The position numbers were made by a program, and so were the translations under genes. Source: Cytophaga aurantiaca DSM 3654 (GTDB taxonomy: Bacteria; Bacteroidota; Bacteroidia; Cytophagales; Cytophagaceae). From it: a stretch of DNA of 64,000 nt. The notes below the pieces were generated by a model, which was not told the origin of the DNA, made no database searches, and saw only the letters and a list, made by a program, of their open reading frames with translations. The stretch covers positions 1-64,000 of the forward strand of contig NZ_KB903621.1 in assembly GCF_000379725.1 (NCBI RefSeq). The letters are read 5' to 3'. This document shows, in pieces, positions 1-64,000 of this stretch (its first letter is position 1; every line of letters starts with the position of its first letter).

Positions 1-1500
1 TTTTTCCATTGATACGTCGGTGCTGTTCCTCCGTTACCACCAACTGCTGTAAACGTTACACTTGCTCCTGCACAGATCGCTCCTGCCGGGGCTGCTGTGA
101 TCGTTACGGCCGGTGTTACAACTGTTGTTACTGTGATAACTACTGCATTTGAAGTTGCAGGGTTACCACTTGGACACGTTGCATTGCTTGTCAGAACTAC
201 TGTGTAGCTGTCGTTGTTTAATGCCGTTGTTGTTGTATACGTAGCATTTGTTGCTGACGCTATATTTGTACCGTTCTTTTTCCACTGATACGTTGGTGTT
301 GTTCCTCCGTTCGTAGGTGTTGCTGTAAACGTTACACTTGTTCCTGCACAGATCGTTGTACTTGGTGTTGCTATTGTTACACTAACAGGTAAGATCGGGT
401 TAACTGTCATCGTAATGCCTGTGCTTGTTGCTGTCAGTGGACTTGCACACAAGGCATTGCTCGTAAGTGTTACGGTATAAACATCAGCGTTTGCTGCTGT
501 CGTTGTTGTATATGTTGCATTTGTTGCTGACGCTATATTTGTACCATTCTTTTTCCATTGGTATGTTGGTGTTGTTCCTCCGTTTGTTGGCGTTGCAGTA
601 AACGTTACACTTGCTCCCGCACAGATTGCTCCGGTTGGGGATACTGCGATTGATACTGCAGGTACCAATACCGGATTAACTGTTGTTACGATTGCTGTGC
701 TTGTTGCTGTCAGTGGACTTGCACACAAGGCATTGCTTGTTAATGTTACTGTATAGCTATCGCCATTTGCAGCAGTTGTTGTTGTATATGTTGTGTTTGT
801 TTCTCCCGCTATTGCTACACCACCTTTTTTCCATTGGTATGTAGGTGTTGTTCCTCCATTCGTTGGCGTTGCCGTAAACGTAAGGCTTGCTCCTGCACAG
901 ATTGCTCCGGTTGGTGCTACTGCGATTGATACTGCAGGAACCAACACCGGGTTAACCGTCATCGTTATGCCTGTGCTTGTTGCCGTTGTTGGGCTTGCAC
1001 ACAATGCATTACTTGTTAGTACTACGGTATATACATCACCATTTGCTGCTGTTGTTGTTGTAAACGTTGCATTGGTTGCTGCTGCTATATTTGTACCGTT
1101 CTTTTTCCATTGGTATCCAGGTGTTGTTCCTCCGTTTGTTGGCGTTGCTGTAAATGTTACGCTTGTTCCTGCACAAATTGCTCCGGTTGGTGCTACTGCG
1201 ATTGATACTGCTGGAATCAACACCGGGTTAACCGTCATTACAATGGCTGAACTTGTTGCTGTTGTTGGACTTGCACACAATGCATTGCTCGTAAGTGTTA
1301 CTGTATAGCTATCGCTGTTCGCTGCAGTCGTTGTTGTATATGTTGCGTTTGTTGCGCCTGCTATTGCTACAGTATTCTTTTTCCATTGATACGTAGGTGT
1401 TGTTCCTCCGTTTGTTGGCGTTGCGGTAAACGTTACGCTTGCTCCTGCACAGATTGCTCCGGTTGGTGCTACTGCAATCGCTACACTTGGAACCAACGTT
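1..1500 (-). repeat. Tandem 273-bp Ig-like coding repeats
   Basis: At least five units of about 273 bp (91 residues) lie inside the giant secreted protein. The segment encoding YQWKK recurs near 1, 277, 549, 825, 1102 and 1376. Units are similar but not identical. They are a different family from the 228-bp units at 28-41 kb. Confidence 0.8.
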
Positions 1501-4460
1501 GGATTTACAACTACAACAACACTTGCCTCTGTATAACAGGATGCGTTTCCTGTATTACCATCTTCAACACGTAATACATAGGTACCCGCCCCAGTGGTTG
1601 GTCCGGTAATAGCTGTTGTGTTGCTCGGTACTGCTGTTGCTGTACCAACTGTAGGATTAGGCGATAAAGCACCGGTTGTTAACGGAACTGTTGTGCTTGC
1701 ACCGCTACCTGCTGTCTTGAACCAGGAATACGTAAACGCAGTGTTCAAAGGAGCCGCAGCAACCGTTACCGTACCGGATAAGGTCTGAGCTGTTCCCTGA
1801 CACAAACTTATTGGTGTACTCGCCGGTGCTGTAATAGCTACTGTAGTAGGTTTTGAACACGGACAGTTTGGTACTAATACAACTGCGACACGTGCGCATG
1901 GTGTAGTATTCGTAACATCAAATGTTACATTATATGGTATACCACCTTTTTTTCCGCCGCCGTTTGCTCCATTATTATTTGAAGAAGAAGTTCTTGATGT
2001 GGTAACACCATCAAATGTATCAACCATCGGGAATGTTAAATCATTTTCACATTGTCCCAAACTTATTCTTGCAAAATTACAACTTGTACCCGTAACAGTA
2101 CCCGTAACAGTTTTAAGAATTATAAAATAATTCGTATTTGCCGGAACAGGTGCGCTACCTGTTAAGGTTACTTGCTGATCTAATTTTTGAGGATCAGCTG
2201 CTGTTCTGGTTCTGGTAAAATTAACTGACAAAGATCCGTACACAACCGTTGGGTCTTCTACTAAACCTCCGGATCCGGCTTTTGCTCCAACTACCTGGAA
2301 AACGGTATTTCCGTTCATGGTACATCCCACATCCTGTAATTCCATTTCAACCATCATTTGCATTGACGTAATGGTAATTGCTTTGTCTGCATGATACCCT
2401 TGGTTATACACATTGCTTAATTGTGTAGTTAAAGAACCAGAACTATAATTCGTTTGTCCCTGGTAATTTGGAGAACATGTTTGAGTTTGTTTGAAAACCA
2501 ATCCAGAACCAACAGATGCTTTGCTGTAATAAACTGTTTTATTGCCTGAACCATCTGCTGTGATACTCGAAACATCTAGTGTTGTTAAGGCCGAACCAAC
2601 AGACGTACCTATATTTGTTCCTCCACTTGATCCTCCAGCATTCCACCAATTGTATTTTACAGTTGCAGGATCTGACGGGTCAGGTGTAAGTTGAACTTTT
2701 CCAACGTTTCCACAATATTCTTTCTTTATAATAGTTGGTTCAGGAATAATTGAAATTACAACATCCTCCGTTGCATCAGGATATACGTTACAACCTGCTT
2801 TTGTACCTATGTATTTTATTACTACCGTATATGTATCGGCTGCCGTAGCTGTATAGCTTAGATTAGCCGCCACAGAAGTTAATCCTGTTTTAACTATGTT
2901 AGCTGCAGTAACGGCACCTTTGTACCAAGTAATTTGATAACTAGCCCCAAGGCCTGTATTAGGTACAAAACCAGAATTTAATACCAAAGAAAATGTTGGA
3001 CAAACTTTAGTGTCACCCGGGGTTAAATTAACGGTTGGTGCAGGGTCCCTAACACTACATCCACTAGGAGGATTGATCAATGTTGCATATGCCTGGCTGG
3101 TTGTGTTACCAATTCCCAGCTGGCCTAACGTATTACAACCCCAAGCATATAAATCATTGCTTGCAGTACCATAAAAACCCCATGTATCCCCTCTATTTAT
3201 TAACGTAACATTATTATGAACAAGTCCAGGAGCATATTGAATATAACTAGGCTTAATACCAGCTGTACCATTCGTAGCACCAGTACCTGTCATACCACCA
3301 TTTGCACAATTCGATCCGTTACCTCCCCATGAAACTGGCTTTCCATCTATTGATACAGCCATTCCATAACCCTGGCCACCACCGATTGCTTTTGCTAACA
3401 AATAAGTACCATCATTACTTGCACCTGTTGTATTACCTGCTATTACTCTTGCAGGAATAGAGCTTGTTGTATTTATTGTTGTATTACCTGTTGCATTATT
3501 CCATCCACCGTTACCCCACGTCCAAACATAGCCATTAACATCTAATGCAATACCAAATACGTCACCCGCCTGAAGCTGAGAGATATTATTCATCTGTGTT
3601 CCATCTCCATAAATAACCGGTTTTGCATAGCTACTTTGAACGAAGCCGCCTGCACCAGTATTTGGATTCGAAGTACCATTAGCATCTCTTCCCAAAGTTC
3701 CGTTTAATCCAAATCCCCATGAATACACTGTACCAACACCATCGCCATCCGGATCTACCAATGCATATGCAACGTTATCACCGGCAAAAATTTGAGTTAC
3801 ACCCGTTAAAGGTGTACCTGCAGCAGTAAGAACATAATTAGCTGTATACTGATCTGTTGTTACACCAGGACCCTGACCTAACTGACCAGATTGGGCAGGT
3901 GTACCATCAGAAGCTGTAGAAGTACCTGTATTTCCACCCCAAGAAACCAATCTTCCATCCTGCAAAATTGCAAATGAATTTACTGTTCCTGAATATACTA
4001 CAGCAGCATTAATCAAATAGTTTGTTCCGGCTTGTCTGTTTGTTGTTGAAACTGCAGCATTTGCTATAACTCGTGTAGGTATAGTAACTATCCCACCTGC
4101 AGTACCTATACCAATCTGACCTTGACCATTAACACCCCATGCCCAAACATCACCTGCACAAGCCAATGCAACAAAGTGTGATCCGGAACCAGAGTTTATT
4201 TGCTTGATATCTGGTGCAGAAGCAACACCATTAAATACTGTAATTGCGGTTGGTGTTGTGACAGTACCTCCTGGGTTAGGACTTAATCCTAATTGATTCC
4301 CGGTATTATCTCCCCAAACAAATGCTGTTTTGTTTTCACAAACGAAACTTGATACGGTATTTCCTCCGGAAATAACCAAATCTTTTTGTGCATTAGCAAA
4401 AAATGAACTAATGGTACACAAAACAAGTAGCAACCAATTACGGCCTTTTGATTTTAACAT
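1..4460 (-). CDS. Giant secreted RCC1-like/Ig-like repeat protein (partial, 3' end outside window)
   Basis: The reading frame is open from the ATG at 4460 to the left edge, about 1486 codons without a stop. The N-terminus is a signal peptide with a hydrophobic core and a likely cut after SFFANA. Residues about 30-465 carry RCC1/BNR-like propeller repeats, seen as recurring VWGDNTGNQLGL and YAWGCNTLGQLGIG motifs. Residues about 470-960 are mixed Ig/adhesin-like segments. From about residue 990 to the edge there are 91-residue Ig/PKD-like units (about 273 bp each), each with the GAICAG...SNALC cysteine pair and a TPTYQWKK strand. The architecture resembles large T9SS-exported surface proteins of gliding Bacteroidota (SprB-like), but the expected C-terminal sorting domain would lie outside the window. 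The role is inferred as a surface adhesin or binding protein. No Shine-Dalgarno sequence precedes the start. Confidence 0.85.
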   Translation of the reverse strand, partial: MLKSKGRNWLLLVLCTISSFFANAQKDLVISGGNTVSSFVCENKTAFVWGDNTGNQLGLSPNPGGTVTTPTAITVFNGVASAPDIKQINSGSGSHFVALACAGDVWAWGVNGQGQIGIGTAGGIVTIPTRVIANAAVSTTNRQAGTNYLINAAVVYSGTVNSFAILQDGRLVSWGGNTGTSTASDGTPAQSGQLGQGPGVTTDQYTANYVLTAAGTPLTGVTQIFAGDNVAYALVDPDGDGVGTVYSWGFGLNGTLGRDANGTSNPNTGAGGFVQSSYAKPVIYGDGTQMNNISQLQAGDVFGIALDVNGYVWTWGNGGWNNATGNTTINTTSSIPARVIAGNTTGASNDGTYLLAKAIGGGQGYGMAVSIDGKPVSWGGNGSNCANGGMTGTGATNGTAGIKPSYIQYAPGLVHNNVTLINRGDTWGFYGTASNDLYAWGCNTLGQLGIGNTTSQAYATLINPPSGCSVRDPAPTVNLTPGDTKVCPTFSLVLNSGFVPNTGLGASYQITWYKGAVTAANIVKTGLTSVAANLSYTATAADTYTVVIKYIGTKAGCNVYPDATEDVVISIIPEPTIIKKEYCGNVGKVQLTPDPSDPATVKYNWWNAGGSSGGTNIGTSVGSALTTLDVSSITADGSGNKTVYYSKASVGSGLVFKQTQTCSPNYQGQTNYSSGSLTTQLSNVYNQGYHADKAITITSMQMMVEMELQDVGCTMNGNTVFQVVGAKAGSGGLVEDPTVVYGSLSVNFTRTRTAADPQKLDQQVTLTGSAPVPANTNYFIILKTVTGTVTGTSCNFARISLGQCENDLTFPMVDTFDGVTTSRTSSSNNNGANGGGKKGGIPYNVTFDVTNTTPCARVAVVLVPNCPCSKPTTVAITAPASTPISLCQGTAQTLSGTVTVAAAPLNTAFTYSWFKTAGSGASTTVPLTTGALSPNPTVGTATAVPSNTTAITGPTTGAGTYVLRVEDGNTGNASCYTEASVVVVVNPTLVPSVAIAVAPTGAICAGASVTFTATPTNGGTTPTYQWKKNTVAIAGATNATYTTTTAANSDSYTVTLTSNALCASPTTATSSAIVMTVNPVLIPAVSIAVAPTGAICAGTSVTFTATPTNGGTTPGYQWKKNGTNIAAATNATFTTTTAANGDVYTVVLTSNALCASPTTATSTGITMTVNPVLVPAVSIAVAPTGAICAGASLTFTATPTNGGTTPTYQWKKGGVAIAGETNTTYTTTTAANGDSYTVTLTSNALCASPLTATSTAIVTTVNPVLVPAVSIAVSPTGAICAGASVTFTATPTNGGTTPTYQWKKNGTNIASATNATYTTTTAANADVYTVTLTSNALCASPLTATSTGITMTVNPILPVSVTIATPSTTICAGTSVTFTATPTNGGTTPTYQWKKNGTNIASATNATYTTTTALNNDSYTVVLTSNATCPSGNPATSNAVVITVTTVVTPAVTITAAPAGAICAGASVTFTAVGGNGGTAPTYQWK

Positions 4461-4826
4461 AAGATAAATCAATTTTAATTTTTACTAAATACCAAATTCT
4501 CTCACGCAATAAAGAACTATGGTATTTAACCACGAATTTACACTAATTTTTGCGGATTTTAATATGTGCATAAAAAAAGTTGCAATTTTATTTTGCTTAT
4601 TTTATGAACGAATTGTACTTCCGCAAGAATATAACACTCGTATATACTACTTGTTATACAAAAGGTAACACCGGAAAAACAAAATAATTACAATTAATCC
4701 ACCTTTAAATACTATTTATTGCTATATGAAAAAATAAAATTCTAAAAATCAAATACTTGCAAAATTTGTATTCTCAAAAATAAAGTTAACGTTTTAATTA
4801 ATAGAATATTGTACTTAGCAACGAAT
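4461..4826. other. AT-rich spacer without a gene
   Basis: This 366-bp spacer lies between the start of the giant secreted protein and the stop of the helicase, both on the minus strand. It is very AT-rich and has stops in all frames. It should hold the promoter of the giant gene, but I found no convincing -7/-33 pair close to the start and no strong terminator hairpin for the helicase. Confidence 0.5.
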
Positions 4827-7058
4827 TCATTGATTTGAATTATTCGATAGTTTATAAAATTCTAACGCTGCTTTTATTTGCCCATAAGAAATTGTGTCTT
4901 CCAGACGCTCTTTAATTGTTTTTGAAGACAAAGGGCCAATCTCATCAATTACTGCTGTAATCTTCTTCTGTGTTTCAGGATCAAGCAATTGTTCAATATG
5001 TACTTCTCCGGTTACAAGAAAAGAACATAAATGACCTTCAATTGTACTCAGTGAGAAATTTCGTTCCTGAGCAATTTCCTGCAAGGATTTACCCTTTTGA
5101 AACATCTCTAAACTGATCCGGTGACTTTCGCCCTTTTTAGGTTTTTCAGTTTTAGTTTCCTCACTATGTATCTCTTCCTGTATTTTAGGTTTCTCTTGCT
5201 TCAGCAATATAGAAACATCTGTGCCGGCCAATAAACCTTCGGCATATAGTTTTGCCTGCTCAATGTTTGCATGGTGCCGTTTTATAACGCGCAAAATTAA
5301 CTGCACATCCTTTACATATTTTTTTGTTTTCTTTTTCGGGATCATCACTTTAATGTGCTCATCCAACGGATCAATACATTCTGTTTGCAATCGATTCCCA
5401 AAATAGTTTGCTGCATTCGTTACGCGCTGATGCAAATGCGTATATCCTTCTTTTTCTACAGTAGGAAGAATACGGTCTAATTCTCCGATAAATTTCAGTC
5501 CGACTTTATGCAGGTCTGAAAGACAAGTGTGTACCGCTTTCAAACAATCAACGGCTAATTGCTGATCGGAAATTTGTCGCTCGCCTGCATACATGTATTG
5601 TTCATAGCTTTCGTGCACTAAGTCGTCAAACTGAAATGCCTTTTTCAAAGACAAGGCTAAAAATTTTTGCTGCTGAACTTTAAGATAGCTTCCTAATTCA
5701 TTAACCGGATGTGAAGCTTGTAGGTATTTTAAAATACGTTCGTCAACACGAATGCTGTGTGGCGAGATCTTAGAATATAACACCAACTCCTTTGTTGATG
5801 TTAACCTACTCAAGGCAACATATACTTGTCCGGCTGCAAAGGAATCACCTGCATCTACAATAGCCCGATCAAATGTTAAACCCTGACTCTTATGGATCGT
5901 AATTGCCCAGGCCAGTCGAAGAGGAAATTGAACAAACGAACCAAGTTCTTCTTCTTCAATTTTGTCTTGTTCTTTATTTGCCTGATACCGGATATTTTTC
6001 CATGTTTCACGCTCAACCTTCATTTCATCTGCACCTGAAACAGGTTTCACCATAATGTATTCGTCTGCCAGTTCTGTTACAACAGCAAGCATGCCATTAT
6101 AAAATTTACGGTTATCTCCTTTGTCATTTTTAATGAACATCACTTGTGCATCCACTTTCAAATGCAATTGCAATTCAACCGGATAGCTCCGTTCGTTGAA
6201 GTCGCCTGTTACGAACGCTTTATATTTTTTCTCTTCTGTTTTTAACTGATTCAATTGGAAACGATTAATCGTTTCAGCTTTATCGTTGTGCGTAGTTAAC
6301 GTGATGTATGCCTCGCCTGGTGCCGGACGGAACGTAGGCTTAAAGTATGTATTTAAATGTTCTAAGTCTGAAGGATGTACTGCATTGGTACGGATACGGT
6401 TTAGTATATCCAAAAATATTCCATCCTTTTGTCTGTATGTTTTTTGCAATTCAATCACTAACGGGTTGAGTGCACGTAATGCCTGCGCTTCGAAAAAGAA
6501 CGGGCTATCGTAATACAATTGCATCACATTCCACTCTTCGTTTCTAACTACCGGCGGCAATTGATATAAGTCGCCAATGAATACCATCTGCAATCCGCCA
6601 AATGGATTTTCATTGCCTCTGTAATGTCTTAAAATTGTATCGATTGCATCCAGCAAATCAGCCCGCACCATAGACACTTCATCAATGATCAACACTTCCA
6701 GTTCTTTAATCACATCAATCTTAGCTGCGCTCAAATGCGTTGTTGTAAATAAAGATTTCTGATCACAAAAGTTTTGCTCTTGCTGAAAAGATTGACTTGA
6801 AGTTGTTGGTAAAAACGGTTTGAAGGGTAATTGAAAAAGTGAATGCAGGGTCACACCACCCGCATGAATTGCTGCTACACCTGTAGGTGCAGCTACAGCA
6901 AGTTTCTTAGGTGTGTGTTCACGTAATTGTTTTAAAAAAGTAGTCTTACCTGTACCTGCTTTTCCTGTTACAAAAACAGATTTGGCAGTATGTGCCACAA
7001 ATTGACAGGCCATATCAAATGGCAGATTGATGTCCGAATGTTCGATGGCAGAACTCAT
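4827..7058 (-). CDS. Pif1-like superfamily 1 DNA helicase with C-terminal HTH-type domain
   Basis: This is a 743-residue ATP-dependent helicase. Walker A is GKAGTGKTT at residues 32-40 and Walker B is IIDEVSM around 124-130. Later motifs include the GDLYQLPPV segment, WAITIHKSQGLTFD and VYVALSRLTS, typical of the Pif1/RecD-like group. Residues about 640-735, after a charged linker rich in Lys and Glu, resemble the HTH_40 (helicase C-terminal, RQC-like) domain with the SLQEIAQERNFSLSTIEGHL segment. Bacteroidota often carry this fusion. The likely role is unwinding of structured DNA or forked substrates, which is family knowledge and not shown here. The gene stands alone. The downstream spacer is on the left, and a repeat-rich 317-bp spacer lies upstream. 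Confidence 0.88.
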   Translation of the reverse strand: MSSAIEHSDINLPFDMACQFVAHTAKSVFVTGKAGTGKTTFLKQLREHTPKKLAVAAPTGVAAIHAGGVTLHSLFQLPFKPFLPTTSSQSFQQEQNFCDQKSLFTTTHLSAAKIDVIKELEVLIIDEVSMVRADLLDAIDTILRHYRGNENPFGGLQMVFIGDLYQLPPVVRNEEWNVMQLYYDSPFFFEAQALRALNPLVIELQKTYRQKDGIFLDILNRIRTNAVHPSDLEHLNTYFKPTFRPAPGEAYITLTTHNDKAETINRFQLNQLKTEEKKYKAFVTGDFNERSYPVELQLHLKVDAQVMFIKNDKGDNRKFYNGMLAVVTELADEYIMVKPVSGADEMKVERETWKNIRYQANKEQDKIEEEELGSFVQFPLRLAWAITIHKSQGLTFDRAIVDAGDSFAAGQVYVALSRLTSTKELVLYSKISPHSIRVDERILKYLQASHPVNELGSYLKVQQQKFLALSLKKAFQFDDLVHESYEQYMYAGERQISDQQLAVDCLKAVHTCLSDLHKVGLKFIGELDRILPTVEKEGYTHLHQRVTNAANYFGNRLQTECIDPLDEHIKVMIPKKKTKKYVKDVQLILRVIKRHHANIEQAKLYAEGLLAGTDVSILLKQEKPKIQEEIHSEETKTEKPKKGESHRISLEMFQKGKSLQEIAQERNFSLSTIEGHLCSFLVTGEVHIEQLLDPETQKKITAVIDEIGPLSSKTIKERLEDTISYGQIKAALEFYKLSNNSNQ

Positions 7059-7094
7059 GAAATAGTTTCGAATGAAAAGTAAAGGTAATGAAAT

Positions 7095-7127
7095 TAGTTT
7101 CCAGGTGCTAGGTACTAGTTGCCAGAT
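7095..7127 (+). repeat. 33-bp heptad (TAG) element, copy 1
   Basis: Four heptamers of the TAGKTNC type followed by CAGAT. It lies directly upstream of the helicase start (5' side), on the plus strand, and is followed two bases later by copy 2. Confidence 0.7.
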
Positions 7128-7129
7128 GT

Positions 7130-7162
7130 TAGTTATCAGCCACCAGTTTTCAGGTACTAGAC
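7130..7162 (+). repeat. 33-bp heptad (TAG) element, copy 2
   Basis: Four degenerate heptamers, three beginning CAG, followed by TAGAC. It points toward copies 3 and 4 across a 143-bp spacer that contains the strong hairpin at 7258-7303. Confidence 0.65.
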
Positions 7163-7257
7163 AAATTATTTAACAAATGATAAACTAGTTCCGAATTGTT
7201 CGGCACTACTGCGAGTTGCAAGTTTATTCGTTGCAGAGGTAAAGATTTAATAAGCTT

Positions 7258-7303
7258 TTAAACAAACAAGTCCTGTGATCTCTCACAGGACTTGTTTGTT
7301 TAA
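7258..7303 (-). terminator. Strong hairpin terminator after the FKBP operon
   Basis: A perfect 21-bp stem (7258-7278 paired with 7283-7303) with a TCTC loop. The stem base is AT-rich and the top is GC-rich. It lies about 75 bp beyond the stop of the last FKBP gene, so it probably ends the minus-strand operon. Confidence 0.75.
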
Positions 7304-7305
7304 CC

Positions 7306-7338
7306 ATCTAGTTACTAGTTCCTAGTAACTATAAACTT
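7306..7338 (-). repeat. 33-bp heptad (TAG) element, copy 4
   Basis: Read on the minus strand it has four heptamers (the first is the variant AAGTTTA) followed by TAGAT. It sits between copy 3 and the terminator hairpin. Confidence 0.6.
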
Positions 7339-7345
7339 TTTCTTA

Positions 7346-7378
7346 GTCTGGCAACTAGTGCCTAGTAACTAAAAACTA
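7346..7378 (-). repeat. 33-bp heptad (TAG) element, copy 3, overlaps FKBP stop codon
   Basis: Read on the minus strand, four heptamers are followed by CAGAC. Its first triplet, TAG at 7378-7376, is the stop codon of the adjacent FKBP gene. Confidence 0.75.
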
Positions 7379-8281
7379 CTTAATGTCTAACAACTCAACT
7401 TCAAAAATTAAAATTGAATTGGGAGGAATTGTGCCTGCGCGCTGCGAACCATATCCGCGATATGATGGAATATATAAAATTCCCTTTTCGCCTTTATGCA
7501 TCAATGGAATGCCTTCGTCCCAGCCTTCGATCACATAACCTTTGCCAAGAATAAAATCAAATGGTGTTCCGCTATCTCTTGAACTGTCGAAGATTTCTCC
7601 ATTCAAGAGATATCCTGTGTAATGCACGATAACTTTGTTGCCCTTTTTAGGATAAGCACCAGGACCTTCCTGTACAACCTGATAGTAAACGCCTGTTGCT
7701 GTATCAAGCTTTGCAGGAATGTTGTTGTTCTTAATATATGCAGCCAATACCGCATCTTCATCTTCTTTTGCTTTCTTTGCCATAATTACCTGTTCTTGAT
7801 TATACTCTTGCATTGTCATCACGTCGTGCATTTTTACTTCGAAACGAAGAAAGCTTCCTTTCGCAATGTATGCGGGCATTTCAGCACCTATACCATATTT
7901 AAATAATGTATCGGCAGAAAGCCAGAATGCGCAGCTGTCTCCTTTAGAAAGCATGGCAAGACACTCTTCAAAAGCACCAGGATATTTAGGCTTTTGAATC
8001 GTAGTGATTACCATGGTTTTTTCCGCTATGGTATTGCGTAAAATTGAATCTTTGCTGTTAAACAATTTAAAGTCCAGTTTTACTACCTCTCCCACACTTC
8101 CGGTTTTTCCGGGAATATCTTGTCTGAATTTATACGCCAAACCTGAAGGCGCATAAGCAACATCTTTTTCTCCAAACAACGCATACTTGCTTTTGCTCTT
8201 TTCCTTTTTTCCTTTTTGAGCTACGGCATGCTGGATACTGCCTATGCAGATCAATACAATTAATAAGAATATTCTATTCAT
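7376..8281 (-). CDS. FKBP-type peptidyl-prolyl cis-trans isomerase, secreted (fourth FKBP in operon)
   Basis: This 301-residue protein has a signal peptide (hydrophobic residues 4-21, likely cut after AVA). Residues about 205-301 form a complete FKBP domain: VIVHYTGYLLNGEIFDSS, the VIEGWDEG active-site strand, the YIPSYRGYG loop and a terminal FEVELLDI strand. The N-terminal half is the divergent FKBP-like region shared with the three genes upstream. It is the last gene of the operon, 6 bp after its neighbour. Its stop codon TAG is the first triplet of a 33-bp heptad element, and a strong terminator follows. The role is periplasmic or outer-membrane protein folding, inferred from family and signal peptide. 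Confidence 0.9.
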   Translation of the reverse strand: MNRIFLLIVLICIGSIQHAVAQKGKKEKSKSKYALFGEKDVAYAPSGLAYKFRQDIPGKTGSVGEVVKLDFKLFNSKDSILRNTIAEKTMVITTIQKPKYPGAFEECLAMLSKGDSCAFWLSADTLFKYGIGAEMPAYIAKGSFLRFEVKMHDVMTMQEYNQEQVIMAKKAKEDEDAVLAAYIKNNNIPAKLDTATGVYYQVVQEGPGAYPKKGNKVIVHYTGYLLNGEIFDSSRDSGTPFDFILGKGYVIEGWDEGIPLMHKGEKGILYIPSYRGYGSQRAGTIPPNSILIFEVELLDIK

Positions 8282-8287
8282 ATACTA

Positions 8288-9211
8288 TTATTCTTTTTTT
8301 ATATCTACTTCAAATAATAAAGGTGCATTTGGAGGAATTACATTGGCGGCTCCTCGATTTCCATATGCTGAACCGGACGGTATAAGTATTAACGCCTTTT
8401 CGCCTAATCTTAGTCTTTGAAAAGCATAATCCCAACCTTTAATAACTTCACCAATACCTACTGTGAATTCAAAATAATCATGGGTTGACTGATCGAAAAC
8501 TACTCCTTCAATCAGAAGTTTTCCAATATACTTTGTCTCAACAATTTCTCCTTTAACAATATACGGTAATTTTTTGGAGCTTTTTTTAAGTTTTACAATA
8601 TACACGCCACCTTCTATTGCTTCGCCTTTTAATTTATGATCGGTCAGATATTTTTGTATCTGGATACTATCTTTCTGATATGCCTCTTCTTCGGCAATCC
8701 TTTCCGCCCTTTGCTCTGCCTTTTGTATCGCCATTACTGAATCAACAAAATGTTTTGAATAGACTTTACTCATTCTTACGACCATGTAAATCATGCTGCC
8801 CGTTGGAACGTATGAAGGAGTTTCTCTCTGAAATGTATTGGTATATAATGAATCTGCATTCAGCACAAATATTGCACTGTCGCCTTCGGTAAGTAACCAC
8901 AGTCCTTCTTCGATACCTGGCTTGTGCACGACTTCAGGTGTCGGTATTCCAACCGGATTTCCATCCGAAAATTGATTATCAAAAATAGAATCTTTGATGG
9001 ATCGTATATCAAACCAAAATGTAATGTATCCTCCTTTTTCCGGATAGATTCCACCAACAGAATCTTTTATGATTTTATATTGTAATCCGGAAGAAGTGAT
9101 TAAAAATCCGGACGCTCCAAAATCCTTTGTTGCCGGTATAGTTTTATTCTGCGCATTCAAAACAAAATTGCAAGTGCAGAATAAAAGACCAAAAATGAAT
9201 AGTTGTTTCAT
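8288..9211 (-). CDS. FKBP-type peptidyl-prolyl isomerase, secreted (third FKBP in operon)
   Basis: This 307-residue protein has a signal peptide that is nearly identical to that of the gene upstream (MKQLFIFGLLFC...), which points to recent tandem duplication. Residues about 205-307 form the FKBP domain with VIKGWDYAFQRL in place of the usual GWDEG and a closing PPNAPLLFEVDIKK strand. Replacement of the DEG triplet by DYA next to the active-site Trp may lower isomerase activity, so this copy could act mainly as a chaperone. That is inference. Seven bases separate it from the preceding gene, so it is co-transcribed. Confidence 0.88.
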   Translation of the reverse strand: MKQLFIFGLLFCTCNFVLNAQNKTIPATKDFGASGFLITSSGLQYKIIKDSVGGIYPEKGGYITFWFDIRSIKDSIFDNQFSDGNPVGIPTPEVVHKPGIEEGLWLLTEGDSAIFVLNADSLYTNTFQRETPSYVPTGSMIYMVVRMSKVYSKHFVDSVMAIQKAEQRAERIAEEEAYQKDSIQIQKYLTDHKLKGEAIEGGVYIVKLKKSSKKLPYIVKGEIVETKYIGKLLIEGVVFDQSTHDYFEFTVGIGEVIKGWDYAFQRLRLGEKALILIPSGSAYGNRGAANVIPPNAPLLFEVDIKKE

Positions 9212-9218
9212 TCAAATT

Positions 9219-10145
9219 TTATTTTTTCACTTCTACTTCAAATACTAAAGGAGCATTCGGAGGGATATTACTTCCTGCACCTCTGGCTCCATAGGCCATA
9301 CGCGATGGTATTAAAAGTATAGCCTTATCTCCCGGCTTCAATTTTTGCAAGCCTTCGTCCCATCCCTTAATTACTTCGCCTGCACCAAGTGTAAATTTGA
9401 AATAATCACCGTCCTTGGAACTATCAAACAGCGTGCCTTCAATCAATAACGTGCCGATATAAGCAACTTCAACATTGTCTCCAACCTTAAGTTTCTTTTT
9501 GATTTGTGGATCTGTACTCAAAATGACTACGTATGCGCCGCCTTGAGTTCGCTCTCCTTTCAGATTTTTCCTTGCCAAATATTTTTGAATCGCAATACTG
9601 TCTTTGGTATCGATATCTGTTGCTGCCGCTCTTTGTTTGGCTGCCAGCGTTTGCTCCTCAAACCGAACCGAATCAACAAAGCGCTTGGAATATACGTTGC
9701 CCATTTTAACAATCATTTTGATTGTGCTTTGCGGCTTAAGAAATGCCGGTCTTTCCTGACGAAACGTATTTAGAAAAAGTGAATCTGCATTCAACAAAAA
9801 GATTGCACTATCTCCTTCAGTCAGCAATAATAAACCTTCTTCAATGCTTGGTTTGTGAAATAGAATGGGTGTTTCAATAGAAACAGCAGGGGTTGTATTG
9901 TCGAATTGATTTTCAATGATTGAATCTTTGTCTGTGCGGATCTGAAACCAAAAAGTAATGTAACCGCCTGGACTGGGTAACTCTTTACCAATTCCTTCTT
10001 TTAAAATTTTGTATGATAGGCCGGATGAAGTAGTCGAAAAAGTAGGTATTGATTGTCCCTCTGTTGAAGAGGTTTTTTTATTCTGTGCATGCAGAACAAA
10101 ACTACATGCACAGAATAAAAGACCAAAAATAAATAATTGCTTCAT
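9219..10145 (-). CDS. FKBP-type peptidyl-prolyl isomerase, secreted (second FKBP in operon)
   Basis: This is a 308-residue paralogue of its two neighbours with a signal peptide ending HAQ. The C-terminal FKBP domain (about residues 210-308) keeps VEVAYIGTLLIEGTLFDSS, VIKGWDEGLQKLKPGDKA, IPSRMAYG and the PPNAPLVFEVEVKK strand, so the catalytic fold looks intact. The N-terminal half contains the conserved GYITFWFQIRTDKDSII segment also found in the other copies. It lies 7 bp from each neighbour. The probable role is folding of exported proteins. Confidence 0.9.
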   Translation of the reverse strand: MKQLFIFGLLFCACSFVLHAQNKKTSSTEGQSIPTFSTTSSGLSYKILKEGIGKELPSPGGYITFWFQIRTDKDSIIENQFDNTTPAVSIETPILFHKPSIEEGLLLLTEGDSAIFLLNADSLFLNTFRQERPAFLKPQSTIKMIVKMGNVYSKRFVDSVRFEEQTLAAKQRAAATDIDTKDSIAIQKYLARKNLKGERTQGGAYVVILSTDPQIKKKLKVGDNVEVAYIGTLLIEGTLFDSSKDGDYFKFTLGAGEVIKGWDEGLQKLKPGDKAILLIPSRMAYGARGAGSNIPPNAPLVFEVEVKK

Positions 10146-10152
10146 TCAAATT

Positions 10153-11040
10153 TTATTTCTTCACTTCCACTTCAAATACTAAAGGGGAATTTGGAGGAAT
10201 CGCTCCACCTGCACCTCTAGATCCGTATCCCAAGCGAGAAGGGATGATGATTAATGCTTTTTCGCCACGCTTTAATTTTTGAAATCCTTGATCCCAGCCT
10301 CTGATCACCTGACCCATACCAACTACAAACGTAAAGAATTCACCATCCGGAGAATGATCGAATTCTGTTCCTTCGATCAATAATTTACCTGAGTATGTTG
10401 TTTGAATTGTATCAAGAGGAGCAATGAATATGTCCGTTGATTTATTTTCTTTCAATTTAACAACGTATGCACCACCAATTGTAGCCTGACCTTTTAAGTT
10501 ATTTTTTTTCAAATAATTTTGAATTGCGATACTGTCTTTTTGGTATGTAACAGATTCTTCAAGCATTTGGTTTTGTTGTTGCTGTTCCTGAAGTACCATT
10601 ACTGAGTCTATAAACTTTTTTGTATAAACTTTGCTCATACGGATAACCATTTTAACTGTGCTTCCTGCTGCAATACCTGCCGGCAATGGTCTGTGGAACG
10701 TCTTGCCATAAAGTGAGTCTGCATTTAATAAGAATTCAGCACTATCACCTTCTGTAAGCAACCAGAAACCTTCTTCGATACTTGGCTTATACGCTGCATC
10801 CGGTGTAGGTATTCCAACCGGATTCGGATCACTGAATTGAGTATCTATGATAGAATCTTTGTCGTTTTTAATTGCAAACCAAAACGTAATATAACCACCT
10901 TTTTCAGGAGACGGTCCACCTACTGAGTCTTTTACAATTTGATATTCTAAACCACTATCAGTCTTTTTAAATTTATTACATGAAGTGATGCTCGCGATTA
11001 AGAATGCGCCAGCTAACAGGGATAAACTTTTCTTTAACAT
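10153..11040 (-). CDS. gldI: FKBP-type peptidyl-prolyl isomerase lipoprotein, GldI-like
   Basis: This 295-residue protein has a lipoprotein signal peptide with lipobox ITSC, so Cys21 would be acylated. The C-terminal FKBP domain (about residues 200-295) keeps VIRGWDQGFQKLKRGEKA, IPSRLGYGSRGAGG and the PPNSPLVFEVEVKK strand. In flavobacteria the gliding protein GldI is an FKBP lipoprotein encoded next to a DHH phosphoesterase and ndk. The same neighbours occur here, with this ATG overlapping the DHH stop by 7 bp. The gldI assignment is inferred from synteny and lipidation. It is the only lipoprotein of the four copies, the other three having ordinary signal peptides. Confidence 0.8.
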   Translation of the reverse strand: MLKKSLSLLAGAFLIASITSCNKFKKTDSGLEYQIVKDSVGGPSPEKGGYITFWFAIKNDKDSIIDTQFSDPNPVGIPTPDAAYKPSIEEGFWLLTEGDSAEFLLNADSLYGKTFHRPLPAGIAAGSTVKMVIRMSKVYTKKFIDSVMVLQEQQQQNQMLEESVTYQKDSIAIQNYLKKNNLKGQATIGGAYVVKLKENKSTDIFIAPLDTIQTTYSGKLLIEGTEFDHSPDGEFFTFVVGMGQVIRGWDQGFQKLKRGEKALIIIPSRLGYGSRGAGGAIPPNSPLVFEVEVKK

Positions 11041-12074
11041 AGAAATTTTTCTTTACGTAGGTTTTCGAGTAATTCTTCTTTATAAGTAGATACTATTTCG
11101 CGGAAGTGGCGAACGGTTTCTGATAAAGATTTTAATGATCTTCCACCAGAAGCGTTTTTATGACCGCCGCCTTCAAAATGAGTACGAGCAAATACATTAA
11201 CATTAAAATCGCCCTTTGAGCGAAATGAAATTTTTACACCATCTTCGCGCTCAATGATCATGGCAGCAAATACTACCTTGTCGATTGAGAGTGCATAATT
11301 TACAAGGCCTTCTGTATCTCCCGTCTGCGCATCAAACCGTTGAAGCTCTTCGGCAGACAGATACATAAAAGCCGTATACAATTCAGACAAGACAACCAAT
11401 TTTTCAGACAAACAAAAACCCAGCAAACGTAAACGCTCTTCGGAGTTTGTATCAAAAATTAATCTATGTACGCGTGATGAATCTAAATTCCATGAATATA
11501 AATCTGCAATAATCTGATGAACCTTTTGATCGGTATTTGAATGGCGGAACGAACCTGTATCCGTCATAATGCCGGCGTAGATGCATTCTGCAATGTAGGT
11601 ATCCATTAAATGACGACCATCTAAACCGATGATCAGTTCATATATTAAAATTCCCGTTGCAGCAGCCTTTGTATCTGAAATGGATATATCAGCAAAGTCC
11701 TGCGGTTCCAGGTGATGATCTATTAAAACCTTTATCGCCTTAGATTTTCCAACCAGTTCACCCAGTTCATTGATACGGCCCAATGCATTAAAGTCCAGAC
11801 AAAAAATTAAATCCGCAGCTTCAATGTATAATGCGGAACGCTCTTCTTTACCATCGTTGTAAACCCAAACACCATCGTTACCTGACATCCAATCTAAAAA
11901 AGATGGATAGTCTGAAGGTACAATAACCTGCACATCGTGATTTAATTTTTTAAGAAACCGAGCTAATGCCAACGAAGAGCCAAGCGCGTCTGCGTCAGGC
12001 TTATGGTGAGTTGTAATAACAATTTTCTTAGGTGATTCTAAGAGCGGTTTTAATTCAATCAGCTGTTGCTGCAT
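11034..12074 (-). CDS. DHH/DHHA1 family phosphoesterase, NrnA-like (oligoribonuclease/pAp phosphatase)
   Basis: This 346-residue cytoplasmic protein has the DHH-family metal sites: TTHHKPDADALGSS at about residues 21-34, FCLDFNALGRI, and LIDHHLEPQDF (the DHH motif). The C-terminal DHHA1 substrate-binding motif GGGHKNASGG is also present. Known homologues degrade short oligoribonucleotides and dephosphorylate pAp. The exact substrate cannot be read from sequence. It is the first gene of the FKBP operon, diverges from ndk, and its stop overlaps the GldI-like ATG. Confidence 0.88.
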   Translation of the reverse strand: MQQQLIELKPLLESPKKIVITTHHKPDADALGSSLALARFLKKLNHDVQVIVPSDYPSFLDWMSGNDGVWVYNDGKEERSALYIEAADLIFCLDFNALGRINELGELVGKSKAIKVLIDHHLEPQDFADISISDTKAAATGILIYELIIGLDGRHLMDTYIAECIYAGIMTDTGSFRHSNTDQKVHQIIADLYSWNLDSSRVHRLIFDTNSEERLRLLGFCLSEKLVVLSELYTAFMYLSAEELQRFDAQTGDTEGLVNYALSIDKVVFAAMIIEREDGVKISFRSKGDFNVNVFARTHFEGGGHKNASGGRSLKSLSETVRHFREIVSTYKEELLENLRKEKFLC

Positions 12075-12191
12075 CTGGTATTTGTCTCAACTTAATGATG
12101 AGGCCAACAAAGGTCAAAAGAAATAGTAGAAAAAACAACCCGCATGCACTTCATTTTCACAAATTAGTTTATGGAATGTCAAGTATTTATC

Positions 12192-12199
12192 TATTTTTG
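12192..12199 (+). promoter_or_regulatory. Putative Bacteroidota -7 promoter element for ndk
   Basis: TATTTTTG matches the TAnnTTTG consensus of the Bacteroidota primary sigma factor and lies 25 bp before the ndk ATG. The -33 region has only a weak T-rich match (GTTT near 12167), so the call rests on the -7 element and its position. Confidence 0.5.
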
Positions 12200-12223
12200 T
12201 TGAATAAATAATGAAGTACGACT

Positions 12224-12643
12224 ATGGTAGGAAACAGAACATTTTCAATGATTAAACCCGATGCCGTGAGAGACGGTCAGAGTGGTAGCATTTTAAAAAT
12301 GATAGAGGCGGCAGGTTTTAGAATCGTGGCTATTAAATTAACGTACTTAAGTTCTGAGCGGGCAGGAGAATTTTATGGTGTGCATGCAGACAAACCATTT
12401 TATCCAAGTTTGAAAGCGATCATGTCTGAAAGCCCGATCATGGCACTCATTTTAGAAAAAGAAAATGCAGTTGAAGATTTCAGAAAATTAATCGGCTCTA
12501 CAAATCCGGCTAATGCAGCAGAAGGAACAATACGTAAACAGTTTGCTAAATCGCTTGAACGAAATGCTGTGCATGGTTCTGATTCAGATGAAAATGCGGC
12601 AATTGAAGGAAGCTTTTTCTTCAGCAACCTTGAAAAATATTAA
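12224..12643 (+). CDS. ndk: Nucleoside diphosphate kinase
   Basis: This 139-residue enzyme transfers the gamma phosphate between nucleoside triphosphates and diphosphates. It begins with the typical [11 protein letters not shown] strand. The catalytic loop is NAVHGSDS with the phosphorylated His at about residue 117, followed by AAIEGSFFF. Length and motifs match the family without gaps. It is a single gene divergent from the DHH-FKBP operon and ends in a hairpin shared with the convergent amidase gene. Confidence 0.97.
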
Positions 12644-12651
12644 AGTTGACA

Positions 12652-12684
12652 ATTCGTCGGACCACAAAAAGTGGTCTGACGAAT
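12652..12684. terminator. Hairpin between convergent ndk and YiiX-like gene
   Basis: A 14-bp stem (one G-T pair) with an AAAAA loop, built on ATTCGTC...GACGAAT. It begins 9 bp after the ndk stop and faces the convergent amidase gene. No long T-tract follows. A related hairpin recurs at 13475-13508. Confidence 0.6.
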
Positions 12685-12711
12685 GCTCTTAATAAATTAA
12701 CTTTTTACTTT

Positions 12712-13371
12712 TTATTTTTTCTCGACTTCATACAGAAGTGCAGAGTTTGACAAATCTGAGGGTGCCACAACGTCTTCTTCCAATGGTGGATTGTTTCCAT
12801 AACGCTGTTTCATTATTGCTTTAACTTCCGGTGAAGTCAAATCGAAGTCTTTCATTTTTCTTAAGGGACACAACTCGACTCCATAACTTCTTTTATATAT
12901 TTTCCATACCAGTTCCGAACAATACAATTGCTCGTCGCTCCAATTAAAATATAGATCGTAATGTGTACCCAGCATTTTTTTAGCCTGAGCCTGGGCTACA
13001 GGAATTTCAGCATTTTCTATTTCAGCAGTTCTGTTTTTAAGACGCATTACCGTATAGTGGCCGCCCGTTCCGTGGGAAATCCACGTGGCAAGTTCGGTGA
13101 TACGCACAGGTTCAACAGCTTCTAATACATAAGCTTTTTCGCCTTTAAATGTGATCATACCTACATGACTATACTCGGAATGAGTTGCAAGTTTTACGGC
13201 TTTGCATTGATTCGATTGTGAGGATTGAAAAATAATGTCTCCTTCCATATATGTTGTTGTTACAACTTTAGACTTAACAGCATTGTCAATTTTATCTTTT
13301 ATAGTATAAAATGAAAAAAGCGTGAAGCTTCCTGCTAAAAATAAAATGGAGATAAAAACATTTTTTTTCAT
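12712..13371 (-). CDS. YiiX/YebB-like permuted papain-like amidase/hydrolase, exported
   Basis: I start this 219-residue protein at the ATG at 13371. It gives a clean signal peptide (MKKNVFISILFLAGSFTLF), while the frame open further upstream would run through a terminator-like hairpin. The fold signature is the permuted NlpC/P60 group: GDIIFQSS, SEYSHVGMITF with the active-site His, and DEQLYCSELVWKIYKR with the nucleophile Cys. Members of this family act on peptide or lipid amide bonds in the envelope, and the substrate is unknown. It converges with ndk and lies downstream of scpA but is separated from it by a terminator. Confidence 0.82.
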   Translation of the reverse strand: MKKNVFISILFLAGSFTLFSFYTIKDKIDNAVKSKVVTTTYMEGDIIFQSSQSNQCKAVKLATHSEYSHVGMITFKGEKAYVLEAVEPVRITELATWISHGTGGHYTVMRLKNRTAEIENAEIPVAQAQAKKMLGTHYDLYFNWSDEQLYCSELVWKIYKRSYGVELCPLRKMKDFDLTSPEVKAIMKQRYGNNPPLEEDVVAPSDLSNSALLYEVEKK

Positions 13372-13474
13372 AATGAAGAATTTTTTAGAACTAAACGCAA
13401 CATTCTGTTTTTTAGGTATAAAAAAAGGGTAAAATATTTCTACTTTACCCTTAACATTCATTTTTAAAAAAACA

Positions 13475-13508
13475 ATTCGTCTGACCACAAAAAAGTAGTC
13501 TGACGAAT
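13475..13508 (-). terminator. Terminator of scpA
   Basis: A hairpin of ATTCGTCTGACCAC paired with GTAGTCTGACGAAT (two mismatches). Read on the minus strand it is followed by seven T residues, 12 bp after the scpA stop. The sequence is a near copy of the ndk hairpin. Confidence 0.7.
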
Positions 13509-13520
13509 GTTAAAAGTTAT

Positions 13521-14309
13521 TTACTCAACGTCGTTTGCGTATTCGTTTACTGCAGCGTGCTCGCCATCGTATTGAGCAATCCAGAAATTATTAAAGCCTT
13601 CGCCCAAGTGCAATTGGATTTTCTGTAAAGCCAGTAATTCAAGTATCGATAAGAAATTATATATCACAGCCATTTTGATCGGAACATCCTTAATGATGTC
13701 AGCGAATGAAATACGCTGACCTCTGCTCACCTTGCTAATGATGTACTCTTTTTGAATTTCAATGGAATATGGATATTGCACCACATGGTGTATAGGTTTT
13801 GTCTTTTCTTCCTTCCAACGCTCTACTACTTTCTCAAATACTTTCAGGAGTTTATATAAATCAATATCCTGCAACTCTGTTTCAACATTGCTGACTTCAG
13901 AAAGTAATTTCAATTCTTTTGCAATGTTACCGCGTTTCTCACGCTTCAAAGAAGTCTCTTCTAACTCTGAAAATTCACCAATAACAGATTTGTATTTTTT
14001 GTATTCCAATAAATGCGAAACCAATTCTTCTCGCGGATCTATTTCATTGCCTTGCGGATCAATGTCTGGTCTTGGTAAAAGTGTCTTGGCTTTAATACGC
14101 ATCAACGTTGCTGCAACAAGAATAAATTCGCTTGCAATATCTACATTCATCTTTTCAAGACGGTGAATGTACTCTAAAAAGTCGTTGGTGATTTTTGAGA
14201 TCGGAATATCATATATGTCAAGTTCATCTCGTTCGATAAAGAACAAAAGCAAATCGAACGGGCCGGCAAACAGCGGCAACTGAATTTCAAAATTTTCTTC
14301 TTTTGTCAT
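13521..14309 (-). CDS. scpA: Segregation and condensation protein A (kleisin of SMC complex)
   Basis: This 262-residue protein bridges the SMC dimer together with ScpB in chromosome condensation. The N-terminal kleisin signature is clear: FEIQLPLFAGPFDLLLFFIERDELDIYDIPI. A middle segment AATLMRIKAKTLLPRP follows, and the C-terminus ends in a winged-helix-like region (RISFADIIKDVP...FLSILELLALQKI). I chose the Met just before TKEENFEIQ; a Met two codons upstream is equally possible. Longer starts add residues unlike the family. No scpB is adjacent. Confidence 0.93.
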   Translation of the reverse strand: MTKEENFEIQLPLFAGPFDLLLFFIERDELDIYDIPISKITNDFLEYIHRLEKMNVDIASEFILVAATLMRIKAKTLLPRPDIDPQGNEIDPREELVSHLLEYKKYKSVIGEFSELEETSLKREKRGNIAKELKLLSEVSNVETELQDIDLYKLLKVFEKVVERWKEEKTKPIHHVVQYPYSIEIQKEYIISKVSRGQRISFADIIKDVPIKMAVIYNFLSILELLALQKIQLHLGEGFNNFWIAQYDGEHAAVNEYANDVE

Positions 14310-14315
14310 AGTCAT

Positions 14316-14680
14316 TCTTAACCGTATTAGGTATTCTTTAGATATCAAAGATACCGATTTGAGCATCCAGGAACCACCCCATCTTCGCTATCTTTTACAC
14401 CTTACTGGTTGATAATCTAGTGGATTAACGTGGATATCCTGTTTATAAATAGGTTGATTGTTGTAATCGCAAGATCTCTTATTCCTCAGAGAACTCTTAC
14501 TTTCCTGGATATTTCAATAACTATTTAGGATGTGGTGTAGTTTCGGATAGAGTTATTTTTAAGGAATATACAATACGGACCAAATGCAGCGTTCTTATAA
14601 AATCTTATGATCTGCAATATTTATATCCTTCGGGCATATATCTTCGTATTTTGTTTGATAGTCGTTAAACAAATATTGTT
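14316..14680. other. Spacer between divergent scpA and dxs
   Basis: About 365 bp with no coding frame that I can support. It should contain both divergent promoters. Only the dxs -7 element at its right end is recognisable. Confidence 0.5.
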
Positions 14681-14688
14681 TATCTTTG
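14681..14688 (+). promoter_or_regulatory. Putative -7 promoter element for dxs
   Basis: TATCTTTG matches TAnnTTTG. A TTTG at 14654-14657 could serve as the -33 element, 23 bp upstream, which is slightly long. The position supports a start at GTG 14716 instead of an upstream TTG that overlaps this box. Confidence 0.45.
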
Positions 14689-14715
14689 TTTTCATATAAA
14701 GAACCGCATTTTATA

Positions 14716-16626
14716 GTGATTCAGCCCGGAGAATTATTACGTACGATACATGCACCAGAAGATCTTAGAAAACTGGATGCTGCTCAACTCATTCAATTGA
14801 CTGATGAATTGAGACAGTTTATCGTGGATAACGTTTCTGTTTACGGAGGGCACTTTGCTGCGAGCCTTGGCGTGGTTGAATTGACGGTTGCCTTACATTA
14901 TGCTTTTAACACCCCTACTGATCAATTGGTTTGGGATGTGGGCCATCAGGCATACGGACATAAAATATTGACCGGACGTATGGGAAATTTCCATACAAAC
15001 CGCACATATAAAGGTTTATCCGGTTTTCCAAAAAGATCTGAAAGCGAATACGATACGTTTGGTGTAGGGCACTCTTCTACATCGATATCTGCAGCCTTGG
15101 GTATGGCTGTAGCAAATCAGTATAAAAAAGACGACAGGCAACATATAGCCGTTATCGGCGACGGAGCATTAACGGGTGGTATGGCCTTTGAGGCAATGAA
15201 CCATGCAGGGGTGAGCAATTCAAATGTATTGATCGTACTCAACGATAATTGCATGGCCATTGATCCGAATGTTGGTGCATTAAAAGATTATCTAGTAGAT
15301 ATTACTACCTCACGTACATACAATCGTGTACGCGATGAACTTTGGAACATGCTTGGCAAGATCAGCAAGTTCGGTCCGAATGCGCAGGCGATCGCATCTA
15401 AAGTTGAAAGCGGTTTAAAAGCTTCATTGCTGAAACAAAGTAATTTATTTGAATCGCTGCATATTCGTTATTTCGGACCGGTTGATGGCCACGACTTGAA
15501 TCATCTGGTTCAGGTAATGAATGACTTAAAAGATATTCCCGGACCAAAAATTTTACATGTTCTTACTACAAAAGGCAAAGGATATTCATTAGCTGAAAAA
15601 GATCAGGTTAAATGGCATGCGCCAGGCAAGTTCGATAAAGTAACCGGAAAAATCCACGTTAAAACATACGACACTCCTCAAGCACCTAAATATCAAGATG
15701 TATTTGGGCATACCATTATTGAACTTGCTGAGAAGAATGAAAAAATCATGGGTATTACACCTGCGATGCCATCAGGATGCTCATTGAATCTAATGATGGA
15801 GAAGATGCCCGATCGTGCATTTGATGTGGGTATTGCTGAACAGCATGCCGTAACGTTCTCTGCTGGTTTAGCAACACAAGGACTTGTTCCTTTCTGTAAC
15901 ATCTATTCAACCTTCATGCAGCGCGCATACGATCAGGTAATTCATGATGTATGTCTGCAAAATCTGCATGTGGTATTTTGTCTGGACCGCGCCGGTTTTG
16001 CAGGTGTAGACGGACCAACGCACCATGGTGCATATGATTTAGCTTTCTTCCGCTGCATACCAAATCTGGTTGTATCTGCTCCTATGAATGAACAGGAATT
16101 GCGCAACCTGATGTATACTGCCCAATTAGAAAAGAACCATGGTCCTTTCTCTATCCGTTACCCGCGTGGTCAGGGTATGATGCCCAACTGGAAAACACCT
16201 TTTGAAGAAATCGCAATCGGTAAAGGCAGAAAAGTAAGCGACGGTGAAGAAGTTGCGATCCTTACGATCGGTCACATAGGTAATTATGTTACTGAAGCAA
16301 AAGCTTTATTACGTGAAGAAGAATTAGTGCCTGCACATTACGACATGCGTTTCGTTAAACCAATTGATGAAGTAATGCTGCATGAGGTATTTAAAAAATA
16401 TAAAAAGATCATTACCGTTGAAGATGGTTGCTTAATGGGTGGCTTCGGATCAGCGGTATTAGAATTTATGGCAGACAATAACTATGCTGCACAAGTTGTA
16501 CGTTTAGGTATTCCGGATAGAATTGTTGAACATGGCGAACAGCTTGAGTTGCAGAAAGAATGTGGTTTTGATCCTCAAGGTATTGCCAGTGCTGTTCGTA
16601 ATTTGTCCGGTGTGGTATTGCATTAA
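14716..16626 (+). CDS. dxs: 1-deoxy-D-xylulose-5-phosphate synthase
   Basis: This 636-residue thiamine-diphosphate enzyme condenses pyruvate and glyceraldehyde 3-phosphate in the first step of the MEP isoprenoid pathway. Visible motifs include HFAASLGVVELTVALHYAF, DVGHQAYGHKILTGR, the TPP-binding GDGALTGGMAFEAMNHAG...NDNCMAID, and the transketolase-like DRAGFAGVDGPTHHGAYD. I start it at GTG 14716 (IQPGELLRTI follows). The in-frame TTG at 14686 lies inside the probable -7 box and would add ten atypical residues. It is a single gene, followed by an inverted repeat. Confidence 0.95.
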   Translation: MIQPGELLRTIHAPEDLRKLDAAQLIQLTDELRQFIVDNVSVYGGHFAASLGVVELTVALHYAFNTPTDQLVWDVGHQAYGHKILTGRMGNFHTNRTYKGLSGFPKRSESEYDTFGVGHSSTSISAALGMAVANQYKKDDRQHIAVIGDGALTGGMAFEAMNHAGVSNSNVLIVLNDNCMAIDPNVGALKDYLVDITTSRTYNRVRDELWNMLGKISKFGPNAQAIASKVESGLKASLLKQSNLFESLHIRYFGPVDGHDLNHLVQVMNDLKDIPGPKILHVLTTKGKGYSLAEKDQVKWHAPGKFDKVTGKIHVKTYDTPQAPKYQDVFGHTIIELAEKNEKIMGITPAMPSGCSLNLMMEKMPDRAFDVGIAEQHAVTFSAGLATQGLVPFCNIYSTFMQRAYDQVIHDVCLQNLHVVFCLDRAGFAGVDGPTHHGAYDLAFFRCIPNLVVSAPMNEQELRNLMYTAQLEKNHGPFSIRYPRGQGMMPNWKTPFEEIAIGKGRKVSDGEEVAILTIGHIGNYVTEAKALLREEELVPAHYDMRFVKPIDEVMLHEVFKKYKKIITVEDGCLMGGFGSAVLEFMADNNYAAQVVRLGIPDRIVEHGEQLELQKECGFDPQGIASAVRNLSGVVLH

Positions 16627-16644
16627 AATCATTTTCTAGTAAGA

Positions 16645-16722
16645 AAACCTATGAGGTTTTATAACCATTACCTCTGTATACCCGAATCTTCATTACTTTA
16701 TTTAGAAAAACCTCATAGGTTT
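16645..16722. repeat. 16-bp inverted repeat between dxs and hydrolase
   Basis: AAACCTATGAGGTTTT at 16645-16660 and its exact reverse complement at 16707-16722 flank 46 bp. The left arm is also a small hairpin on its own (AAAACCT/AGGTTTT), so it could terminate dxs. Confidence 0.6.
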
Positions 16723-16748
16723 GTGATAGAGCTTTTTCTTTTCATCTT

Positions 16749-17525
16749 ATGAGTAAACCCATCATCTATACAGATAAAGGTAGTGGACCGGTAGTTGTTT
16801 TTGTACATGGTTTCTGTGAAAGCAAAGATATCTGGAAGGTATTTGCAGAAAAATTATCTACACATTATCGCGTTGTATGCCTTGATCTGCCGGGCTTTGG
16901 TGAATCACTTCTGGATAGAGATGAAGTGAGTATGGAATGGTTTGCAGATGAGGTACATCAGTTTATCAAACTTTTAGGAATTGCTCAATTCACTTTCATC
17001 GGTCATTCTTTAGGTGGTTATGTTGGACTTGCTTATGCTGAAAAATATGCGCAACACTTAAACGGACTTTGCCTGTTTCATTCGACAGCTTACGCAGATT
17101 CGGAGGAGCGAAAGATCAATCGCGACAAAACCATTGCATTCATTTATAAATATGGTGCTGATTTGTTTACGCAATCATTCATTGAGCCCTTGTTTTTATT
17201 AAAGAACAGGCCGATCTTGAAAAATGAAATAACGGTGTTGAAAGCAATAGCAAAACAATCGTCGGAAAAAGGAATTATTGCAACAACAGCAGCTATGCGC
17301 GACAGAGCAGACCGCACAGATGTTTTAGCAACATTGAAAAAACCTGTTTTGATTATCGGAGGAAAAAATGACGCAACTATACCGATTGCAAAACTCGAAG
17401 AGTTGTCACAACTTTCACCTATGATTCAATTGGCAGAAATTGAAGACTGCGGACATATGGGAATGTATGAGCAGAAAGAAAAAACATTTGAAGTCTTATC
17501 TGAATTTTTATATCAGAACAAATAA
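16749..17525 (+). CDS. Alpha/beta-fold hydrolase
   Basis: This 258-residue cytoplasmic protein has the oxyanion-hole segment VFVHGFCESKDIW and DLPGFGES. The nucleophile elbow is GHSLGG (Ser at about residue 87), the acid is probably the Asp of GGKNDATIP, and the His lies in CGHMGMYEQ. The triad is therefore complete. The substrate cannot be inferred. The gene has no obvious operon partner and is followed by a long hairpin. Confidence 0.88.
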   Translation: MSKPIIYTDKGSGPVVVFVHGFCESKDIWKVFAEKLSTHYRVVCLDLPGFGESLLDRDEVSMEWFADEVHQFIKLLGIAQFTFIGHSLGGYVGLAYAEKYAQHLNGLCLFHSTAYADSEERKINRDKTIAFIYKYGADLFTQSFIEPLFLLKNRPILKNEITVLKAIAKQSSEKGIIATTAAMRDRADRTDVLATLKKPVLIIGGKNDATIPIAKLEELSQLSPMIQLAEIEDCGHMGMYEQKEKTFEVLSEFLYQNK

Positions 17526-17581
17526 AAATTAAGTAACTCCCTTAAATCCCCTAAAGGGGACTTAAGGGAGTTACTTAATTT
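17526..17581 (+). terminator. Long hairpin terminator after the hydrolase
   Basis: A 20-bp perfect outer stem (17526-17545 with 17562-17581) and a 5-bp inner stem around CCCC-TAAA-GGGG. It begins immediately after the hydrolase stop. A related inverted piece occurs at 17637-17660, before the convergent SIMPL gene. Confidence 0.75.
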
Positions 17582-17636
17582 ATTTCTTAAAGAAGTTCGT
17601 ACCACAAATCACTTCAATGTAACCTGTTAGACAAGA

Positions 17637-17660
17637 TCCCCTTTATGGGATTTAGGGGTA
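17637..17660 (-). repeat. Inverted partial copy of the CCCTAAATCCCC-type intergenic element
   Basis: Read on the minus strand this gives CCCCTAAATCCCATAAAGGGG, nearly the core of the hairpin at 17526-17581. It may form a weak terminator for the SIMPL gene. Short elements of this look are common between Bacteroidota genes. Confidence 0.45.
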
Positions 17661-17667
17661 TAAATTT

Positions 17668-18375
17668 TTACTGAATCGCAAATGTAGCATTAACCTGAAA
17701 CTGCAATTTTATTTTTTGGAAGCCGGTTGAGTTGTCTTCATAACTACTGCCGGTAGAACCATACTGACGATATTCATTATTAGATACCTGAGTATTAAAC
17801 ATTTCGAATCCTCCTATGTATTCTGCATTGCGATCATTCACTTCAAGTGCAGGCCCAATCTTTTCATTAATGGCTTCTAACAAATATGTTGCTTTGGCTT
17901 TCGCTGCTTTGATAGCTTCAATTTTTAATTGCTTCTTATATTCTTCAATTTTTGAATGCGAATAATTTCTGATCTCAACTGAATAAATAGATTCCGCGTT
18001 TACTTTATTTAATATTTCATCGATCTTTCCGGGTGTAGAAACTTTTATGATAAAGCTTTTAGAATTATATAATTCTGCATCGTCTTTTTTCTTTCTGCTC
18101 CAGCTATATCCTGAAATCTGTTCAACCGTAAAGTCTTCTTTAGCTATACCTGAGGCTACAACTGCCTGAGTCAATTCTTTTTCCAGTTTTTCCAACAGTA
18201 CTTTATTTTTATCTTTTTGATATTCTTTTAACACAACTCTGAAATAAATTTCATCCGGCACAACTTCCATTTCAGCTGTTCCTGTAACAGCAATTGTTTT
18301 TTGATAAACAGATGTTTGAGCAAACACAGATGTTAGTGCACAAATAAAGATGATTGACGTGATCAGTTTTTTCAT
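17668..18375 (-). CDS. SIMPL domain (DUF541) exported protein
   Basis: This 235-residue protein has a signal peptide (MKKLITSIIFICALTSVFAQ). The SIMPL/DUF541 pattern is clear: QKTIAVTGTAEMEVVPDEIYFRVVL at the start of the mature part, then two repeated alpha-beta halves including KIEEYKKQLKIEAIKAAKAKATYL and a closing KIKLQFQVNATFAI strand. Related proteins are periplasmic or surface proteins of unclear function (BP26, YggE). It is a single gene between two terminators. Confidence 0.85.
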   Translation of the reverse strand: MKKLITSIIFICALTSVFAQTSVYQKTIAVTGTAEMEVVPDEIYFRVVLKEYQKDKNKVLLEKLEKELTQAVVASGIAKEDFTVEQISGYSWSRKKKDDAELYNSKSFIIKVSTPGKIDEILNKVNAESIYSVEIRNYSHSKIEEYKKQLKIEAIKAAKAKATYLLEAINEKIGPALEVNDRNAEYIGGFEMFNTQVSNNEYRQYGSTGSSYEDNSTGFQKIKLQFQVNATFAIQ

Positions 18376-18455
18376 ATGTATAATTGGGAATAAAAATTAA
18401 ATGGATAATGTAACAGGCGTTTCTATAATAATGTCGAATCGAAAAATTAACGAAT

Positions 18456-18491
18456 AAAAAAGGTTCAGCAATATACTGCTGAACCTTTTTT
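18456..18491 (-). terminator. Terminator of the DUF3127 gene
   Basis: A 15-bp perfect stem built on AAAAAAGGTTCAGCA with a 6-nt loop. The stem base gives a T-tract on both strands. It lies 23 bp beyond the stop on the minus strand. Confidence 0.8.
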
Positions 18492-18513
18492 TAATAATCT
18501 ATTTTGTGAATGC

Positions 18514-18867
18514 TTAGAATGGCAGATCGCCGTCGTCTGCTTTCTCCATAAAATCATCTGCAGGAGGTGGAAAGTTTGGCGGGCCATCATTGCCTGTACT
18601 ACCACCTTGTTTAGTCACTCTAAATGCACGCAATTCCGTATACCAACGTTGGTTGTATTCTCTGCTTTCCACATCGAATGAAATCTCAACCGTCTCGCCT
18701 TGTTTAACTGCAAATTGGTCTATTTTATCACCCCAAATTGAGAAGCATACTTTTTTAGGATATTGTCCAGTTGTTTCAAGTATGTATTCCTGTTTTTTCC
18801 AGGTTCCGTTTTTACCTTGTCCACTTTGTCCCGGAAGCAAGGCTACTATTTTTCCGCTAATTTCCAT
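18514..18867 (-). CDS. DUF3127 OB-fold-like protein with SSB-type acidic C-terminal tail
   Basis: This 117-residue protein begins MEISGKIVALLP, typical of DUF3127, so I prefer this Met to one three codons upstream. The core (residues 1-85) matches the family pattern KKQEYILETTGQYPKKVCFSIWGDKID. A Gly/Pro-rich linker follows, and the protein ends DDGDLPF. That ending closely resembles the DDDIPF tip of single-stranded DNA-binding protein, which recruits DNA-repair partners. A nucleic-acid-related role is inferred from this tail. It is a single gene with its own terminator. Confidence 0.82.
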   Translation of the reverse strand: MEISGKIVALLPGQSGQGKNGTWKKQEYILETTGQYPKKVCFSIWGDKIDQFAVKQGETVEISFDVESREYNQRWYTELRAFRVTKQGGSTGNDGPPNFPPPADDFMEKADDGDLPF

Positions 18868-18926
18868 TATATTCAATTTTAATATTTAAATATACGCAAA
18901 TTACTGTTTTCATTCAGGCATACCAG

Positions 18927-19727
18927 ATGGATATTCTTATACACACTCTTTCAGGAACCACTACAGCAGCATTTCTAGCTACTTTAAGCAATTCAGATAC
19001 AAAGGGTAAGTTCTTGATGGTATTGTTGGGTGGACTAGCAGGAGCATTTCCGGATATAGATGCAATCAGTCTGTGGTCAAAATTTGATACAACTATTGGA
19101 ACTTGGCTGCATCTGTCTCATTCAGGAAAAGAAATTTATTTTGGAAAATTCTGGTATTCACATCATGGATTTTTTCATTCTATTTTTGCTGCTGCATTAT
19201 TGTCTCTGCTTTTTATTTCAATCCGAAATGTTTTGTATTCAAAACAAAAATGGCCGCTCTATTTTAAGCAACAACAAACTGTATTGTTGTTAGCTGTCTT
19301 TTTCTTTTCATACATCTCTCATTTGATAGGAGATTTGCCAACACCAGGAGCTGTATGGGGTGGTGTTCGTTTATTTTTCCCATTTGAAATTTACATTGGC
19401 GGTTACGGTACAACCTGGTGGTGGAACAATTACGATGTTTTTATAACCTTATGCATTTCAACTGCGTTATTGGTTTCATGCTTATATGCAGAAGATAGAC
19501 TTTCAAAAAAGAATTTGATAAAGCTGACTGCGGGTATTTACATCTGCAGCTTTGCAACGTGTTTTTATTTTGTTACACACCATTCAATTAGTTATGCATA
19601 TAAAGGAAATACATCCAGATACGAGTACTACGAACGTACATCCAAAATTGATCAATGGAATAGATTAGGAAAAACGATCTATTCTTATTTAAACAAACTG
19701 GATAAAAAATTGCCTGTTTATTTTTAA
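18927..19727 (+). CDS. Membrane-bound metal-dependent hydrolase, YdjM/DUF457-like
   Basis: This 266-residue integral membrane protein has about five hydrophobic segments. It carries the family's metal-site motifs: MDILIHTLSG at the start, GGLAGAFPDIDAI, YSHHGFFHS and ISHLIGDLPT. Homologues in the LexA-regulated YdjM group are annotated as putative membrane hydrolases, and no substrate is known. The C-terminal 80 residues form a periplasmic, Tyr-rich extension. Start at ATG 18927; no operon partner is clear. Confidence 0.8.
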   Translation: MDILIHTLSGTTTAAFLATLSNSDTKGKFLMVLLGGLAGAFPDIDAISLWSKFDTTIGTWLHLSHSGKEIYFGKFWYSHHGFFHSIFAAALLSLLFISIRNVLYSKQKWPLYFKQQQTVLLLAVFFFSYISHLIGDLPTPGAVWGGVRLFFPFEIYIGGYGTTWWWNNYDVFITLCISTALLVSCLYAEDRLSKKNLIKLTAGIYICSFATCFYFVTHHSISYAYKGNTSRYEYYERTSKIDQWNRLGKTIYSYLNKLDKKLPVYF

Positions 19728-19771
19728 TATATTTATACTGCGAATAATCGTCTTTCAAATAACATAAATAC

Positions 19772-20431
19772 ATGCTTTCGTTTAAAAATTACTTAACCCT
19801 TTGCTTTGTTTTTCTACTAACATTTTCTTTGCAAGCCGAAGATCCTGAATTAACAACAAGTCAAGCCCCGCCATATACTATTGATGTAGGTGATACAAGT
19901 TCATATGTATTCCCTCAATTAAAGAGTCGTATCGTACCACCTGTTCAAAAACCAGAGTCGATCCAGGGGGATACATCCTTTACCAATTGCGATATCATTT
20001 TTTATCAAAACGGAAGAATGGAGTATTGTAAGATTATTTCAACGACTCCAACAACTGTTACCTATAAAATGTGTGACCGTCAGGATGGACTTACACTCGT
20101 TAAAAATAAATCTACTATTCACAAAATAAAATATGCGAATGGTAAAGAAGAGATCATAAATGAAAAAATGAAAGGTAAGCCCTATAAACCCATCTATGGT
20201 TGGGCTATAGTATCATTAGTTTTGGGTGTTATCGGTATTGCAACAGTTCTTCTATTCGGCTTCGTTTTTGTAGGTATAGCACTAACAGGATTTATTCTTG
20301 GGATAGTAAGTTTCTTTCACATTAAAAAAAGCAGAAAAACCGATGATGAAGTAAGCGGTTCAGGTTCTGCACTTCTAGGGATATTATTAAATGCGCTTGT
20401 CTTTGTTTTAGTATTATTGGCGTTTCTATAA
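19772..20431 (+). CDS. Hypothetical membrane protein with signal peptide (DUF4190-like C-terminus)
   Basis: This 219-residue protein has a signal peptide (cut near LQAEDP). A soluble segment with the pair CDIIFYQNGRMEYCKI...YKMCDR lies at residues about 65-110. Two or three hydrophobic helices follow at about 147-215 (YGWAIVSLVLGVIGI, ALTGFILGIVSFFHI, GILLNALVFVLVLLAF), resembling the DUF4190 arrangement. Function is unknown. It ends in a large hairpin shared with the convergent gene. Confidence 0.7.
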   Translation: MLSFKNYLTLCFVFLLTFSLQAEDPELTTSQAPPYTIDVGDTSSYVFPQLKSRIVPPVQKPESIQGDTSFTNCDIIFYQNGRMEYCKIISTTPTTVTYKMCDRQDGLTLVKNKSTIHKIKYANGKEEIINEKMKGKPYKPIYGWAIVSLVLGVIGIATVLLFGFVFVGIALTGFILGIVSFFHIKKSRKTDDEVSGSGSALLGILLNALVFVLVLLAFL

Positions 20432-20496
20432 ATAAGAAAGAATCCCGAGCCCGACTCCGATAGTTATCGGGTTCGGGCTCGGGCTCCTTTCTTATT
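20431..20496. terminator. Long bidirectional hairpin between convergent genes
   Basis: The outer stem is AATAAGAAAG paired with CTTTCTTATT, and the inner stem is CCCGAGCCCGA (20444-20454) paired with TCGGGCTCGGG (20473-20483). It overlaps the stop of the left gene by one base and lies 17 bp from the right gene's stop. Confidence 0.8.
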
Positions 20497-20513
20497 TATA
20501 TTTCTTGTGAAAA

Positions 20514-20819
20514 TTATTGGATTTTTGCCATCTTATAAATTTCTATTATTTCGCCTTTTTTAGTAAAGTATGCGTCGTACACATATCCATCACTAACAAA
20601 GTTCACAAAATATTTTGACTCACGCACATCGCTTTTAGTAACACTGAATTGTGATATGTCTGTGTAACCTTTTTCTTCTAATGCCTTATGAAATTCTTCC
20701 GTGTAATTTTTTGAGTGCTTGTGAGATAAACTATTTGCTCTTGATGCAAAAGCAAAGAACAGCATACTTACTACTATTATAGCAATAGCTGATTTTTTAA
20801 TGAATCGGTTCGTTCTCAT
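20514..20819 (-). CDS. Small exported protein, unknown function
   Basis: This 101-residue protein starts at MRTNRFIKKSAIAIIVVSMLFF. The frame opens 11 codons earlier, but that part is not signal-like. The signal peptide is likely cut near SRANS. The mature part has YTEEFHKALEEKGYTDISQFSV and a YVYDAYFTKKGEIIEIY beta-rich end. The shape recalls small PepSY-like periplasmic proteins, but I do not claim that family. Confidence 0.65.
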   Translation of the reverse strand: MRTNRFIKKSAIAIIVVSMLFFAFASRANSLSHKHSKNYTEEFHKALEEKGYTDISQFSVTKSDVRESKYFVNFVSDGYVYDAYFTKKGEIIEIYKMAKIQ

Positions 20820-20903
20820 ATATTTTTGCGTTTTATTTATATGAATTAACAAAATAATACTGTAGTAAATTGGAAGTAAAACTGAAGAAAATCTGAGTAA
20901 AAC

Positions 20904-20922
20904 AACTATCTTTGAGATAGTT
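20904..20922 (+). promoter_or_regulatory. Inverted repeat overlapping a -7 promoter-like box
   Basis: AACTATCT-TTG-AGATAGTT is an 8-bp perfect inverted repeat. It contains TATCTTTG (20907-20914), a match to TAnnTTTG, and lies about 50 bp before the TPR gene. It could be an operator over the promoter. No -33 element is visible. Confidence 0.4.
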
Positions 20923-20962
20923 AACTTATTTTCTTAAAACACCCTTTTAAACCGTTTTTTCA

Positions 20963-21724
20963 ATGAAATATTTCTTTGCATTATTATTCATTTGTGCGTC
21001 ATTTTTTCAGACTCAGGCGGAAGAAAATCCAAAATTAACAGAGGCCGAAGCCGCTTTTGAATCAAAGAACTTTCAGAATGCAATTGTTCTTTATACTGAA
21101 TTGATAGAATCAAAAGAAATTTCCGATTGCAGTTATGTCTTTTTTAAAAGAGGGTTCAGTTATTATTATCTCGCAAATTACAAAGCTGCAAAGGCAGACT
21201 TTAAAACTGCGTTAAAAGTTTCGCCTGAAAATAAAAACTACAATTACATACGAGGTGCTAGCTACTGGACGTATGGACGGATCTATTCGAAATTAAATAA
21301 ACCTTCGAAAGCAGTAAAACTGTTGCTTAAATCGAAAGAGTATCTTCAATCAAGCGACTTGTATTCTACACTCGGCTATAACGAAATCAAACTGAAAAAA
21401 TATAAAGATGCGCTGGCACATCTGGATATTGCAATTTCCGGGGATAATAAGAATGCATACGCGTACAACAACCGTGCGCTTGTGTATATAAAATTAAACC
21501 AACTTGATAAGGCGCGGGAAGATGTGGAACAATCGAAACTGCTTAACAATAGAAATCCATATGTGTTTAAACACAGTGCGCTTATATACATTCAACTTAA
21601 AAAATATGACATGGCTTGTATGGAACTTCAAAAAGCAAAAGATCTGGGCTATGCCGACTTTCTGGGTGGTCATGAAGCAGATCGGAATGAAGTAGATCAT
21701 CTTATGAATACGTATTGCCGATAA
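20963..21724 (+). CDS. Tetratricopeptide repeat protein, exported
   Basis: This 253-residue protein has a signal peptide ending FFQTQA. About five TPR motifs follow, such as AEAAFESKNFQNAIVLYTELIE, YKDALAHLDIAISGDNKNAYAYNNRALVYIKLNQ and YDMACMELQKAKDLGY. TPR solenoids mediate protein contacts, and the partner is unknown. The next gene starts 12 bp downstream, so the two may be co-transcribed. Confidence 0.82.
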   Translation: MKYFFALLFICASFFQTQAEENPKLTEAEAAFESKNFQNAIVLYTELIESKEISDCSYVFFKRGFSYYYLANYKAAKADFKTALKVSPENKNYNYIRGASYWTYGRIYSKLNKPSKAVKLLLKSKEYLQSSDLYSTLGYNEIKLKKYKDALAHLDIAISGDNKNAYAYNNRALVYIKLNQLDKAREDVEQSKLLNNRNPYVFKHSALIYIQLKKYDMACMELQKAKDLGYADFLGGHEADRNEVDHLMNTYCR

Positions 21725-21736
21725 AAATAATTACGC

Positions 21737-22270
21737 ATGAATAAGTTTTATTCTTTGATCGCATCGTTATTTTCTGCCATCGTGATTGCAAGTATCTACG
21801 GCATTGTTCACGATCAATTCACATTCACAATCTCTCCGGAATATTATACTAAATTTAAGTTCTATCAATTCGGAATAGCAACACCAGGAGATGAAGCCAT
21901 TTTCCCCAATGCACGTCTGTATGTGGCATTGGTAGGAGTTATGGCAACCTGGTGGATGGGTTTGCTCATCGGTATGATCTTAGGATGTGTGGGTCTTATA
22001 CATAACAACGGCCTTGTTATGTACCGCATAACACTCAAAGCAATGCTTTTGGTTGTACTCATTGCATTTGTTACAGGCTTAATAGGTTTGGCCTATGGAA
22101 AATTTTATTTAGCAGAGGCAGGTGTAAACTGGTGGTTGCCCTCGAATTTAATTGACACCAAAAATTTTATTGCTGTAGGCTCTATGCACAACTTCAGCTA
22201 TCTTGGTGGTTTATTAGGTTTGATTGTCGCAATTGTATACAGTATTAAACAAAAAAAGAGTGGCGTTTAA
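21737..22270 (+). CDS. Four-helix integral membrane protein, unknown function
   Basis: This 177-residue protein has four predicted membrane segments at about residues 4-24, 55-83, 90-118 and 150-172. I do not recognise a family. The loop between helices 3 and 4 contains GVNWWLPSNLIDTKNFIAVGSMHN. It follows the TPR gene by 12 bp, suggesting an operon. Confidence 0.7.
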   Translation: MNKFYSLIASLFSAIVIASIYGIVHDQFTFTISPEYYTKFKFYQFGIATPGDEAIFPNARLYVALVGVMATWWMGLLIGMILGCVGLIHNNGLVMYRITLKAMLLVVLIAFVTGLIGLAYGKFYLAEAGVNWWLPSNLIDTKNFIAVGSMHNFSYLGGLLGLIVAIVYSIKQKKSGV

Positions 22271-22316
22271 CATTTTGTTTAATTATAATCATACCTCCAG
22301 ATAAATATAAAATCAT

Positions 22317-25300
22317 ATGATTATTTGTGAAGCGTTAAAATATCCGGCGAAATCTATTATTATATTATTTTTTATTATGGCTTCATTTTTTGTCCATGCG
22401 CAATCCGGAAAAATGAATTTCCGTTTTTTATCCGCAAAAGATGGTTTCTACCCCGATAAGGTAAGACAGATTGCACAGGATACAGAAGGTGTTTTGTGGC
22501 TGGCAACAAATGAAGGATTAATAACATACGATGGAATCCGATTCAGAGCTATTCAGGAACAACAGAAAAAGAATGCGCCCAAGGGAGCCGATATAATTTG
22601 TTTATTCGCAGATATCAACGGTGATGTATGGATCGGAACAAATAAAGGTCTGGCATTGTATACCAAACGCAGCGATTCATTTACTCAGATTGCATTTCCT
22701 GGTACAACAGATGTGTATGTTGTTTCTGTCTGCAAAGACAGCAAAGGAACTCTTTGGGTCGGAACAGATGCAGGCGTCTTTAAAATCAGTTCCAATACAC
22801 AAGCCGTTCCGTTTTTAAAAGTGAACCCTTTTAACGGCACCTTGCCTTTTGTTCGTATCGATAGTACAGGAAACGTTGTTGTTGTCACACACAACAGTAT
22901 TTACCGCTATAATTCGAACACGGCTATTTCTGTTGACTCTGTAACCTATATTCAACAGAAATTTTTATCCGATAACTATCATACCGCTGTTGAACTGGAT
23001 GCAGCAAATACTATATGGATCGGTAAGTACAACGGAGAGGTATATAAATATTCACTGGGTTCTAAAAATGTCATTCGTTTTGACATGAAAGGAATTACCA
23101 AAAATACTTCTGCGATCATTAATTATTTTGATGTGCGCGATCCGGCAAAGGTGTGGCTTGCTGTTGATGAATCCGGTTTGTATTATTATGACCTGCAGAA
23201 TCAAAAATTTGTTGCTGCTATAACCCCTCAAAATGCAGAGCTGCCTACTTATAAAATCAATACCGTTTTTATAGATCGTGAAGGCAGCACCTGGCTGGCA
23301 ATGAGCAAAAATGGTTTGGCGCTGACCAATGGATATCTAAACACCTTTGGAAAAATTATTCCACCGGCTGATAAAAGTCAGATCGTATCTGCTGTATTAA
23401 AAGACCTGCGGGGGAACATCTGGGTAGGTACTGACGGTGCAGGTATTTATGTATACAATTCTTCAGGTGATTTGCAAAAACATTTTTATTATAATCCCAC
23501 ACAACCTTCCAGTTTGTCGAACGATGCCATACTCTGTATGTATCTCGATTCTCAAAACAGAATCTGGATCGGTTCTTTCAGAGGTGGCTTAAGTTTGTAT
23601 CAGCCATCAACACAAACGTTCAAACATTATCAATACCACGAAGGCGATTCTACAGGACTTCTCCGCAACGATATCCGCTCCATTGCTGAAGATGCAGCCG
23701 GCAATTTGTGGTTAGCGGTTCATGGCAAGGGCGTTTCTAAGTTTGATCCACAAACGGGGAAAATAATCAATTACCCGTATCTCTCGAGTAGCTGGACAAC
23801 CAAAGTTCTTGTAGATCATCAAGGAACTGTCTGGGCAAGTTCAAACAATGGCTTAAGCCGTTTGCGTAAAGATGATGTAACCTTTGTTGACATCAATACA
23901 GAAAAGCAATTAACGGAATTGCAGGATCACGACATCAATTGTATGTTCGAAGACCACCAAAAACGCTTATGGGTAGGAACGGTAAACGGATTGTATCTGA
24001 TCAATACCAAAACAGACCAACTCATAGAAGCTCCGCGTGTAAAGCAATTGGGGATTGCCTCGATCAAATCCATACAACAGGATAGCAGAGGTGTTTTGTA
24101 TGTCAGCACCAACAGAGGTTTATACAAATACATCCCAGCCATTGGCGAGTGCGGCAGATACGGTATTGAAGATGGTTTGCCCGGCGAAGACTTTGTGATC
24201 AATGCAAGTCTTAAAACTGATTCCGTATTGTACTTCGGCACCAGCAAAGGACTGTGTTGGTTCAATCCGAAAGGAATTGACATTGAATCAATTCTGGTAA
24301 AGCCAATCATTACTGAACTTGTCGTAAATGATGTTCCCTACGATGCTGCCATTCCGCTTTCAAATGGAAATATAGAATTGGATTACCAGCAAAACCACGT
24401 GCTGTTCCAGATCGCCAGCCCAACCTATAAATGGGGTGACGAAAAATTTGATGTCGAGTTTATGCTGGAAGGGCTCGACAAGACCTGGCAGAAATTAGGT
24501 AAAAACAAAAGCGTGAATTATCCTGCTATACCTCCGGGCAACTACACATTCAAATCCCGCTTACGCATCAGTGGTACAGAGATTGTTGGTCCGGAATACA
24601 GCTTTCAGGTATTCATTCATCCTCCTTTCTGGGAAACCTGGTGGTTCAGAATCCTGTTACTGCTGATCGGAATCACTGCAGTATATGCATACAACAAAAT
24701 CAAGACACTACGTATTGAGAAACAAAATGTGTTTCTGGAAGAAAAAATAACCGAGCGTACGCACGAACTTACAGTACAAAAAGAACTACTTGAAAAACAA
24801 CACCAGCAACTGGAACTTGCAAATGCTACTAAAGATAAATTGTTTTCTGTAATTGCGCACGACCTGAGAAGCCCATTTACCAGTATCTCCAGCTTAGCGC
24901 AGCTTTTATACCATTCAGAATCTGATCAAACAGAAGCGGATAAAAAAACAATGACCGGTTACATTCTAAAAGCTTCAAAAAATGCATTGAATGTAGTAGA
25001 GAATCTTCTGGATTGGTCTCGCACACAGCGCGGCAGAATTCAATTCAATCCGCTTGAGGTAAATTTAAATCAAAGCATCGTTCACGTTATTCAGGGATTT
25101 GAGTTTCAATTGATCGATAAAAATATACAGCTGAGGTTTCATGCACCTACTGTCGTTATTGGAGTTGTTGATAAGGATATGTTTGAAACTATCCTTCGTA
25201 ACCTGATCGCCAATGCCATTAAATTTACACCCAGCGAAGGAAACATAACGATAACATTACAACCAACAGAGAAAAGTTTTAATATCATCATACAGGATTC

Positions 25301-26375
25301 CGGTGTTGGAATGAACACAGAGACGTTAAAGAAAATTTCTGCTGCTACATTCCATAATTCTCAATCCGGAACTTCAGGTGAAAGAGGCACCGGACTGGGT
25401 TTAGAACTGGTGCAGGAGTTTTTAGCATATCACGAAGCAACCTGGGAATTCGTTTCAGAAAAAAATAACGGAACTGAAGTTCAATTGCATTTTAATTCTC
25501 CTTACAGCATACAAAATGAATCAGCAGCGGACAAGTTCTTTGGAATAGCTGCACTAGATGTATTACACAATACAGCTGCTCCGGAACCGGTCTTTGAAAA
25601 CAGAATGGATGCAATAAAAGGCAAAACCATTTTAGTCGTTGATGATCAGGAAGACATACGCAAATCGATCGTGTACACCTTACGCGATTATTTTGTGATA
25701 CTGGAAGCTGAAAACGGACAACAGGCGCTTGAAATAGCGCGCGCAGAAATGCCTGACCTGATCCTTTCGGATGTGGTCATGCCTGATATGGATGGCTTGG
25801 AATTAAGCGCACAATTAAAATCATCTGTGCAGACAAGTCATATTCCAATTATACTATTGACTTCTCAAAAAGAAGAAGCCAGCATCATCAGCGGTCTGAA
25901 TACCGGTGTGGAAGATTATCTGTTAAAACCTTTTCATCCACAGATTCTTCTTTTAAAAATTGGCAACCTACTTCAAAACAGAGAATCGCTTAAAATGAAA
26001 TTGAGTCTGGATGAAGCGTACCTGCTGAAACCAATCTCTGAAAACTCCTTAGATAAAATCTGGCTCACTAAAATTCATGATCTGATCGAAGAACAATTAT
26101 CCAATGAAGATTTTAACGTAGAGCTGCTAAGTAAAGAAATGAATATGCACCGCAGTAACTTTTCAAAAAAACTTACGGCATTAACCGGTTATACACCAAC
26201 CGATCTGATCCGCATGCAGCGGATGAAACGAGCAGCGAAACTGATTTTAGCAAGCGGCAAAAACATTTCCGAAATTGCTTTTGAAGTTGGCTTCTCAGAC
26301 CCGAAATATTTTAGCAAATCTTTTAAAGCACACTTTGGAGTTTCTCCAAGTGATTACGGAAAAACACCCGATTGA
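22317..26375 (+). CDS. Hybrid two-component system sensor/AraC-type regulator (HTCS)
   Basis: This 1352-residue one-protein signalling system has a signal anchor (residues 1-28), then two-component-regulator propeller repeats to about residue 640 (recurring WLATNEG, WVGTDAG, WIGSFRGG) and a Y_Y_Y domain at about 690-770. A membrane helix lies at about 775-795. The HisKA domain has VIAHDLRSPF (His848), and the HATPase has NAIKFTPS, DSGVGM and GTGLGLELV. The receiver domain is at about 1102-1220 with phospho-acceptor Asp1152. A C-terminal AraC HTH lies at about 1255-1350 (ISEIAFEVGFSDPKYFSKSFK). In Bacteroidetes such proteins sense glycans in the periplasm and activate adjacent polysaccharide-degradation genes. 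Here four secreted CAZymes follow on the same strand, so it is likely their regulator. Confidence 0.93.
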   Translation: MIICEALKYPAKSIIILFFIMASFFVHAQSGKMNFRFLSAKDGFYPDKVRQIAQDTEGVLWLATNEGLITYDGIRFRAIQEQQKKNAPKGADIICLFADINGDVWIGTNKGLALYTKRSDSFTQIAFPGTTDVYVVSVCKDSKGTLWVGTDAGVFKISSNTQAVPFLKVNPFNGTLPFVRIDSTGNVVVVTHNSIYRYNSNTAISVDSVTYIQQKFLSDNYHTAVELDAANTIWIGKYNGEVYKYSLGSKNVIRFDMKGITKNTSAIINYFDVRDPAKVWLAVDESGLYYYDLQNQKFVAAITPQNAELPTYKINTVFIDREGSTWLAMSKNGLALTNGYLNTFGKIIPPADKSQIVSAVLKDLRGNIWVGTDGAGIYVYNSSGDLQKHFYYNPTQPSSLSNDAILCMYLDSQNRIWIGSFRGGLSLYQPSTQTFKHYQYHEGDSTGLLRNDIRSIAEDAAGNLWLAVHGKGVSKFDPQTGKIINYPYLSSSWTTKVLVDHQGTVWASSNNGLSRLRKDDVTFVDINTEKQLTELQDHDINCMFEDHQKRLWVGTVNGLYLINTKTDQLIEAPRVKQLGIASIKSIQQDSRGVLYVSTNRGLYKYIPAIGECGRYGIEDGLPGEDFVINASLKTDSVLYFGTSKGLCWFNPKGIDIESILVKPIITELVVNDVPYDAAIPLSNGNIELDYQQNHVLFQIASPTYKWGDEKFDVEFMLEGLDKTWQKLGKNKSVNYPAIPPGNYTFKSRLRISGTEIVGPEYSFQVFIHPPFWETWWFRILLLLIGITAVYAYNKIKTLRIEKQNVFLEEKITERTHELTVQKELLEKQHQQLELANATKDKLFSVIAHDLRSPFTSISSLAQLLYHSESDQTEADKKTMTGYILKASKNALNVVENLLDWSRTQRGRIQFNPLEVNLNQSIVHVIQGFEFQLIDKNIQLRFHAPTVVIGVVDKDMFETILRNLIANAIKFTPSEGNITITLQPTEKSFNIIIQDSGVGMNTETLKKISAATFHNSQSGTSGERGTGLGLELVQEFLAYHEATWEFVSEKNNGTEVQLHFNSPYSIQNESAADKFFGIAALDVLHNTAAPEPVFENRMDAIKGKTILVVDDQEDIRKSIVYTLRDYFVILEAENGQQALEIARAEMPDLILSDVVMPDMDGLELSAQLKSSVQTSHIPIILLTSQKEEASIISGLNTGVEDYLLKPFHPQILLLKIGNLLQNRESLKMKLSLDEAYLLKPISENSLDKIWLTKIHDLIEEQLSNEDFNVELLSKEMNMHRSNFSKKLTALTGYTPTDLIRMQRMKRAAKLILASGKNISEIAFEVGFSDPKYFSKSFKAHFGVSPSDYGKTPD

Positions 26376-26615
26376 TGGTGGTATTGATTTAATACGTTCT
26401 CCTACTATCCAAAATTTTATATTTTTTATTTTCTGATTTAAATGCCGTTCATACCCTTCGTTTATCCTTAAGCATCTATTTTTCAATCTATTCACAAGAA
26501 CACATCCAATCAACCACCATTTAATGCCTTTGTCAGAAATTCATAATGGTACTTTTATAACATAAAATTGATTTATTCTACGAGTGTCCTTCATCCAATT
26601 AAAACACATACGAAT

Positions 26616-29600
26616 ATGAAACATCCATTCAATAGGTTCTATAAAAACGCATTCTCAACTGCGCTTATCCGGACCAAATACCTGAAAACATCTCTTCTTG
26701 GCTTCATACTGCTTCTTCTGGCAAGTATTCCAATGTCCGAAGCTCAGGCACAATCCAGATTACGGATGCCAGACGGGCAAGAGGTTTTTTTAAGCGGAAT
26801 GAATGTTGCCTGGCAGGATTTTGCAAATGATGTAGGCGACGCACCTATTAATGAAGCAAACTGGGCAAAAATATTAGATGATGTGAAAGCAGCAGGCGGA
26901 AATACCATTCGCTGGTGGCTCTATACAAATGCATCACGTGCACCGAAATTTAATAACGGCTATGTTTCCGGTCTTGGAACACAATCGGTGAACAACATTA
27001 AAAAAGTATTGGACCTTGCGCAGCAACGCGATATGCTGGTGGTGCTTTGTCTCTTCTCTTTTGACCTGCTGCAAACCAGTCAATATATGGTAAACGGCGA
27101 CAACAACGTACGTATGCTAACTACAGATGCAGGTATTAAAGCTTGTATCGACAATTGCATTGTACCAACTGTAACGCAGATCGGTCAGCACCCTTCCATT
27201 GCTTGCTGGGAAATCTTTAACGAACCGGAAGGTATGTTAACCAATGGCGGATGGACGGACAGAAGAATTGGCTGGTATGACATCCAGCGTTTTGTGAACA
27301 GAGCTGCAGGTGCCATTCACCGCGCTGTTCCGAATGTATATGTATCGAATGGTGCTAAACATATGCATTCTCTAACCAACAAACTAGGACAGAAAAATTA
27401 CTATTCCGATACAGAATTAAAGAATGCCGGAGGTGATGCAGATGGATATCTGGATTTCTATATGGTGCATTATTACGACAATGAAGGAGCGCCCGGTACG
27501 CAGCACTCCCCTTTCCATAACAACTACAGCTATTGGGGTTCCGATAAACCCATGATCGTAGCAGAGTTTGGAGCGAAAGGATACAGCAACAATTTTACCA
27601 TGTCTTCACAGGAATGTTACAAGCAGGTATATACACGTGGATATGCGGGTGCATTAAGCTGGACCTATACCAACCACGATGGCTTTGGCGGTTTGCCTGA
27701 TGCAACTGCGGGGTTGAATTATTTAAAAACGAATTATCCTGCTAGCCTGGCCTACTCAGCACAACCTACACCAAACTTCGGAACCAACATTGCTTTAAAT
27801 AAAAAAGTTGCTGTGTCAACCGTTGAAGCCGGATCAGGCAATGTAGCATCCAACATTACGGATGCAAGCAATACAACCCGCTGGTCCAGTGAATACACCA
27901 ACAACCAGTATGTGGTGATCGATCTGGGTGCGGTGTATGCTGTAAAAAATATCGTGTTGAATTGGGAAGCTGCCTATGGTAAATCTTATCAGATCCAGGT
28001 GTCAACTGACAGTACTAACTGGACAACCGTATATCAAACAACAACGGGAAATGGGGCAAAAGATATTTTAACAAACCTTACTGGAACAGGTCGGTATGTA
28101 CGCATGCTTCTTACGGAACGTGGTACGCAATGGGGCTATTCCTTATATGCCTTTGAAGTGTATGGCGATCCAAGCTGCGGTGCAACCATCACAGGTAACG
28201 GTCCAACAACATTCTGCAACGGCGGATCAGTAACATTAACAGCCAGCACTGGTTCAAGTTATATCTGGAAGAACGGAACAACAACCGTTGGAACTTCTGC
28301 AACATTCAATGCAACAGCAGCAGGTTCGTACACGGTTGAAGTAACAAATGCAGCGGGTTGTAAAGCAACATCAAGCGCGACAACAGTAACAGTGAATGCA
28401 GCACCAACTGCAAACATTACTGCAAACGGTACGACAACATTCTGCAACGGCGGATCGGTAACACTTACCGCAAGTACAGGTGCAAGTTATATCTGGAAGA
28501 ACGGAACAACAACCGTTGGAACTTCTGCAACATTCAATGCAACAGCAGCAGGTTCGTACACGGTTGAAGTAACAAATGCAGCGGGTTGTAAAGCAACATC
28601 AAGCGCGACAACAGTAACAGTGAATGCAGCACCAACAGCAAACATTACTGCAAACGGTGCTACAACATTCTGCAACGGCGGATCAGTTACATTAACGGCA
28701 AACACTGGTGCAAGCTATATCTGGAAGAATGGAACAACAACCGTTGGAACTGCTGCAACTTTCAATGCAACAGCAGCAGGTTCATACACTGTAGAAGTAA
28801 CGAATGCTGCAGGCTGTAAAGCAACATCAAGCGCGACAACCGTTACCGTAAATACTGCACCAACAGCAAACATTACTGCAAACGGTGCTACAACATTCTG
28901 CAACGGTGGATCGGTAACATTAACAGCAAGTACAGGTGCAAGTTATATCTGGAAGAATGGAACGACGACTGTTGGAACAGCGTCAACATATAGCGCAACA
29001 ACAGCAGGTTCTTATACAGTAGAAGTAACCAATGCGGCAGGATGCAAAGCAACGTCAACAGCAACTAATGTTACAGTGAATGCAGCACCAACTGCAAACA
29101 TCACGGCAAACGGTCCAACAACATTTTGTCAGGGCGGATCAGTTACATTAACTGCAAACACTGGTGCAAGTTATATCTGGAAGAATGGAACGACGACTGT
29201 AGGAACTTCTTCAACATTCAATGTAGCAGCAGCCGGTTCATACACTGTCGAAGTAACCAATGCAGCAGGTTGCAAAGCAACATCAAGCGCGACAACAGTT
29301 ACACTAGAATCAGCTTCTACCTGGTATCAGGATCTGGATAACGACGGCACAGGTGATGCATCTTCAACCATACAAGCATGTACAAAACCCGCAGGATATG
29401 TTGCAGCAAATGGTGATACCTGTCCGCTTGATGCATTGAAAACAGAACCGGGAAACTGTGGTTGCGGAGTAACAGAAAGCAGCTGTATAGATTGTGCAGG
29501 TGTTGCAAATGGAACAGCAGCGTTGGATGTATGTAATATTTGTTCCGGCGGAACAACAGGTATTATACCTAAAACGGATATGAGCGAATGTACAACAACC

Positions 29601-29846
29601 GCAGTAAGTAACCCATCCGCACTGAAATATGTGTCGGTTTATCCCAATCCGTTTGCGCATACAACAACGGTTGATACAAAAGGAGCATCGATCCGTTTCT
29701 ATTTATACAATGCATCGGGCGCATTGCTAGAAACGGTTATGTCAGATGGGGAAACACAGATTGGCGAACAGTTAAAAAGTGGTATTTATCTGGTTCGGTA
29801 CTCAATAGATTCTGATTGGTATCAGTTTAAACTCATCAAAGAATAA
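26616..29846 (+). CDS. Secreted GH5-like beta-glycanase (probable endo-beta-mannanase) with CBM-like and Ig-like modules and T9SS sorting domain
   Basis: This 1076-residue protein starts at MKHPFNRF; the frame extends upstream but with no signal-like sequence. After the signal peptide (cut near SEAQA) a TIM-barrel catalytic domain spans about residues 45-385. It has the acid/base Glu203 in WEIFNEPEG and the nucleophile Glu317 in MIVAEFGAKG, as in GH5. An F5/8 type C (discoidin) domain lies at about 390-515, then five 76-residue Ig-like repeats at about 523-897. A Cys-rich DxDxDGxGD-type module at about 900-995 and a T9SS type A sorting domain (VYPNPFAHTT...GIYLVRY) close the protein. Activity on mannan is inferred from the GH26 gene with identical accessory modules in the same locus. 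Confidence 0.88.
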   Translation: MKHPFNRFYKNAFSTALIRTKYLKTSLLGFILLLLASIPMSEAQAQSRLRMPDGQEVFLSGMNVAWQDFANDVGDAPINEANWAKILDDVKAAGGNTIRWWLYTNASRAPKFNNGYVSGLGTQSVNNIKKVLDLAQQRDMLVVLCLFSFDLLQTSQYMVNGDNNVRMLTTDAGIKACIDNCIVPTVTQIGQHPSIACWEIFNEPEGMLTNGGWTDRRIGWYDIQRFVNRAAGAIHRAVPNVYVSNGAKHMHSLTNKLGQKNYYSDTELKNAGGDADGYLDFYMVHYYDNEGAPGTQHSPFHNNYSYWGSDKPMIVAEFGAKGYSNNFTMSSQECYKQVYTRGYAGALSWTYTNHDGFGGLPDATAGLNYLKTNYPASLAYSAQPTPNFGTNIALNKKVAVSTVEAGSGNVASNITDASNTTRWSSEYTNNQYVVIDLGAVYAVKNIVLNWEAAYGKSYQIQVSTDSTNWTTVYQTTTGNGAKDILTNLTGTGRYVRMLLTERGTQWGYSLYAFEVYGDPSCGATITGNGPTTFCNGGSVTLTASTGSSYIWKNGTTTVGTSATFNATAAGSYTVEVTNAAGCKATSSATTVTVNAAPTANITANGTTTFCNGGSVTLTASTGASYIWKNGTTTVGTSATFNATAAGSYTVEVTNAAGCKATSSATTVTVNAAPTANITANGATTFCNGGSVTLTANTGASYIWKNGTTTVGTAATFNATAAGSYTVEVTNAAGCKATSSATTVTVNTAPTANITANGATTFCNGGSVTLTASTGASYIWKNGTTTVGTASTYSATTAGSYTVEVTNAAGCKATSTATNVTVNAAPTANITANGPTTFCQGGSVTLTANTGASYIWKNGTTTVGTSSTFNVAAAGSYTVEVTNAAGCKATSSATTVTLESASTWYQDLDNDGTGDASSTIQACTKPAGYVAANGDTCPLDALKTEPGNCGCGVTESSCIDCAGVANGTAALDVCNICSGGTTGIIPKTDMSECTTTAVSNPSALKYVSVYPNPFAHTTTVDTKGASIRFYLYNASGALLETVMSDGETQIGEQLKSGIYLVRYSIDSDWYQFKLIKE
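28182..29309 (+). repeat. Five tandem 228-bp Ig-like coding repeats
   Basis: Units start at 28182, 28410, 28638, 28866 and 29094. They are almost identical, with core SYIWKNGTTTVGT and SYTVEVTNAAGCKATS. The same unit occurs in the next three genes. Confidence 0.92.
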
Positions 29847-29859
29847 TTTTATAGAATTG

Positions 29860-29900
29860 GAAGCGCAGCTGAATCAATTGTTTCAACTGCGCTTCTTTTA
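29860..29900 (+). terminator. Terminator after the GH5-like gene
   Basis: A GAAGCGCAG...CTGCGCTTC hairpin with two internal mismatches, followed by TTTT, 14 bp after the stop. Confidence 0.75.
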
Positions 29901-30268
29901 ACCGGACTGATATTTAATAATCCAGACTGCCGGATTTTGAACCTCTTATTCAAAAGCTAGGAATTCACATTTTTATGATGCCTTGGAAGCCAGCATCGAA
30001 AATCGAGGCAATTCCATTTTTTGAATTTTTGTGTTCCTTTCTTTAAGGTCTTTTATTATTTTTTTTATTTCATCCACAAAATTCTCTTGTGTCTCTTTTA
30101 AAAACCAAGAGAATACATTGAAAAACTACCAAAGCACACCTTTTGACAACAATAGTCGACCCTTTCCTCTATTTGAAATTGTACTTTTAATATATAATAA
30201 TTTACTATTTCAAGTTTTTGTATTGGATACATTCCCTTGAATACCGTTCAATCTAGCTGAAAAAACAT
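29901..30268. other. Spacer upstream of the first PL8-like gene
   Basis: About 370 bp of AT-rich sequence. An open frame at 30031-30240 has no family resemblance and I do not support it. I found no clear promoter consensus or binding site, although HTCS-controlled genes would be expected to carry one here. Confidence 0.4.
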
Positions 30269-33200
30269 ATGACCAAATTAACCTGTCTTCTTATTTTTTT
30301 TGTTTACTGCATTGTATTCAATCTGCAGGCACAGACTCCAACTGCTGCTGATTATGAAATTACGGCGCAGCGGGTACAAGCTGATATTCTGACAGAAAAC
30401 CCAGTCCTTGCCGATACTGAAATCAGTAAAATTTTAGGCTGGGTCCGTACTCAGAATACATCTTTAGGCGACTTAACAAAACCTTATTTCAGTGATATTG
30501 ATTATACTTCTGATTACAATCAAAAGCTGAATACCATCCCCTATCGGGTTCAATTCCATTTTTATAGAATTCTCCAGCTTGCCGTTGCGTATACAAATGG
30601 AAGTTCAACCTATAAAAATAATCCCGCAGTACTTAATGCAATTATTGGTGCGCTTGAATATTATTATGTCAATAAGGCAACGCTGGATAATTACAATACC
30701 CATACAAATTATACATACCCATTTTTAGATTTTCCTGGATATTATACACAAGCACTTATTCTTCTTAGAAATAATGCAACAATGAAACCGTTGCTAGCAA
30801 AATATGCCGGGATGACTCCAAACAGGACGCACGACAGTGATTATGCAATGAGCCATTATGTAGGACAAAATTTACCTCTTACCGGAGCAAATTTATCCTA
30901 TAATGGAACAAATGTATTTCGTGCTGGCATAGTTTTAAAGAATCAAATCTGGGTTACGGACGGCTTGAATGCAATTGCATCCTTTGTAAATAAAAACGCC
31001 TATGATGATGGTGTATTGGTTGATCAATCATTTTATGCGCATCATCAGGTATATAATTCCGGTTATGGTTGGGGTGGCGAAGAAACCGTAATCCAATATT
31101 GTGATAAGTATATCAAAGGAACAGACTTCGTTTGTAATTTTTCTATTCAACAAATCGGAGATTATTTATTGAATGGTCAATACTGGTTTCAATATAGAAA
31201 AGCATATGATTTTCAAACAAAAGGGCGAAACTTTCTTCGAATAGGTGACGAACACATTCAATTAATTGGTAATTCAACTATAGATTATATGGTAACTGCA
31301 GACGCTGGTAGGGCATCTGAATATCTTGCATATAAAAATCATACCTTGAATGGTGCCGCTTCAACACGAACAGGACATAAGCAATTTTTTAAAGCGAATA
31401 TTGATGTACAGCGCACTGCCAATTCATACATGTCTGTTAAGTTTCCCTCAAACAGATGTTTTAGTATCGAACGTGGCAATATGCAGGGCATTAAATTGTA
31501 TAACCTATCTCTGGGCGGAACAATTATAATGGCAGATGGGAGTGAATTTATGCGCCCCGATCGTGTGATCCCATCAAGTAATTCTCAATACCTGAAAGGT
31601 GAAATGATTTCAATTATGAATTATTCTCTTTTCCCTGGAACCACAACAAAATATTCTTCTACAGGAGTTGTTCCATCTATTGGTCCGGAAGTGAACAATT
31701 CAAATTTCTATCACATGAAAGGAGAAAATACTTTTGGAGGTGGATTGAATAATGGAAATTCTACAACGTTTGTAGGCACTGGCGGCATTTCCGCATTTAT
31801 ACAAGACAAAGCCGGCATCTATGATAATGGTGGCGGAAATAATCCTCCTCAAAAACTATATGTAGATCAATTGGTAAAAGCTCAAAAGGCTTATTTCTTT
31901 ATTGGCGATGCGATGTTTTGCATGGGTAACAGCATCAGCTCTACTGATAACAATATTGTTACTACTGTAAACCAGCATTTGACTGCAGGTGCGGTAACCA
32001 TCAATACTGGAAGTACATCCACATTTTCTTCAACGCAACAAACCTTCGCCGGTAATTTAAAATGGGCACATCACGATCAGATCGGTTACCTGTTCCCGCA
32101 AAATAAAAACATTGTAATTAAAAATGATTTGCAGACTGGCTTCTATACATGGAATGCAAAATTCGGCAATCAGGTTCCTACATCTTCTGATCAACTTGCC
32201 GGTGACAATGTTTTCAGTGTATGGATAGAACATGGAAATGCTCCGACAAATGAAACGTATCAATATGTAGTTATACCCAATATCAGTGCAGTGGACTTGG
32301 CTGCGAGATCCGCGAACTTCAGCAACGAATTTTCGGATATAACAAACACATCAAATATTCAAGCTGTAAGAAGTATAAAAAATAATGTATATGCCTGTGT
32401 ATTTTATGTAGCTGGTTCATTTGTGTTTGGAGATGGTTTATCTGTAACAGTAGATAAGCCAGCATTGGTATATGTTGAAAAAAATAATAACGGCTATGCT
32501 GTATCTGTTTCTGATCCGCTATATATAGATAATAATACAATTAAAGTTCAATTGAATAAATTATTGAGTGGTCCAGATGCAATTGCGTATACCTATTCTA
32601 CAATTATTACAGCTGCTATGCCGACCGGGGATTATGTTGGATCTAGCATCACAAATCAATACAATTATAAACAAGCAACCATTACGCCAAGTGGCGTAAC
32701 TACCTTCTGTGCAGGAAACAATGTTGTATTAACTGCAAATACAGGGAAGTCATATATTTGGAAAAATGGAACAACTCAAGTTGGTATGGGATCAAGTTAT
32801 ACAGCAGCAACATCGGGCTCATATACGGTTCAGGTTACGTTTGCTGATAATTCTGTTTCGACATCTTCAGCAACTGTCATTACTGTAAACGCCTTACCAA
32901 CAGCAACCATCACAGCCAACGGCGCTACAACATTCTGTAAGGGAGGATCCGTAACACTAACAGCAAGCACAGGTTCAAGTTATATCTGGAAGAATGGAAC
33001 AACAACTGTGGGAACTGCTGCAACTTTCAATGCTACAACAGCAGGTTCATACACAGTAGAAGTAACAAATGCAGCAGGCTGCAAAGCGACATCAAACACG
33101 ACAACAGTAACAGTGAATGCAGCACCAACAGCAAACATTACTGCAAATGGTACGACAACATTCTGTAACGGCGGATCTGTAACATTAACAGCAAGTACAG

Positions 33201-34570
33201 CTGCAAATTATATCTGGAAGAACGGAACAACAACCGTTGGAACTGCTGCAACATTCAATGCAACAGCAGCAGGTTCGTACACGGTTGAAGTAACAAATGC
33301 AGCGGGTTGTAAAGCAACATCAAGCGCGACAACAGTAACAGTGAATGCAGCACCAACAGCAAACATTACTGCAAACGGTGCTACAACATTTTGTAACGGC
33401 GGATCGGTAACATTAACAGCAAGCACTGGTGCAAGTTATATCTGGAAGAACGGAACAACGACTGTAGGAACTTCTTCAACTTTCAATGCAACAGCAGCTG
33501 GTTCGTATACAGTAGAAGTAACGAATGCAGCAGGCTGTAAAGCAACATCAAGCGCGACAACCGTTACCGTAAATACTGCACCAACAGCAAACATTACTGC
33601 AAAGGGTGCTACAACATTCTGCAACGGTGGATCGGTAACCCTTACTGCAAGCTCAGGTGCAAGTTATATCTGGAAGAATGGAACAACGACTGTAGGAACT
33701 TCTTCAACTTTCAATGCAACAGCAGCTGGTTCGTATACAGTAGAAGTAACGAATGCAGCAGGCTGTAAAGCAACATCAAGCGCAACAACAGTTACAGTGA
33801 ATGCAGCACCAACTGCAAACATCACTGCAAACGGTGCTACGACTTTTTGTCAAGGGGGATCGGTAACGCTAACTGCAAGTACTGGTTCAAGTTATATCTG
33901 GAAGAATGGAATGACTACTGTTGGAACTGCTGCAACTTTCAATGCCACAACAGCAGGTTCATACACTGTCGAAGTAACCAATGCCGCAGGCTGCAAAGCA
34001 ACAGCAGCAGCAGCAATAATTATAACAGTAACCTCATCTGTAATCTGGTATGCAGATGGTGATGGTGATGGTAAAGGAGATCCGAATGTTATAGAGTCTT
34101 CCTGTACACAGCCAACCGGATATATTTCAATCGCAGGTGATGCTTGTCCGATGGATGCGAATAAAATACAACCTGGCAACTGTGGTTGTGGAAACACAGA
34201 ACAGAGCTGTCTGGATTGTGCAGGTGTTGCACATGGTACAGCCGCATTAGATGTATGCAACATCTGTTCAGGCGGAACAACTGGCAGAACGCCAGTACTT
34301 GATGTGAATCAATGCAACGTGACTACAGGAATAGATGATGCTTCAAGTCTGAATAAAATTATTGTCGTACCGAATCCATTCAGAGATGAGTTATTATTAA
34401 CAATCCCTGCAGGATCAAAAGTAGAGATCATTGATCTGAATGGTCGATTGGTATATGAAGGAGCGGATATTTCAACGATTGAAACAAGCGATTTCAGTAC
34501 TGGCTTATATATCGTCCGGATTTTGAATGAATCAGGTGTAAAAGTTATTAAAGTAGAAAAGGTTAATTGA
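30269..34570 (+). CDS. Secreted polysaccharide lyase, PL8-like, with Ig-like repeats and T9SS sorting domain
   Basis: This 1433-residue protein has a signal peptide ending NLQAQ. Residues about 30-790 match the PL8 (hyaluronate/chondroitin/xanthan lyase) layout: an alpha-toroid with FPGYYTQALILLRN, the active-site loop VDQSFYAHHQVYNSGYG (His258/259 and Tyr266), and a beta-sandwich with GHKQFFKANIDVQRTANSYMSVKFP. The loop is one residue shorter between His and Tyr than in the neighbouring homologue. Six 76-residue Ig-like units follow from residue 803, then a Cys-rich calcium-type module and a T9SS domain (VVPNPFRDEL...GLYIVRI). The substrate is an acidic polysaccharide by family, and the exact one is unknown. 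Confidence 0.85.
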   Translation: MTKLTCLLIFFVYCIVFNLQAQTPTAADYEITAQRVQADILTENPVLADTEISKILGWVRTQNTSLGDLTKPYFSDIDYTSDYNQKLNTIPYRVQFHFYRILQLAVAYTNGSSTYKNNPAVLNAIIGALEYYYVNKATLDNYNTHTNYTYPFLDFPGYYTQALILLRNNATMKPLLAKYAGMTPNRTHDSDYAMSHYVGQNLPLTGANLSYNGTNVFRAGIVLKNQIWVTDGLNAIASFVNKNAYDDGVLVDQSFYAHHQVYNSGYGWGGEETVIQYCDKYIKGTDFVCNFSIQQIGDYLLNGQYWFQYRKAYDFQTKGRNFLRIGDEHIQLIGNSTIDYMVTADAGRASEYLAYKNHTLNGAASTRTGHKQFFKANIDVQRTANSYMSVKFPSNRCFSIERGNMQGIKLYNLSLGGTIIMADGSEFMRPDRVIPSSNSQYLKGEMISIMNYSLFPGTTTKYSSTGVVPSIGPEVNNSNFYHMKGENTFGGGLNNGNSTTFVGTGGISAFIQDKAGIYDNGGGNNPPQKLYVDQLVKAQKAYFFIGDAMFCMGNSISSTDNNIVTTVNQHLTAGAVTINTGSTSTFSSTQQTFAGNLKWAHHDQIGYLFPQNKNIVIKNDLQTGFYTWNAKFGNQVPTSSDQLAGDNVFSVWIEHGNAPTNETYQYVVIPNISAVDLAARSANFSNEFSDITNTSNIQAVRSIKNNVYACVFYVAGSFVFGDGLSVTVDKPALVYVEKNNNGYAVSVSDPLYIDNNTIKVQLNKLLSGPDAIAYTYSTIITAAMPTGDYVGSSITNQYNYKQATITPSGVTTFCAGNNVVLTANTGKSYIWKNGTTQVGMGSSYTAATSGSYTVQVTFADNSVSTSSATVITVNALPTATITANGATTFCKGGSVTLTASTGSSYIWKNGTTTVGTAATFNATTAGSYTVEVTNAAGCKATSNTTTVTVNAAPTANITANGTTTFCNGGSVTLTASTAANYIWKNGTTTVGTAATFNATAAGSYTVEVTNAAGCKATSSATTVTVNAAPTANITANGATTFCNGGSVTLTASTGASYIWKNGTTTVGTSSTFNATAAGSYTVEVTNAAGCKATSSATTVTVNTAPTANITAKGATTFCNGGSVTLTASSGASYIWKNGTTTVGTSSTFNATAAGSYTVEVTNAAGCKATSSATTVTVNAAPTANITANGATTFCQGGSVTLTASTGSSYIWKNGMTTVGTAATFNATTAGSYTVEVTNAAGCKATAAAAIIITVTSSVIWYADGDGDGKGDPNVIESSCTQPTGYISIAGDACPMDANKIQPGNCGCGNTEQSCLDCAGVAHGTAALDVCNICSGGTTGRTPVLDVNQCNVTTGIDDASSLNKIIVVPNPFRDELLLTIPAGSKVEIIDLNGRLVYEGADISTIETSDFSTGLYIVRILNESGVKVIKVEKVN
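32675..34042 (+). repeat. Six tandem 228-bp Ig-like coding repeats
   Basis: Units start at 32675 (divergent), 32903, 33131, 33359, 33587 and 33815. The last five are nearly identical to those of the GH5-like gene. The first matches the first unit of the next gene instead. Confidence 0.92.
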
Positions 34571-34707
34571 TAATCGCTATCAGTTAAAATACCAAAGGCT
34601 TTTAGTATTTAACAGCTTTACATAAATAAATATGGCGAATAAAATATAACAGTAAAAGTCGATTTAAAGTTATTGTCAACATGTATCACAACTAATTAAG
34701 AAGAACT

Positions 34708-37700
34708 ATGATATCACATCGGATTATCTATATAATTGTTGTTGCTTTTTTTAGCATCACATCCGTCTCCGCTCAAACAAGTGACTTGGATTTATTATAT
34801 AGCCGTTTATACCAAAATAATTATTCAGCGAATATCAATACATCTGTAGGGACATGGATAAATACCTTAGGTACAAACGGTCGCTGGCCAGATATCGATT
34901 ATACGAAATCAAAAGCATATTCACCTACTCCACATAACGACCGTATAAAAGCAATTGCTTTGGCATACGTAAAAAATATTTCCGGAAACAGTTTTTATAA
35001 TGATGCTTCAGTCAGAGCAAAACTTATTCTGGCATTAAATGACAACATTCCAAGAACCCACTTCACCATTTTTCAATGGTCTGATTACAGTACCTATAAC
35101 TGGTATGATGATTATATAGCGAGTCCAAGTAATTACGCGAATGCGCTTGTATTGCTTCGAGATAAGTTAACGTCTCAGGAACAAACAAAATATAATTCTC
35201 ATCTGAATGATTATTTATCCATAAAAAACACTTCCGGTAAAGAGCAGTTTGCAAACGGTGGTCAGAATCTTGTATGGGTTGCAGAGATTACAATGCGAAA
35301 AGGAGCTATTGAAAAAAATACTGTACTCACATTGAAAGCATTCGAAGCGATTGCTTCTACCATGTCTATTATGTCTGTTCAAGGAGGTGAAGGTATAAAA
35401 CTCGACAATGCTTTTCATCAGCATGGAGCTCAGGTATATTCGGGTGGCTATGGATTATGGTGGGTAAGTTCTATCGTTGGTAATATGGAGCTGGGATTAA
35501 ATACTTCTTTCATGAGTGTATTTACAATTGCACGACGTACTATTTTTTCAAATTTAATATTGAATGGGCATCAATGGCTGGGATATAAAACAAATATGGA
35601 TTTTGGGTCCGTCGGAAGAAATATTGCTCGCTATGGAGGTACCAATGCAATTCCAACTGGAATATTGGATCGTTTGAAAATCATTGATCCAATAAATGCA
35701 CCAGCCTATCAATCCTGGATCAATCACCGGAACGGAGCGGCATTTGCATATTCCGGCAACAAACATTTTTGGCAAAGTGATTTAATGGTGCATCGCGCTG
35801 CAAATTATTATATATCTGTAAAAGTTCCTTCTGTCCGTACCGTAGGTACAGAATTTATGAATGATGAGAATAAAAAAGGATACAATCTTGCATTGGGATC
35901 AATGAATATTAATACACGTGGGCCTGAATATACCAGTATTTATCCATTGTGGAATTGGAGTCGCATACCTGGAACAACAGCAGAATTAAATGTTACCTAT
36001 CCCAGCGAACATACGTTTATAGCAAATAATGATTTTGGTGGGGGTGTAAGTAATAAGAAAAATGGTGTGATGGCTTTTAAGTCTACATACCATGGCATTA
36101 CTGCTAATAAAGCATATTTTCATATTGGAGATGCAGTATTATGTTTAGGCTCTGGTATTTCAGCCACTAAATCCAATGCTGTTGTCACATCTTTAAATCA
36201 AACGTTTACAAATGGAACCATTACAACCAGTGCTGGGGCAATGGGTACTCGTAATGATTATACATGGGCTCACCACGACAATGTCGGGTATATATTTCCG
36301 GTTGCACAAAATGTAACCATTCAAAATATTTCTCAAAGTGGGTCGTGGCAGGATATTGGCACATACACTAATCCTACAACTCCTCAAAATATATTCAGTC
36401 TTTGGATTGATCACAGTAAAAATCCAACAAATGCTACCTATCAATACATTATCGCTCCGGATAAAAATATTACTGTTTTTCAAAGCTTTGTTTCTAATCA
36501 TGGATTTATTGTAGATCGAAACGATAATGCTATTCAAGCGGTTCGCAATACGTTATTGAAGATTTATGCTGTTGTATTTTATTCTGCCGGTACAATCACT
36601 TTCCCGGATGGTTTTAGTATTCAATCTGATAAACCTGCTTTGGTATTGATTGATTACAGTAGCGGAAAATATATCGTATCAGTGTCTGATCCTTTATATT
36701 TAAAAGGGAATCAAATTAAAATCACATTCAATAAGGAATTTGAAGGAATAACAACTTCTGCTAACACAAGTGTTTTACAAGTAACAACTCCCGATCCAAA
36801 TATTGCCGATATCACATTGACAGGTACGTATACATTAAAGCAAGCTTCTATTTCAACATCTGGGCCTACTACATTTTGTTCAGGCAAAAATGTAGTATTA
36901 ACTGCGAACGCTGGAAAAACATATATCTGGAAAAACGGAACAACCCAGGTTGGCACAGGACAAAGCTATACTGCAATAACATCGGGCTCATATACCGTTC
37001 AGGTTACGTTTGCTGATAATTCTTTTTCAACTTCCGCTCCAACAGTTGTTACAGTAAATCCATTGCCTGTTATCGATTCTTATATATTAGCAAACGGACA
37101 ACCTTGGGCGCAAGGAACAACAGCATCCGTATGTGCCGGAGGTTCATTGAATATTGGTCCGCACCCCATTGTTGCAAGTGGATGGAGCTGGACAGGACCA
37201 AATAACTTTACAGCTAGCGTAAGAGAAATTGATTTTACGAATCTACAAAGCACCCAGGGTGGAGCGTATACCGCAAAGTATATAGATGGCAATGGTTGTA
37301 CATCCACTTCGAATGTAGTTGTCACAGTCAATGCATTACCAACGGCAACAATTACATCTCCGGCAACTTCATTCTGTCAGGGCGGATTGGTAACACTTAC
37401 TGCAAGCACAGGTTCATCATACAAATGGAAGAACGGAACAACAACCGTTGGAACTTCTTCAACTTTAAATGCAACTACAGCAGGCTCATTTACCGTGGAA
37501 GTAACAAATGCGAACGGATGCAAAAAAACATCAAACACGACAACAGTAACAGTGAATGCAGCACCAACTGCAGTAATCACGGCAAACGGTGCAACAACAT
37601 TCTGCAACGGTGGATCGGTAACATTCACAGCAAGTACTGGTGCAAGTTATATCTGGAAGAACGGAACAACAACCGTTGGAACTTCAGCAACATTCAATGC

Positions 37701-38778
37701 AACAGCAGCCGGTTCTTATACAGTTGAAGTAACAAATACAGCGGGTTGCAAAGCAACATCAAGCACAACAACTGTTACAGTGAATGCAGCACCAACTGCA
37801 AACATCACAGCAAACGGCGCTACAACATTCTGCAACGGTGGATCGGTAACATTCACAGCAAGCACAGGTGCAAGTTATATCTGGAAGAATGGTACGACGA
37901 CTGTAGGAACTTCTACAACTTTCAATGCAACAGCAGCTGGTTCGTATACCGTCGAAGTAACGAATGCAACAGGATGCAAAACAACATCAAGCGCAACAAC
38001 TGTTACAGTGAATGCAGCACCAACTGCAAACATCACGGCAAACGGTCCAACAACATTTTGTCAGGGCGGATCAGTTACATTAACTGCAAACACTGGTGCA
38101 AGCTATATCTGGAAGAACGGAACAACAACCGTTGGAACAGCAGCAACATTCAATGTAACAGCGGCTGGTTCGTATACCGTTGAAGTAACGAATACAGCAG
38201 GTTGCAAAGCAACATCAAGCGCGACAACAGTTACACTAGAATCAGCTTCTACCTGGTATCAGGATCTGGATAACGATGGAATCGGTGACGCTTCTGCTAT
38301 CCTGCAAGCATGTTCAAAACCCACAGGCTATGTTGCTTCCAGTGGCGATAGCTGTCCGCTTGATGCATTGAAAACGGAACCGGGTAACTGTGGTTGCGGA
38401 GTAACAGAAGGCAGCTGTCTGGATTGTGCAGGTGTTGCAAATGGAACAGCAACTCTGGATGTATGTAATATTTGTTCCGGCGGAACAACAGGCAGAACTC
38501 CGGTAACGGATGTAAATCTGTGCAACGTAACTACAGGAATAGATGATGCTTCAAGTCTGAATAAAATTATTGTCGCACCAAATCCATTCAGAGATGAGTT
38601 ATTATTAACAATACCTGCAGGATCAAAAGTAGAGATCATTGATCTGAATGGAAGATTGATCTACGAAGGTCTTTCTATTGAACATATTCAGACAGGAGGC
38701 TTCAGCACAGGTTTTTATATTGTACGAGTTATTACTGAAAAAGGCGTACAGATCTTCAAGCTAGAGAAGGTTAATTAG
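34708..38778 (+). CDS. Secreted polysaccharide lyase, PL8-like, second copy
   Basis: This 1356-residue protein has a signal peptide ending SVSAQ. The catalytic region (about residues 25-700) is a diverged homologue of the preceding lyase. Its active-site loop, LDNAFHQHGAQVYSGGYG, keeps His239 and Tyr248 nine residues apart, as in chondroitin AC lyase. The SGNKHFWQSDLMVHRAANYYISVKVP strand follows. After the barrel come one divergent Ig-like unit (713-788), a PKD-like insert (about 790-879), four 76-residue Ig-like units, the Cys-rich module and a T9SS sorting domain (VAPNPFRDEL...GFYIVRV). It is 137 bp downstream of the first lyase and in the same orientation, so it probably arose by tandem duplication. 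Confidence 0.86.
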   Translation: MISHRIIYIIVVAFFSITSVSAQTSDLDLLYSRLYQNNYSANINTSVGTWINTLGTNGRWPDIDYTKSKAYSPTPHNDRIKAIALAYVKNISGNSFYNDASVRAKLILALNDNIPRTHFTIFQWSDYSTYNWYDDYIASPSNYANALVLLRDKLTSQEQTKYNSHLNDYLSIKNTSGKEQFANGGQNLVWVAEITMRKGAIEKNTVLTLKAFEAIASTMSIMSVQGGEGIKLDNAFHQHGAQVYSGGYGLWWVSSIVGNMELGLNTSFMSVFTIARRTIFSNLILNGHQWLGYKTNMDFGSVGRNIARYGGTNAIPTGILDRLKIIDPINAPAYQSWINHRNGAAFAYSGNKHFWQSDLMVHRAANYYISVKVPSVRTVGTEFMNDENKKGYNLALGSMNINTRGPEYTSIYPLWNWSRIPGTTAELNVTYPSEHTFIANNDFGGGVSNKKNGVMAFKSTYHGITANKAYFHIGDAVLCLGSGISATKSNAVVTSLNQTFTNGTITTSAGAMGTRNDYTWAHHDNVGYIFPVAQNVTIQNISQSGSWQDIGTYTNPTTPQNIFSLWIDHSKNPTNATYQYIIAPDKNITVFQSFVSNHGFIVDRNDNAIQAVRNTLLKIYAVVFYSAGTITFPDGFSIQSDKPALVLIDYSSGKYIVSVSDPLYLKGNQIKITFNKEFEGITTSANTSVLQVTTPDPNIADITLTGTYTLKQASISTSGPTTFCSGKNVVLTANAGKTYIWKNGTTQVGTGQSYTAITSGSYTVQVTFADNSFSTSAPTVVTVNPLPVIDSYILANGQPWAQGTTASVCAGGSLNIGPHPIVASGWSWTGPNNFTASVREIDFTNLQSTQGGAYTAKYIDGNGCTSTSNVVVTVNALPTATITSPATSFCQGGLVTLTASTGSSYKWKNGTTTVGTSSTLNATTAGSFTVEVTNANGCKKTSNTTTVTVNAAPTAVITANGATTFCNGGSVTFTASTGASYIWKNGTTTVGTSATFNATAAGSYTVEVTNTAGCKATSSTTTVTVNAAPTANITANGATTFCNGGSVTFTASTGASYIWKNGTTTVGTSTTFNATAAGSYTVEVTNATGCKTTSSATTVTVNAAPTANITANGPTTFCQGGSVTLTANTGASYIWKNGTTTVGTAATFNVTAAGSYTVEVTNTAGCKATSSATTVTLESASTWYQDLDNDGIGDASAILQACSKPTGYVASSGDSCPLDALKTEPGNCGCGVTEGSCLDCAGVANGTATLDVCNICSGGTTGRTPVTDVNLCNVTTGIDDASSLNKIIVAPNPFRDELLLTIPAGSKVEIIDLNGRLIYEGLSIEHIQTGGFSTGFYIVRVITEKGVQIFKLEKVN
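36844..38240 (+). repeat. Ig-like coding repeats interrupted by a PKD-like segment
   Basis: A divergent unit at 36844-37071, a different PKD-like domain to about 37344, then units starting at 37345, 37570, 37798 and 38026. The 37345 unit is 225 bp, the others 228 bp. Confidence 0.88.
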
Positions 38779-38842
38779 AAACCATTTATACTTTAGCCGT
38801 TTCCCAAAGATAGTTTAGTTCAGTAAAATTGATTAACGGTTT

Positions 38843-38875
38843 AAAAGCAGAGCTATAATAGCTCTGCTTTTTTAT
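38843..38875 (+). terminator. Terminator after the second PL8-like gene
   Basis: A 12-bp stem AAAAGCAGAGCT/AGCTCTGCTTTT with a 5-nt loop, then further T residues. Confidence 0.85.
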
Positions 38876-39141
38876 TTTCATTCATGTCATATAGATGATT
38901 GCGCAGTATAGCAGGAGATCCGGATGTAGTGGATCTATTCTAATTTATTCAAAGTTGATATTCATATTCTCACAATAAGTAAAATCTGATTTCAGCAACT
39001 AGGAATCAGGGTATCGAAGCAGGATAATTCTATTGCCACAATTTTCATTTTTCAATCCTCCTTTTAACCACAAAATTCACCCCTTCATAGAATCTAAATA
39101 TGGTATTATTGAAATAATAAATTAAACAAAAACAATATATC
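38876..39141. other. Spacer upstream of the GH26 gene
   Basis: Between the lyase terminator and the GH26 start I see no gene. A leader of about 100 bp, AT-rich at its end, precedes the ATG. The terminator upstream means the GH26 gene needs its own promoter, which I could not place. Confidence 0.4.
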
Positions 39142-41562
39142 ATGACAGCTACACATTTTATCCGGATGTTGGTATTCGTTATAGTTTTACTATCAACAAG
39201 TACCATCCATGCTCAGCGCCTGGTGAATTCAAGCGCTACGCAAGAGACTAAAAATTTAAAGGCCTATATGGATGATATCTATGGTCAAAAGATCATCTCG
39301 GGCCAGTACTGGGATACATATGCTACCTGGATCAAGAATCTTACAGGCAAAACTCCGGCAATTCTGGGTCTGGATTTTATGGATTATATGCCCAGAAGGA
39401 AACAGGAAGGTGCCAAACCAACCGATACACAGAAGGCCATTGACTGGGTGAATAACAAAAAAGGTATTGTTACCTTCAGCTGGCACTGGGATGCGCCTGC
39501 AGATATCTATGATGTGAATTATCGCCAGGAATGTGCAGGAACAACCGGCGGAGATGCACGTTGGTATAAGGCTTTTTATAGTTGTGCCGTTTGGTTTGAT
39601 CTTCAGAATGCACTTGCTAATCCAGGCAGTACAAATTACAATCTTCTGATCCGTGATATCGATCTGGTTGCAGCAGAACTAAAAATATTGCAGGATAACA
39701 ACGTGCCGGTATTATGGCGCCCGTTGCATGAGTCATCCGGACAATGGTTCTGGTGGGGAGCGAAAGGTGCAGGACCGTGCAAGGAACTTTGGAAACTGAT
39801 GTATGACCGTTTGGTGAATCATCATAAACTTAATAATCTGATCTGGGTATGGAATTGTTATGGCTACGAACATGGAAATCCGACAGACTGGTTTCCAGGA
39901 TATGACTACGTTGATATCATTGCGTATGATTATCCAAGATCGACGAGTTGGAACGAGTACAATACGATCCACGGAAATAAAGGAAAAGAATTTGCTTTGG
40001 CTGAAGTAGGTGGTCTGCCTAATCCGAATGATTTAGCAGCACAAGGATGGTCGTATTTTGTTACCTGGGGAGATTTTATTCAGAATAATAATTCCGAAGC
40101 CTATGTGAAGCAGGTTTACACGGACCCGAGAGTAATAACATTGGAATCGTTGCCCGATCTGAAAAATTATTTGCCCGTGGGTGTAAACATTGCGCTCCAT
40201 AAACCTGTAAGCGTATCTTCGACAGAAGCAGGTTTAGGTAATGTAGCAGGGAATGCCGTTGATGGCAATGCAGCTACCCGATGGTCAAGTGTGTATGCAG
40301 ATCCGCAATGGATACAAGTTGATTTGCAGGGTACATACCAACTCAGTGAAATTCGCTTAAAGTGGGAAAATGCATTTGCTTCTGCATATACCATTGAAAC
40401 TTCAGCTGACGGAGTAACGTGGAATACTGTTAAGCAAATAACCAATGGGGACGGAGGATTAGATATCATTGGCGGTTTAACCACGACTGGCAGATATATC
40501 AGGGTGACCGGAACCACAAGGGCTACACAATATGGTTATTCGTTATACGAAATTGAAGTGTATGGAAATGAATCATGCAGTGCAACAATCACTGCTCAAT
40601 CCACTTCCTTTTGCCAGGGTGGTTCTGTAACATTAACAGCAAACACAGGTTCAAGTTATATCTGGAAGAACGGTATAACAACTGTCGGCACTTCAGCAAC
40701 ATTCAATGCAACAGCAGCAGGTTCATACACGGTTGAAGTAACAAATGCAGCAGGCTGCAAAGCAACGTCAAGCACGACAACGGTTACCGTAAATGCAGCT
40801 CAAACAGCGAACATTACAGCTAACGGTGCTACAACATTCTGTCAAGGCGGATCGGTAACTCTAGCTGCAACTACTGGTTCAAGTTATATCTGGAAGAACG
40901 GAACAACAACCGTTGGAACTTCTGCAACATACAATGCAACAACAGCAGGTTCATACACAGTGGAAGTAACCAATGCGAACGGCTGCAAGGCAACATCAGC
41001 TGCGACAACGGTAAATGTTGAGTCGGCTTCTGTCTGGTATCAGGATCTTGATAACGATGGAATCGGTGATGCAGTTGCAAGTGTGCAAGCATGTACAAAA
41101 CCTACAGGCTATGTGGCGACAAGTGGCGATACCTGTCCGCTTGATGCATTGAAACGAGAACCGGGCAACTGCGGCTGCGGCAATACAGAACAAAGCTGTG
41201 TGGACTGTGCAGGAATTGCTAACGGAACGGCAGCACTCGATGTGTGTGACATCTGTTCCGGTGGAACAACAGGCAGAACTCCGGTAACAGATGTGAATCT
41301 ATGCAACGTGTCCACAGGAATTAATCAGCTGCAGACGATGGAAAAAATCCGTGTAGCTCCTAACCCATTTTCGGATCGTCTGTCTGTATCAATCGAAAAC
41401 ATCCTGAGCTACCAGCTGATGGACATGAACGGACGAATTGTACTGGAAGAACAAACATCTGCTTCCAGCATCAACACGAGTGGCTTAGCAAACGGTCTCT
41501 ACATTCTACGCATTGTAACAACTACAGGAATTGAGTTTGTAAAAGTGGAAAAACAAGACTGA
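39142..41562 (+). CDS. Secreted GH26 endo-beta-mannanase with CBM-like and Ig-like modules and T9SS sorting domain
   Basis: This 806-residue protein has a signal peptide ending TIHAQ. The GH26 barrel covers about residues 30-340, with the acid/base Glu197 in WRPLHESSGQWFWWG and the nucleophile Glu288 in FALAEVGG. GH26 enzymes mostly cleave beta-1,4-mannan. An F5/8 type C domain (about 348-475), two 76-residue Ig-like units (481-630), the Cys-rich module (about 632-725) and a T9SS sorting domain (VAPNPFSDRL...GLYILRI) follow. The accessory modules match those of the GH5-like enzyme at the start of the locus. It ends at a hairpin shared with the convergent defence operon. Confidence 0.92.
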   Translation: MTATHFIRMLVFVIVLLSTSTIHAQRLVNSSATQETKNLKAYMDDIYGQKIISGQYWDTYATWIKNLTGKTPAILGLDFMDYMPRRKQEGAKPTDTQKAIDWVNNKKGIVTFSWHWDAPADIYDVNYRQECAGTTGGDARWYKAFYSCAVWFDLQNALANPGSTNYNLLIRDIDLVAAELKILQDNNVPVLWRPLHESSGQWFWWGAKGAGPCKELWKLMYDRLVNHHKLNNLIWVWNCYGYEHGNPTDWFPGYDYVDIIAYDYPRSTSWNEYNTIHGNKGKEFALAEVGGLPNPNDLAAQGWSYFVTWGDFIQNNNSEAYVKQVYTDPRVITLESLPDLKNYLPVGVNIALHKPVSVSSTEAGLGNVAGNAVDGNAATRWSSVYADPQWIQVDLQGTYQLSEIRLKWENAFASAYTIETSADGVTWNTVKQITNGDGGLDIIGGLTTTGRYIRVTGTTRATQYGYSLYEIEVYGNESCSATITAQSTSFCQGGSVTLTANTGSSYIWKNGITTVGTSATFNATAAGSYTVEVTNAAGCKATSSTTTVTVNAAQTANITANGATTFCQGGSVTLAATTGSSYIWKNGTTTVGTSATYNATTAGSYTVEVTNANGCKATSAATTVNVESASVWYQDLDNDGIGDAVASVQACTKPTGYVATSGDTCPLDALKREPGNCGCGNTEQSCVDCAGIANGTAALDVCDICSGGTTGRTPVTDVNLCNVSTGINQLQTMEKIRVAPNPFSDRLSVSIENILSYQLMDMNGRIVLEEQTSASSINTSGLANGLYILRIVTTTGIEFVKVEKQD
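40582..41022 (+). repeat. Two Ig-like coding repeats in the GH26 gene
   Basis: Units start at 40582 (225 bp) and 40807. They belong to the same family as those in the three preceding genes. Confidence 0.9.
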
Positions 41563-41583
41563 GTTTTGTTTTTTTGGTAAATA

Positions 41584-41610
41584 AAAAAGGGGAGCAATGC
41601 TCCCCTTTTT
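41584..41610. terminator. Bidirectional terminator between GH26 gene and hsdM
   Basis: A 12-bp stem, AAAAAGGGGAGC paired with GCTCCCCTTTTT, with a tight loop. T-tracts arise on both strands, and it lies between convergent genes. Confidence 0.85.
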
Positions 41611-41651
41611 ATTTATGTAAAGACATTTTATGAGGCGAATAAAGTAATCCA

Positions 41652-43298
41652 CTAAATCGGAGGCAAACCCAATTCTTTTAGAAATTCATTGTGTTTGTCT
41701 GTATTCGTTTTAATTGCCTTATTAATTTCGACCAGCTTTTTATTTACTTCTTTCAGATCAATTTTAACTTCATCCAACGACGTACTAACATATCTTGAAA
41801 TATTTAAGTTGTAGCCATTCTTTTCAATTTCTTCTATTGAAACTCTGCGTGAGTAGCGCTCTTGTTCTGTGCGGTACTGATATGTTTCAATGATTTTTTG
41901 AATGTCGTTGGGTGCGCCATTTTCCCCTTCTCTTAATGTATTTTGTCTTCCGGTTTTTTGATAATGCTCGCTGGCGTTGATGAACAAGACATCATCTTCT
42001 TTTTTACATTTTTTCAATACAAGGATGCTAACAGGTATACCTGTAGAATAAAATAAATTGGAAGGTAAGCCAATAACGGTATCAATGTGATTGTCTTTTA
42101 GCAATTTGGTACGTATGCGTTCTTCGGCACCGCCGCGGAATAATACACCGTGTGGCAGTATAATTGCCATGGTGCCTTCTTTACCTAAGAAGTGAAAACC
42201 GTGCAATAAGAATGCAAAGTCTGCTGCAGACTTTGGCGCTAAGCCATAACTTTTAAAACGAAAATCATCTGCTAAAACATCATTAGGTTCCCAGCGTAAA
42301 CTAAACGGTGGATTGGCTACAATAGCATCAAATTCGATTTTCTTAGAAGGATTCATTTCATTCATCAGAGGCCATTGATTCTCTAAGGTATCTCCGTGAA
42401 AGATTTCAAACTCTGTATCCTTCATGCCATGCAACAGCATGTTCATACGGGCAAGGTTATAGGTAGTAATGTTTTTTTCCTGACCGAATATTTTGCCCAC
42501 ACTACCGCCATTATCCTTAATTCGTTTCCGCACATTCAGCAACAATGAGCCTGAACCACAAGCAAAGTCAAGCACCTTTGCCAGCTTCTTTCTTTTGCCA
42601 GCTGTAGGGTCCTGACTGTCTAATGTAACAATCTCCGAAAGAATGGTAGAAATTTGCTGTGGTGTATAAAACTCTCCGGCTTTCTTGCCAGAACCTGCAG
42701 CAAACTGGCCTATTAAATATTCGTACGCATCTCCTAGTGTATCTGAGCCGGATGAAAAATCCGCAATACCTTCAGCAATTTTTTGAATAATGATGCAGAG
42801 CTTTTTATTGCGTTCTGTTGACGTTTTACCAAGCTTTTCTGAATTCAAATTTATTTCTGAAAACAAACCTTGAAAGGAATTATCAAACGATTCGTTTTCA
42901 ATATATCGAAATCCTTTTTCCAGCGTTTGTAACAATTCATCCTTTTGCGTACGCGCCAATTCTGTAATGTTGCTCCATAAGTGTTTGGGCTTTATTACAT
43001 AATGCACTTTTTTACGCATTTGAGCTTCAAAGTCATCAATCTCTTTGGGATTCTCTGTATACCAAATCTCTAAAGGAGTATTCACTTTCAGTTTGGACAT
43101 AACATCCTGCGGGGTATTGTCAGGATAATCTTTGCCCAACTCTTTTTTGGCTGCTTCTTCGTAATTGTACGACAAGTAACGCAAGAAGAGAAACGATAGC
43201 ATATAATCCCTGAAGTCATCTGCATTCATCGCGCCGCGCAAATTATCAGCAATCCTCCAAAGTGTATTACCTAACTGTTGTTGTTCTTTTTGTGTCAT
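41652..43298 (-). CDS. hsdM: Type I restriction-modification system, DNA methyltransferase subunit HsdM
   Basis: This 548-residue N6-adenine methyltransferase subunit has an N-terminal helical HsdM domain (NTLWRIADNLRGAMNADDF). The SAM-binding motif DFACGSGSLLLNV is at about residues 240-255, and the catalytic motif IVANPPFSL around residue 330. The C-terminus has the long helix that contacts HsdS. It is the last gene of the defence operon, 12 bp after the anticodon-nuclease-like gene. Placing hsdM last, after hsdR and hsdS, differs from the usual M-S-R order. Confidence 0.95.
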   Translation of the reverse strand: MTQKEQQQLGNTLWRIADNLRGAMNADDFRDYMLSFLFLRYLSYNYEEAAKKELGKDYPDNTPQDVMSKLKVNTPLEIWYTENPKEIDDFEAQMRKKVHYVIKPKHLWSNITELARTQKDELLQTLEKGFRYIENESFDNSFQGLFSEINLNSEKLGKTSTERNKKLCIIIQKIAEGIADFSSGSDTLGDAYEYLIGQFAAGSGKKAGEFYTPQQISTILSEIVTLDSQDPTAGKRKKLAKVLDFACGSGSLLLNVRKRIKDNGGSVGKIFGQEKNITTYNLARMNMLLHGMKDTEFEIFHGDTLENQWPLMNEMNPSKKIEFDAIVANPPFSLRWEPNDVLADDFRFKSYGLAPKSAADFAFLLHGFHFLGKEGTMAIILPHGVLFRGGAEERIRTKLLKDNHIDTVIGLPSNLFYSTGIPVSILVLKKCKKEDDVLFINASEHYQKTGRQNTLREGENGAPNDIQKIIETYQYRTEQERYSRRVSIEEIEKNGYNLNISRYVSTSLDEVKIDLKEVNKKLVEINKAIKTNTDKHNEFLKELGLPPI

Positions 43299-43310
43299 TT
43301 CTTATTATTT

Positions 43311-44432
43311 TTAAGCAAATATTTCAGGTAATTGAAACTCATGTTTACCTAAAAATGCATTCAATATCCTTTTAAATAATTCTTTATTATCCTCATTCAT
43401 TTCAACAGGTTCATATACCGAATATTTTCCGTGGCTAAGCAAATTTAAAGCACGTGAAAAAAGGATTTCATCTTCTACATCGTAAATGCATTTAGAAAAT
43501 TCATCATGACCAAAGAAGGTTGAAGTTTTTTCCAAGACACTACGTAGCATATTGAAATGATATGTGTTTATCTTTTCTGAATCTGCTACTCTTTTTAATT
43601 CAGTCAATAAAGCAACATGATGAAAAAATGGGGTGTCATTTGTAGCTTGTAGCAAGTAACCTTCTGCACCATTTTTATGCAGAAAGTGACTTTTATGTTT
43701 AAGATTTCTTAATTCATTATACATCACATTAAAGAATAAGGCATGATGTGAAGAAATAACAACCTTTAATTTTTCTTTTCCTCTTTTAAGTAATTGAGCT
43801 AAATCACTAGCAACTGCAATTGCATTATTGTCGTCCAAAGAAGAAATTGGATCATCTATGTAAATATAATTTATGCGCTCATAAGATTTATCGCCATCAA
43901 TAACTAACTCAATAAGAGCAAGAAAAACACACCAAATAAAAATATTTTCTTCTCCTCTTGAAACCTTGATATTGGATTGAATAATATATTCAGGTTCTTC
44001 TGATTCAGGTCTAAATTTGGGGTTCTTTACTTGTTTCTTAAAAGCGATTGTTCCTTTTATAAAATCAAGGTCAAAATTAAAATCGGTATATCGTTCTAAA
44101 TAGCTGAAAATCTTTTCATCTAAAGCCAGTTCCTTAAAACCATCAAAAAAGGTAGAATCTTTATTAATGATTAAATACCTATCAATATCATTTACAAGGT
44201 CGTTGTTCCAGTGGAAGAGGTCTTCTGTATATGCATTATAATAGAGTGTATCGGACTTAGGGTCTTTTTTTTGTTTTTTGCTTACATCTTTAAATTCCAT
44301 GGAAAGGCGTGTTTTCCCCGTTCCATTATAAGCATAAAGTAGTACAAAATTATGGTCGTTTAAATCATCCCTCAATCTAACAGCAACATTTTTTAATGTT
44401 TTATACTTATATAATTTTGTTTTGCCGCTCAT
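43311..44432 (-). CDS. PrrC-like anticodon nuclease (ABC-type ATPase with HEPN-like C-terminus)
   Basis: This 373-residue protein has an ABC/SMC-type ATPase half: P-loop YNGTGKT at residues 35-41, signature-like VSRGEENIF at about 158-166, Walker B plus D-loop YIYIDDPISSLD at 189-200, and an H-loop ISSHH at 226-230. The C-terminal part carries Arg297-x3-Glu301 and His334. PrrC of E. coli, 396 residues long, uses an Arg-x3-Glu...His triad with nearly the same spacing (32 residues from Glu to His, 33 here). PrrC is a tRNA-Lys anticodon nuclease kept silent by a type I restriction enzyme. The gene sits between hsdS and hsdM, 3 bp and 12 bp from them. The nuclease role is inferred from motifs and context, and the tRNA target is unknown. 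It could alternatively be an RloA-type ATPase without nuclease activity. Confidence 0.72.
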   Translation of the reverse strand: MSGKTKLYKYKTLKNVAVRLRDDLNDHNFVLLYAYNGTGKTRLSMEFKDVSKKQKKDPKSDTLYYNAYTEDLFHWNNDLVNDIDRYLIINKDSTFFDGFKELALDEKIFSYLERYTDFNFDLDFIKGTIAFKKQVKNPKFRPESEEPEYIIQSNIKVSRGEENIFIWCVFLALIELVIDGDKSYERINYIYIDDPISSLDDNNAIAVASDLAQLLKRGKEKLKVVISSHHALFFNVMYNELRNLKHKSHFLHKNGAEGYLLQATNDTPFFHHVALLTELKRVADSEKINTYHFNMLRSVLEKTSTFFGHDEFSKCIYDVEDEILFSRALNLLSHGKYSVYEPVEMNEDNKELFKRILNAFLGKHEFQLPEIFA

Positions 44433-44435
44433 ATT

Positions 44436-45644
44436 CTAATCGATTACTTTTGGAAATAAAGCCTGCATCAGACCTTTTTTGTGTAACTTTAAAGCTTCGA
44501 GTTTGTCTGTTTGTTCAATAATTAATTCATCTAATGATGAAAGGCATTCGGCTATTTTTACTTGTTCATTTTTTTTTGGTAAAATTATTGGCATATCTGA
44601 AATCATTGACATCCTAACCGAATCGACTGAATTCTTAGCACTCATTCGCATAACTCTTTCATTGAAATATTGAGAGAAATACATATAGACAAATTTACCA
44701 TATGTTTTTTCTGAAAAATTATAAATACTATATACTCTCTGATGAAAGTCAAACTTCCCAACTATATAATGAAAGTTTTTACCTACACCTACACCATCAC
44801 CAGAAGTCAATATCGCCTCACCATCGTATGAATAAGAATTAATTCGTTCAACAGTTTGCGATCTTACAAAAAATGGATAGAGACCATTATCTACTTTGTT
44901 CTGAGTATCCTTATTACCTGTAGTTACTTTAGCAATTTCTCCTATTGTCTTCGTTTCCCACTCCCTATCCTTCGCAAACTCTTTAAACCGCCACTTAGGA
45001 ACTGTTTCACCTTCTTGCGGAAAGAGATTTTGCATCAACCCTTTTTTATGGTCTTTTAAGCTTTCTAATTTTTGACTGTGTACTGAGATGACTTCGTCTA
45101 ACCATGAAAGACAGGAAGCGATTTTTTGCTGTTCTTTTTTGTTTTTAGGTAAGTAAACTGGCAATAGTTTTATGATCTCAGCATTTAAATTTTTTACTGC
45201 TGCGCCAGCTGCATTGGTTTGAAAATAAGATTGGCTTGATTCTGAAGAAATGAAGTAGTACAAATAATCTTCAAAAGTTTTTTTTGAAATTTTTCTTATT
45301 GCAATCCAGCCATCATGAATACATGTTTTGATTTTTAGAATATAAGGTCTGCCAAAACTCATAGAGTTTGAAAGAATTAAATCTCCTGGATTGACTTCCC
45401 TTGTACTACTTAAGGCTTCAACAATAACTTTTTCTTTGGTGCTTATAATGTATTTTGATTCAGAAGACACATCAGCAATTTTCAACCAATTCAAGCCATC
45501 AATATCTGTTGTTTGATAATCCTGAATCGGTCGTGGAGATCCCCCTCGAACGATTTCTGAAATATCTCCAAGCACCTCTTTCTCCCATTCCCCATCCTTC
45601 TTAAATTCTGGAAAACGCAATTCAGGAATATGTTTATTCTTCAT
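44436..45644 (-). CDS. hsdS: Type I restriction-modification system, specificity subunit HsdS
   Basis: This 402-residue protein has two target-recognition domains (about residues 10-170 and 215-370), each opening with LRFPEFKKDGEWEKEVLGDI or WRFKEFAKDREWETKTIGEI. Each is followed by a spacer helix with the repeated LESLKDHKKGLMQNLFP and LEALKLHKKGLMQALFP. The repeated half-subunits mean it recognises a bipartite site. The two recognition domains differ in sequence, so the halves of the site should differ. Its ATG overlaps the end of the DUF1016 gene by 11 bp. Confidence 0.94.
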   Translation of the reverse strand: MKNKHIPELRFPEFKKDGEWEKEVLGDISEIVRGGSPRPIQDYQTTDIDGLNWLKIADVSSESKYIISTKEKVIVEALSSTREVNPGDLILSNSMSFGRPYILKIKTCIHDGWIAIRKISKKTFEDYLYYFISSESSQSYFQTNAAGAAVKNLNAEIIKLLPVYLPKNKKEQQKIASCLSWLDEVISVHSQKLESLKDHKKGLMQNLFPQEGETVPKWRFKEFAKDREWETKTIGEIAKVTTGNKDTQNKVDNGLYPFFVRSQTVERINSYSYDGEAILTSGDGVGVGKNFHYIVGKFDFHQRVYSIYNFSEKTYGKFVYMYFSQYFNERVMRMSAKNSVDSVRMSMISDMPIILPKKNEQVKIAECLSSLDELIIEQTDKLEALKLHKKGLMQALFPKVID

Positions 45645-46704
45645 CGTTGCCCAGTGTTTGATTCCCTAAACTGTTTTCATTTTCCGAAGCCTGTATCTCT
45701 GTCAAAAGCAAGGTTTGTAATTCGTCTTTTGGCAGCAACAATTGATATTCGGCAACTCCTATGGGTTTATTTATATCCTGCAGAGCAATTTCGACATCCA
45801 AATGATCCTTGTCCGCACAGAGAATAATGCCAATGGAGGGGTTTTCATTCTCACCTTTTTCCAAGCGGTCTAACAGCGAAAGATAGAGATTCATTTTACC
45901 AACGTATTCGGCTTTAAAGCTACCTATTTTCAACTCAATAGCTACCAACGATTGTAATCCGCGGTGGAAAAAAAGCATATCCACGAAGTATTCTTTTTGA
46001 TTGTACTCCAAGCGATGTTGATTGCCTATAAATGTAAAGCCTTTGCCTAATTCCAGTATAAACGCTTTAATTTTTGTAATCAATCTATTTTCCAACTCCA
46101 GTTCCCTGAGAGGTTCCGTAATGCCCAGAAACCCCAGGTTGTAGCTGCTTTTAAACACTTCATTGGCATAATCGGCATGCGCCTCAGGCAGTAAAGCATC
46201 AAAGTTGTGTGATTTAATACTCTTTTGTGCTTGTTGGTAGCTATCCAACTTAATAGCATTCAGTAACAAATCTCTGGACCAGCCTTTGCTCAGTGTTTCG
46301 TTGGCGTAAAATTCTACTTCCTTATCTTCTTTTATTTTATTTATCAGCAATACATTATGTCCCCAAGGCAAAACTGCGACAGCCTGTCGCAGTTTTGCCT
46401 CTGCTTGAAAATAGCGTTCATAAAAGCGTTTCATATCCCACAAATTACGTGGAGATAGTCCCATATCCGGAAACTCTTTTTTTAAGTCTATAGACAATTC
46501 TTTTACAACCCCACTGCCGTACCCTTCTACCAATTGTTTTTCAAAAAGTAGTTTACCCAGATTCCAATAGATAGAATTGGCAGTACTGTTTACTTGTTTG
46601 GCAATAGCAAGACGTGCCGAACGAATTTCAACAAGGGCTTGCTGCAACATTTCAGCATATTCCTGCTTATTTATAGCATTCAATTTATTTATCTCTTTAG
46701 GCAT
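45634..46704 (-). CDS. DUF1016/YhcG-type PDDEXK nuclease family protein
   Basis: This 356-residue protein has an N-terminal DUF1016_N region (residues about 10-150; NSIYWNLGKLLFEKQ, LSPRNLWDMKRFYERY). A C-terminal PDDEXK-type nuclease domain at about 190-330 shows YFVDMLFFHRGLQSLVAIELKIG, where the Asp and the Glu-x-Lys are the expected metal-site residues. YhcG-like proteins are often embedded in type I restriction operons with unknown function. Here the gene overlaps hsdS by 11 bp and follows hsdR by 53 bp, so it is translated with the system. Confidence 0.88.
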   Translation of the reverse strand: MPKEINKLNAINKQEYAEMLQQALVEIRSARLAIAKQVNSTANSIYWNLGKLLFEKQLVEGYGSGVVKELSIDLKKEFPDMGLSPRNLWDMKRFYERYFQAEAKLRQAVAVLPWGHNVLLINKIKEDKEVEFYANETLSKGWSRDLLLNAIKLDSYQQAQKSIKSHNFDALLPEAHADYANEVFKSSYNLGFLGITEPLRELELENRLITKIKAFILELGKGFTFIGNQHRLEYNQKEYFVDMLFFHRGLQSLVAIELKIGSFKAEYVGKMNLYLSLLDRLEKGENENPSIGIILCADKDHLDVEIALQDINKPIGVAEYQLLLPKDELQTLLLTEIQASENENSLGNQTLGNDEE

Positions 46705-46738
46705 TTAGTTGTGGAGTTATATGATTTTAGAGGCCAAA

Positions 46739-46756
46739 GTGGTCAAATCTGACCAC
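46739..46756 (-). other. Small hairpin between hsdR and the DUF1016 gene
   Basis: GTGGTCA-AATC-TGACCAC, a 7-bp perfect stem just after the hsdR stop. It has no T-tract, so it is more likely an mRNA processing or attenuation site than a full terminator. Low certainty. Confidence 0.35.
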
Positions 46757-46757
46757 C

Positions 46758-49700
46758 TTACTCATAAGCTGCCAAGCCACTAATCTCGCGTCCTTCGGCT
46801 ATTTTTTTCAATTGAGGTACTAAGTCCTCCATCAATGCCAGTTCTTTTAACCTGCGTTCTTTCCAGCTCAGGCCCAGTGGTTCCAACAAGTCGGTCAATT
46901 TTTCTCCGTCAAAAATCATGCGACTCATGATGTTGTTTACAAAAGTTTTTAAATCTGCCGTTTGCAAGCCATGTTTGTGCGCAATGTCACTCAGTTCTTT
47001 TTCGTTCTTTTCAACTTTGAACTTTTCAAATAGAGATTTGAGCTCCTCTGCACTGTAACTTCTGTTCCAATCCAAACCATTGATAAAGTCTGTTAAATCA
47101 TCCTGATCGTCCATCAGATTCGCATTGGAACGCAGCAAGCTGATCACCTGTTCCTTGGTCATTTTTTGCTTCGCAGGTTTCTTCTGCGTACTGTCAGCAA
47201 TCAAGGCCATGATGTAATCGTAATCAATCACAGCAGAAGCAAAAAGCACAAATTCAAAATCCAGTTGCTGAATTTCCGGTGGCGCATCGTCTCCTTCTTT
47301 TTGCTGAATCTCTTTTAATTGTTTGGCCGTTTCAAGGTACGAACTTCTGAACGACTGCAAGGTTTCTTTCGGCAATATGGCTTCAATACTTGCTTGCTGA
47401 ACTTCATCCAAATCCGTGTATTGATCCAACTGTGTTTTTAAACGCTGTACTTCTTTAAAGTTCTTTACAAATGCAATGCGCGCTGCATCGCCTTTTAAGT
47501 TATAGACTTCCTGTGGTTCGCTTGTGAGATTATGCTCCTGCATAAAATTCCCTAGCGCTTCCACCGCTTTTTTGTACTGATCAATCACTACAGGTGCAGG
47601 ATCAATCAACCAGATTTCTTTTGCACTTCCATTGTATTCGCCAGAGAAGAGCGCAATGGCTTGGTTTACGGCCTCCTGCTGCGAACGAAAATCCAATATG
47701 TTTCCATAAGGTTTTGTATCATTCAGCACACGATTGGTACGCGAAAATGCCTGTATCAATCCGTGGTACTTCAGATTCTTGTCAACGTATAAGGTGTTGA
47801 GGTATTTCGAATCAAAACCTGTAAGCAACATATCCACAACAATGGTAATATCAATTTTATTTTTGTGCGAATAATCTTTATTAGAATACTTCTGATCTTT
47901 GATGCGCTTCTGCACATCCTGATAATACAAATCAAATTCATTAATGCTGTGATTGCTGCCATACTGTGTATTGTAATCGGCAATAATTTCCATCAAGGCT
48001 TTTTTCTTTTCTTCCGGATTTGTCTGGTTGTCTAATTTTTCCTGCTGCAAATCTTCCTGTACCTGACGGATATCTGCTGCATTTTTTTGACTTTGCTGAT
48101 CACCTTCTTTTGCTATTAACTGTGCGGGTGGAGAGAACACACAAGCAATATTAAGCGGAATATAGGTAACGTCTTCTGCCTGCTTTTTCTTTTGAAGTGT
48201 TTTAAAAAGCTGATAAAATTCAATGGCATTGTTAATCGAAGCAGTTGCCATAACTGCATTGAAACGCATAGAACTCGTAGCAGCTTGATGCTTATCAAGT
48301 ATAGCTTCTACAACAGCCTTTTGTGCAATGGCTTCGCCCGGCTTGGGATTTTGATTGCCTTTACCTTTGAAGTAATCGACATGAAAACGCAATACATTTC
48401 TATCGTCTATGGCATGCGTAATGGTATACGCGTGTAATTGCTTTTCAAAGATTGATTCTGTGGTTTTATAAGAACCATGTTCCCCTTCTCGAATATTATA
48501 GGTTGCATTATCATCAAAAATAGGTGTTCCTGTAAATCCAAACAATTGTGCGTTCGGGAAAAACTCTTTAATGGCTTTGTGATTATCACCAAACTGCGAA
48601 CGGTGACATTCGTCAAATATGAAAACAATACGCTTTTTACTCAAAGATTCTAAGCGCTCTTTATAGTTTTTCTTATTTGTTCCATCCAATGCCAAACCTA
48701 ATTTTTGAATGGTGGTTACAATAACCTTGTCGGCATAATCGGTAGATAATAAACGACGTACCAATGTTTCGGTATTTGTATTTTCTTCTACACTGCCTTC
48801 CTGAAATTTATTAAACTCCTCGCGCGTTTGCCTGTCCAGATCTTTTCGATCTACAACAAAAAGACATTTTTCTATATCCGGATTATCTTTTAAAAGCGTA
48901 GAAGCTTTAAACGAAGTCAATGTTTTACCGCTCCCTGTTGTGTGCCAGATATACCCATTGCCTCTGTTTTGATGAATGCAATCGACAATAGCCTTTACAG
49001 CATATATCTGATATGGACGCATCACCAACAGCTTTTGTTCGCTTTCTACCAACACCATGTATTTACTGATCATTTCGCCTAGTGTACACTTAGTTAGAAA
49101 CTTTTCAGTAAATGGTTCTATGTGTGTTATTTTTTTATTACTCTCATCTGCCAATTGATAAACAGGCAAAAACTGTTCGTCTGCATTAAAAGCAAAATGC
49201 TGATTTTTATTATTAGCAAAATAGTATGTGTTTGTTTTGTTGCTGACAATAAACAACTGCATAAAACACATCAACGAATTGTTGTACCCATTACCTGGTT
49301 CGTTTTTATATTCCACAATTTGCTGCATAGCTTTGCGTGGAGATATGTCGAGTTTTTTCAATTCAATCTGAACAACAGGTAAGCCATTAATTAGTATAAT
49401 AATATCGTAACGGTGATTGCTGTTTTCAGTATTGATGCGTAGTTGGCTAATAACTTCAAAATCATTTTTGCACCAGTCTTTGATATTTACCAGCGTATAA
49501 TGTAAAGGTGTACCATCTTCCCGTTGAAAGTAGTTTCGTTCGCGCAAAAGTTTGGAAGCAGCAAAAACATCGGGTTTGATAATCTCTTCCCGCAAACGTA
49601 AAAATTCGCTGTCCGTTAGGCGAACACGATTCAATGCTTCAAATTTGGTTTTAAAATTCTGTTCAAGCGCTTTTCTATCGGTAATATCAGATCGATAAAT

Positions 49701-49760
49701 ATATTTCAGCTCCGTTAGTTGCCTGATAAGACTTTCTTCTATTTGATTTTCTTTACTCAT
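46758..49760 (-). CDS. hsdR: Type I restriction-modification system, restriction subunit HsdR
   Basis: This 1000-residue translocating endonuclease has the N-terminal nuclease motif Asp119...QIELKK (Gln131, Glu133, Lys135). The Walker A motif is TTGSGKT at 275-281 and the DEAD-type box is FDECHRSQFG at 382-391. FGFTGTPIF and VDMLLTGFDSKYLNTLYVDK follow, with a C-terminal helical region that joins the HsdM-HsdS core. Length matches full-size type I R subunits and no break is seen. It is the first restriction gene of the operon and lies 54 bp after the abortive-infection gene. Confidence 0.95.
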   Translation of the reverse strand: MSKENQIEESLIRQLTELKYIYRSDITDRKALEQNFKTKFEALNRVRLTDSEFLRLREEIIKPDVFAASKLLRERNYFQREDGTPLHYTLVNIKDWCKNDFEVISQLRINTENSNHRYDIIILINGLPVVQIELKKLDISPRKAMQQIVEYKNEPGNGYNNSLMCFMQLFIVSNKTNTYYFANNKNQHFAFNADEQFLPVYQLADESNKKITHIEPFTEKFLTKCTLGEMISKYMVLVESEQKLLVMRPYQIYAVKAIVDCIHQNRGNGYIWHTTGSGKTLTSFKASTLLKDNPDIEKCLFVVDRKDLDRQTREEFNKFQEGSVEENTNTETLVRRLLSTDYADKVIVTTIQKLGLALDGTNKKNYKERLESLSKKRIVFIFDECHRSQFGDNHKAIKEFFPNAQLFGFTGTPIFDDNATYNIREGEHGSYKTTESIFEKQLHAYTITHAIDDRNVLRFHVDYFKGKGNQNPKPGEAIAQKAVVEAILDKHQAATSSMRFNAVMATASINNAIEFYQLFKTLQKKKQAEDVTYIPLNIACVFSPPAQLIAKEGDQQSQKNAADIRQVQEDLQQEKLDNQTNPEEKKKALMEIIADYNTQYGSNHSINEFDLYYQDVQKRIKDQKYSNKDYSHKNKIDITIVVDMLLTGFDSKYLNTLYVDKNLKYHGLIQAFSRTNRVLNDTKPYGNILDFRSQQEAVNQAIALFSGEYNGSAKEIWLIDPAPVVIDQYKKAVEALGNFMQEHNLTSEPQEVYNLKGDAARIAFVKNFKEVQRLKTQLDQYTDLDEVQQASIEAILPKETLQSFRSSYLETAKQLKEIQQKEGDDAPPEIQQLDFEFVLFASAVIDYDYIMALIADSTQKKPAKQKMTKEQVISLLRSNANLMDDQDDLTDFINGLDWNRSYSAEELKSLFEKFKVEKNEKELSDIAHKHGLQTADLKTFVNNIMSRMIFDGEKLTDLLEPLGLSWKERRLKELALMEDLVPQLKKIAEGREISGLAAYE

Positions 49761-49814
49761 TCAAAATTTTATTCAAATTTACTTTTAAGAATTGAGGATC
49801 TAAGTATTTGTATG

Positions 49815-50768
49815 TTAATGTCCATAAGCACCCATTGCATATTCCTCCAAATGTTTTTGATTTACTATTAATGCATTGTCAATATTTTTGAATAGTGCAT
49901 ATTTTTCAATTAACGGCTTGAACTTCTCATTTCCGTTTGCATGAAGACAATTGTAAAAAATTATTATTTGTTCAAAGCTAGAAAGTTGTGCTCTTGCAAT
50001 TGAAATATATTGCTTCTTATTTTGAATTTCTGAACTATCAATAAATTTAATAATATGATAGATTGTTCTAAAATAATGACTCATATCCGTTTGACTCTCT
50101 GTATAAAATTTCTCATAAGCTTCAACTATTTGACTAACTGATGCAATACTTAAATCTTTCATCATAGATTCTTCACCGTATATTATTGAATTCAGATGCA
50201 TAGCAAGTCGCTTGTAAAAAACAACAAAACAATCCCGTCCAGATGCTGTTACAACTAATGTCTTTCTATTTCTTATATCAATAGAATTAACAATAGAATT
50301 AAAAAGGCTCAATAGCTGAAAAAAAGTATTTTCAAATTTCTGTTGTCTCAAAGTTTCATTTTGCTCCATCATTTCCTTTTTCTGCCCATATAATTCAAGT
50401 CGAGTATATTTAACTTCGAGTTGACTATACATAATCTCCAGTTGTTGGTTTAGTAGTTGTTGCTTTTGACCAAGGAATGCTACATAAATAAAAAAAAGTC
50501 CTGCCAACGACCAAATTGAGGCTACAGTTCCAGCCATAAAATCACCTAATAAATTAAGGCCAAATCCAGACTCAGTATTCTTACATAAATAAAAAATTGT
50601 CGATGCAAAAGCAACAACTGCTCCAGACCAAACAAATCTCCAAGCCCAAGTTGTGTAATTGTTGATTTGATCAACAAGTTGATCCAACTCCAAGTTAATT
50701 TCTGCCTGTCGAATCTCAATACGATTCGATGTATTTTCTATTTCTATTTCTAAATTTTGGTCAGCCAT
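49815..50768 (-). CDS. Putative phage abortive infection protein, PutAbiC-like membrane protein
   Basis: This 317-residue protein has an N-terminal helix, two membrane segments at about residues 43-63 and 77-101, a coiled coil at about 102-143, and the motif FENTFFQLLSLFNSIVNSI at 145-163. This layout and motif are typical of the PutAbiC family (AbiC-related abortive infection). A Tyr/Phe-rich helical region follows (FVVFYKRLAMHLNSII, YFRTIYHIIKFID). Membrane-anchored abortive infection proteins block phage multiplication by killing or stalling the host cell; the trigger is unknown. It is 54 bp upstream of hsdR on the same strand, which suggests a shared transcript. Confidence 0.8.
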   Translation of the reverse strand: MADQNLEIEIENTSNRIEIRQAEINLELDQLVDQINNYTTWAWRFVWSGAVVAFASTIFYLCKNTESGFGLNLLGDFMAGTVASIWSLAGLFFIYVAFLGQKQQLLNQQLEIMYSQLEVKYTRLELYGQKKEMMEQNETLRQQKFENTFFQLLSLFNSIVNSIDIRNRKTLVVTASGRDCFVVFYKRLAMHLNSIIYGEESMMKDLSIASVSQIVEAYEKFYTESQTDMSHYFRTIYHIIKFIDSSEIQNKKQYISIARAQLSSFEQIIIFYNCLHANGNEKFKPLIEKYALFKNIDNALIVNQKHLEEYAMGAYGH

Positions 50769-50976
50769 TTTTCATTTTATAAAATTATAGCAACTTTTTC
50801 ATTATAGAACCATTCTGTTTAAATACATCATATTTGAGTCTGTTTTTGAAAAAAAATTATTTGTAAAGACATATTTTGTCAAATACAAAATTTTTAATAA
50901 TAGTACACTTTATTTTTTGGTTTTCAAACTTTCCATAGTTCTTATGCCTTAAGAATATAAATTCGCTGGAAACAAA

Positions 50977-51004
50977 AAAGGCCGCACTCTATAGCGCGGC
51001 CTTT
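50977..51004 (-). terminator. Terminator of the acyl-CoA dehydrogenase gene
   Basis: A 9-bp GC-rich stem, AAAGGCCGC paired with GCGGCCTTT, with a 10-nt loop. It is followed on the minus strand by a T-tract and lies 22 bp after the stop. Confidence 0.8.
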
Positions 51005-51026
51005 CCTATATCATAAGTAAGAAGAG

Positions 51027-52820
51027 TTAGAAACAATATTGATTTGCTTCGATCAATTGTGCTGCAATTCTTCTTCTTGCGTCTTTTGTATTTAACGGTG
51101 CTACTTTTGTAAAACGTTTCAAGCCCATCAACATCATTCGTTGCATGTCGCCATCAGACATAGAGTTGATCGCGTTTTTACCGGCAACATTGATGCGGTC
51201 TGCAGCGTCAAAGATATTTACCTTCGTCATATCGATCTGACCTTTTACTGCATCTTCGCCTTTAATAGAAATTAATTTCTCAGTACGCATCAATGTAGAT
51301 TCAGCTACATAAATATCGATTGCAATATCTGCCAGGTTCATTAAGATCTCCTGCTCAGTAGCAAGCTTATCCATGTATTTCTGCGCAGCTGCACCAGCAA
51401 GCATCAACAAGGCTTTCTTCATGTTTTTGATCGCTTTCTTTTCATCTGCAAACAGACCTTCGTCTTCTGCACCGAAATCAGGGATCGCCATCAACTCTTT
51501 CTGAACAGCCATTGCAGGGCCCATCAGATCAAGTTCACCTTTCATTGCTTTCTTCAGGAACATATCCATCGTAAGCATACGGTTGATCTCGTTTGTACCT
51601 TCGAAAATACGGTTGATACGTGAATCTCTGTATGAACGATCCATCGGATAATCCGCAGAGAAACCATAACCGCCTAAGATCTGCACACCTTCATCACTCA
51701 CGTAATCGAGTGTTTCAGAACCTGCAACTTTTAACATCGCACATTCGATGGCATACTCCTGCGCCGCAGCTAACAATGCTTCTTCGTATGTTTTGCCTTG
51801 TTTTACCAATTCTTCCTCTGCATCCTGAATACCTTGTCCGGCACGGTACATCGCAGATTGAACGGTATATATCCGGATTGCCTGTTCTGCTAATTTATAT
51901 TGAATCGCACCAAAGTTTGCGATTGGTTGTTTGAATTGAATACGTTCTTTTGCGTATTGAATGGAAAGCGTGCTTACACGAGTTGAGCCACCCAATGCAG
52001 CTGCAGCCAATTTAATACGACCAATATTTAAAATGTTAAATGCGATCAAGTGGCCTTTGCCAATTTCACCCAACACATTTTCTTTCGGCACTTTGCAGTC
52101 GTTAAAGAAAACCTGACGGGTAGAAGAACCTTTGATACCCATTTTGTGCTCTTCGTTTCCTAACGAAACTCCTTCACCTTTTTCAACAATAAAACCTGTG
52201 AACTTGTCGCCATCTATCTGAGCAAAGACAATAAACGTATCTGCAAAACCAGCGTTTGTGATCCACATTTTTTGTCCGTTCAGAATATAGTGACTGCCAT
52301 CCGCAGAAAGTACTGCTTTTGTTTTAGCAGCCAAGGCATCCGAACCGGAGCCTGGTTCTGTTAAGCAATAACTTGCTTTCCATTGGCCGCTGGCAAGCTT
52401 CGGTAAATATTTTTTCTTTTGTTCGTCTGTACCAAAATATAAGATCGGTAAGGTACCAATACCTGTGTGGGCAGCAAGTGCAACTGCAAACGAGTGACCT
52501 GCACCAACGATCTCCGTCATTAAAAGCGATGTATTAAAATCTTTTCCGAAGCCTTCGTATTGCTCGGGAATGGATGTTGCAAGCAAACCAAGTTCACCTG
52601 CTTTTTCAAGAAGCTTTTCCATCAAGCCCGGCTCCTGTGCATCAATACGATCCAGGATCGGATGTACTTCTGTAGCTAAAAAATCTCTGGCCATATCAGC
52701 CATCATTCGTTGCTCTTCATCAAATTGTTCCGGGATGAAAATGCTGGATGCTTCCTGTTCGCGAATGATGTACTCGCCTCCTTTAAAGCGCTTGTCGGTG
52801 TTGGTGGTTGATGCTGACAT
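51027..52820 (-). CDS. Acyl-CoA dehydrogenase family protein (long, FadE-type)
   Basis: This 597-residue flavoenzyme oxidises acyl-CoA to trans-2-enoyl-CoA in beta-oxidation. It carries CLTEPGSGSDAL, WITNAGFAD, the C-terminal helical-domain motif QILGGYGFSADYPMDRSYRD and RINRIFEGTNEINRM with the usual catalytic Glu. It is about 200 residues longer than short and medium-chain enzymes. The C-terminal extension resembles VLCAD/ACAD9-type proteins common in Bacteroidota, so long-chain substrates are likely. Heptad repeats lie between it and the thiolase gene upstream, so co-transcription is plausible. Confidence 0.93.
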   Translation of the reverse strand: MSASTTNTDKRFKGGEYIIREQEASSIFIPEQFDEEQRMMADMARDFLATEVHPILDRIDAQEPGLMEKLLEKAGELGLLATSIPEQYEGFGKDFNTSLLMTEIVGAGHSFAVALAAHTGIGTLPILYFGTDEQKKKYLPKLASGQWKASYCLTEPGSGSDALAAKTKAVLSADGSHYILNGQKMWITNAGFADTFIVFAQIDGDKFTGFIVEKGEGVSLGNEEHKMGIKGSSTRQVFFNDCKVPKENVLGEIGKGHLIAFNILNIGRIKLAAAALGGSTRVSTLSIQYAKERIQFKQPIANFGAIQYKLAEQAIRIYTVQSAMYRAGQGIQDAEEELVKQGKTYEEALLAAAQEYAIECAMLKVAGSETLDYVSDEGVQILGGYGFSADYPMDRSYRDSRINRIFEGTNEINRMLTMDMFLKKAMKGELDLMGPAMAVQKELMAIPDFGAEDEGLFADEKKAIKNMKKALLMLAGAAAQKYMDKLATEQEILMNLADIAIDIYVAESTLMRTEKLISIKGEDAVKGQIDMTKVNIFDAADRINVAGKNAINSMSDGDMQRMMLMGLKRFTKVAPLNTKDARRRIAAQLIEANQYCF

Positions 52821-52866
52821 AATAGTTGCTATGGTTTGTTAGTAATGATTTGTTCTCTATTTAACT

Positions 52867-52899
52867 TGGTTACTAGTTTCTAGGTACTAGTTGCTAGAC
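52867..52899 (+). repeat. 33-bp heptad (TAG) element, copy 5
   Basis: Four heptamers (the first is TGGTTAC) followed by TAGAC. It lies 46 bp upstream of the acyl-CoA dehydrogenase start and faces copies 6 and 7 across a 77-bp spacer. Confidence 0.72.
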
Positions 52900-52976
52900 T
52901 AGATACAAGATTGTAGTATGAATGTGAGAAATCAGTAATTAAGATAATTTTAAACTATATACTTTATTTTCTTTTT

Positions 52977-53009
52977 GTCTAGTAACTAGAAACTGGCAAC
53001 TAGTAGCTA
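52977..53009 (-). repeat. 33-bp heptad (TAG) element, copy 6
   Basis: On the minus strand, four heptamers (TAGCTAC first, one CAG variant) then TAGAC. A 6-bp gap separates it from copy 7. Confidence 0.75.
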
Positions 53010-53015
53010 TCTTTT

Positions 53016-53048
53016 GTCTAGTAACTGGAAACTAGTACCTAGCAACTA
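53016..53048 (-). repeat. 33-bp heptad (TAG) element, copy 7, overlaps thiolase stop codon
   Basis: On the minus strand, four heptamers and TAGAC. The first TAG (53048-53046) is the stop codon of the thiolase gene. Confidence 0.8.
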
Positions 53049-54230
53049 AAGAAGCTCAAAGATCCCTGCTGCACCTTGACCCGAACCTACGCACATGGTA
53101 ACCATGCCGTATTTCTGATTGGTACGTTTCAGTTCGTTGAAGATCTGTACAGACAATTTGGCGCCGGTACAACCAAGCGGATGGCCCAATGCAATGGCAC
53201 CACCGTTTACGTTGATCTTAGATTCATCTAAACCCAGTGTACGAATGACAGCCAATGACTGTGCAGCAAACGCTTCGTTCAATTCTATTAAGTTGACATC
53301 GTCCTGCTTCATATCCGCCAACTTTAATGCTTTCGGAATTGCTTCAACCGGACCAATGCCCATGATGCGTGGCTCAACACCAGCAACTGCATAGGATACC
53401 AAACGTGCGATCGGTTTCAGATTTAATTCTTTAACCATCTTTTCAGACATCAACAATACAAACGCAGCACCATCGGATGTTTGCGAAGAGTTGCCTGCTG
53501 TTACGGAACCGCCGTTTGCAAATACCGGACGAAGTTTTGCTAAGGCAGCAATACTTGTATCTGCACGCGGACCTTCATCTACCGTTACCTGATATTCTTT
53601 TATTTTCTTTTTCTCTTTTTCATCCAAGTATGTTTCTTTGATTGTGATCGGAACAATACCATCCTGCAAATGGCCGTTCTTAATAGCGACTACAGCTTTC
53701 TGATGAGAGTTATATGAAAATAAGTCCTGGTCTTCTCTTGAAATATTGTATTGAGCAGCTACAGCCTCTGCTGTTAGTCCCATACCCCAATAGTAATCTG
53801 CATGTGATTTTGTTAGCTCATAATTCGGAACGGTTTTCCAGCCACCGAATGGGATCGGACTCATTGTTTCCACGCCGCCAGCTATAATACAATCGGCGTA
53901 GCCCGCACGAATTTTTGCATCTGCAATAGCGATCGTTTCCAAGCCGGAAGAACAATAACGGTTCACCGTCATGCCCGGAACTTTCACCGTATCCAAGCCC
54001 ATCAAGGAGATCATTCTACCGATGTTCAAACCTTGTTCTGCTTCAGGTGTAGCATTTCCAACGATTACATCATCAATACGGTCTTTATCCAATGCCGGAA
54101 CAGAAGCTACCAAATGTTTTACAACATCCGCACCCAGATCATCTGCACGATAAAAACGAAAGAGTCCGCGAGGAGCTTTACCTACGGCACTTCTATAAGC
54201 TGCTACTATATATACTTCTTGTGATTTCAT
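53046..54230 (-). CDS. fadA: Acetyl-CoA C-acyltransferase (3-ketoacyl-CoA thiolase)
   Basis: This 394-residue thiolase releases acetyl-CoA in the last step of beta-oxidation. The acyl-acceptor Cys is in NRYCSSGLETIA at about residue 92. The C-terminal motifs NGGAIALGHPLGCTGA and CVGSGQGAAGIFE hold the catalytic His and second Cys. Length and motifs are those of degradative thiolases, and the neighbouring FadB-type gene supports this over a biosynthetic acetyl-CoA acetyltransferase. Its stop codon TAG is contributed by a heptad element. Confidence 0.94.
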   Translation of the reverse strand: MKSQEVYIVAAYRSAVGKAPRGLFRFYRADDLGADVVKHLVASVPALDKDRIDDVIVGNATPEAEQGLNIGRMISLMGLDTVKVPGMTVNRYCSSGLETIAIADAKIRAGYADCIIAGGVETMSPIPFGGWKTVPNYELTKSHADYYWGMGLTAEAVAAQYNISREDQDLFSYNSHQKAVVAIKNGHLQDGIVPITIKETYLDEKEKKKIKEYQVTVDEGPRADTSIAALAKLRPVFANGGSVTAGNSSQTSDGAAFVLLMSEKMVKELNLKPIARLVSYAVAGVEPRIMGIGPVEAIPKALKLADMKQDDVNLIELNEAFAAQSLAVIRTLGLDESKINVNGGAIALGHPLGCTGAKLSVQIFNELKRTNQKYGMVTMCVGSGQGAAGIFELL

Positions 54231-54238
54231 GTTGTTTA

Positions 54239-54271
54239 TAGTTACTAGGTTCTAGTTGCTAGGTACTAGAC
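54239..54271 (+). repeat. 33-bp heptad (TAG) element, copy 8
   Basis: Four perfect TAG heptamers followed by TAGAC, the most regular copy. It lies between the thiolase start and the stop of the four-helix-bundle gene. Confidence 0.82.
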
Positions 54272-54278
54272 GCTACGG

Positions 54279-54644
54279 TTAAACGTTTGTTTTAGCTTTT
54301 ATAGTTCTTTTAAAAGAGAATAGCATTTTTTGAACTTCTTGAATTTGATTATTTATAGTTTCAAACGATGCATTTGGCATATAGTTTAAATCTGCTGCAA
54401 GAATCAATTGTGTTTCTAATTCATAACTTGAACCCTGCGCAATTGACAAGAATTGAAATAATTCTTTGCTTGAATTTCTTCCACATCCTTCAGCTATATT
54501 TGAAGGTATAGAAACAGCTGCTCGTTGTATTTGACTTGTAATACCAAAGCGTTCTTCTTTAGGAAAATCTTTAGTCGCACAATATATTTCTTTAACAAGC
54601 ACCATACTTTTTTGCCAAACTTTTAACTCTTTAAAATTATTCAT
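54279..54644 (-). CDS. Four-helix bundle protein (23S rRNA intervening-sequence protein family)
   Basis: This 121-residue helical protein has the family signature FKELKVWQKSMVLVKEIY at the start, then PKEERFGITSQIQRAAVSIPSNIAEGCGR and SSYELETQLILA. Such proteins (S23/IVP family, related to the Avd accessory protein of diversity-generating retroelements) occur as scattered single genes, and their role is unclear. Here it sits inside a fatty-acid oxidation cluster between same-strand heptad elements, which suggests a later insertion. No reverse transcriptase is nearby. Confidence 0.88.
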   Translation of the reverse strand: MNNFKELKVWQKSMVLVKEIYCATKDFPKEERFGITSQIQRAAVSIPSNIAEGCGRNSSKELFQFLSIAQGSSYELETQLILAADLNYMPNASFETINNQIQEVQKMLFSFKRTIKAKTNV

Positions 54645-54652
54645 AGCTTTTT

Positions 54653-54685
54653 TAGTTGCGAGTTACTAGGTTCCAGTTGCTAGAC
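54653..54685 (+). repeat. 33-bp heptad (TAG) element, copy 9
   Basis: Four heptamers (one GAG and one CAG variant) and TAGAC, 8 bp before the start of the four-helix-bundle gene. Both it and copy 8 are followed by GC after TAGAC. Confidence 0.75.
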
Positions 54686-54699
54686 GCTGGAAACTTGTT

Positions 54700-54732
54700 T
54701 AGTTACGAGTTTCTAGGTACTAGTTTTCAGAC
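54700..54732 (+). repeat. 33-bp heptad (TAG) element, copy 10
   Basis: Four heptamers then CAGAC, again followed by GC. It faces copies 11 and 12 across a 103-bp AT-rich spacer. Confidence 0.75.
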
Positions 54733-54835
54733 GCTCAAAACTCTTTACATAGTTGAATTAATTAATTTTTTGTTTTTTATTTTAAAAGCTATTTAGAATC
54801 ACCCCCGATCATCTATATAACTGAATTTGTATTTT

Positions 54836-54868
54836 TTCTAGTAACTAGCAACTAGTACCTGGAAACTA
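54836..54868 (-). repeat. 33-bp heptad (TAG) element, copy 11
   Basis: On the minus strand, four heptamers and TAGAA. An 8-bp gap separates it from copy 12. Confidence 0.75.
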
Positions 54869-54876
54869 TTTCCCTC

Positions 54877-54909
54877 GTCTAGTAACTAGTACCTAGCAAC
54901 TGGAAACTA
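54877..54909 (-). repeat. 33-bp heptad (TAG) element, copy 12, overlaps FadB-type stop codon
   Basis: On the minus strand, four heptamers and TAGAC followed by GAGGG. Its first TAG (54909-54907) is the stop codon of the bifunctional beta-oxidation gene. Confidence 0.8.
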
Positions 54910-57312
54910 ATTTCTTAATGGTCTTCCAGATGTCAAAATACTCTGGATACGTTCAAGCGTTTTCTTCTCGCCTGTTAATGATAAGAATGCTTCGCGTTCA
55001 AGATCCAATAAGTATTGCTCGGATACCAATGTTGGTGCTGAAAGATCACCACCACACATGATGTACGCTAGCTTCTCAGAAATTTTACGATCGTGCTCTG
55101 ACATATATTTTCCTGAAACCATTGAGTTCGCTCCGGCATAGAACATACCTAAGGCAGATTGCCCAAGTACTTTAATGTCTTTGCGTTGCTTTGGTTGTGT
55201 GTAACCTGCTTCTGCCAAGCTGATGGCTGCTGCTTTTGCATCTGCGATCAAGCGGCTTCTGTTTAATGTAATACCATCGCTCTTACGAAGGATGCCCATG
55301 CTTCTTGCTTCTTCAGCAGAGGTTGCAACTTTTGCAGTTGCAATGTGCATGTACATATTTTTAAGATTGTTTACCTGAATATCACCGTCTTCGAATGAAT
55401 CACTTACACGAAGCGTAAATTCTTTTGTACCGCCACCGGCAGGAATTAAACCTACACCAAATTCTACCAAACCAATATAGGTTTCGGCAAAGGCCTGTAC
55501 GTGATCGGCATGTAACGTCATTTCGCAACCGCCGCCAAGTGTTAAATTGTGTGGTGCTACAACAACCGGTATGGATGAGTAACGTGCACGCATCATGGTG
55601 TTCTGGAATGCACGGATCATGAAATCAATTTCATCGTATTCCTGTTCGATCGCATACATCAATACCAAGGCAAGGTTTGCACCGGCAGAGAAGTTTGCAC
55701 CATCGTTACCAATTACAATTCCCTGGAAATCTTTTTCAGCAATACCGATCGAACGATTAATTGCATCAACAACTTCGCCACCAAGCGTATTCATTTTTGT
55801 ATGGAACTCAAGATTTACAATTCCATCGCCAATGTCGTGTAAAGTTGCACCTGCATTTTTAAACACCGGTTTGTTTGCACGAAGTGTATCAAGAATAATA
55901 AATGATTCTGTTCCCGGAATTACTTTGTATGACTTGCTTGGAATATCATAGTACAAACGTTTCCCGTTTTCTGATTTGTAGAAACTTGTGTTGCCTGCTT
56001 CAAGCATTTCGTAAACCCATTGTGCAGGCTTACGACCATCTTCTTCCATCAACTTCACTGCCTTTGCTACACCAACGGCATCCCATGTTTCAAACGGACC
56101 AAGTTCCCAGCCGAAACCGGTGCGCATGGCATCATCAATGCGATACAATTCATCGGAAATTTCAGGAATACGATTTGACACATATTTGAAAAGACCTAAG
56201 AATGTTCTTCTATAAAACTGACCTGCTTTGTCTCCTGATTTTATTAAAACAGAAAAGCGCGGCTTCAGATCTTCAATTGTTTTTGTTTGCTCAAGTGCTG
56301 CAAACTTTACTTTTTGCTGCGTACCGTATTCCAATGAATTTAAATTCAATGAAAGGATCTCTGTTTGTCCGGCAGCATTTTTAGTTTTCTTATAAAAACC
56401 TTGTTGTGATTTATCGCCGTACCATTTATTCTCATCAATTTTTTTCAAAATTTCCGGAAGAACAAACATGTCTTTTGCTTCATCGTTCGGTGCGCCTGCA
56501 CCTAACCCATTCGCAACTTTAATTACCGTGTCAATCCCTACTACATCAAGGGTACGGAAGGTTGCTGATTTCGGACGACCGATAACCGGACCGGTTAATT
56601 TATCTACTTCTTCAACTGTTAAACCAAGATCAATAATGGTATGCAGCGCTTCCATGATTCCATAAATACCAATACGATTGGCAATGAAACCGGGAGTATC
56701 TTTACATAATACGGTAGTTTTTCCTAAATACAGATCGCCATAGAGCATCAAGAAATCAATAATCTCCGGACTCGTTTTCGGTCCGGGAATGATCTCTAAT
56801 AGGCGCATGTAGCGCGGTGGATTGAAAAAGTGTACGCCGCAGAAATGTTTCTGAAAATCTTCACTCCTGCCGTCAGACATCAGGTGCATCGGGATACCTG
56901 AAGTATTTGATGTAACCAATGTGCCTGGTTTACGGAAGGATTCAACTTGTTCGTAAACCTTTTTCTTAATATCTAAATTTTCTACAACCGCTTCAACGAT
57001 CCAATCGAAGGACGCAATGTCTTTCATGTTGTCATCAAAATTCCCTGTCGTGATGCGGGATGCAAACGCAGCATCGTATAACGGTGCCGGATTTGATTTT
57101 AATGAAGCAAGCAAGGCATCGTTCACAATACGGTTACGAACGGCTTTGCTTTCAAGAGTCAGACCTTTTGCTTTTTCAGCATCATTCGGCTCTTTCGGTA
57201 AAATGTCCAGAAGCAATACTTCCAAACCAATGTTTGCAAAATGACATGCAATGCGAGACCCCATTACGCCGGAACCCAATACTGCAACTTTGCGAATTTT
57301 TCGATGGCTCAT
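54907..57312 (-). CDS. fadB: 3-hydroxyacyl-CoA dehydrogenase/enoyl-CoA hydratase bifunctional protein
   Basis: This 801-residue protein carries out the middle two steps of beta-oxidation. The N-terminal NAD-binding motif is VAVLGSGVMGSRIACHF (residues about 9-25), followed by FNPPRYMRLLEIIPG and the FIANRIG helical segment. The C-terminal third has the crotonase oxyanion-hole region VVVAPHNLTLGGGCEMTLHAD and FGVGLIPAGGGTKEF. The order (dehydrogenase first, hydratase last) is the reverse of E. coli FadB and is common in Bacteroidota. The MarR gene is 16 bp upstream, so the two are probably one transcript. Its TAG stop lies in a heptad element. Confidence 0.92.
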   Translation of the reverse strand: MSHRKIRKVAVLGSGVMGSRIACHFANIGLEVLLLDILPKEPNDAEKAKGLTLESKAVRNRIVNDALLASLKSNPAPLYDAAFASRITTGNFDDNMKDIASFDWIVEAVVENLDIKKKVYEQVESFRKPGTLVTSNTSGIPMHLMSDGRSEDFQKHFCGVHFFNPPRYMRLLEIIPGPKTSPEIIDFLMLYGDLYLGKTTVLCKDTPGFIANRIGIYGIMEALHTIIDLGLTVEEVDKLTGPVIGRPKSATFRTLDVVGIDTVIKVANGLGAGAPNDEAKDMFVLPEILKKIDENKWYGDKSQQGFYKKTKNAAGQTEILSLNLNSLEYGTQQKVKFAALEQTKTIEDLKPRFSVLIKSGDKAGQFYRRTFLGLFKYVSNRIPEISDELYRIDDAMRTGFGWELGPFETWDAVGVAKAVKLMEEDGRKPAQWVYEMLEAGNTSFYKSENGKRLYYDIPSKSYKVIPGTESFIILDTLRANKPVFKNAGATLHDIGDGIVNLEFHTKMNTLGGEVVDAINRSIGIAEKDFQGIVIGNDGANFSAGANLALVLMYAIEQEYDEIDFMIRAFQNTMMRARYSSIPVVVAPHNLTLGGGCEMTLHADHVQAFAETYIGLVEFGVGLIPAGGGTKEFTLRVSDSFEDGDIQVNNLKNMYMHIATAKVATSAEEARSMGILRKSDGITLNRSRLIADAKAAAISLAEAGYTQPKQRKDIKVLGQSALGMFYAGANSMVSGKYMSEHDRKISEKLAYIMCGGDLSAPTLVSEQYLLDLEREAFLSLTGEKKTLERIQSILTSGRPLRN

Positions 57313-57328
57313 TTTAAAATGAAGGTTA

Positions 57329-57769
57329 TTAGGTTAGCGATGTATTTTTATTTTCGATGATGGTTTGAATTTCATGCAGCACTTCAAAGAAGGTATTCAG
57401 TTTGCTTTCAGGAATCTGCTCGCGAACTTTGCTATTAAAATCCAACACAAAATCTTTTGCTATTTGTCTTTTCTCCTTACCAAGTTTAGTAAGAAAAATA
57501 GTTACTTTTCTTTTGTCGATATTATCATTTCTGCGCTCGATCAACCCATCCTGTTCCATAGTATTGAATACGCGTGAAAGACTTGTTGCTTCCATGCCCA
57601 GGGCTGGACCGATTTGCGTAGCTGCAGTACCTTTTTCGGGGTCAATATTTAGTAAAATGAAGCCAACCGCAGCTGTAGTGCCATATTTTGAGGCACGCTC
57701 ATTATACATTCTGGAAATGGCATGCCAGGAATATTTAATGTTGAAGCAAACGGTTTCTTTGGGTTTCAT
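57329..57769 (-). CDS. MarR family transcriptional regulator
   Basis: This 146-residue winged-helix protein has the MarR recognition region AATQIGPALGMEATSLSRVFNTMEQDGLIERRND and the wing NIDKRKVTIFLTKLG. It lies 16 bp upstream of the FadB-type gene. It is likely a local repressor of the beta-oxidation cluster that responds to an acyl-CoA or fatty acid. That function is inferred from position only. Confidence 0.88.
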   Translation of the reverse strand: MKPKETVCFNIKYSWHAISRMYNERASKYGTTAAVGFILLNIDPEKGTAATQIGPALGMEATSLSRVFNTMEQDGLIERRNDNIDKRKVTIFLTKLGKEKRQIAKDFVLDFNSKVREQIPESKLNTFFEVLHEIQTIIENKNTSLT

Positions 57770-57834
57770 ACAATTATTTAACGAAAAAATTCAATAAAAT
57801 GTTATGCACTCATAATAAAAATATGTGTTTATTT

Positions 57835-57842
57835 CAAAAATA
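57835..57842 (-). promoter_or_regulatory. Putative -7 promoter element for the MarR-fad operon
   Basis: On the minus strand TATTTTTG matches TAnnTTTG, about 65 bp before the MarR start. No -33 TTG is visible at the right spacing. Confidence 0.35.
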
Positions 57843-57862
57843 ATTATAGAATCTGAGTTTAT

Positions 57863-58201
57863 TTAGTAGAATATCTTGCGAAGCTTCACAACCAAAAAAG
57901 TGGACACGCAAAGTGCCAAAATCAAAAAAGTAAAATGAGCCGCCTTTTCAGTTAAAAAAGGCAGCAATATAAGATAAACAGCAGATGCTCCCAAAACGCA
58001 GTATGCAACTGATCTCTTTTTAAAACGACTTTGATGCTTTTTATTTAAAAAAATTGCTTCCTTATTTATGGATTGAAGCAGATTATGTTCTCCCATAACA
58101 CCATTAACCAGTGCCTTTTTTATTTCAGCATCGTTTAACCCATCTCCTTTTAATTTCAGGAAAAGGCTGTAAATAACGTCTGCTGTAATATTGGGTTCCA
58201 T
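57863..58201 (-). CDS. Small membrane protein, unknown function
   Basis: This 112-residue protein has an N-terminal helical region (ADVIYSLFLKLKGDGLNDAEIKKALVNGVMG) and a basic stretch (KKHQSRFKKRS). Two membrane helices follow at about residues 65-83 and 88-106. I do not recognise a family. It is on the same strand as its neighbours but lies 98 bp from the Spx-like gene. Confidence 0.65.
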   Translation of the reverse strand: MEPNITADVIYSLFLKLKGDGLNDAEIKKALVNGVMGEHNLLQSINKEAIFLNKKHQSRFKKRSVAYCVLGASAVYLILLPFLTEKAAHFTFLILALCVSTFLVVKLRKIFY

Positions 58202-58299
58202 AGGTTTTTATGCAATTTCTTACATAAACGCAGAACTTTGAAGAAGGTTATTCTATTTCAATAAAAAATATAATTATTTCAAGCGATCTGGAAATCGGC

Positions 58300-58653
58300 T
58301 TAGGAAAAGAAGATATCCCATTGTTCGGGAGTAAAGCCAACAAGGTGTTTTTTACCCATTTGTACCAACGGTCGTTTTACGACAGACGGATTTTTTAAAA
58401 TTAACTCAATTGCTTTATCCGTGTCAGAAATGGAGTTTTTCTCTGGCTCCGTAAGCTTTTTCCAGGTGGTACCCTTTTTATTTATGATCTCTTCCATGCT
58501 CAGATCTTTCAACCACAACTGAATATACTCTGCCGTTAGATTTCCTTTTTTATAATCGTGAAAGGTATACGAAACCTTTTTGGAGTCGAGCCAGCGAAAT
58601 GCTTTTTGCATGGTGTCACAATTTTTAATCCCGAAAATAGTTATGATTGGCAT
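58300..58653 (-). CDS. ArsC/Spx/MgsR-like thioredoxin-fold protein
   Basis: This 117-residue protein starts with ITIFGIKNCDTMQKAFRWL, the ArsC-like active-site loop with one Cys. The segment SYTFHDYKKGNLT and the late NPSVVKRPLV strand (the cis-Pro region) match the YffB/ArsC group. The second Cys of Spx-type CxxC switches is absent, so it is more like YffB than a redox-sensing Spx. True arsenate reductase activity is unlikely. It is divergent from the acyl-CoA ligase gene. Confidence 0.85.
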   Translation of the reverse strand: MPIITIFGIKNCDTMQKAFRWLDSKKVSYTFHDYKKGNLTAEYIQLWLKDLSMEEIINKKGTTWKKLTEPEKNSISDTDKAIELILKNPSVVKRPLVQMGKKHLVGFTPEQWDIFFS

Positions 58654-58782
58654 GAGTAAATAATTAATTTAAGCCCTAAAATACAACATAGATACAGTTT
58701 TGTTTCATACCTTGAACTATATCTTTTCAATTCAGATTGTCGTATATAGATTAACCGTTCAACATTCTAACCAAAAACTTAC

Positions 58783-60546
58783 ATGACTGTCACACGTCTT
58801 TTCGATTTAATTCCGCAGCAAATTGCTAAGTATCCAAAATCGGATGCGCTGGCAACAAAAGAGAATGGCGCATGGATTACCTATTCTTCTACGCGTGTTC
58901 AGGAAATCATAGATAAAGTAAGTATTGGCTTTATAAAACTGGGTCTGAAAAAGGACGATAAAGTTGCGATCATTTCCCCGAACAGACCGGAGTGGAATTT
59001 CATAGACCTGGGTCTGCAACAGATCGGTGCGGTTAGCGTGCCTATTTATCCAACCATAACCGTTGAAGACTATCGATATATTTTTGACGATGCAGAAGTT
59101 AAAATGGTTTTTGTTTACGACGAATCTTTATTTGCAAAAGCAACGGAAGCAGTTGTTGGATCAAAAACTAATCCTGTTATCTATACCTTGCAGGAAGTTA
59201 AAGATGCAAAGAACTGGAAAGAAATTACGGTGTTGGCAGATGGTGAATCTTCTTCTATACTTGATGCACACAAAGCAAATGTATTGAACAGCGATCTGCT
59301 GACATTGATCTATACTTCCGGAACCACAGGAAAGCCAAAAGGTGTTATGCTTACGCATAATAACATATTAAGCAATGTGCTTGCAGCCATTCCATTGATG
59401 CCTGTTAATCACAACCACAGAGCACTTAGCTTTTTGCCTTTGTGCCACGTGTACGAACGTATGTTGTGTTACTTGTATCTATCTCAAGGTGTTTCTATTT
59501 ATTATGCTACAAGTACTGATACGGTTGGAGATGATTTGAAAGAAGTACAGCCGCACATGTTTGTTACGGTGCCGCGGTTGCTTGAAAAAGTTTATGACAA
59601 AATTGTAGCGAAAGGCGCCGAACTTGCCGGTATCAAAAAATTTCTTTTCTATTGGGCACTTGATCTGGGTTTGAAATACGACATGCAAAAAAATCAAGGC
59701 TTTTTTTATAACATACAGTTAAAGCTTGCCAACAAAATAATTTTCAGTAAGTGGCGTGAAGCGCTTGGCGGAAATGTGATCACAATTGTTTCAGGCGGTG
59801 CAGCATTGCAGCCTCGCTTAGCTCGTGTGTTCTGGGCTGCACAGATTCCGGTTATGGAAGGTTATGGATTAACAGAAACTTCTCCGGTGATTGCAGTGAA
59901 CCGTTTTAATCCGGATGAAACGAGAATCAGTACGGTTGGACCTCTATTACCTGGTGTGGAAGTAAAGTTTGCGGAAGACGGAGAGATCTTAACCCGCGGA
60001 CCACACATCATGAAAGGATATTATAAGCGTCCGGACTTAACAGCCGAAGCGATCGACAGTGAAGGTTGGTTCCACACGGGAGATATCGGTCAGTTTATAG
60101 AGAATAAATATTTGAAAATTACCGATCGCAAAAAAGAAATGTTTAAAACCTCCGGAGGTAAATACATTGCGCCGCAGTTGGTTGAAAATAAATTTAAAGA
60201 GTCGCGCTACATTGAGCAAATCATGGTAATCGGTGAAGGTGAGAAATTCCCTTCTGCGATTGTTGTTCCTTCGTTTGCTGATGTGAAAAGCTGGTGTGAA
60301 ATCAAAGGCATTCCATATACAACAAATGAAGAAATGGTTTGCAATAAACAGGTGATCGAAAAATTCCAAAAAGAGTTTGATGAGATGAATGAAAACTTTG
60401 CACAGTACGAACGTGTAAAGAAATTTATTTTGATGCCAAGACCATTTACGATAGAGAGCGGAGAAATGACACCAACGTTGAAATTGAAACGTAAAATTAT
60501 CATGCAGAATTGTCAGGGGCAGATCGAGAAGTTGTATGAGAGGTAG
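58783..60546 (+). CDS. Long-chain fatty acid-CoA ligase (AMP-binding, FadD/ACSL-like)
   Basis: This 587-residue enzyme activates fatty acids to acyl-CoA using ATP, supplying the beta-oxidation genes nearby. The P-loop-like signature LIYTSGTTGKPKGVMLTHNN is at about residues 176-195, then GYGLTETSPV, WFHTGDIG and ITDRKKEMFKTSGGKYIAP with the C-terminal catalytic Lys region. It resembles the long-chain ACSL subgroup. Its TAG stop is the first triplet of a heptad element, and a terminator follows. Confidence 0.93.
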   Translation: MTVTRLFDLIPQQIAKYPKSDALATKENGAWITYSSTRVQEIIDKVSIGFIKLGLKKDDKVAIISPNRPEWNFIDLGLQQIGAVSVPIYPTITVEDYRYIFDDAEVKMVFVYDESLFAKATEAVVGSKTNPVIYTLQEVKDAKNWKEITVLADGESSSILDAHKANVLNSDLLTLIYTSGTTGKPKGVMLTHNNILSNVLAAIPLMPVNHNHRALSFLPLCHVYERMLCYLYLSQGVSIYYATSTDTVGDDLKEVQPHMFVTVPRLLEKVYDKIVAKGAELAGIKKFLFYWALDLGLKYDMQKNQGFFYNIQLKLANKIIFSKWREALGGNVITIVSGGAALQPRLARVFWAAQIPVMEGYGLTETSPVIAVNRFNPDETRISTVGPLLPGVEVKFAEDGEILTRGPHIMKGYYKRPDLTAEAIDSEGWFHTGDIGQFIENKYLKITDRKKEMFKTSGGKYIAPQLVENKFKESRYIEQIMVIGEGEKFPSAIVVPSFADVKSWCEIKGIPYTTNEEMVCNKQVIEKFQKEFDEMNENFAQYERVKKFILMPRPFTIESGEMTPTLKLKRKIIMQNCQGQIEKLYER

Positions 60547-60576
60547 TTGCTAGGTGCTAGTTACGAGTTACTAGAC
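60544..60576 (+). repeat. 33-bp heptad (TAG) element, copy 13, overlaps ligase stop codon
   Basis: Four heptamers (one GAG variant) then TAGAC followed by GAGAG. The first TAG (60544-60546) is the stop codon of the acyl-CoA ligase. No facing partner is seen downstream. Confidence 0.78.
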
Positions 60577-60612
60577 GAGAGAAGTATAGAGTACAGAGTA
60601 CTAAGACTATAG

Positions 60613-60653
60613 AAAGAGCGGTTTTGATTGAAGTCAGGGTCGTTCTTTTTTTG
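60613..60653 (+). terminator. Terminator of the acyl-CoA ligase gene
   Basis: An 8-bp stem, AAAGAGCG paired with CGTTCTTT (one G-T pair), 20-nt loop, then a run of T residues. Confidence 0.65.
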
Positions 60654-60873
60654 AGTATATTAACATACATTTTAGATTCTATTGTAAAGTCTCCGGAAGG
60701 TGCCAGATTAAAACAATTTGCACTCAAAATCCAGCCTCATGAATCCCGATAGAAAACTAAATTTCCACAGAATTAAAATTGATATTTATAATAATCAAAT
60801 TGTAAAGCATTATCTAAAAACCCTATTCTTGTTGAATATTATTTATTTGCATTTTTTAATTGACCGATAAACT
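60654..60873. other. AT-rich spacer before the 3'-end gene cluster
   Basis: No gene is visible. It presumably holds the promoter of the 60874 gene, but I could not place a consensus match with confidence. Confidence 0.4.
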
Positions 60874-61863
60874 ATGAAACACATTCAGTTTTTAACGCTC
60901 AGTCTTCTATTGTTTATTGCATCAATCAACACGCATGCGGATGAGTCTGTTATTTTTAATTTTGAGGATGTATATGGTCATGCAGATTTTTGTGACCGTA
61001 TAAAAATCATTCACTACGATCCTATCTTTGATTTACTTAGTGTTCAGTCCTATTCAGATTCATTGGTCTATACCTTTTGTATACCTGATTTAATTGTACA
61101 GAATTTTGCAAATAGTCAAAATGAATATCTTTTAATACGGGGAAATTGGGCGACTACGGATTACAACAGGCAGGTTTTTATATTCGGTATTTTGGAGGGA
61201 GAAAAATGGATCTTTAATAAACGTCAATACTGGAATGGTGGGTGTTGTCTTATTGAAACTTCCAATTCTGTTGCTGATCTTGAACATAAAAGAACGATGC
61301 GTGGGGAATTTTTATACCCTAAAGATTATTTTTTATATAAAACACTTTCATCCACTTGGGCAAGTTATGGAAGTGGAGACCGACGGTCATTATTTGATGA
61401 AGAAGCATTTAAACCAATTGCCTTGCGTTCTTCAGGAAATCGCTATTATAACGATTCACTGCAAGTAGAAAAATTAACATTCGATCCGGAGCATATGCTA
61501 TTGATGATCGTAGTTTCCAATTCAAGCTCAGACAAAGATTGTGCACCTTATATGAATTCATTGTTGGATGCAGTAGGTTTGCCCTGTAAAAAAATATTAG
61601 AAAATTCTGAAAATTATACCTCTCGGTCTGCTGAAGATGAATACATGATCTCTTATTCCAATTCAACATACAAACTTATTATCTATAGATATGCTACAAA
61701 CAGAGCAGGTGAAAAATATTGTCTGTTAGAATTATATCCAAAAACACCTACAGTAGAATCATCGTACAAAACAAAGAAATATACCTTCGGAGAGACTCTT
61801 CTTTTTGGTCTTGTTGATGGTATATTTGATAGTATATTTGACGCATTGGTTTATCCGCATTAA
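60874..61863 (+). CDS. Exported protein of unknown function
   Basis: This 329-residue protein has a signal peptide (hydrophobic residues 6-19, cut near NTHA). The mature part is rich in aromatic and acidic residues and contains WNGGCCLIETS and CAPYMNSLLDAVGLPC, so disulphides are possible. I do not recognise a family. It is the first of three genes spaced 36 bp apart on one strand, probably an operon. Confidence 0.7.
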   Translation: MKHIQFLTLSLLLFIASINTHADESVIFNFEDVYGHADFCDRIKIIHYDPIFDLLSVQSYSDSLVYTFCIPDLIVQNFANSQNEYLLIRGNWATTDYNRQVFIFGILEGEKWIFNKRQYWNGGCCLIETSNSVADLEHKRTMRGEFLYPKDYFLYKTLSSTWASYGSGDRRSLFDEEAFKPIALRSSGNRYYNDSLQVEKLTFDPEHMLLMIVVSNSSSDKDCAPYMNSLLDAVGLPCKKILENSENYTSRSAEDEYMISYSNSTYKLIIYRYATNRAGEKYCLLELYPKTPTVESSYKTKKYTFGETLLFGLVDGIFDSIFDALVYPH

Positions 61864-61899
61864 AATTAATTTTACACTGATCCTTTACCATTTTATTTT

Positions 61900-62943
61900 A
61901 TGATCATTTACGGATGGAACACCATTAAGCTTGCAAGCCTTAAACCTTCGACTATTGGCTTCGATGTTGAGATGGATGCCGATACAATTATTGAAAGAAG
62001 ACAAAAATATTTTCATCTTTTTTGGATTCCATTTTTTCCAATTGGTCAAGTATGGGTTATAAAGAAAAATGGCAGCTCCGATTTTTATGAGCCTTCGTCT
62101 AAAATGAATAAGCATTTGAACGCCTTAGATTTAAAATATAACACCCCTTGGTACACGTTTACACTTTTACTAGCAGCGATTGTCACAATAGCTACCTATT
62201 TTTCTTTTGTTGGAATTAATTCATATTACAACAATAAATTTCGCGAACTAGAGCTGGCAGAAAAAGAAAATAAACGAGTAGAAAAAGAAATCGAGCTTCT
62301 TTCTGCCGTGTCAAATGGTAAGCCTGATACGTACTTTATTCTTAATGATAGCAACTCTGCTACTACAAGCTGTTTAAAAGTCATTTCTTCAGACGCAACT
62401 ACGCTTACCTGTCTTATAAGCCAAATTGATAGATGTACTGATTATAACTATTGTGCATTAGAAGCTTTTGCAACCAATGAGAATTTCTATAATGAGCCGT
62501 TTGATTCCGTTGTTGTTACAAAAGCAGATTTAATACATTCCTATAAGAATGGAGATGAGAAAATTCTGATGCATTACTTACCCATGAGACTTACAGGCTT
62601 TCTTAGAATAGATCATCCTGTTTTTATTTTTAATGGTGTGAACTATAAAAACGGAAAATATAAAGGAACGTTTAAAAATATTGGTGCTGCCATCACACAA
62701 ATTAAATTTAAACAAGATAATAAATCTGAAAATAATCTTTTGTTAGACACTGCTTCAATTAAGAAAAATTTAAAAACCGGAGAGAAGTTTGTACTTATCG
62801 GAACATATACTGGGTCTAAGCCAATATTGTCAGGGAATCTGTTTTTTTTAAATCAGAATAATGAAGCAGATACGTGTATTTTATTTGTAGATGGATTAAA
62901 CGAAAATTTGACTCGTAAATCAAATTCTCCTGATTCATTTTAA
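61900..62943 (+). CDS. Single-pass membrane protein of unknown function
   Basis: This 347-residue protein has an N-terminal soluble part (HLFWIPFFPIGQVWVIKKNG) like the start of zinc-ribbon membrane proteins, but without the cysteines. A membrane helix lies at about residues 83-105 (YTFTLLLAAIVTIATYFSF). A short coiled coil follows (LELAEKENKRVEKEIELL), then a large extracytoplasmic domain. Function unknown. It lies 36 bp from each neighbour. Confidence 0.7.
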   Translation: MIIYGWNTIKLASLKPSTIGFDVEMDADTIIERRQKYFHLFWIPFFPIGQVWVIKKNGSSDFYEPSSKMNKHLNALDLKYNTPWYTFTLLLAAIVTIATYFSFVGINSYYNNKFRELELAEKENKRVEKEIELLSAVSNGKPDTYFILNDSNSATTSCLKVISSDATTLTCLISQIDRCTDYNYCALEAFATNENFYNEPFDSVVVTKADLIHSYKNGDEKILMHYLPMRLTGFLRIDHPVFIFNGVNYKNGKYKGTFKNIGAAITQIKFKQDNKSENNLLLDTASIKKNLKTGEKFVLIGTYTGSKPILSGNLFFLNQNNEADTCILFVDGLNENLTRKSNSPDSF

Positions 62944-62979
62944 ATCTGAATTGTGGCTGAGAGATTAAAATAAATTGCC

Positions 62980-63702
62980 ATGAAAAGAATTCGATTATTG
63001 TTTCTTAGTCTTGCTCTGATTGCATCATTCACTGTATATGCAAGACCTCATGTATGCCCTAAAGACTCTATTGGCATTGTAAAAAAGAAAGAGGTTTACC
63101 CATTGATGGATAATTGCAAAGATTCCATTCAATGGGAAGAAGTCCGTATGAAAAATACAACCATTCAAAACAAAATCAATTCCGATATATATGCTCTTAT
63201 TCAACGTTTAAAAATAGATTCAGCAAATTTTGAAGCAGTATGCATAAAAGAAATTTCCTATGAAGCAAATTCAACAATTACCTATTCTCAAAATAACATC
63301 GTAAGTATATTTTTTAAGAGTCTCTTGATTTATCCAAATTTTAATAGTTCAACATCCCTTAAGACATTGAACTATTCGGTTAAAACAGGAGAGGCAATAT
63401 CTTTTCAGGAATTATTCAAACCTGAAAAACGATCTGCAATTGATTCCATTATTATAGCTGAAATGAAAATATGGTATAAAGAGATGGATCAAATAGATTT
63501 TGATGAAGAAGATATTTCCTGGTGGAAAGAACAAATTAAAAATGCACAGTTTAGTATCGAAGACACCCGCATCATATTATATCTTAGAGGCAATCATTGT
63601 GCATATTGTTCAGATGAAGATCCTTCAGTTGCTTTCGATTATACGGAATATAAAAATTATTTTAATAAGAAAGGTGTATTTAAAGCTTTGTTGAAAAAAT
63701 AA
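62980..63702 (+). CDS. Exported protein, possibly DUF3298/RsiV-like
   Basis: This 240-residue protein has a signal peptide ending VYARP. Segments SNFEAVCIKEISYEANSTITYS-like, LKTLNYSVKTGEAISFQELF and a final FDYTEYKNYF strand resemble the DUF4163/DUF3298 pair found in RsiV and PdaC-type proteins. The match is by eye and not certain. The cysteines in NHCAYCSDED are unusual for that family. It is the third gene of the local group; the next gene starts 8 bp after its stop. Confidence 0.6.
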   Translation: MKRIRLLFLSLALIASFTVYARPHVCPKDSIGIVKKKEVYPLMDNCKDSIQWEEVRMKNTTIQNKINSDIYALIQRLKIDSANFEAVCIKEISYEANSTITYSQNNIVSIFFKSLLIYPNFNSSTSLKTLNYSVKTGEAISFQELFKPEKRSAIDSIIIAEMKIWYKEMDQIDFDEEDISWWKEQIKNAQFSIEDTRIILYLRGNHCAYCSDEDPSVAFDYTEYKNYFNKKGVFKALLKK

Positions 63703-63709
63703 GAGGTCA

Positions 63710-64000
63710 ATGAAAATCCAATCTCACCAATCTTCCAACACAAAAATTGCAGAAGTACTTTCTGAAAGCATTATTATTGATACAATTGAAGATGGATCAA
63801 ACTTAATGGCCGACATTTATTATCAAGGCTTTGATGCACTTATCCTTCATGAAAAAAATATTACTCCAACTTTCTTTGATCTGAAAACAGGAATTGCCGG
63901 CGAGATCCTGCAGAAATTTTCGAACTATCGGATGCGTCTCGCTATTGTTGGTGATTTTTCAAGCTATAACAGTAAAAGCCTGAACGATTTTATCTTTGAA
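63710..64000 (+). CDS. DUF4180 domain protein (partial, 3' end outside window)
   Basis: The frame is open from ATG 63710 to the right edge, 97 codons. An AGAGG sequence 4 bp before the ATG is a possible ribosome-binding site. The sequence LMADIYYQGFDALILHEKNI, then ITPTFFDLKTGIAGEILQKF and RLAIVGDFS, is characteristic of DUF4180 proteins, which are about 115-120 residues long. Most of the gene is therefore present. Function is unknown. It is 8 bp after the preceding gene. Confidence 0.82.
   Translation, partial: MKIQSHQSSNTKIAEVLSESIIIDTIEDGSNLMADIYYQGFDALILHEKNITPTFFDLKTGIAGEILQKFSNYRMRLAIVGDFSSYNSKSLNDFIFE

Follow-up and report, generated by a model that had tools for sequence, protein, structure and literature searches.

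The 373-codon open reading frame on the minus strand (43311..44432) of the window, as we call the whole 64,000-nucleotide stretch of Cytophaga aurantiaca DSM 3654 DNA analyzed here, encodes a protein that we take, with a probability of about 0.88, to be a clade-B1 anticodon nuclease of the PrrC family guarding a type I restriction-modification enzyme. The protein belongs to the PrrC family, joins an ABC/Rad50-like NTPase to a C-terminal HEPN-like anticodon-nuclease domain (as judged by PADLOC, Pfam and AF2), retains the conserved catalytic residues and is encoded by an intact reading frame inside a restriction operon. Judging from trees and DNA comparisons, clade B1 shares the hsdS-hsdM slot of one restriction backbone with a second and thinly sampled clade, B2 (12 rows), and the two have been exchanged in that slot repeatedly.

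The initial annotation had placed the frame in a type I restriction operon, and the size, strand and neighbors that it gave are all correct. The genes hsdR, yhcG, hsdS, prrC and hsdM run together on the minus strand, with hsdS and hsdM adjoining prrC: the end of hsdS is 3 bases from prrC, and prrC is 12 bases from the start of hsdM. The hsdR gene (46758..49760) has an EcoR124-type C-terminus (EcoR124_C, 2.1e-63), hsdS (44436..45644) contains two recognition domains (Methylase_S, 1.5e-32, in two stretches), and hsdM (41652..43298) matches N6_Mtase (5.8e-103) and HsdM_N. Between hsdR and hsdS, at what is called the rlo position, lies the gene of a YhcG/DUF1016 PDDEXK nuclease (45634..46704; YhcG_C 2e-55, DUF1016_N 7.1e-39; PADLOC PDC-S02). 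An AbiP/AbiC-like gene (49815..50768, minus strand; Pfam putAbiC 1.3e-25, PADLOC AbiP 1.4e-18) ends 54 bases upstream of hsdR and possibly belongs to the same operon; a gene matching it was found in the window alone among the 158 sources described below. An Rfam scan of 39000-53000 gave no match, and a promoter scan of the operon was uninformative (36 sites versus 34.2 expected). Similarity between the window and the remaining two genomes of its genus (L245 and L246) ends at the stop codon of an acyl-CoA dehydrogenase gene (51027/51028), beyond which each of the three genus genomes carries different genes. Hence, the operon lies in a variable chromosomal site.

The protein had been proposed to be a PrrC-like anticodon nuclease, to be checked by a profile search. 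The PADLOC PrrC profile PDLC02360 matches residues 9-367 with E = 1.9e-134 and 446 bits, which bears the proposal out; Pfam AAA_13 matches at 9.3e-16, and an NCBIfam search returned nothing above the cut-offs. The family search thus returned PrrC instead of the RloA-like family, the assignment that the initial annotation had named as speaking against a nuclease, and an RloA-like ATPase lacking the nuclease was set aside on this match, the comparison being by the PrrC profile alone. The identity to E. coli PrrC is 33%, which we counted against the guard reading; the 396-residue E. coli reference was taken as EcoPrrC by its length, residues and setting and stands in for the type sequence.

Relatives were drawn from 158 sources, namely the window, 6 plasmid loci, 23 genome loci, 5 further plasmid loci, 80 genome contigs and 43 viral contigs, and were found by two peptide patterns of the ATPase part, a whole-family profile or a whole-protein search. 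PrrC is present in 148 of these sources, the other 10 being viral contigs (L172-L181) that contain short query matches and no PrrC, and 141 distinct relatives remain once 3 short rows and 4 duplicates are set aside. The ABC-type motifs (P-loop, signature, D-loop and H-loop) stand where the initial annotation had put them and are conserved in this set. The Walker A or P-loop region occupies residues 34-42 (AYNGTGKTR, with GTGKTR starting at residue 37; 44307..44333), the signature-like SRGEE residues 158-162 (43947..43961), the Walker B and D-loop residues 189-201 (YIYIDDPISSLDD, with DDPISSLDD starting at residue 193; 43830..43868), and the H-loop, or linchpin, is His229 (43746..43748). G39, K40 and T41 of the first, K156, S158 and E161 around the second, D193, D194, P195, S198 and D200 of the third and His229 itself are each found in 141/141 relatives, as are A67, E70, D71, L72, F73, W75 and N77 of a conserved 15-residue block at residues 64-78 (YYNAYTEDLFHWNND; 44199..44243). 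This block is probably the 15-residue PrrC box described in PMC3014915; the identification is our own and goes by the length of the box, for which that paper gives no letters.

Further towards the C-terminus, Arg297 (43542..43544), Glu301 (43530..43532) and His334 (43431..43433) align residue for residue with R320, E324 and H356 of the E. coli reference (BLASTP pairing), so that what had been noticed as a resemblance to the catalytic triad is an exact correspondence. The three residues are conserved in 141, 141 and 140 of the 141 relatives, respectively. According to PMC3014915, triad substitutions in E. coli PrrC abolish activity, and substitution of their counterparts in RloC is reported to do likewise (PMC2610378). 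The R-x3-E...H pattern was rejected as evidence by itself, because shuffling shows it to be within chance: shuffling the last 130 residues of the protein yields R-x3-E-x(28-52)-H in 2171 of 10000 cases, and the pattern is present in 4 of the 30 open reading frames of at least 250 residues in any frame of the window, prrC included. It is the PrrC profile match together with the near-total conservation of exactly those columns that lifts the triad beyond chance. Furthermore, this conservation was not selected for, since the contigs were retrieved with peptide patterns that sit in the ATPase part.

Two side observations concern the same domain. The sole PrrC with an Arg in place of the third triad residue comes from a Planctomycetota MAG (L111, 251-1444) and may reflect a decayed copy, a misalignment or a sequencing error. 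His272 and His292 are invariant (141/141), as strict as the triad.

The AF2 model of the protein (mean pLDDT 85.2, pTM 0.73) places R297 and E301 on one helix (residues 290-306) and H334 right after another (322-333). In VIA-align comparisons, residues 8-276 superimpose on Rad50/SMC heads (best 3qku, Z 13.6, rmsd 3.2, 206 aligned residues). The C-terminal domain (residues 271-364; 43341..43622) is all-helical in the AF2 models, and its prediction alone has a pLDDT of 82.3. The first VIA-align rows for it were 7bxo (Z 6.2), 2j9w (6.0), 8xdj (5.9), 8yuf (5.8), 6m6w (5.7) and 5yep (5.6); 7bxo, 8xdj and 8yuf are HEPN toxins. We take 7bxo, 6m6w and 5yep to be HEPN proteins, the other rows being classed by title; HEPN proteins make up 11 of the first 19 rows (Z 4.6-6.2), three of the 11 being one protein, AbiV, and the remaining 8 are ESCRT Vps28, VP30 and HalB. 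The non-HEPN folds (ESCRT Vps28 and Ebola VP30) score alike with the HEPN rows, a Z below 7 is weak for a helical bundle, and Foldseek gave 0 matches for the domain with E <= 0.001. Because of these low scores and the lack of a significant Foldseek match, the comparison agrees with a HEPN domain and does not prove it. The RloA-like assignment that the initial annotation had named as adverse would have come with no HEPN fold; the structural neighbors of the domain are HEPN-like, at modest scores. The R327-x6-H334 stretch fits the HEPN Rx4-6H motif as quoted in PMC3710099, with R327 at least 90% conserved (86 rows, alignment A2). A phmmer search of PDB sequences found no solved PrrC, and a PDB search with the A1 profile gave only two weak rows, the Rad50 heads 5da9 and 5dac, and again no solved PrrC.

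PrrC is widespread: the phylum sample has it in 23 of 395 genomes and the family sample in 2 of 19, the genome of the window being included in both, and in neither (0/2) of the other two genomes of the genus. It is matched by 113 plasmid records; among genome contigs, 526 stretches encode a relative (tblastn E <= 1e-3), and PrrC is present in 80/80 of the best 80 of them. Among the viral contigs, 33/43 contain a PrrC that has an hsd gene no more than 300 bases away, and a search of 50,697 phage GenBank records gave no match. In each of the 141 relatives, an hsd gene on the strand of prrC lies no more than 300 bases from it. We assigned the relatives to clades A, B1 and B2 by identity to reference rows, and in a quick PrrC tree of 128 rows (less than 90% identical), which has some long branches, each clade forms one side of a branch with an SH-aLRT of 100. 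In clade A (30 rows), the nearest downstream hsd gene is hsdR in 30/30, with the full M-S-C-R order in 21. The recognized genes follow the order hsdS-prrC-hsdM in 88 of the 99 rows of clade B1, which includes the window, and in 12/12 of clade B2; the remainder of B1 comprises 3 rows with YhcG between prrC and hsdM and 8 that are cut or rearranged. Both neighbors lie within 300 bases in 78/99 rows of B1, 10/12 of B2 and, with hsdS and hsdR as the neighbors, 20/30 of A, the other rows having one neighbor missing from the stretch or a gap or other gene between.

Some of these loci deserve a separate mention. YhcG is present in 15 of the 141 PrrC loci, at several positions, and in one of them (G015, L031) yhcG is broken into three open reading frames (11854-12893), with hsdR, hsdS, prrC and hsdM as open frames. 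Eight listed Klebsiella plasmid copies of prrC (H56-H63) match in two pieces and are apparently broken, seven of the eight being annotated as two hypothetical proteins.

By analogy with E. coli PrrC and PrrC170, the protein would be held silent by the HsdR/M/S complex and would be released when a phage product blocks restriction, the release being aided by its own NTPase through GTP hydrolysis and dTTP binding. The metal-independent HEPN-type site R297/E301/H334 would then cut the host tRNA-Lys(UUU) in its anticodon loop, 5' of the wobble base, and translation and the phage burst would stop. We consider tRNA-Lys a likely target on sequence grounds, because Asp266 is present and the loop of the host tRNA-Lys(UUU) equals that of E. 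coli. Asp266 (43635..43637) aligns with Asp287 of E. coli PrrC, which PMC3014915 presents as the likely contact of the modified wobble base. This column contains D in 29 of the 30 rows of clade A, D in 80 and E in 14 of the 99 rows of B1, and K in 6, N in 5 and S in 1 of the 12 rows of B2. However, the alignment is gapped around it, and in 7 of the 12 B2 rows the next column contains D or E. The loss in B2 is therefore tentative, as moving the alignment by one residue could restore the acid.

ARAGORN, applied to 30 of the 35 tRNA loci of the genome, found two identical tRNA-Lys(UUU) genes with the loop CTTTTAA and the stem TAACA/TGTTA, which contains one G-C pair (pairing by eye). The anticodon loop of E. 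coli tRNA-Lys is the same; the E. coli tRNA-Lys sequence was matched in 5375 of 5426 genomes. The host stem differs, and the E. coli anticodon stem-loop pattern has no match in the genome. A stable anticodon stem is inhibitory according to the review PMC3014915, which also describes E. coli PrrC as sensitive to modification of the wobble base, a point that we counted against the guard reading. No RtcB was found in the genome. Since the tRNA-recognition stretch varies among PrrCs (PMC3014915) and the surroundings of Asp287 differ (GDSNKSFSYH in E. coli versus NDTPFFHH in the window), the protein could also be a PrrC-type nuclease whose tRNA target is not tRNA-Lys or whose trigger is not anti-restriction. 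We find this unlikely, as the Asp is kept at the wobble-contact position, the host loop is identical to that of E. coli, and PrrC170, which has the same gene order, is reported to target tRNA-Lys (PMC11555353).

Activity cannot be told from sequence, and a protein with a dead nuclease might serve as an ATPase accessory of the restriction enzyme only. This is very improbable, given that the triad residues are all intact, that the window frame is intact and that the prrC of G015 (L031) is an open frame of 375 residues while its yhcG is broken. An RloC-type nuclease, which would excise the wobble nucleotide with DNA damage as its cue, is scarcely credible: the ABC-type NTPase motifs and the R-x3-E...H anticodon-nuclease domain are common to RloC (PMC2610378) and AAA_13 is matched, but RloC carries a zinc hook in a coiled coil and is seldom encoded in a restriction-modification operon (PMC2610378), whereas the window protein lies inside such an operon, matches the PrrC profile with 446 bits and is hookless, with no CXXC, only two Cys and, in 373 residues with about 115 from Walker A to the signature, no space for a long coiled-coil insert, so that the missing hook and the size rule RloC out.

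As a PrrC-family guard, the window protein is firmly assigned and ordinary in kind; its kind is not new, because PrrC170 and a Hymenobacter plasmid (L006), the latter with exactly hsdR-PDDEXK-hsdS-prrC-hsdM, have matching gene orders. For PrrC170 of Klebsiella quasipneumoniae, PMC11555353 reports the order HsdR, HsdS, PrrC, HsdM, protection against T1 and T7, growth arrest on induction and tRNA-Lys as the target. PrrC170 resembles the window protein in this order and as an ABC-ATPase anticodon nuclease, each being about one third identical to EcoPrrC, but its four-gene set is reported without YhcG or AbiP and its host belongs to another group; its likeness to clade B1 is one of gene order and of a reported 35% identity to EcoPrrC, not of direct sequence comparison. 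In the hsdS-prrC-hsdM locus of a K. quasipneumoniae plasmid (L005), whose PrrC shares 53% identity with the window protein, two other genes separate hsdR from hsdS. The initial annotation erred on gene order in two respects. It held that the order differs from known examples, but R-S-C-M had already been published for PrrC170 (PMC11555353), and it held that the place between hsdS and hsdM mirrors the prr locus, but that of E. coli is M-S-C-R and that of the window R-S-C-M.

The E. coli PrrC/EcoprrI system (prrABCD; PMC3014915, PMC3874165) shares with the window the NTPase motifs, the triad, the acidic residue 287, a prrC directly after hsdS and an EcoR124-type HsdR, in line with the linkage of PrrC to type IC-like operons. 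Its order is hsdM-hsdS-prrC-hsdR, and its HsdR, which carries the EcoR124_C domain too, is 33% identical to that of the window and sits on a separate long branch; the window backbone is a separate lineage. In the type I loci of C. jejuni, rlo genes lie between hsdR and hsdS and mlo genes between hsdS and hsdM (Miller 2005 as cited in PMC5183652). The yhcG of the window is at the rlo position and its prrC at the mlo position; the difference is that the mlo position is occupied by PrrC here and, in other backbone lineages, by divergent PrrC, RhuM, YhcG or unknown genes.

A close HsdM (E <= 1e-150) is encoded by 37 of the 395 phylum genomes, and to survey the slot we read 30 of their loci. PrrC directly precedes hsdM in 12 of the 30, the genome of the window included; in a further locus (L239) PrrC is followed by a partial RhuM. 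Elsewhere the gene upstream of hsdM is RhuM (L220), YhcG (L227), a zeta-toxin/AAA_33-like protein (L229), a PDDEXK_2 transposase-family gene (L224, L232 and L235), a GajB-like or HerA-like gene (L234 and L240) or an unknown protein of 217 residues (L221, 851-1504) or 214 residues (L222, 3138-3782), the last two matching nothing in Pfam (E <= 0.01) or PADLOC (E <= 0.001). In L238, hsdS adjoins hsdM with nothing between, and in L226, L230, L233, L236, L237 and L241 the upstream gene is cut, fragmentary or not identified. Cargo other than PrrC is shown to lie inside the hsdS-hsdM slot only in L221, L222, L227 and L229, where hsdS is just upstream.

Exchange between the clades is seen when PrrC is set against its backbone. 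In an HsdR tree of 108 rows, and in one of 82 rows that omits most of clade A along with 5 long or odd rows, the backbone of clade A is separate and the B2-linked rows are scattered among the B1-linked ones. The starred branches force at least 7 changes between B1 and B2 on the HsdR tree and at least 9 on the HsdM tree (116 rows, with L050 on a long branch). The AU test rejected HsdR trees in which the 9 B2 rows are kept as one group (p-AU 1.5e-31) and likewise those that keep the 69 B1 rows as one (p-AU 7.8e-30); these tests used quick trees under LG+G4, with groups taken from PrrC identity.

DNA comparisons of cross-clade pairs locate the differing part. L138 (B1) and L171 (B2) are 84% identical across hsdR and 85% over a second stretch, which begins in the last bases of prrC and takes in hsdM, and between hsdR and the end of prrC only two short stretches of hsdS match. 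The corresponding values are 79% and 78% for L039 and L053, with one short hsdS stretch, 78% and 75% for the window and L052, also with one, and 78% and 79% for L004 and L048, with three; prrC has no match in any of these three pairs. In contrast, the window and L031, a pair within one clade, are 77% identical from the end of hsdS through prrC and hsdM. Since the cross-clade pairs match outside the hsdS-prrC block and the prrC of the within-clade pair matches, this block is the part that differs, and we infer a single event that carried hsdS and prrC together. Such an exchange of PrrC clades is undescribed among the matches listed for PrrC with hsdS, hsdM or hsdR and for the slot, as far as titles and the openings of abstracts go.

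The stretch from hsdS to the start of hsdM can tentatively be viewed as an exchange cassette, a reading to which we give slightly less than even odds. A single recombination between the conserved hsdR and hsdM could alter the DNA specificity and replace the tRNA-nuclease guard at the same time. B1 and B2, which are about 32% identical and differ in that B1 has the wobble-contacting acid and B2 has K, N or S, would interchange on close backbones and may swap tRNA targets or the tolerance of wobble modification in step with the specificity, with unrelated cargo taking the same slot elsewhere. The single gene of the window is one more member of a known guard system; what deserves to be followed is how the clades replace each other in the hsdS-hsdM slot. 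The pairs L138/L171 and L039/L053 combine close HsdR and HsdM (84-85% and 78-79% identical DNA) with PrrCs of different clades, and matched B1 and B2 operons of this kind could be used to ask which parts of PrrC decide the choice of tRNA and which are needed for its silencing.
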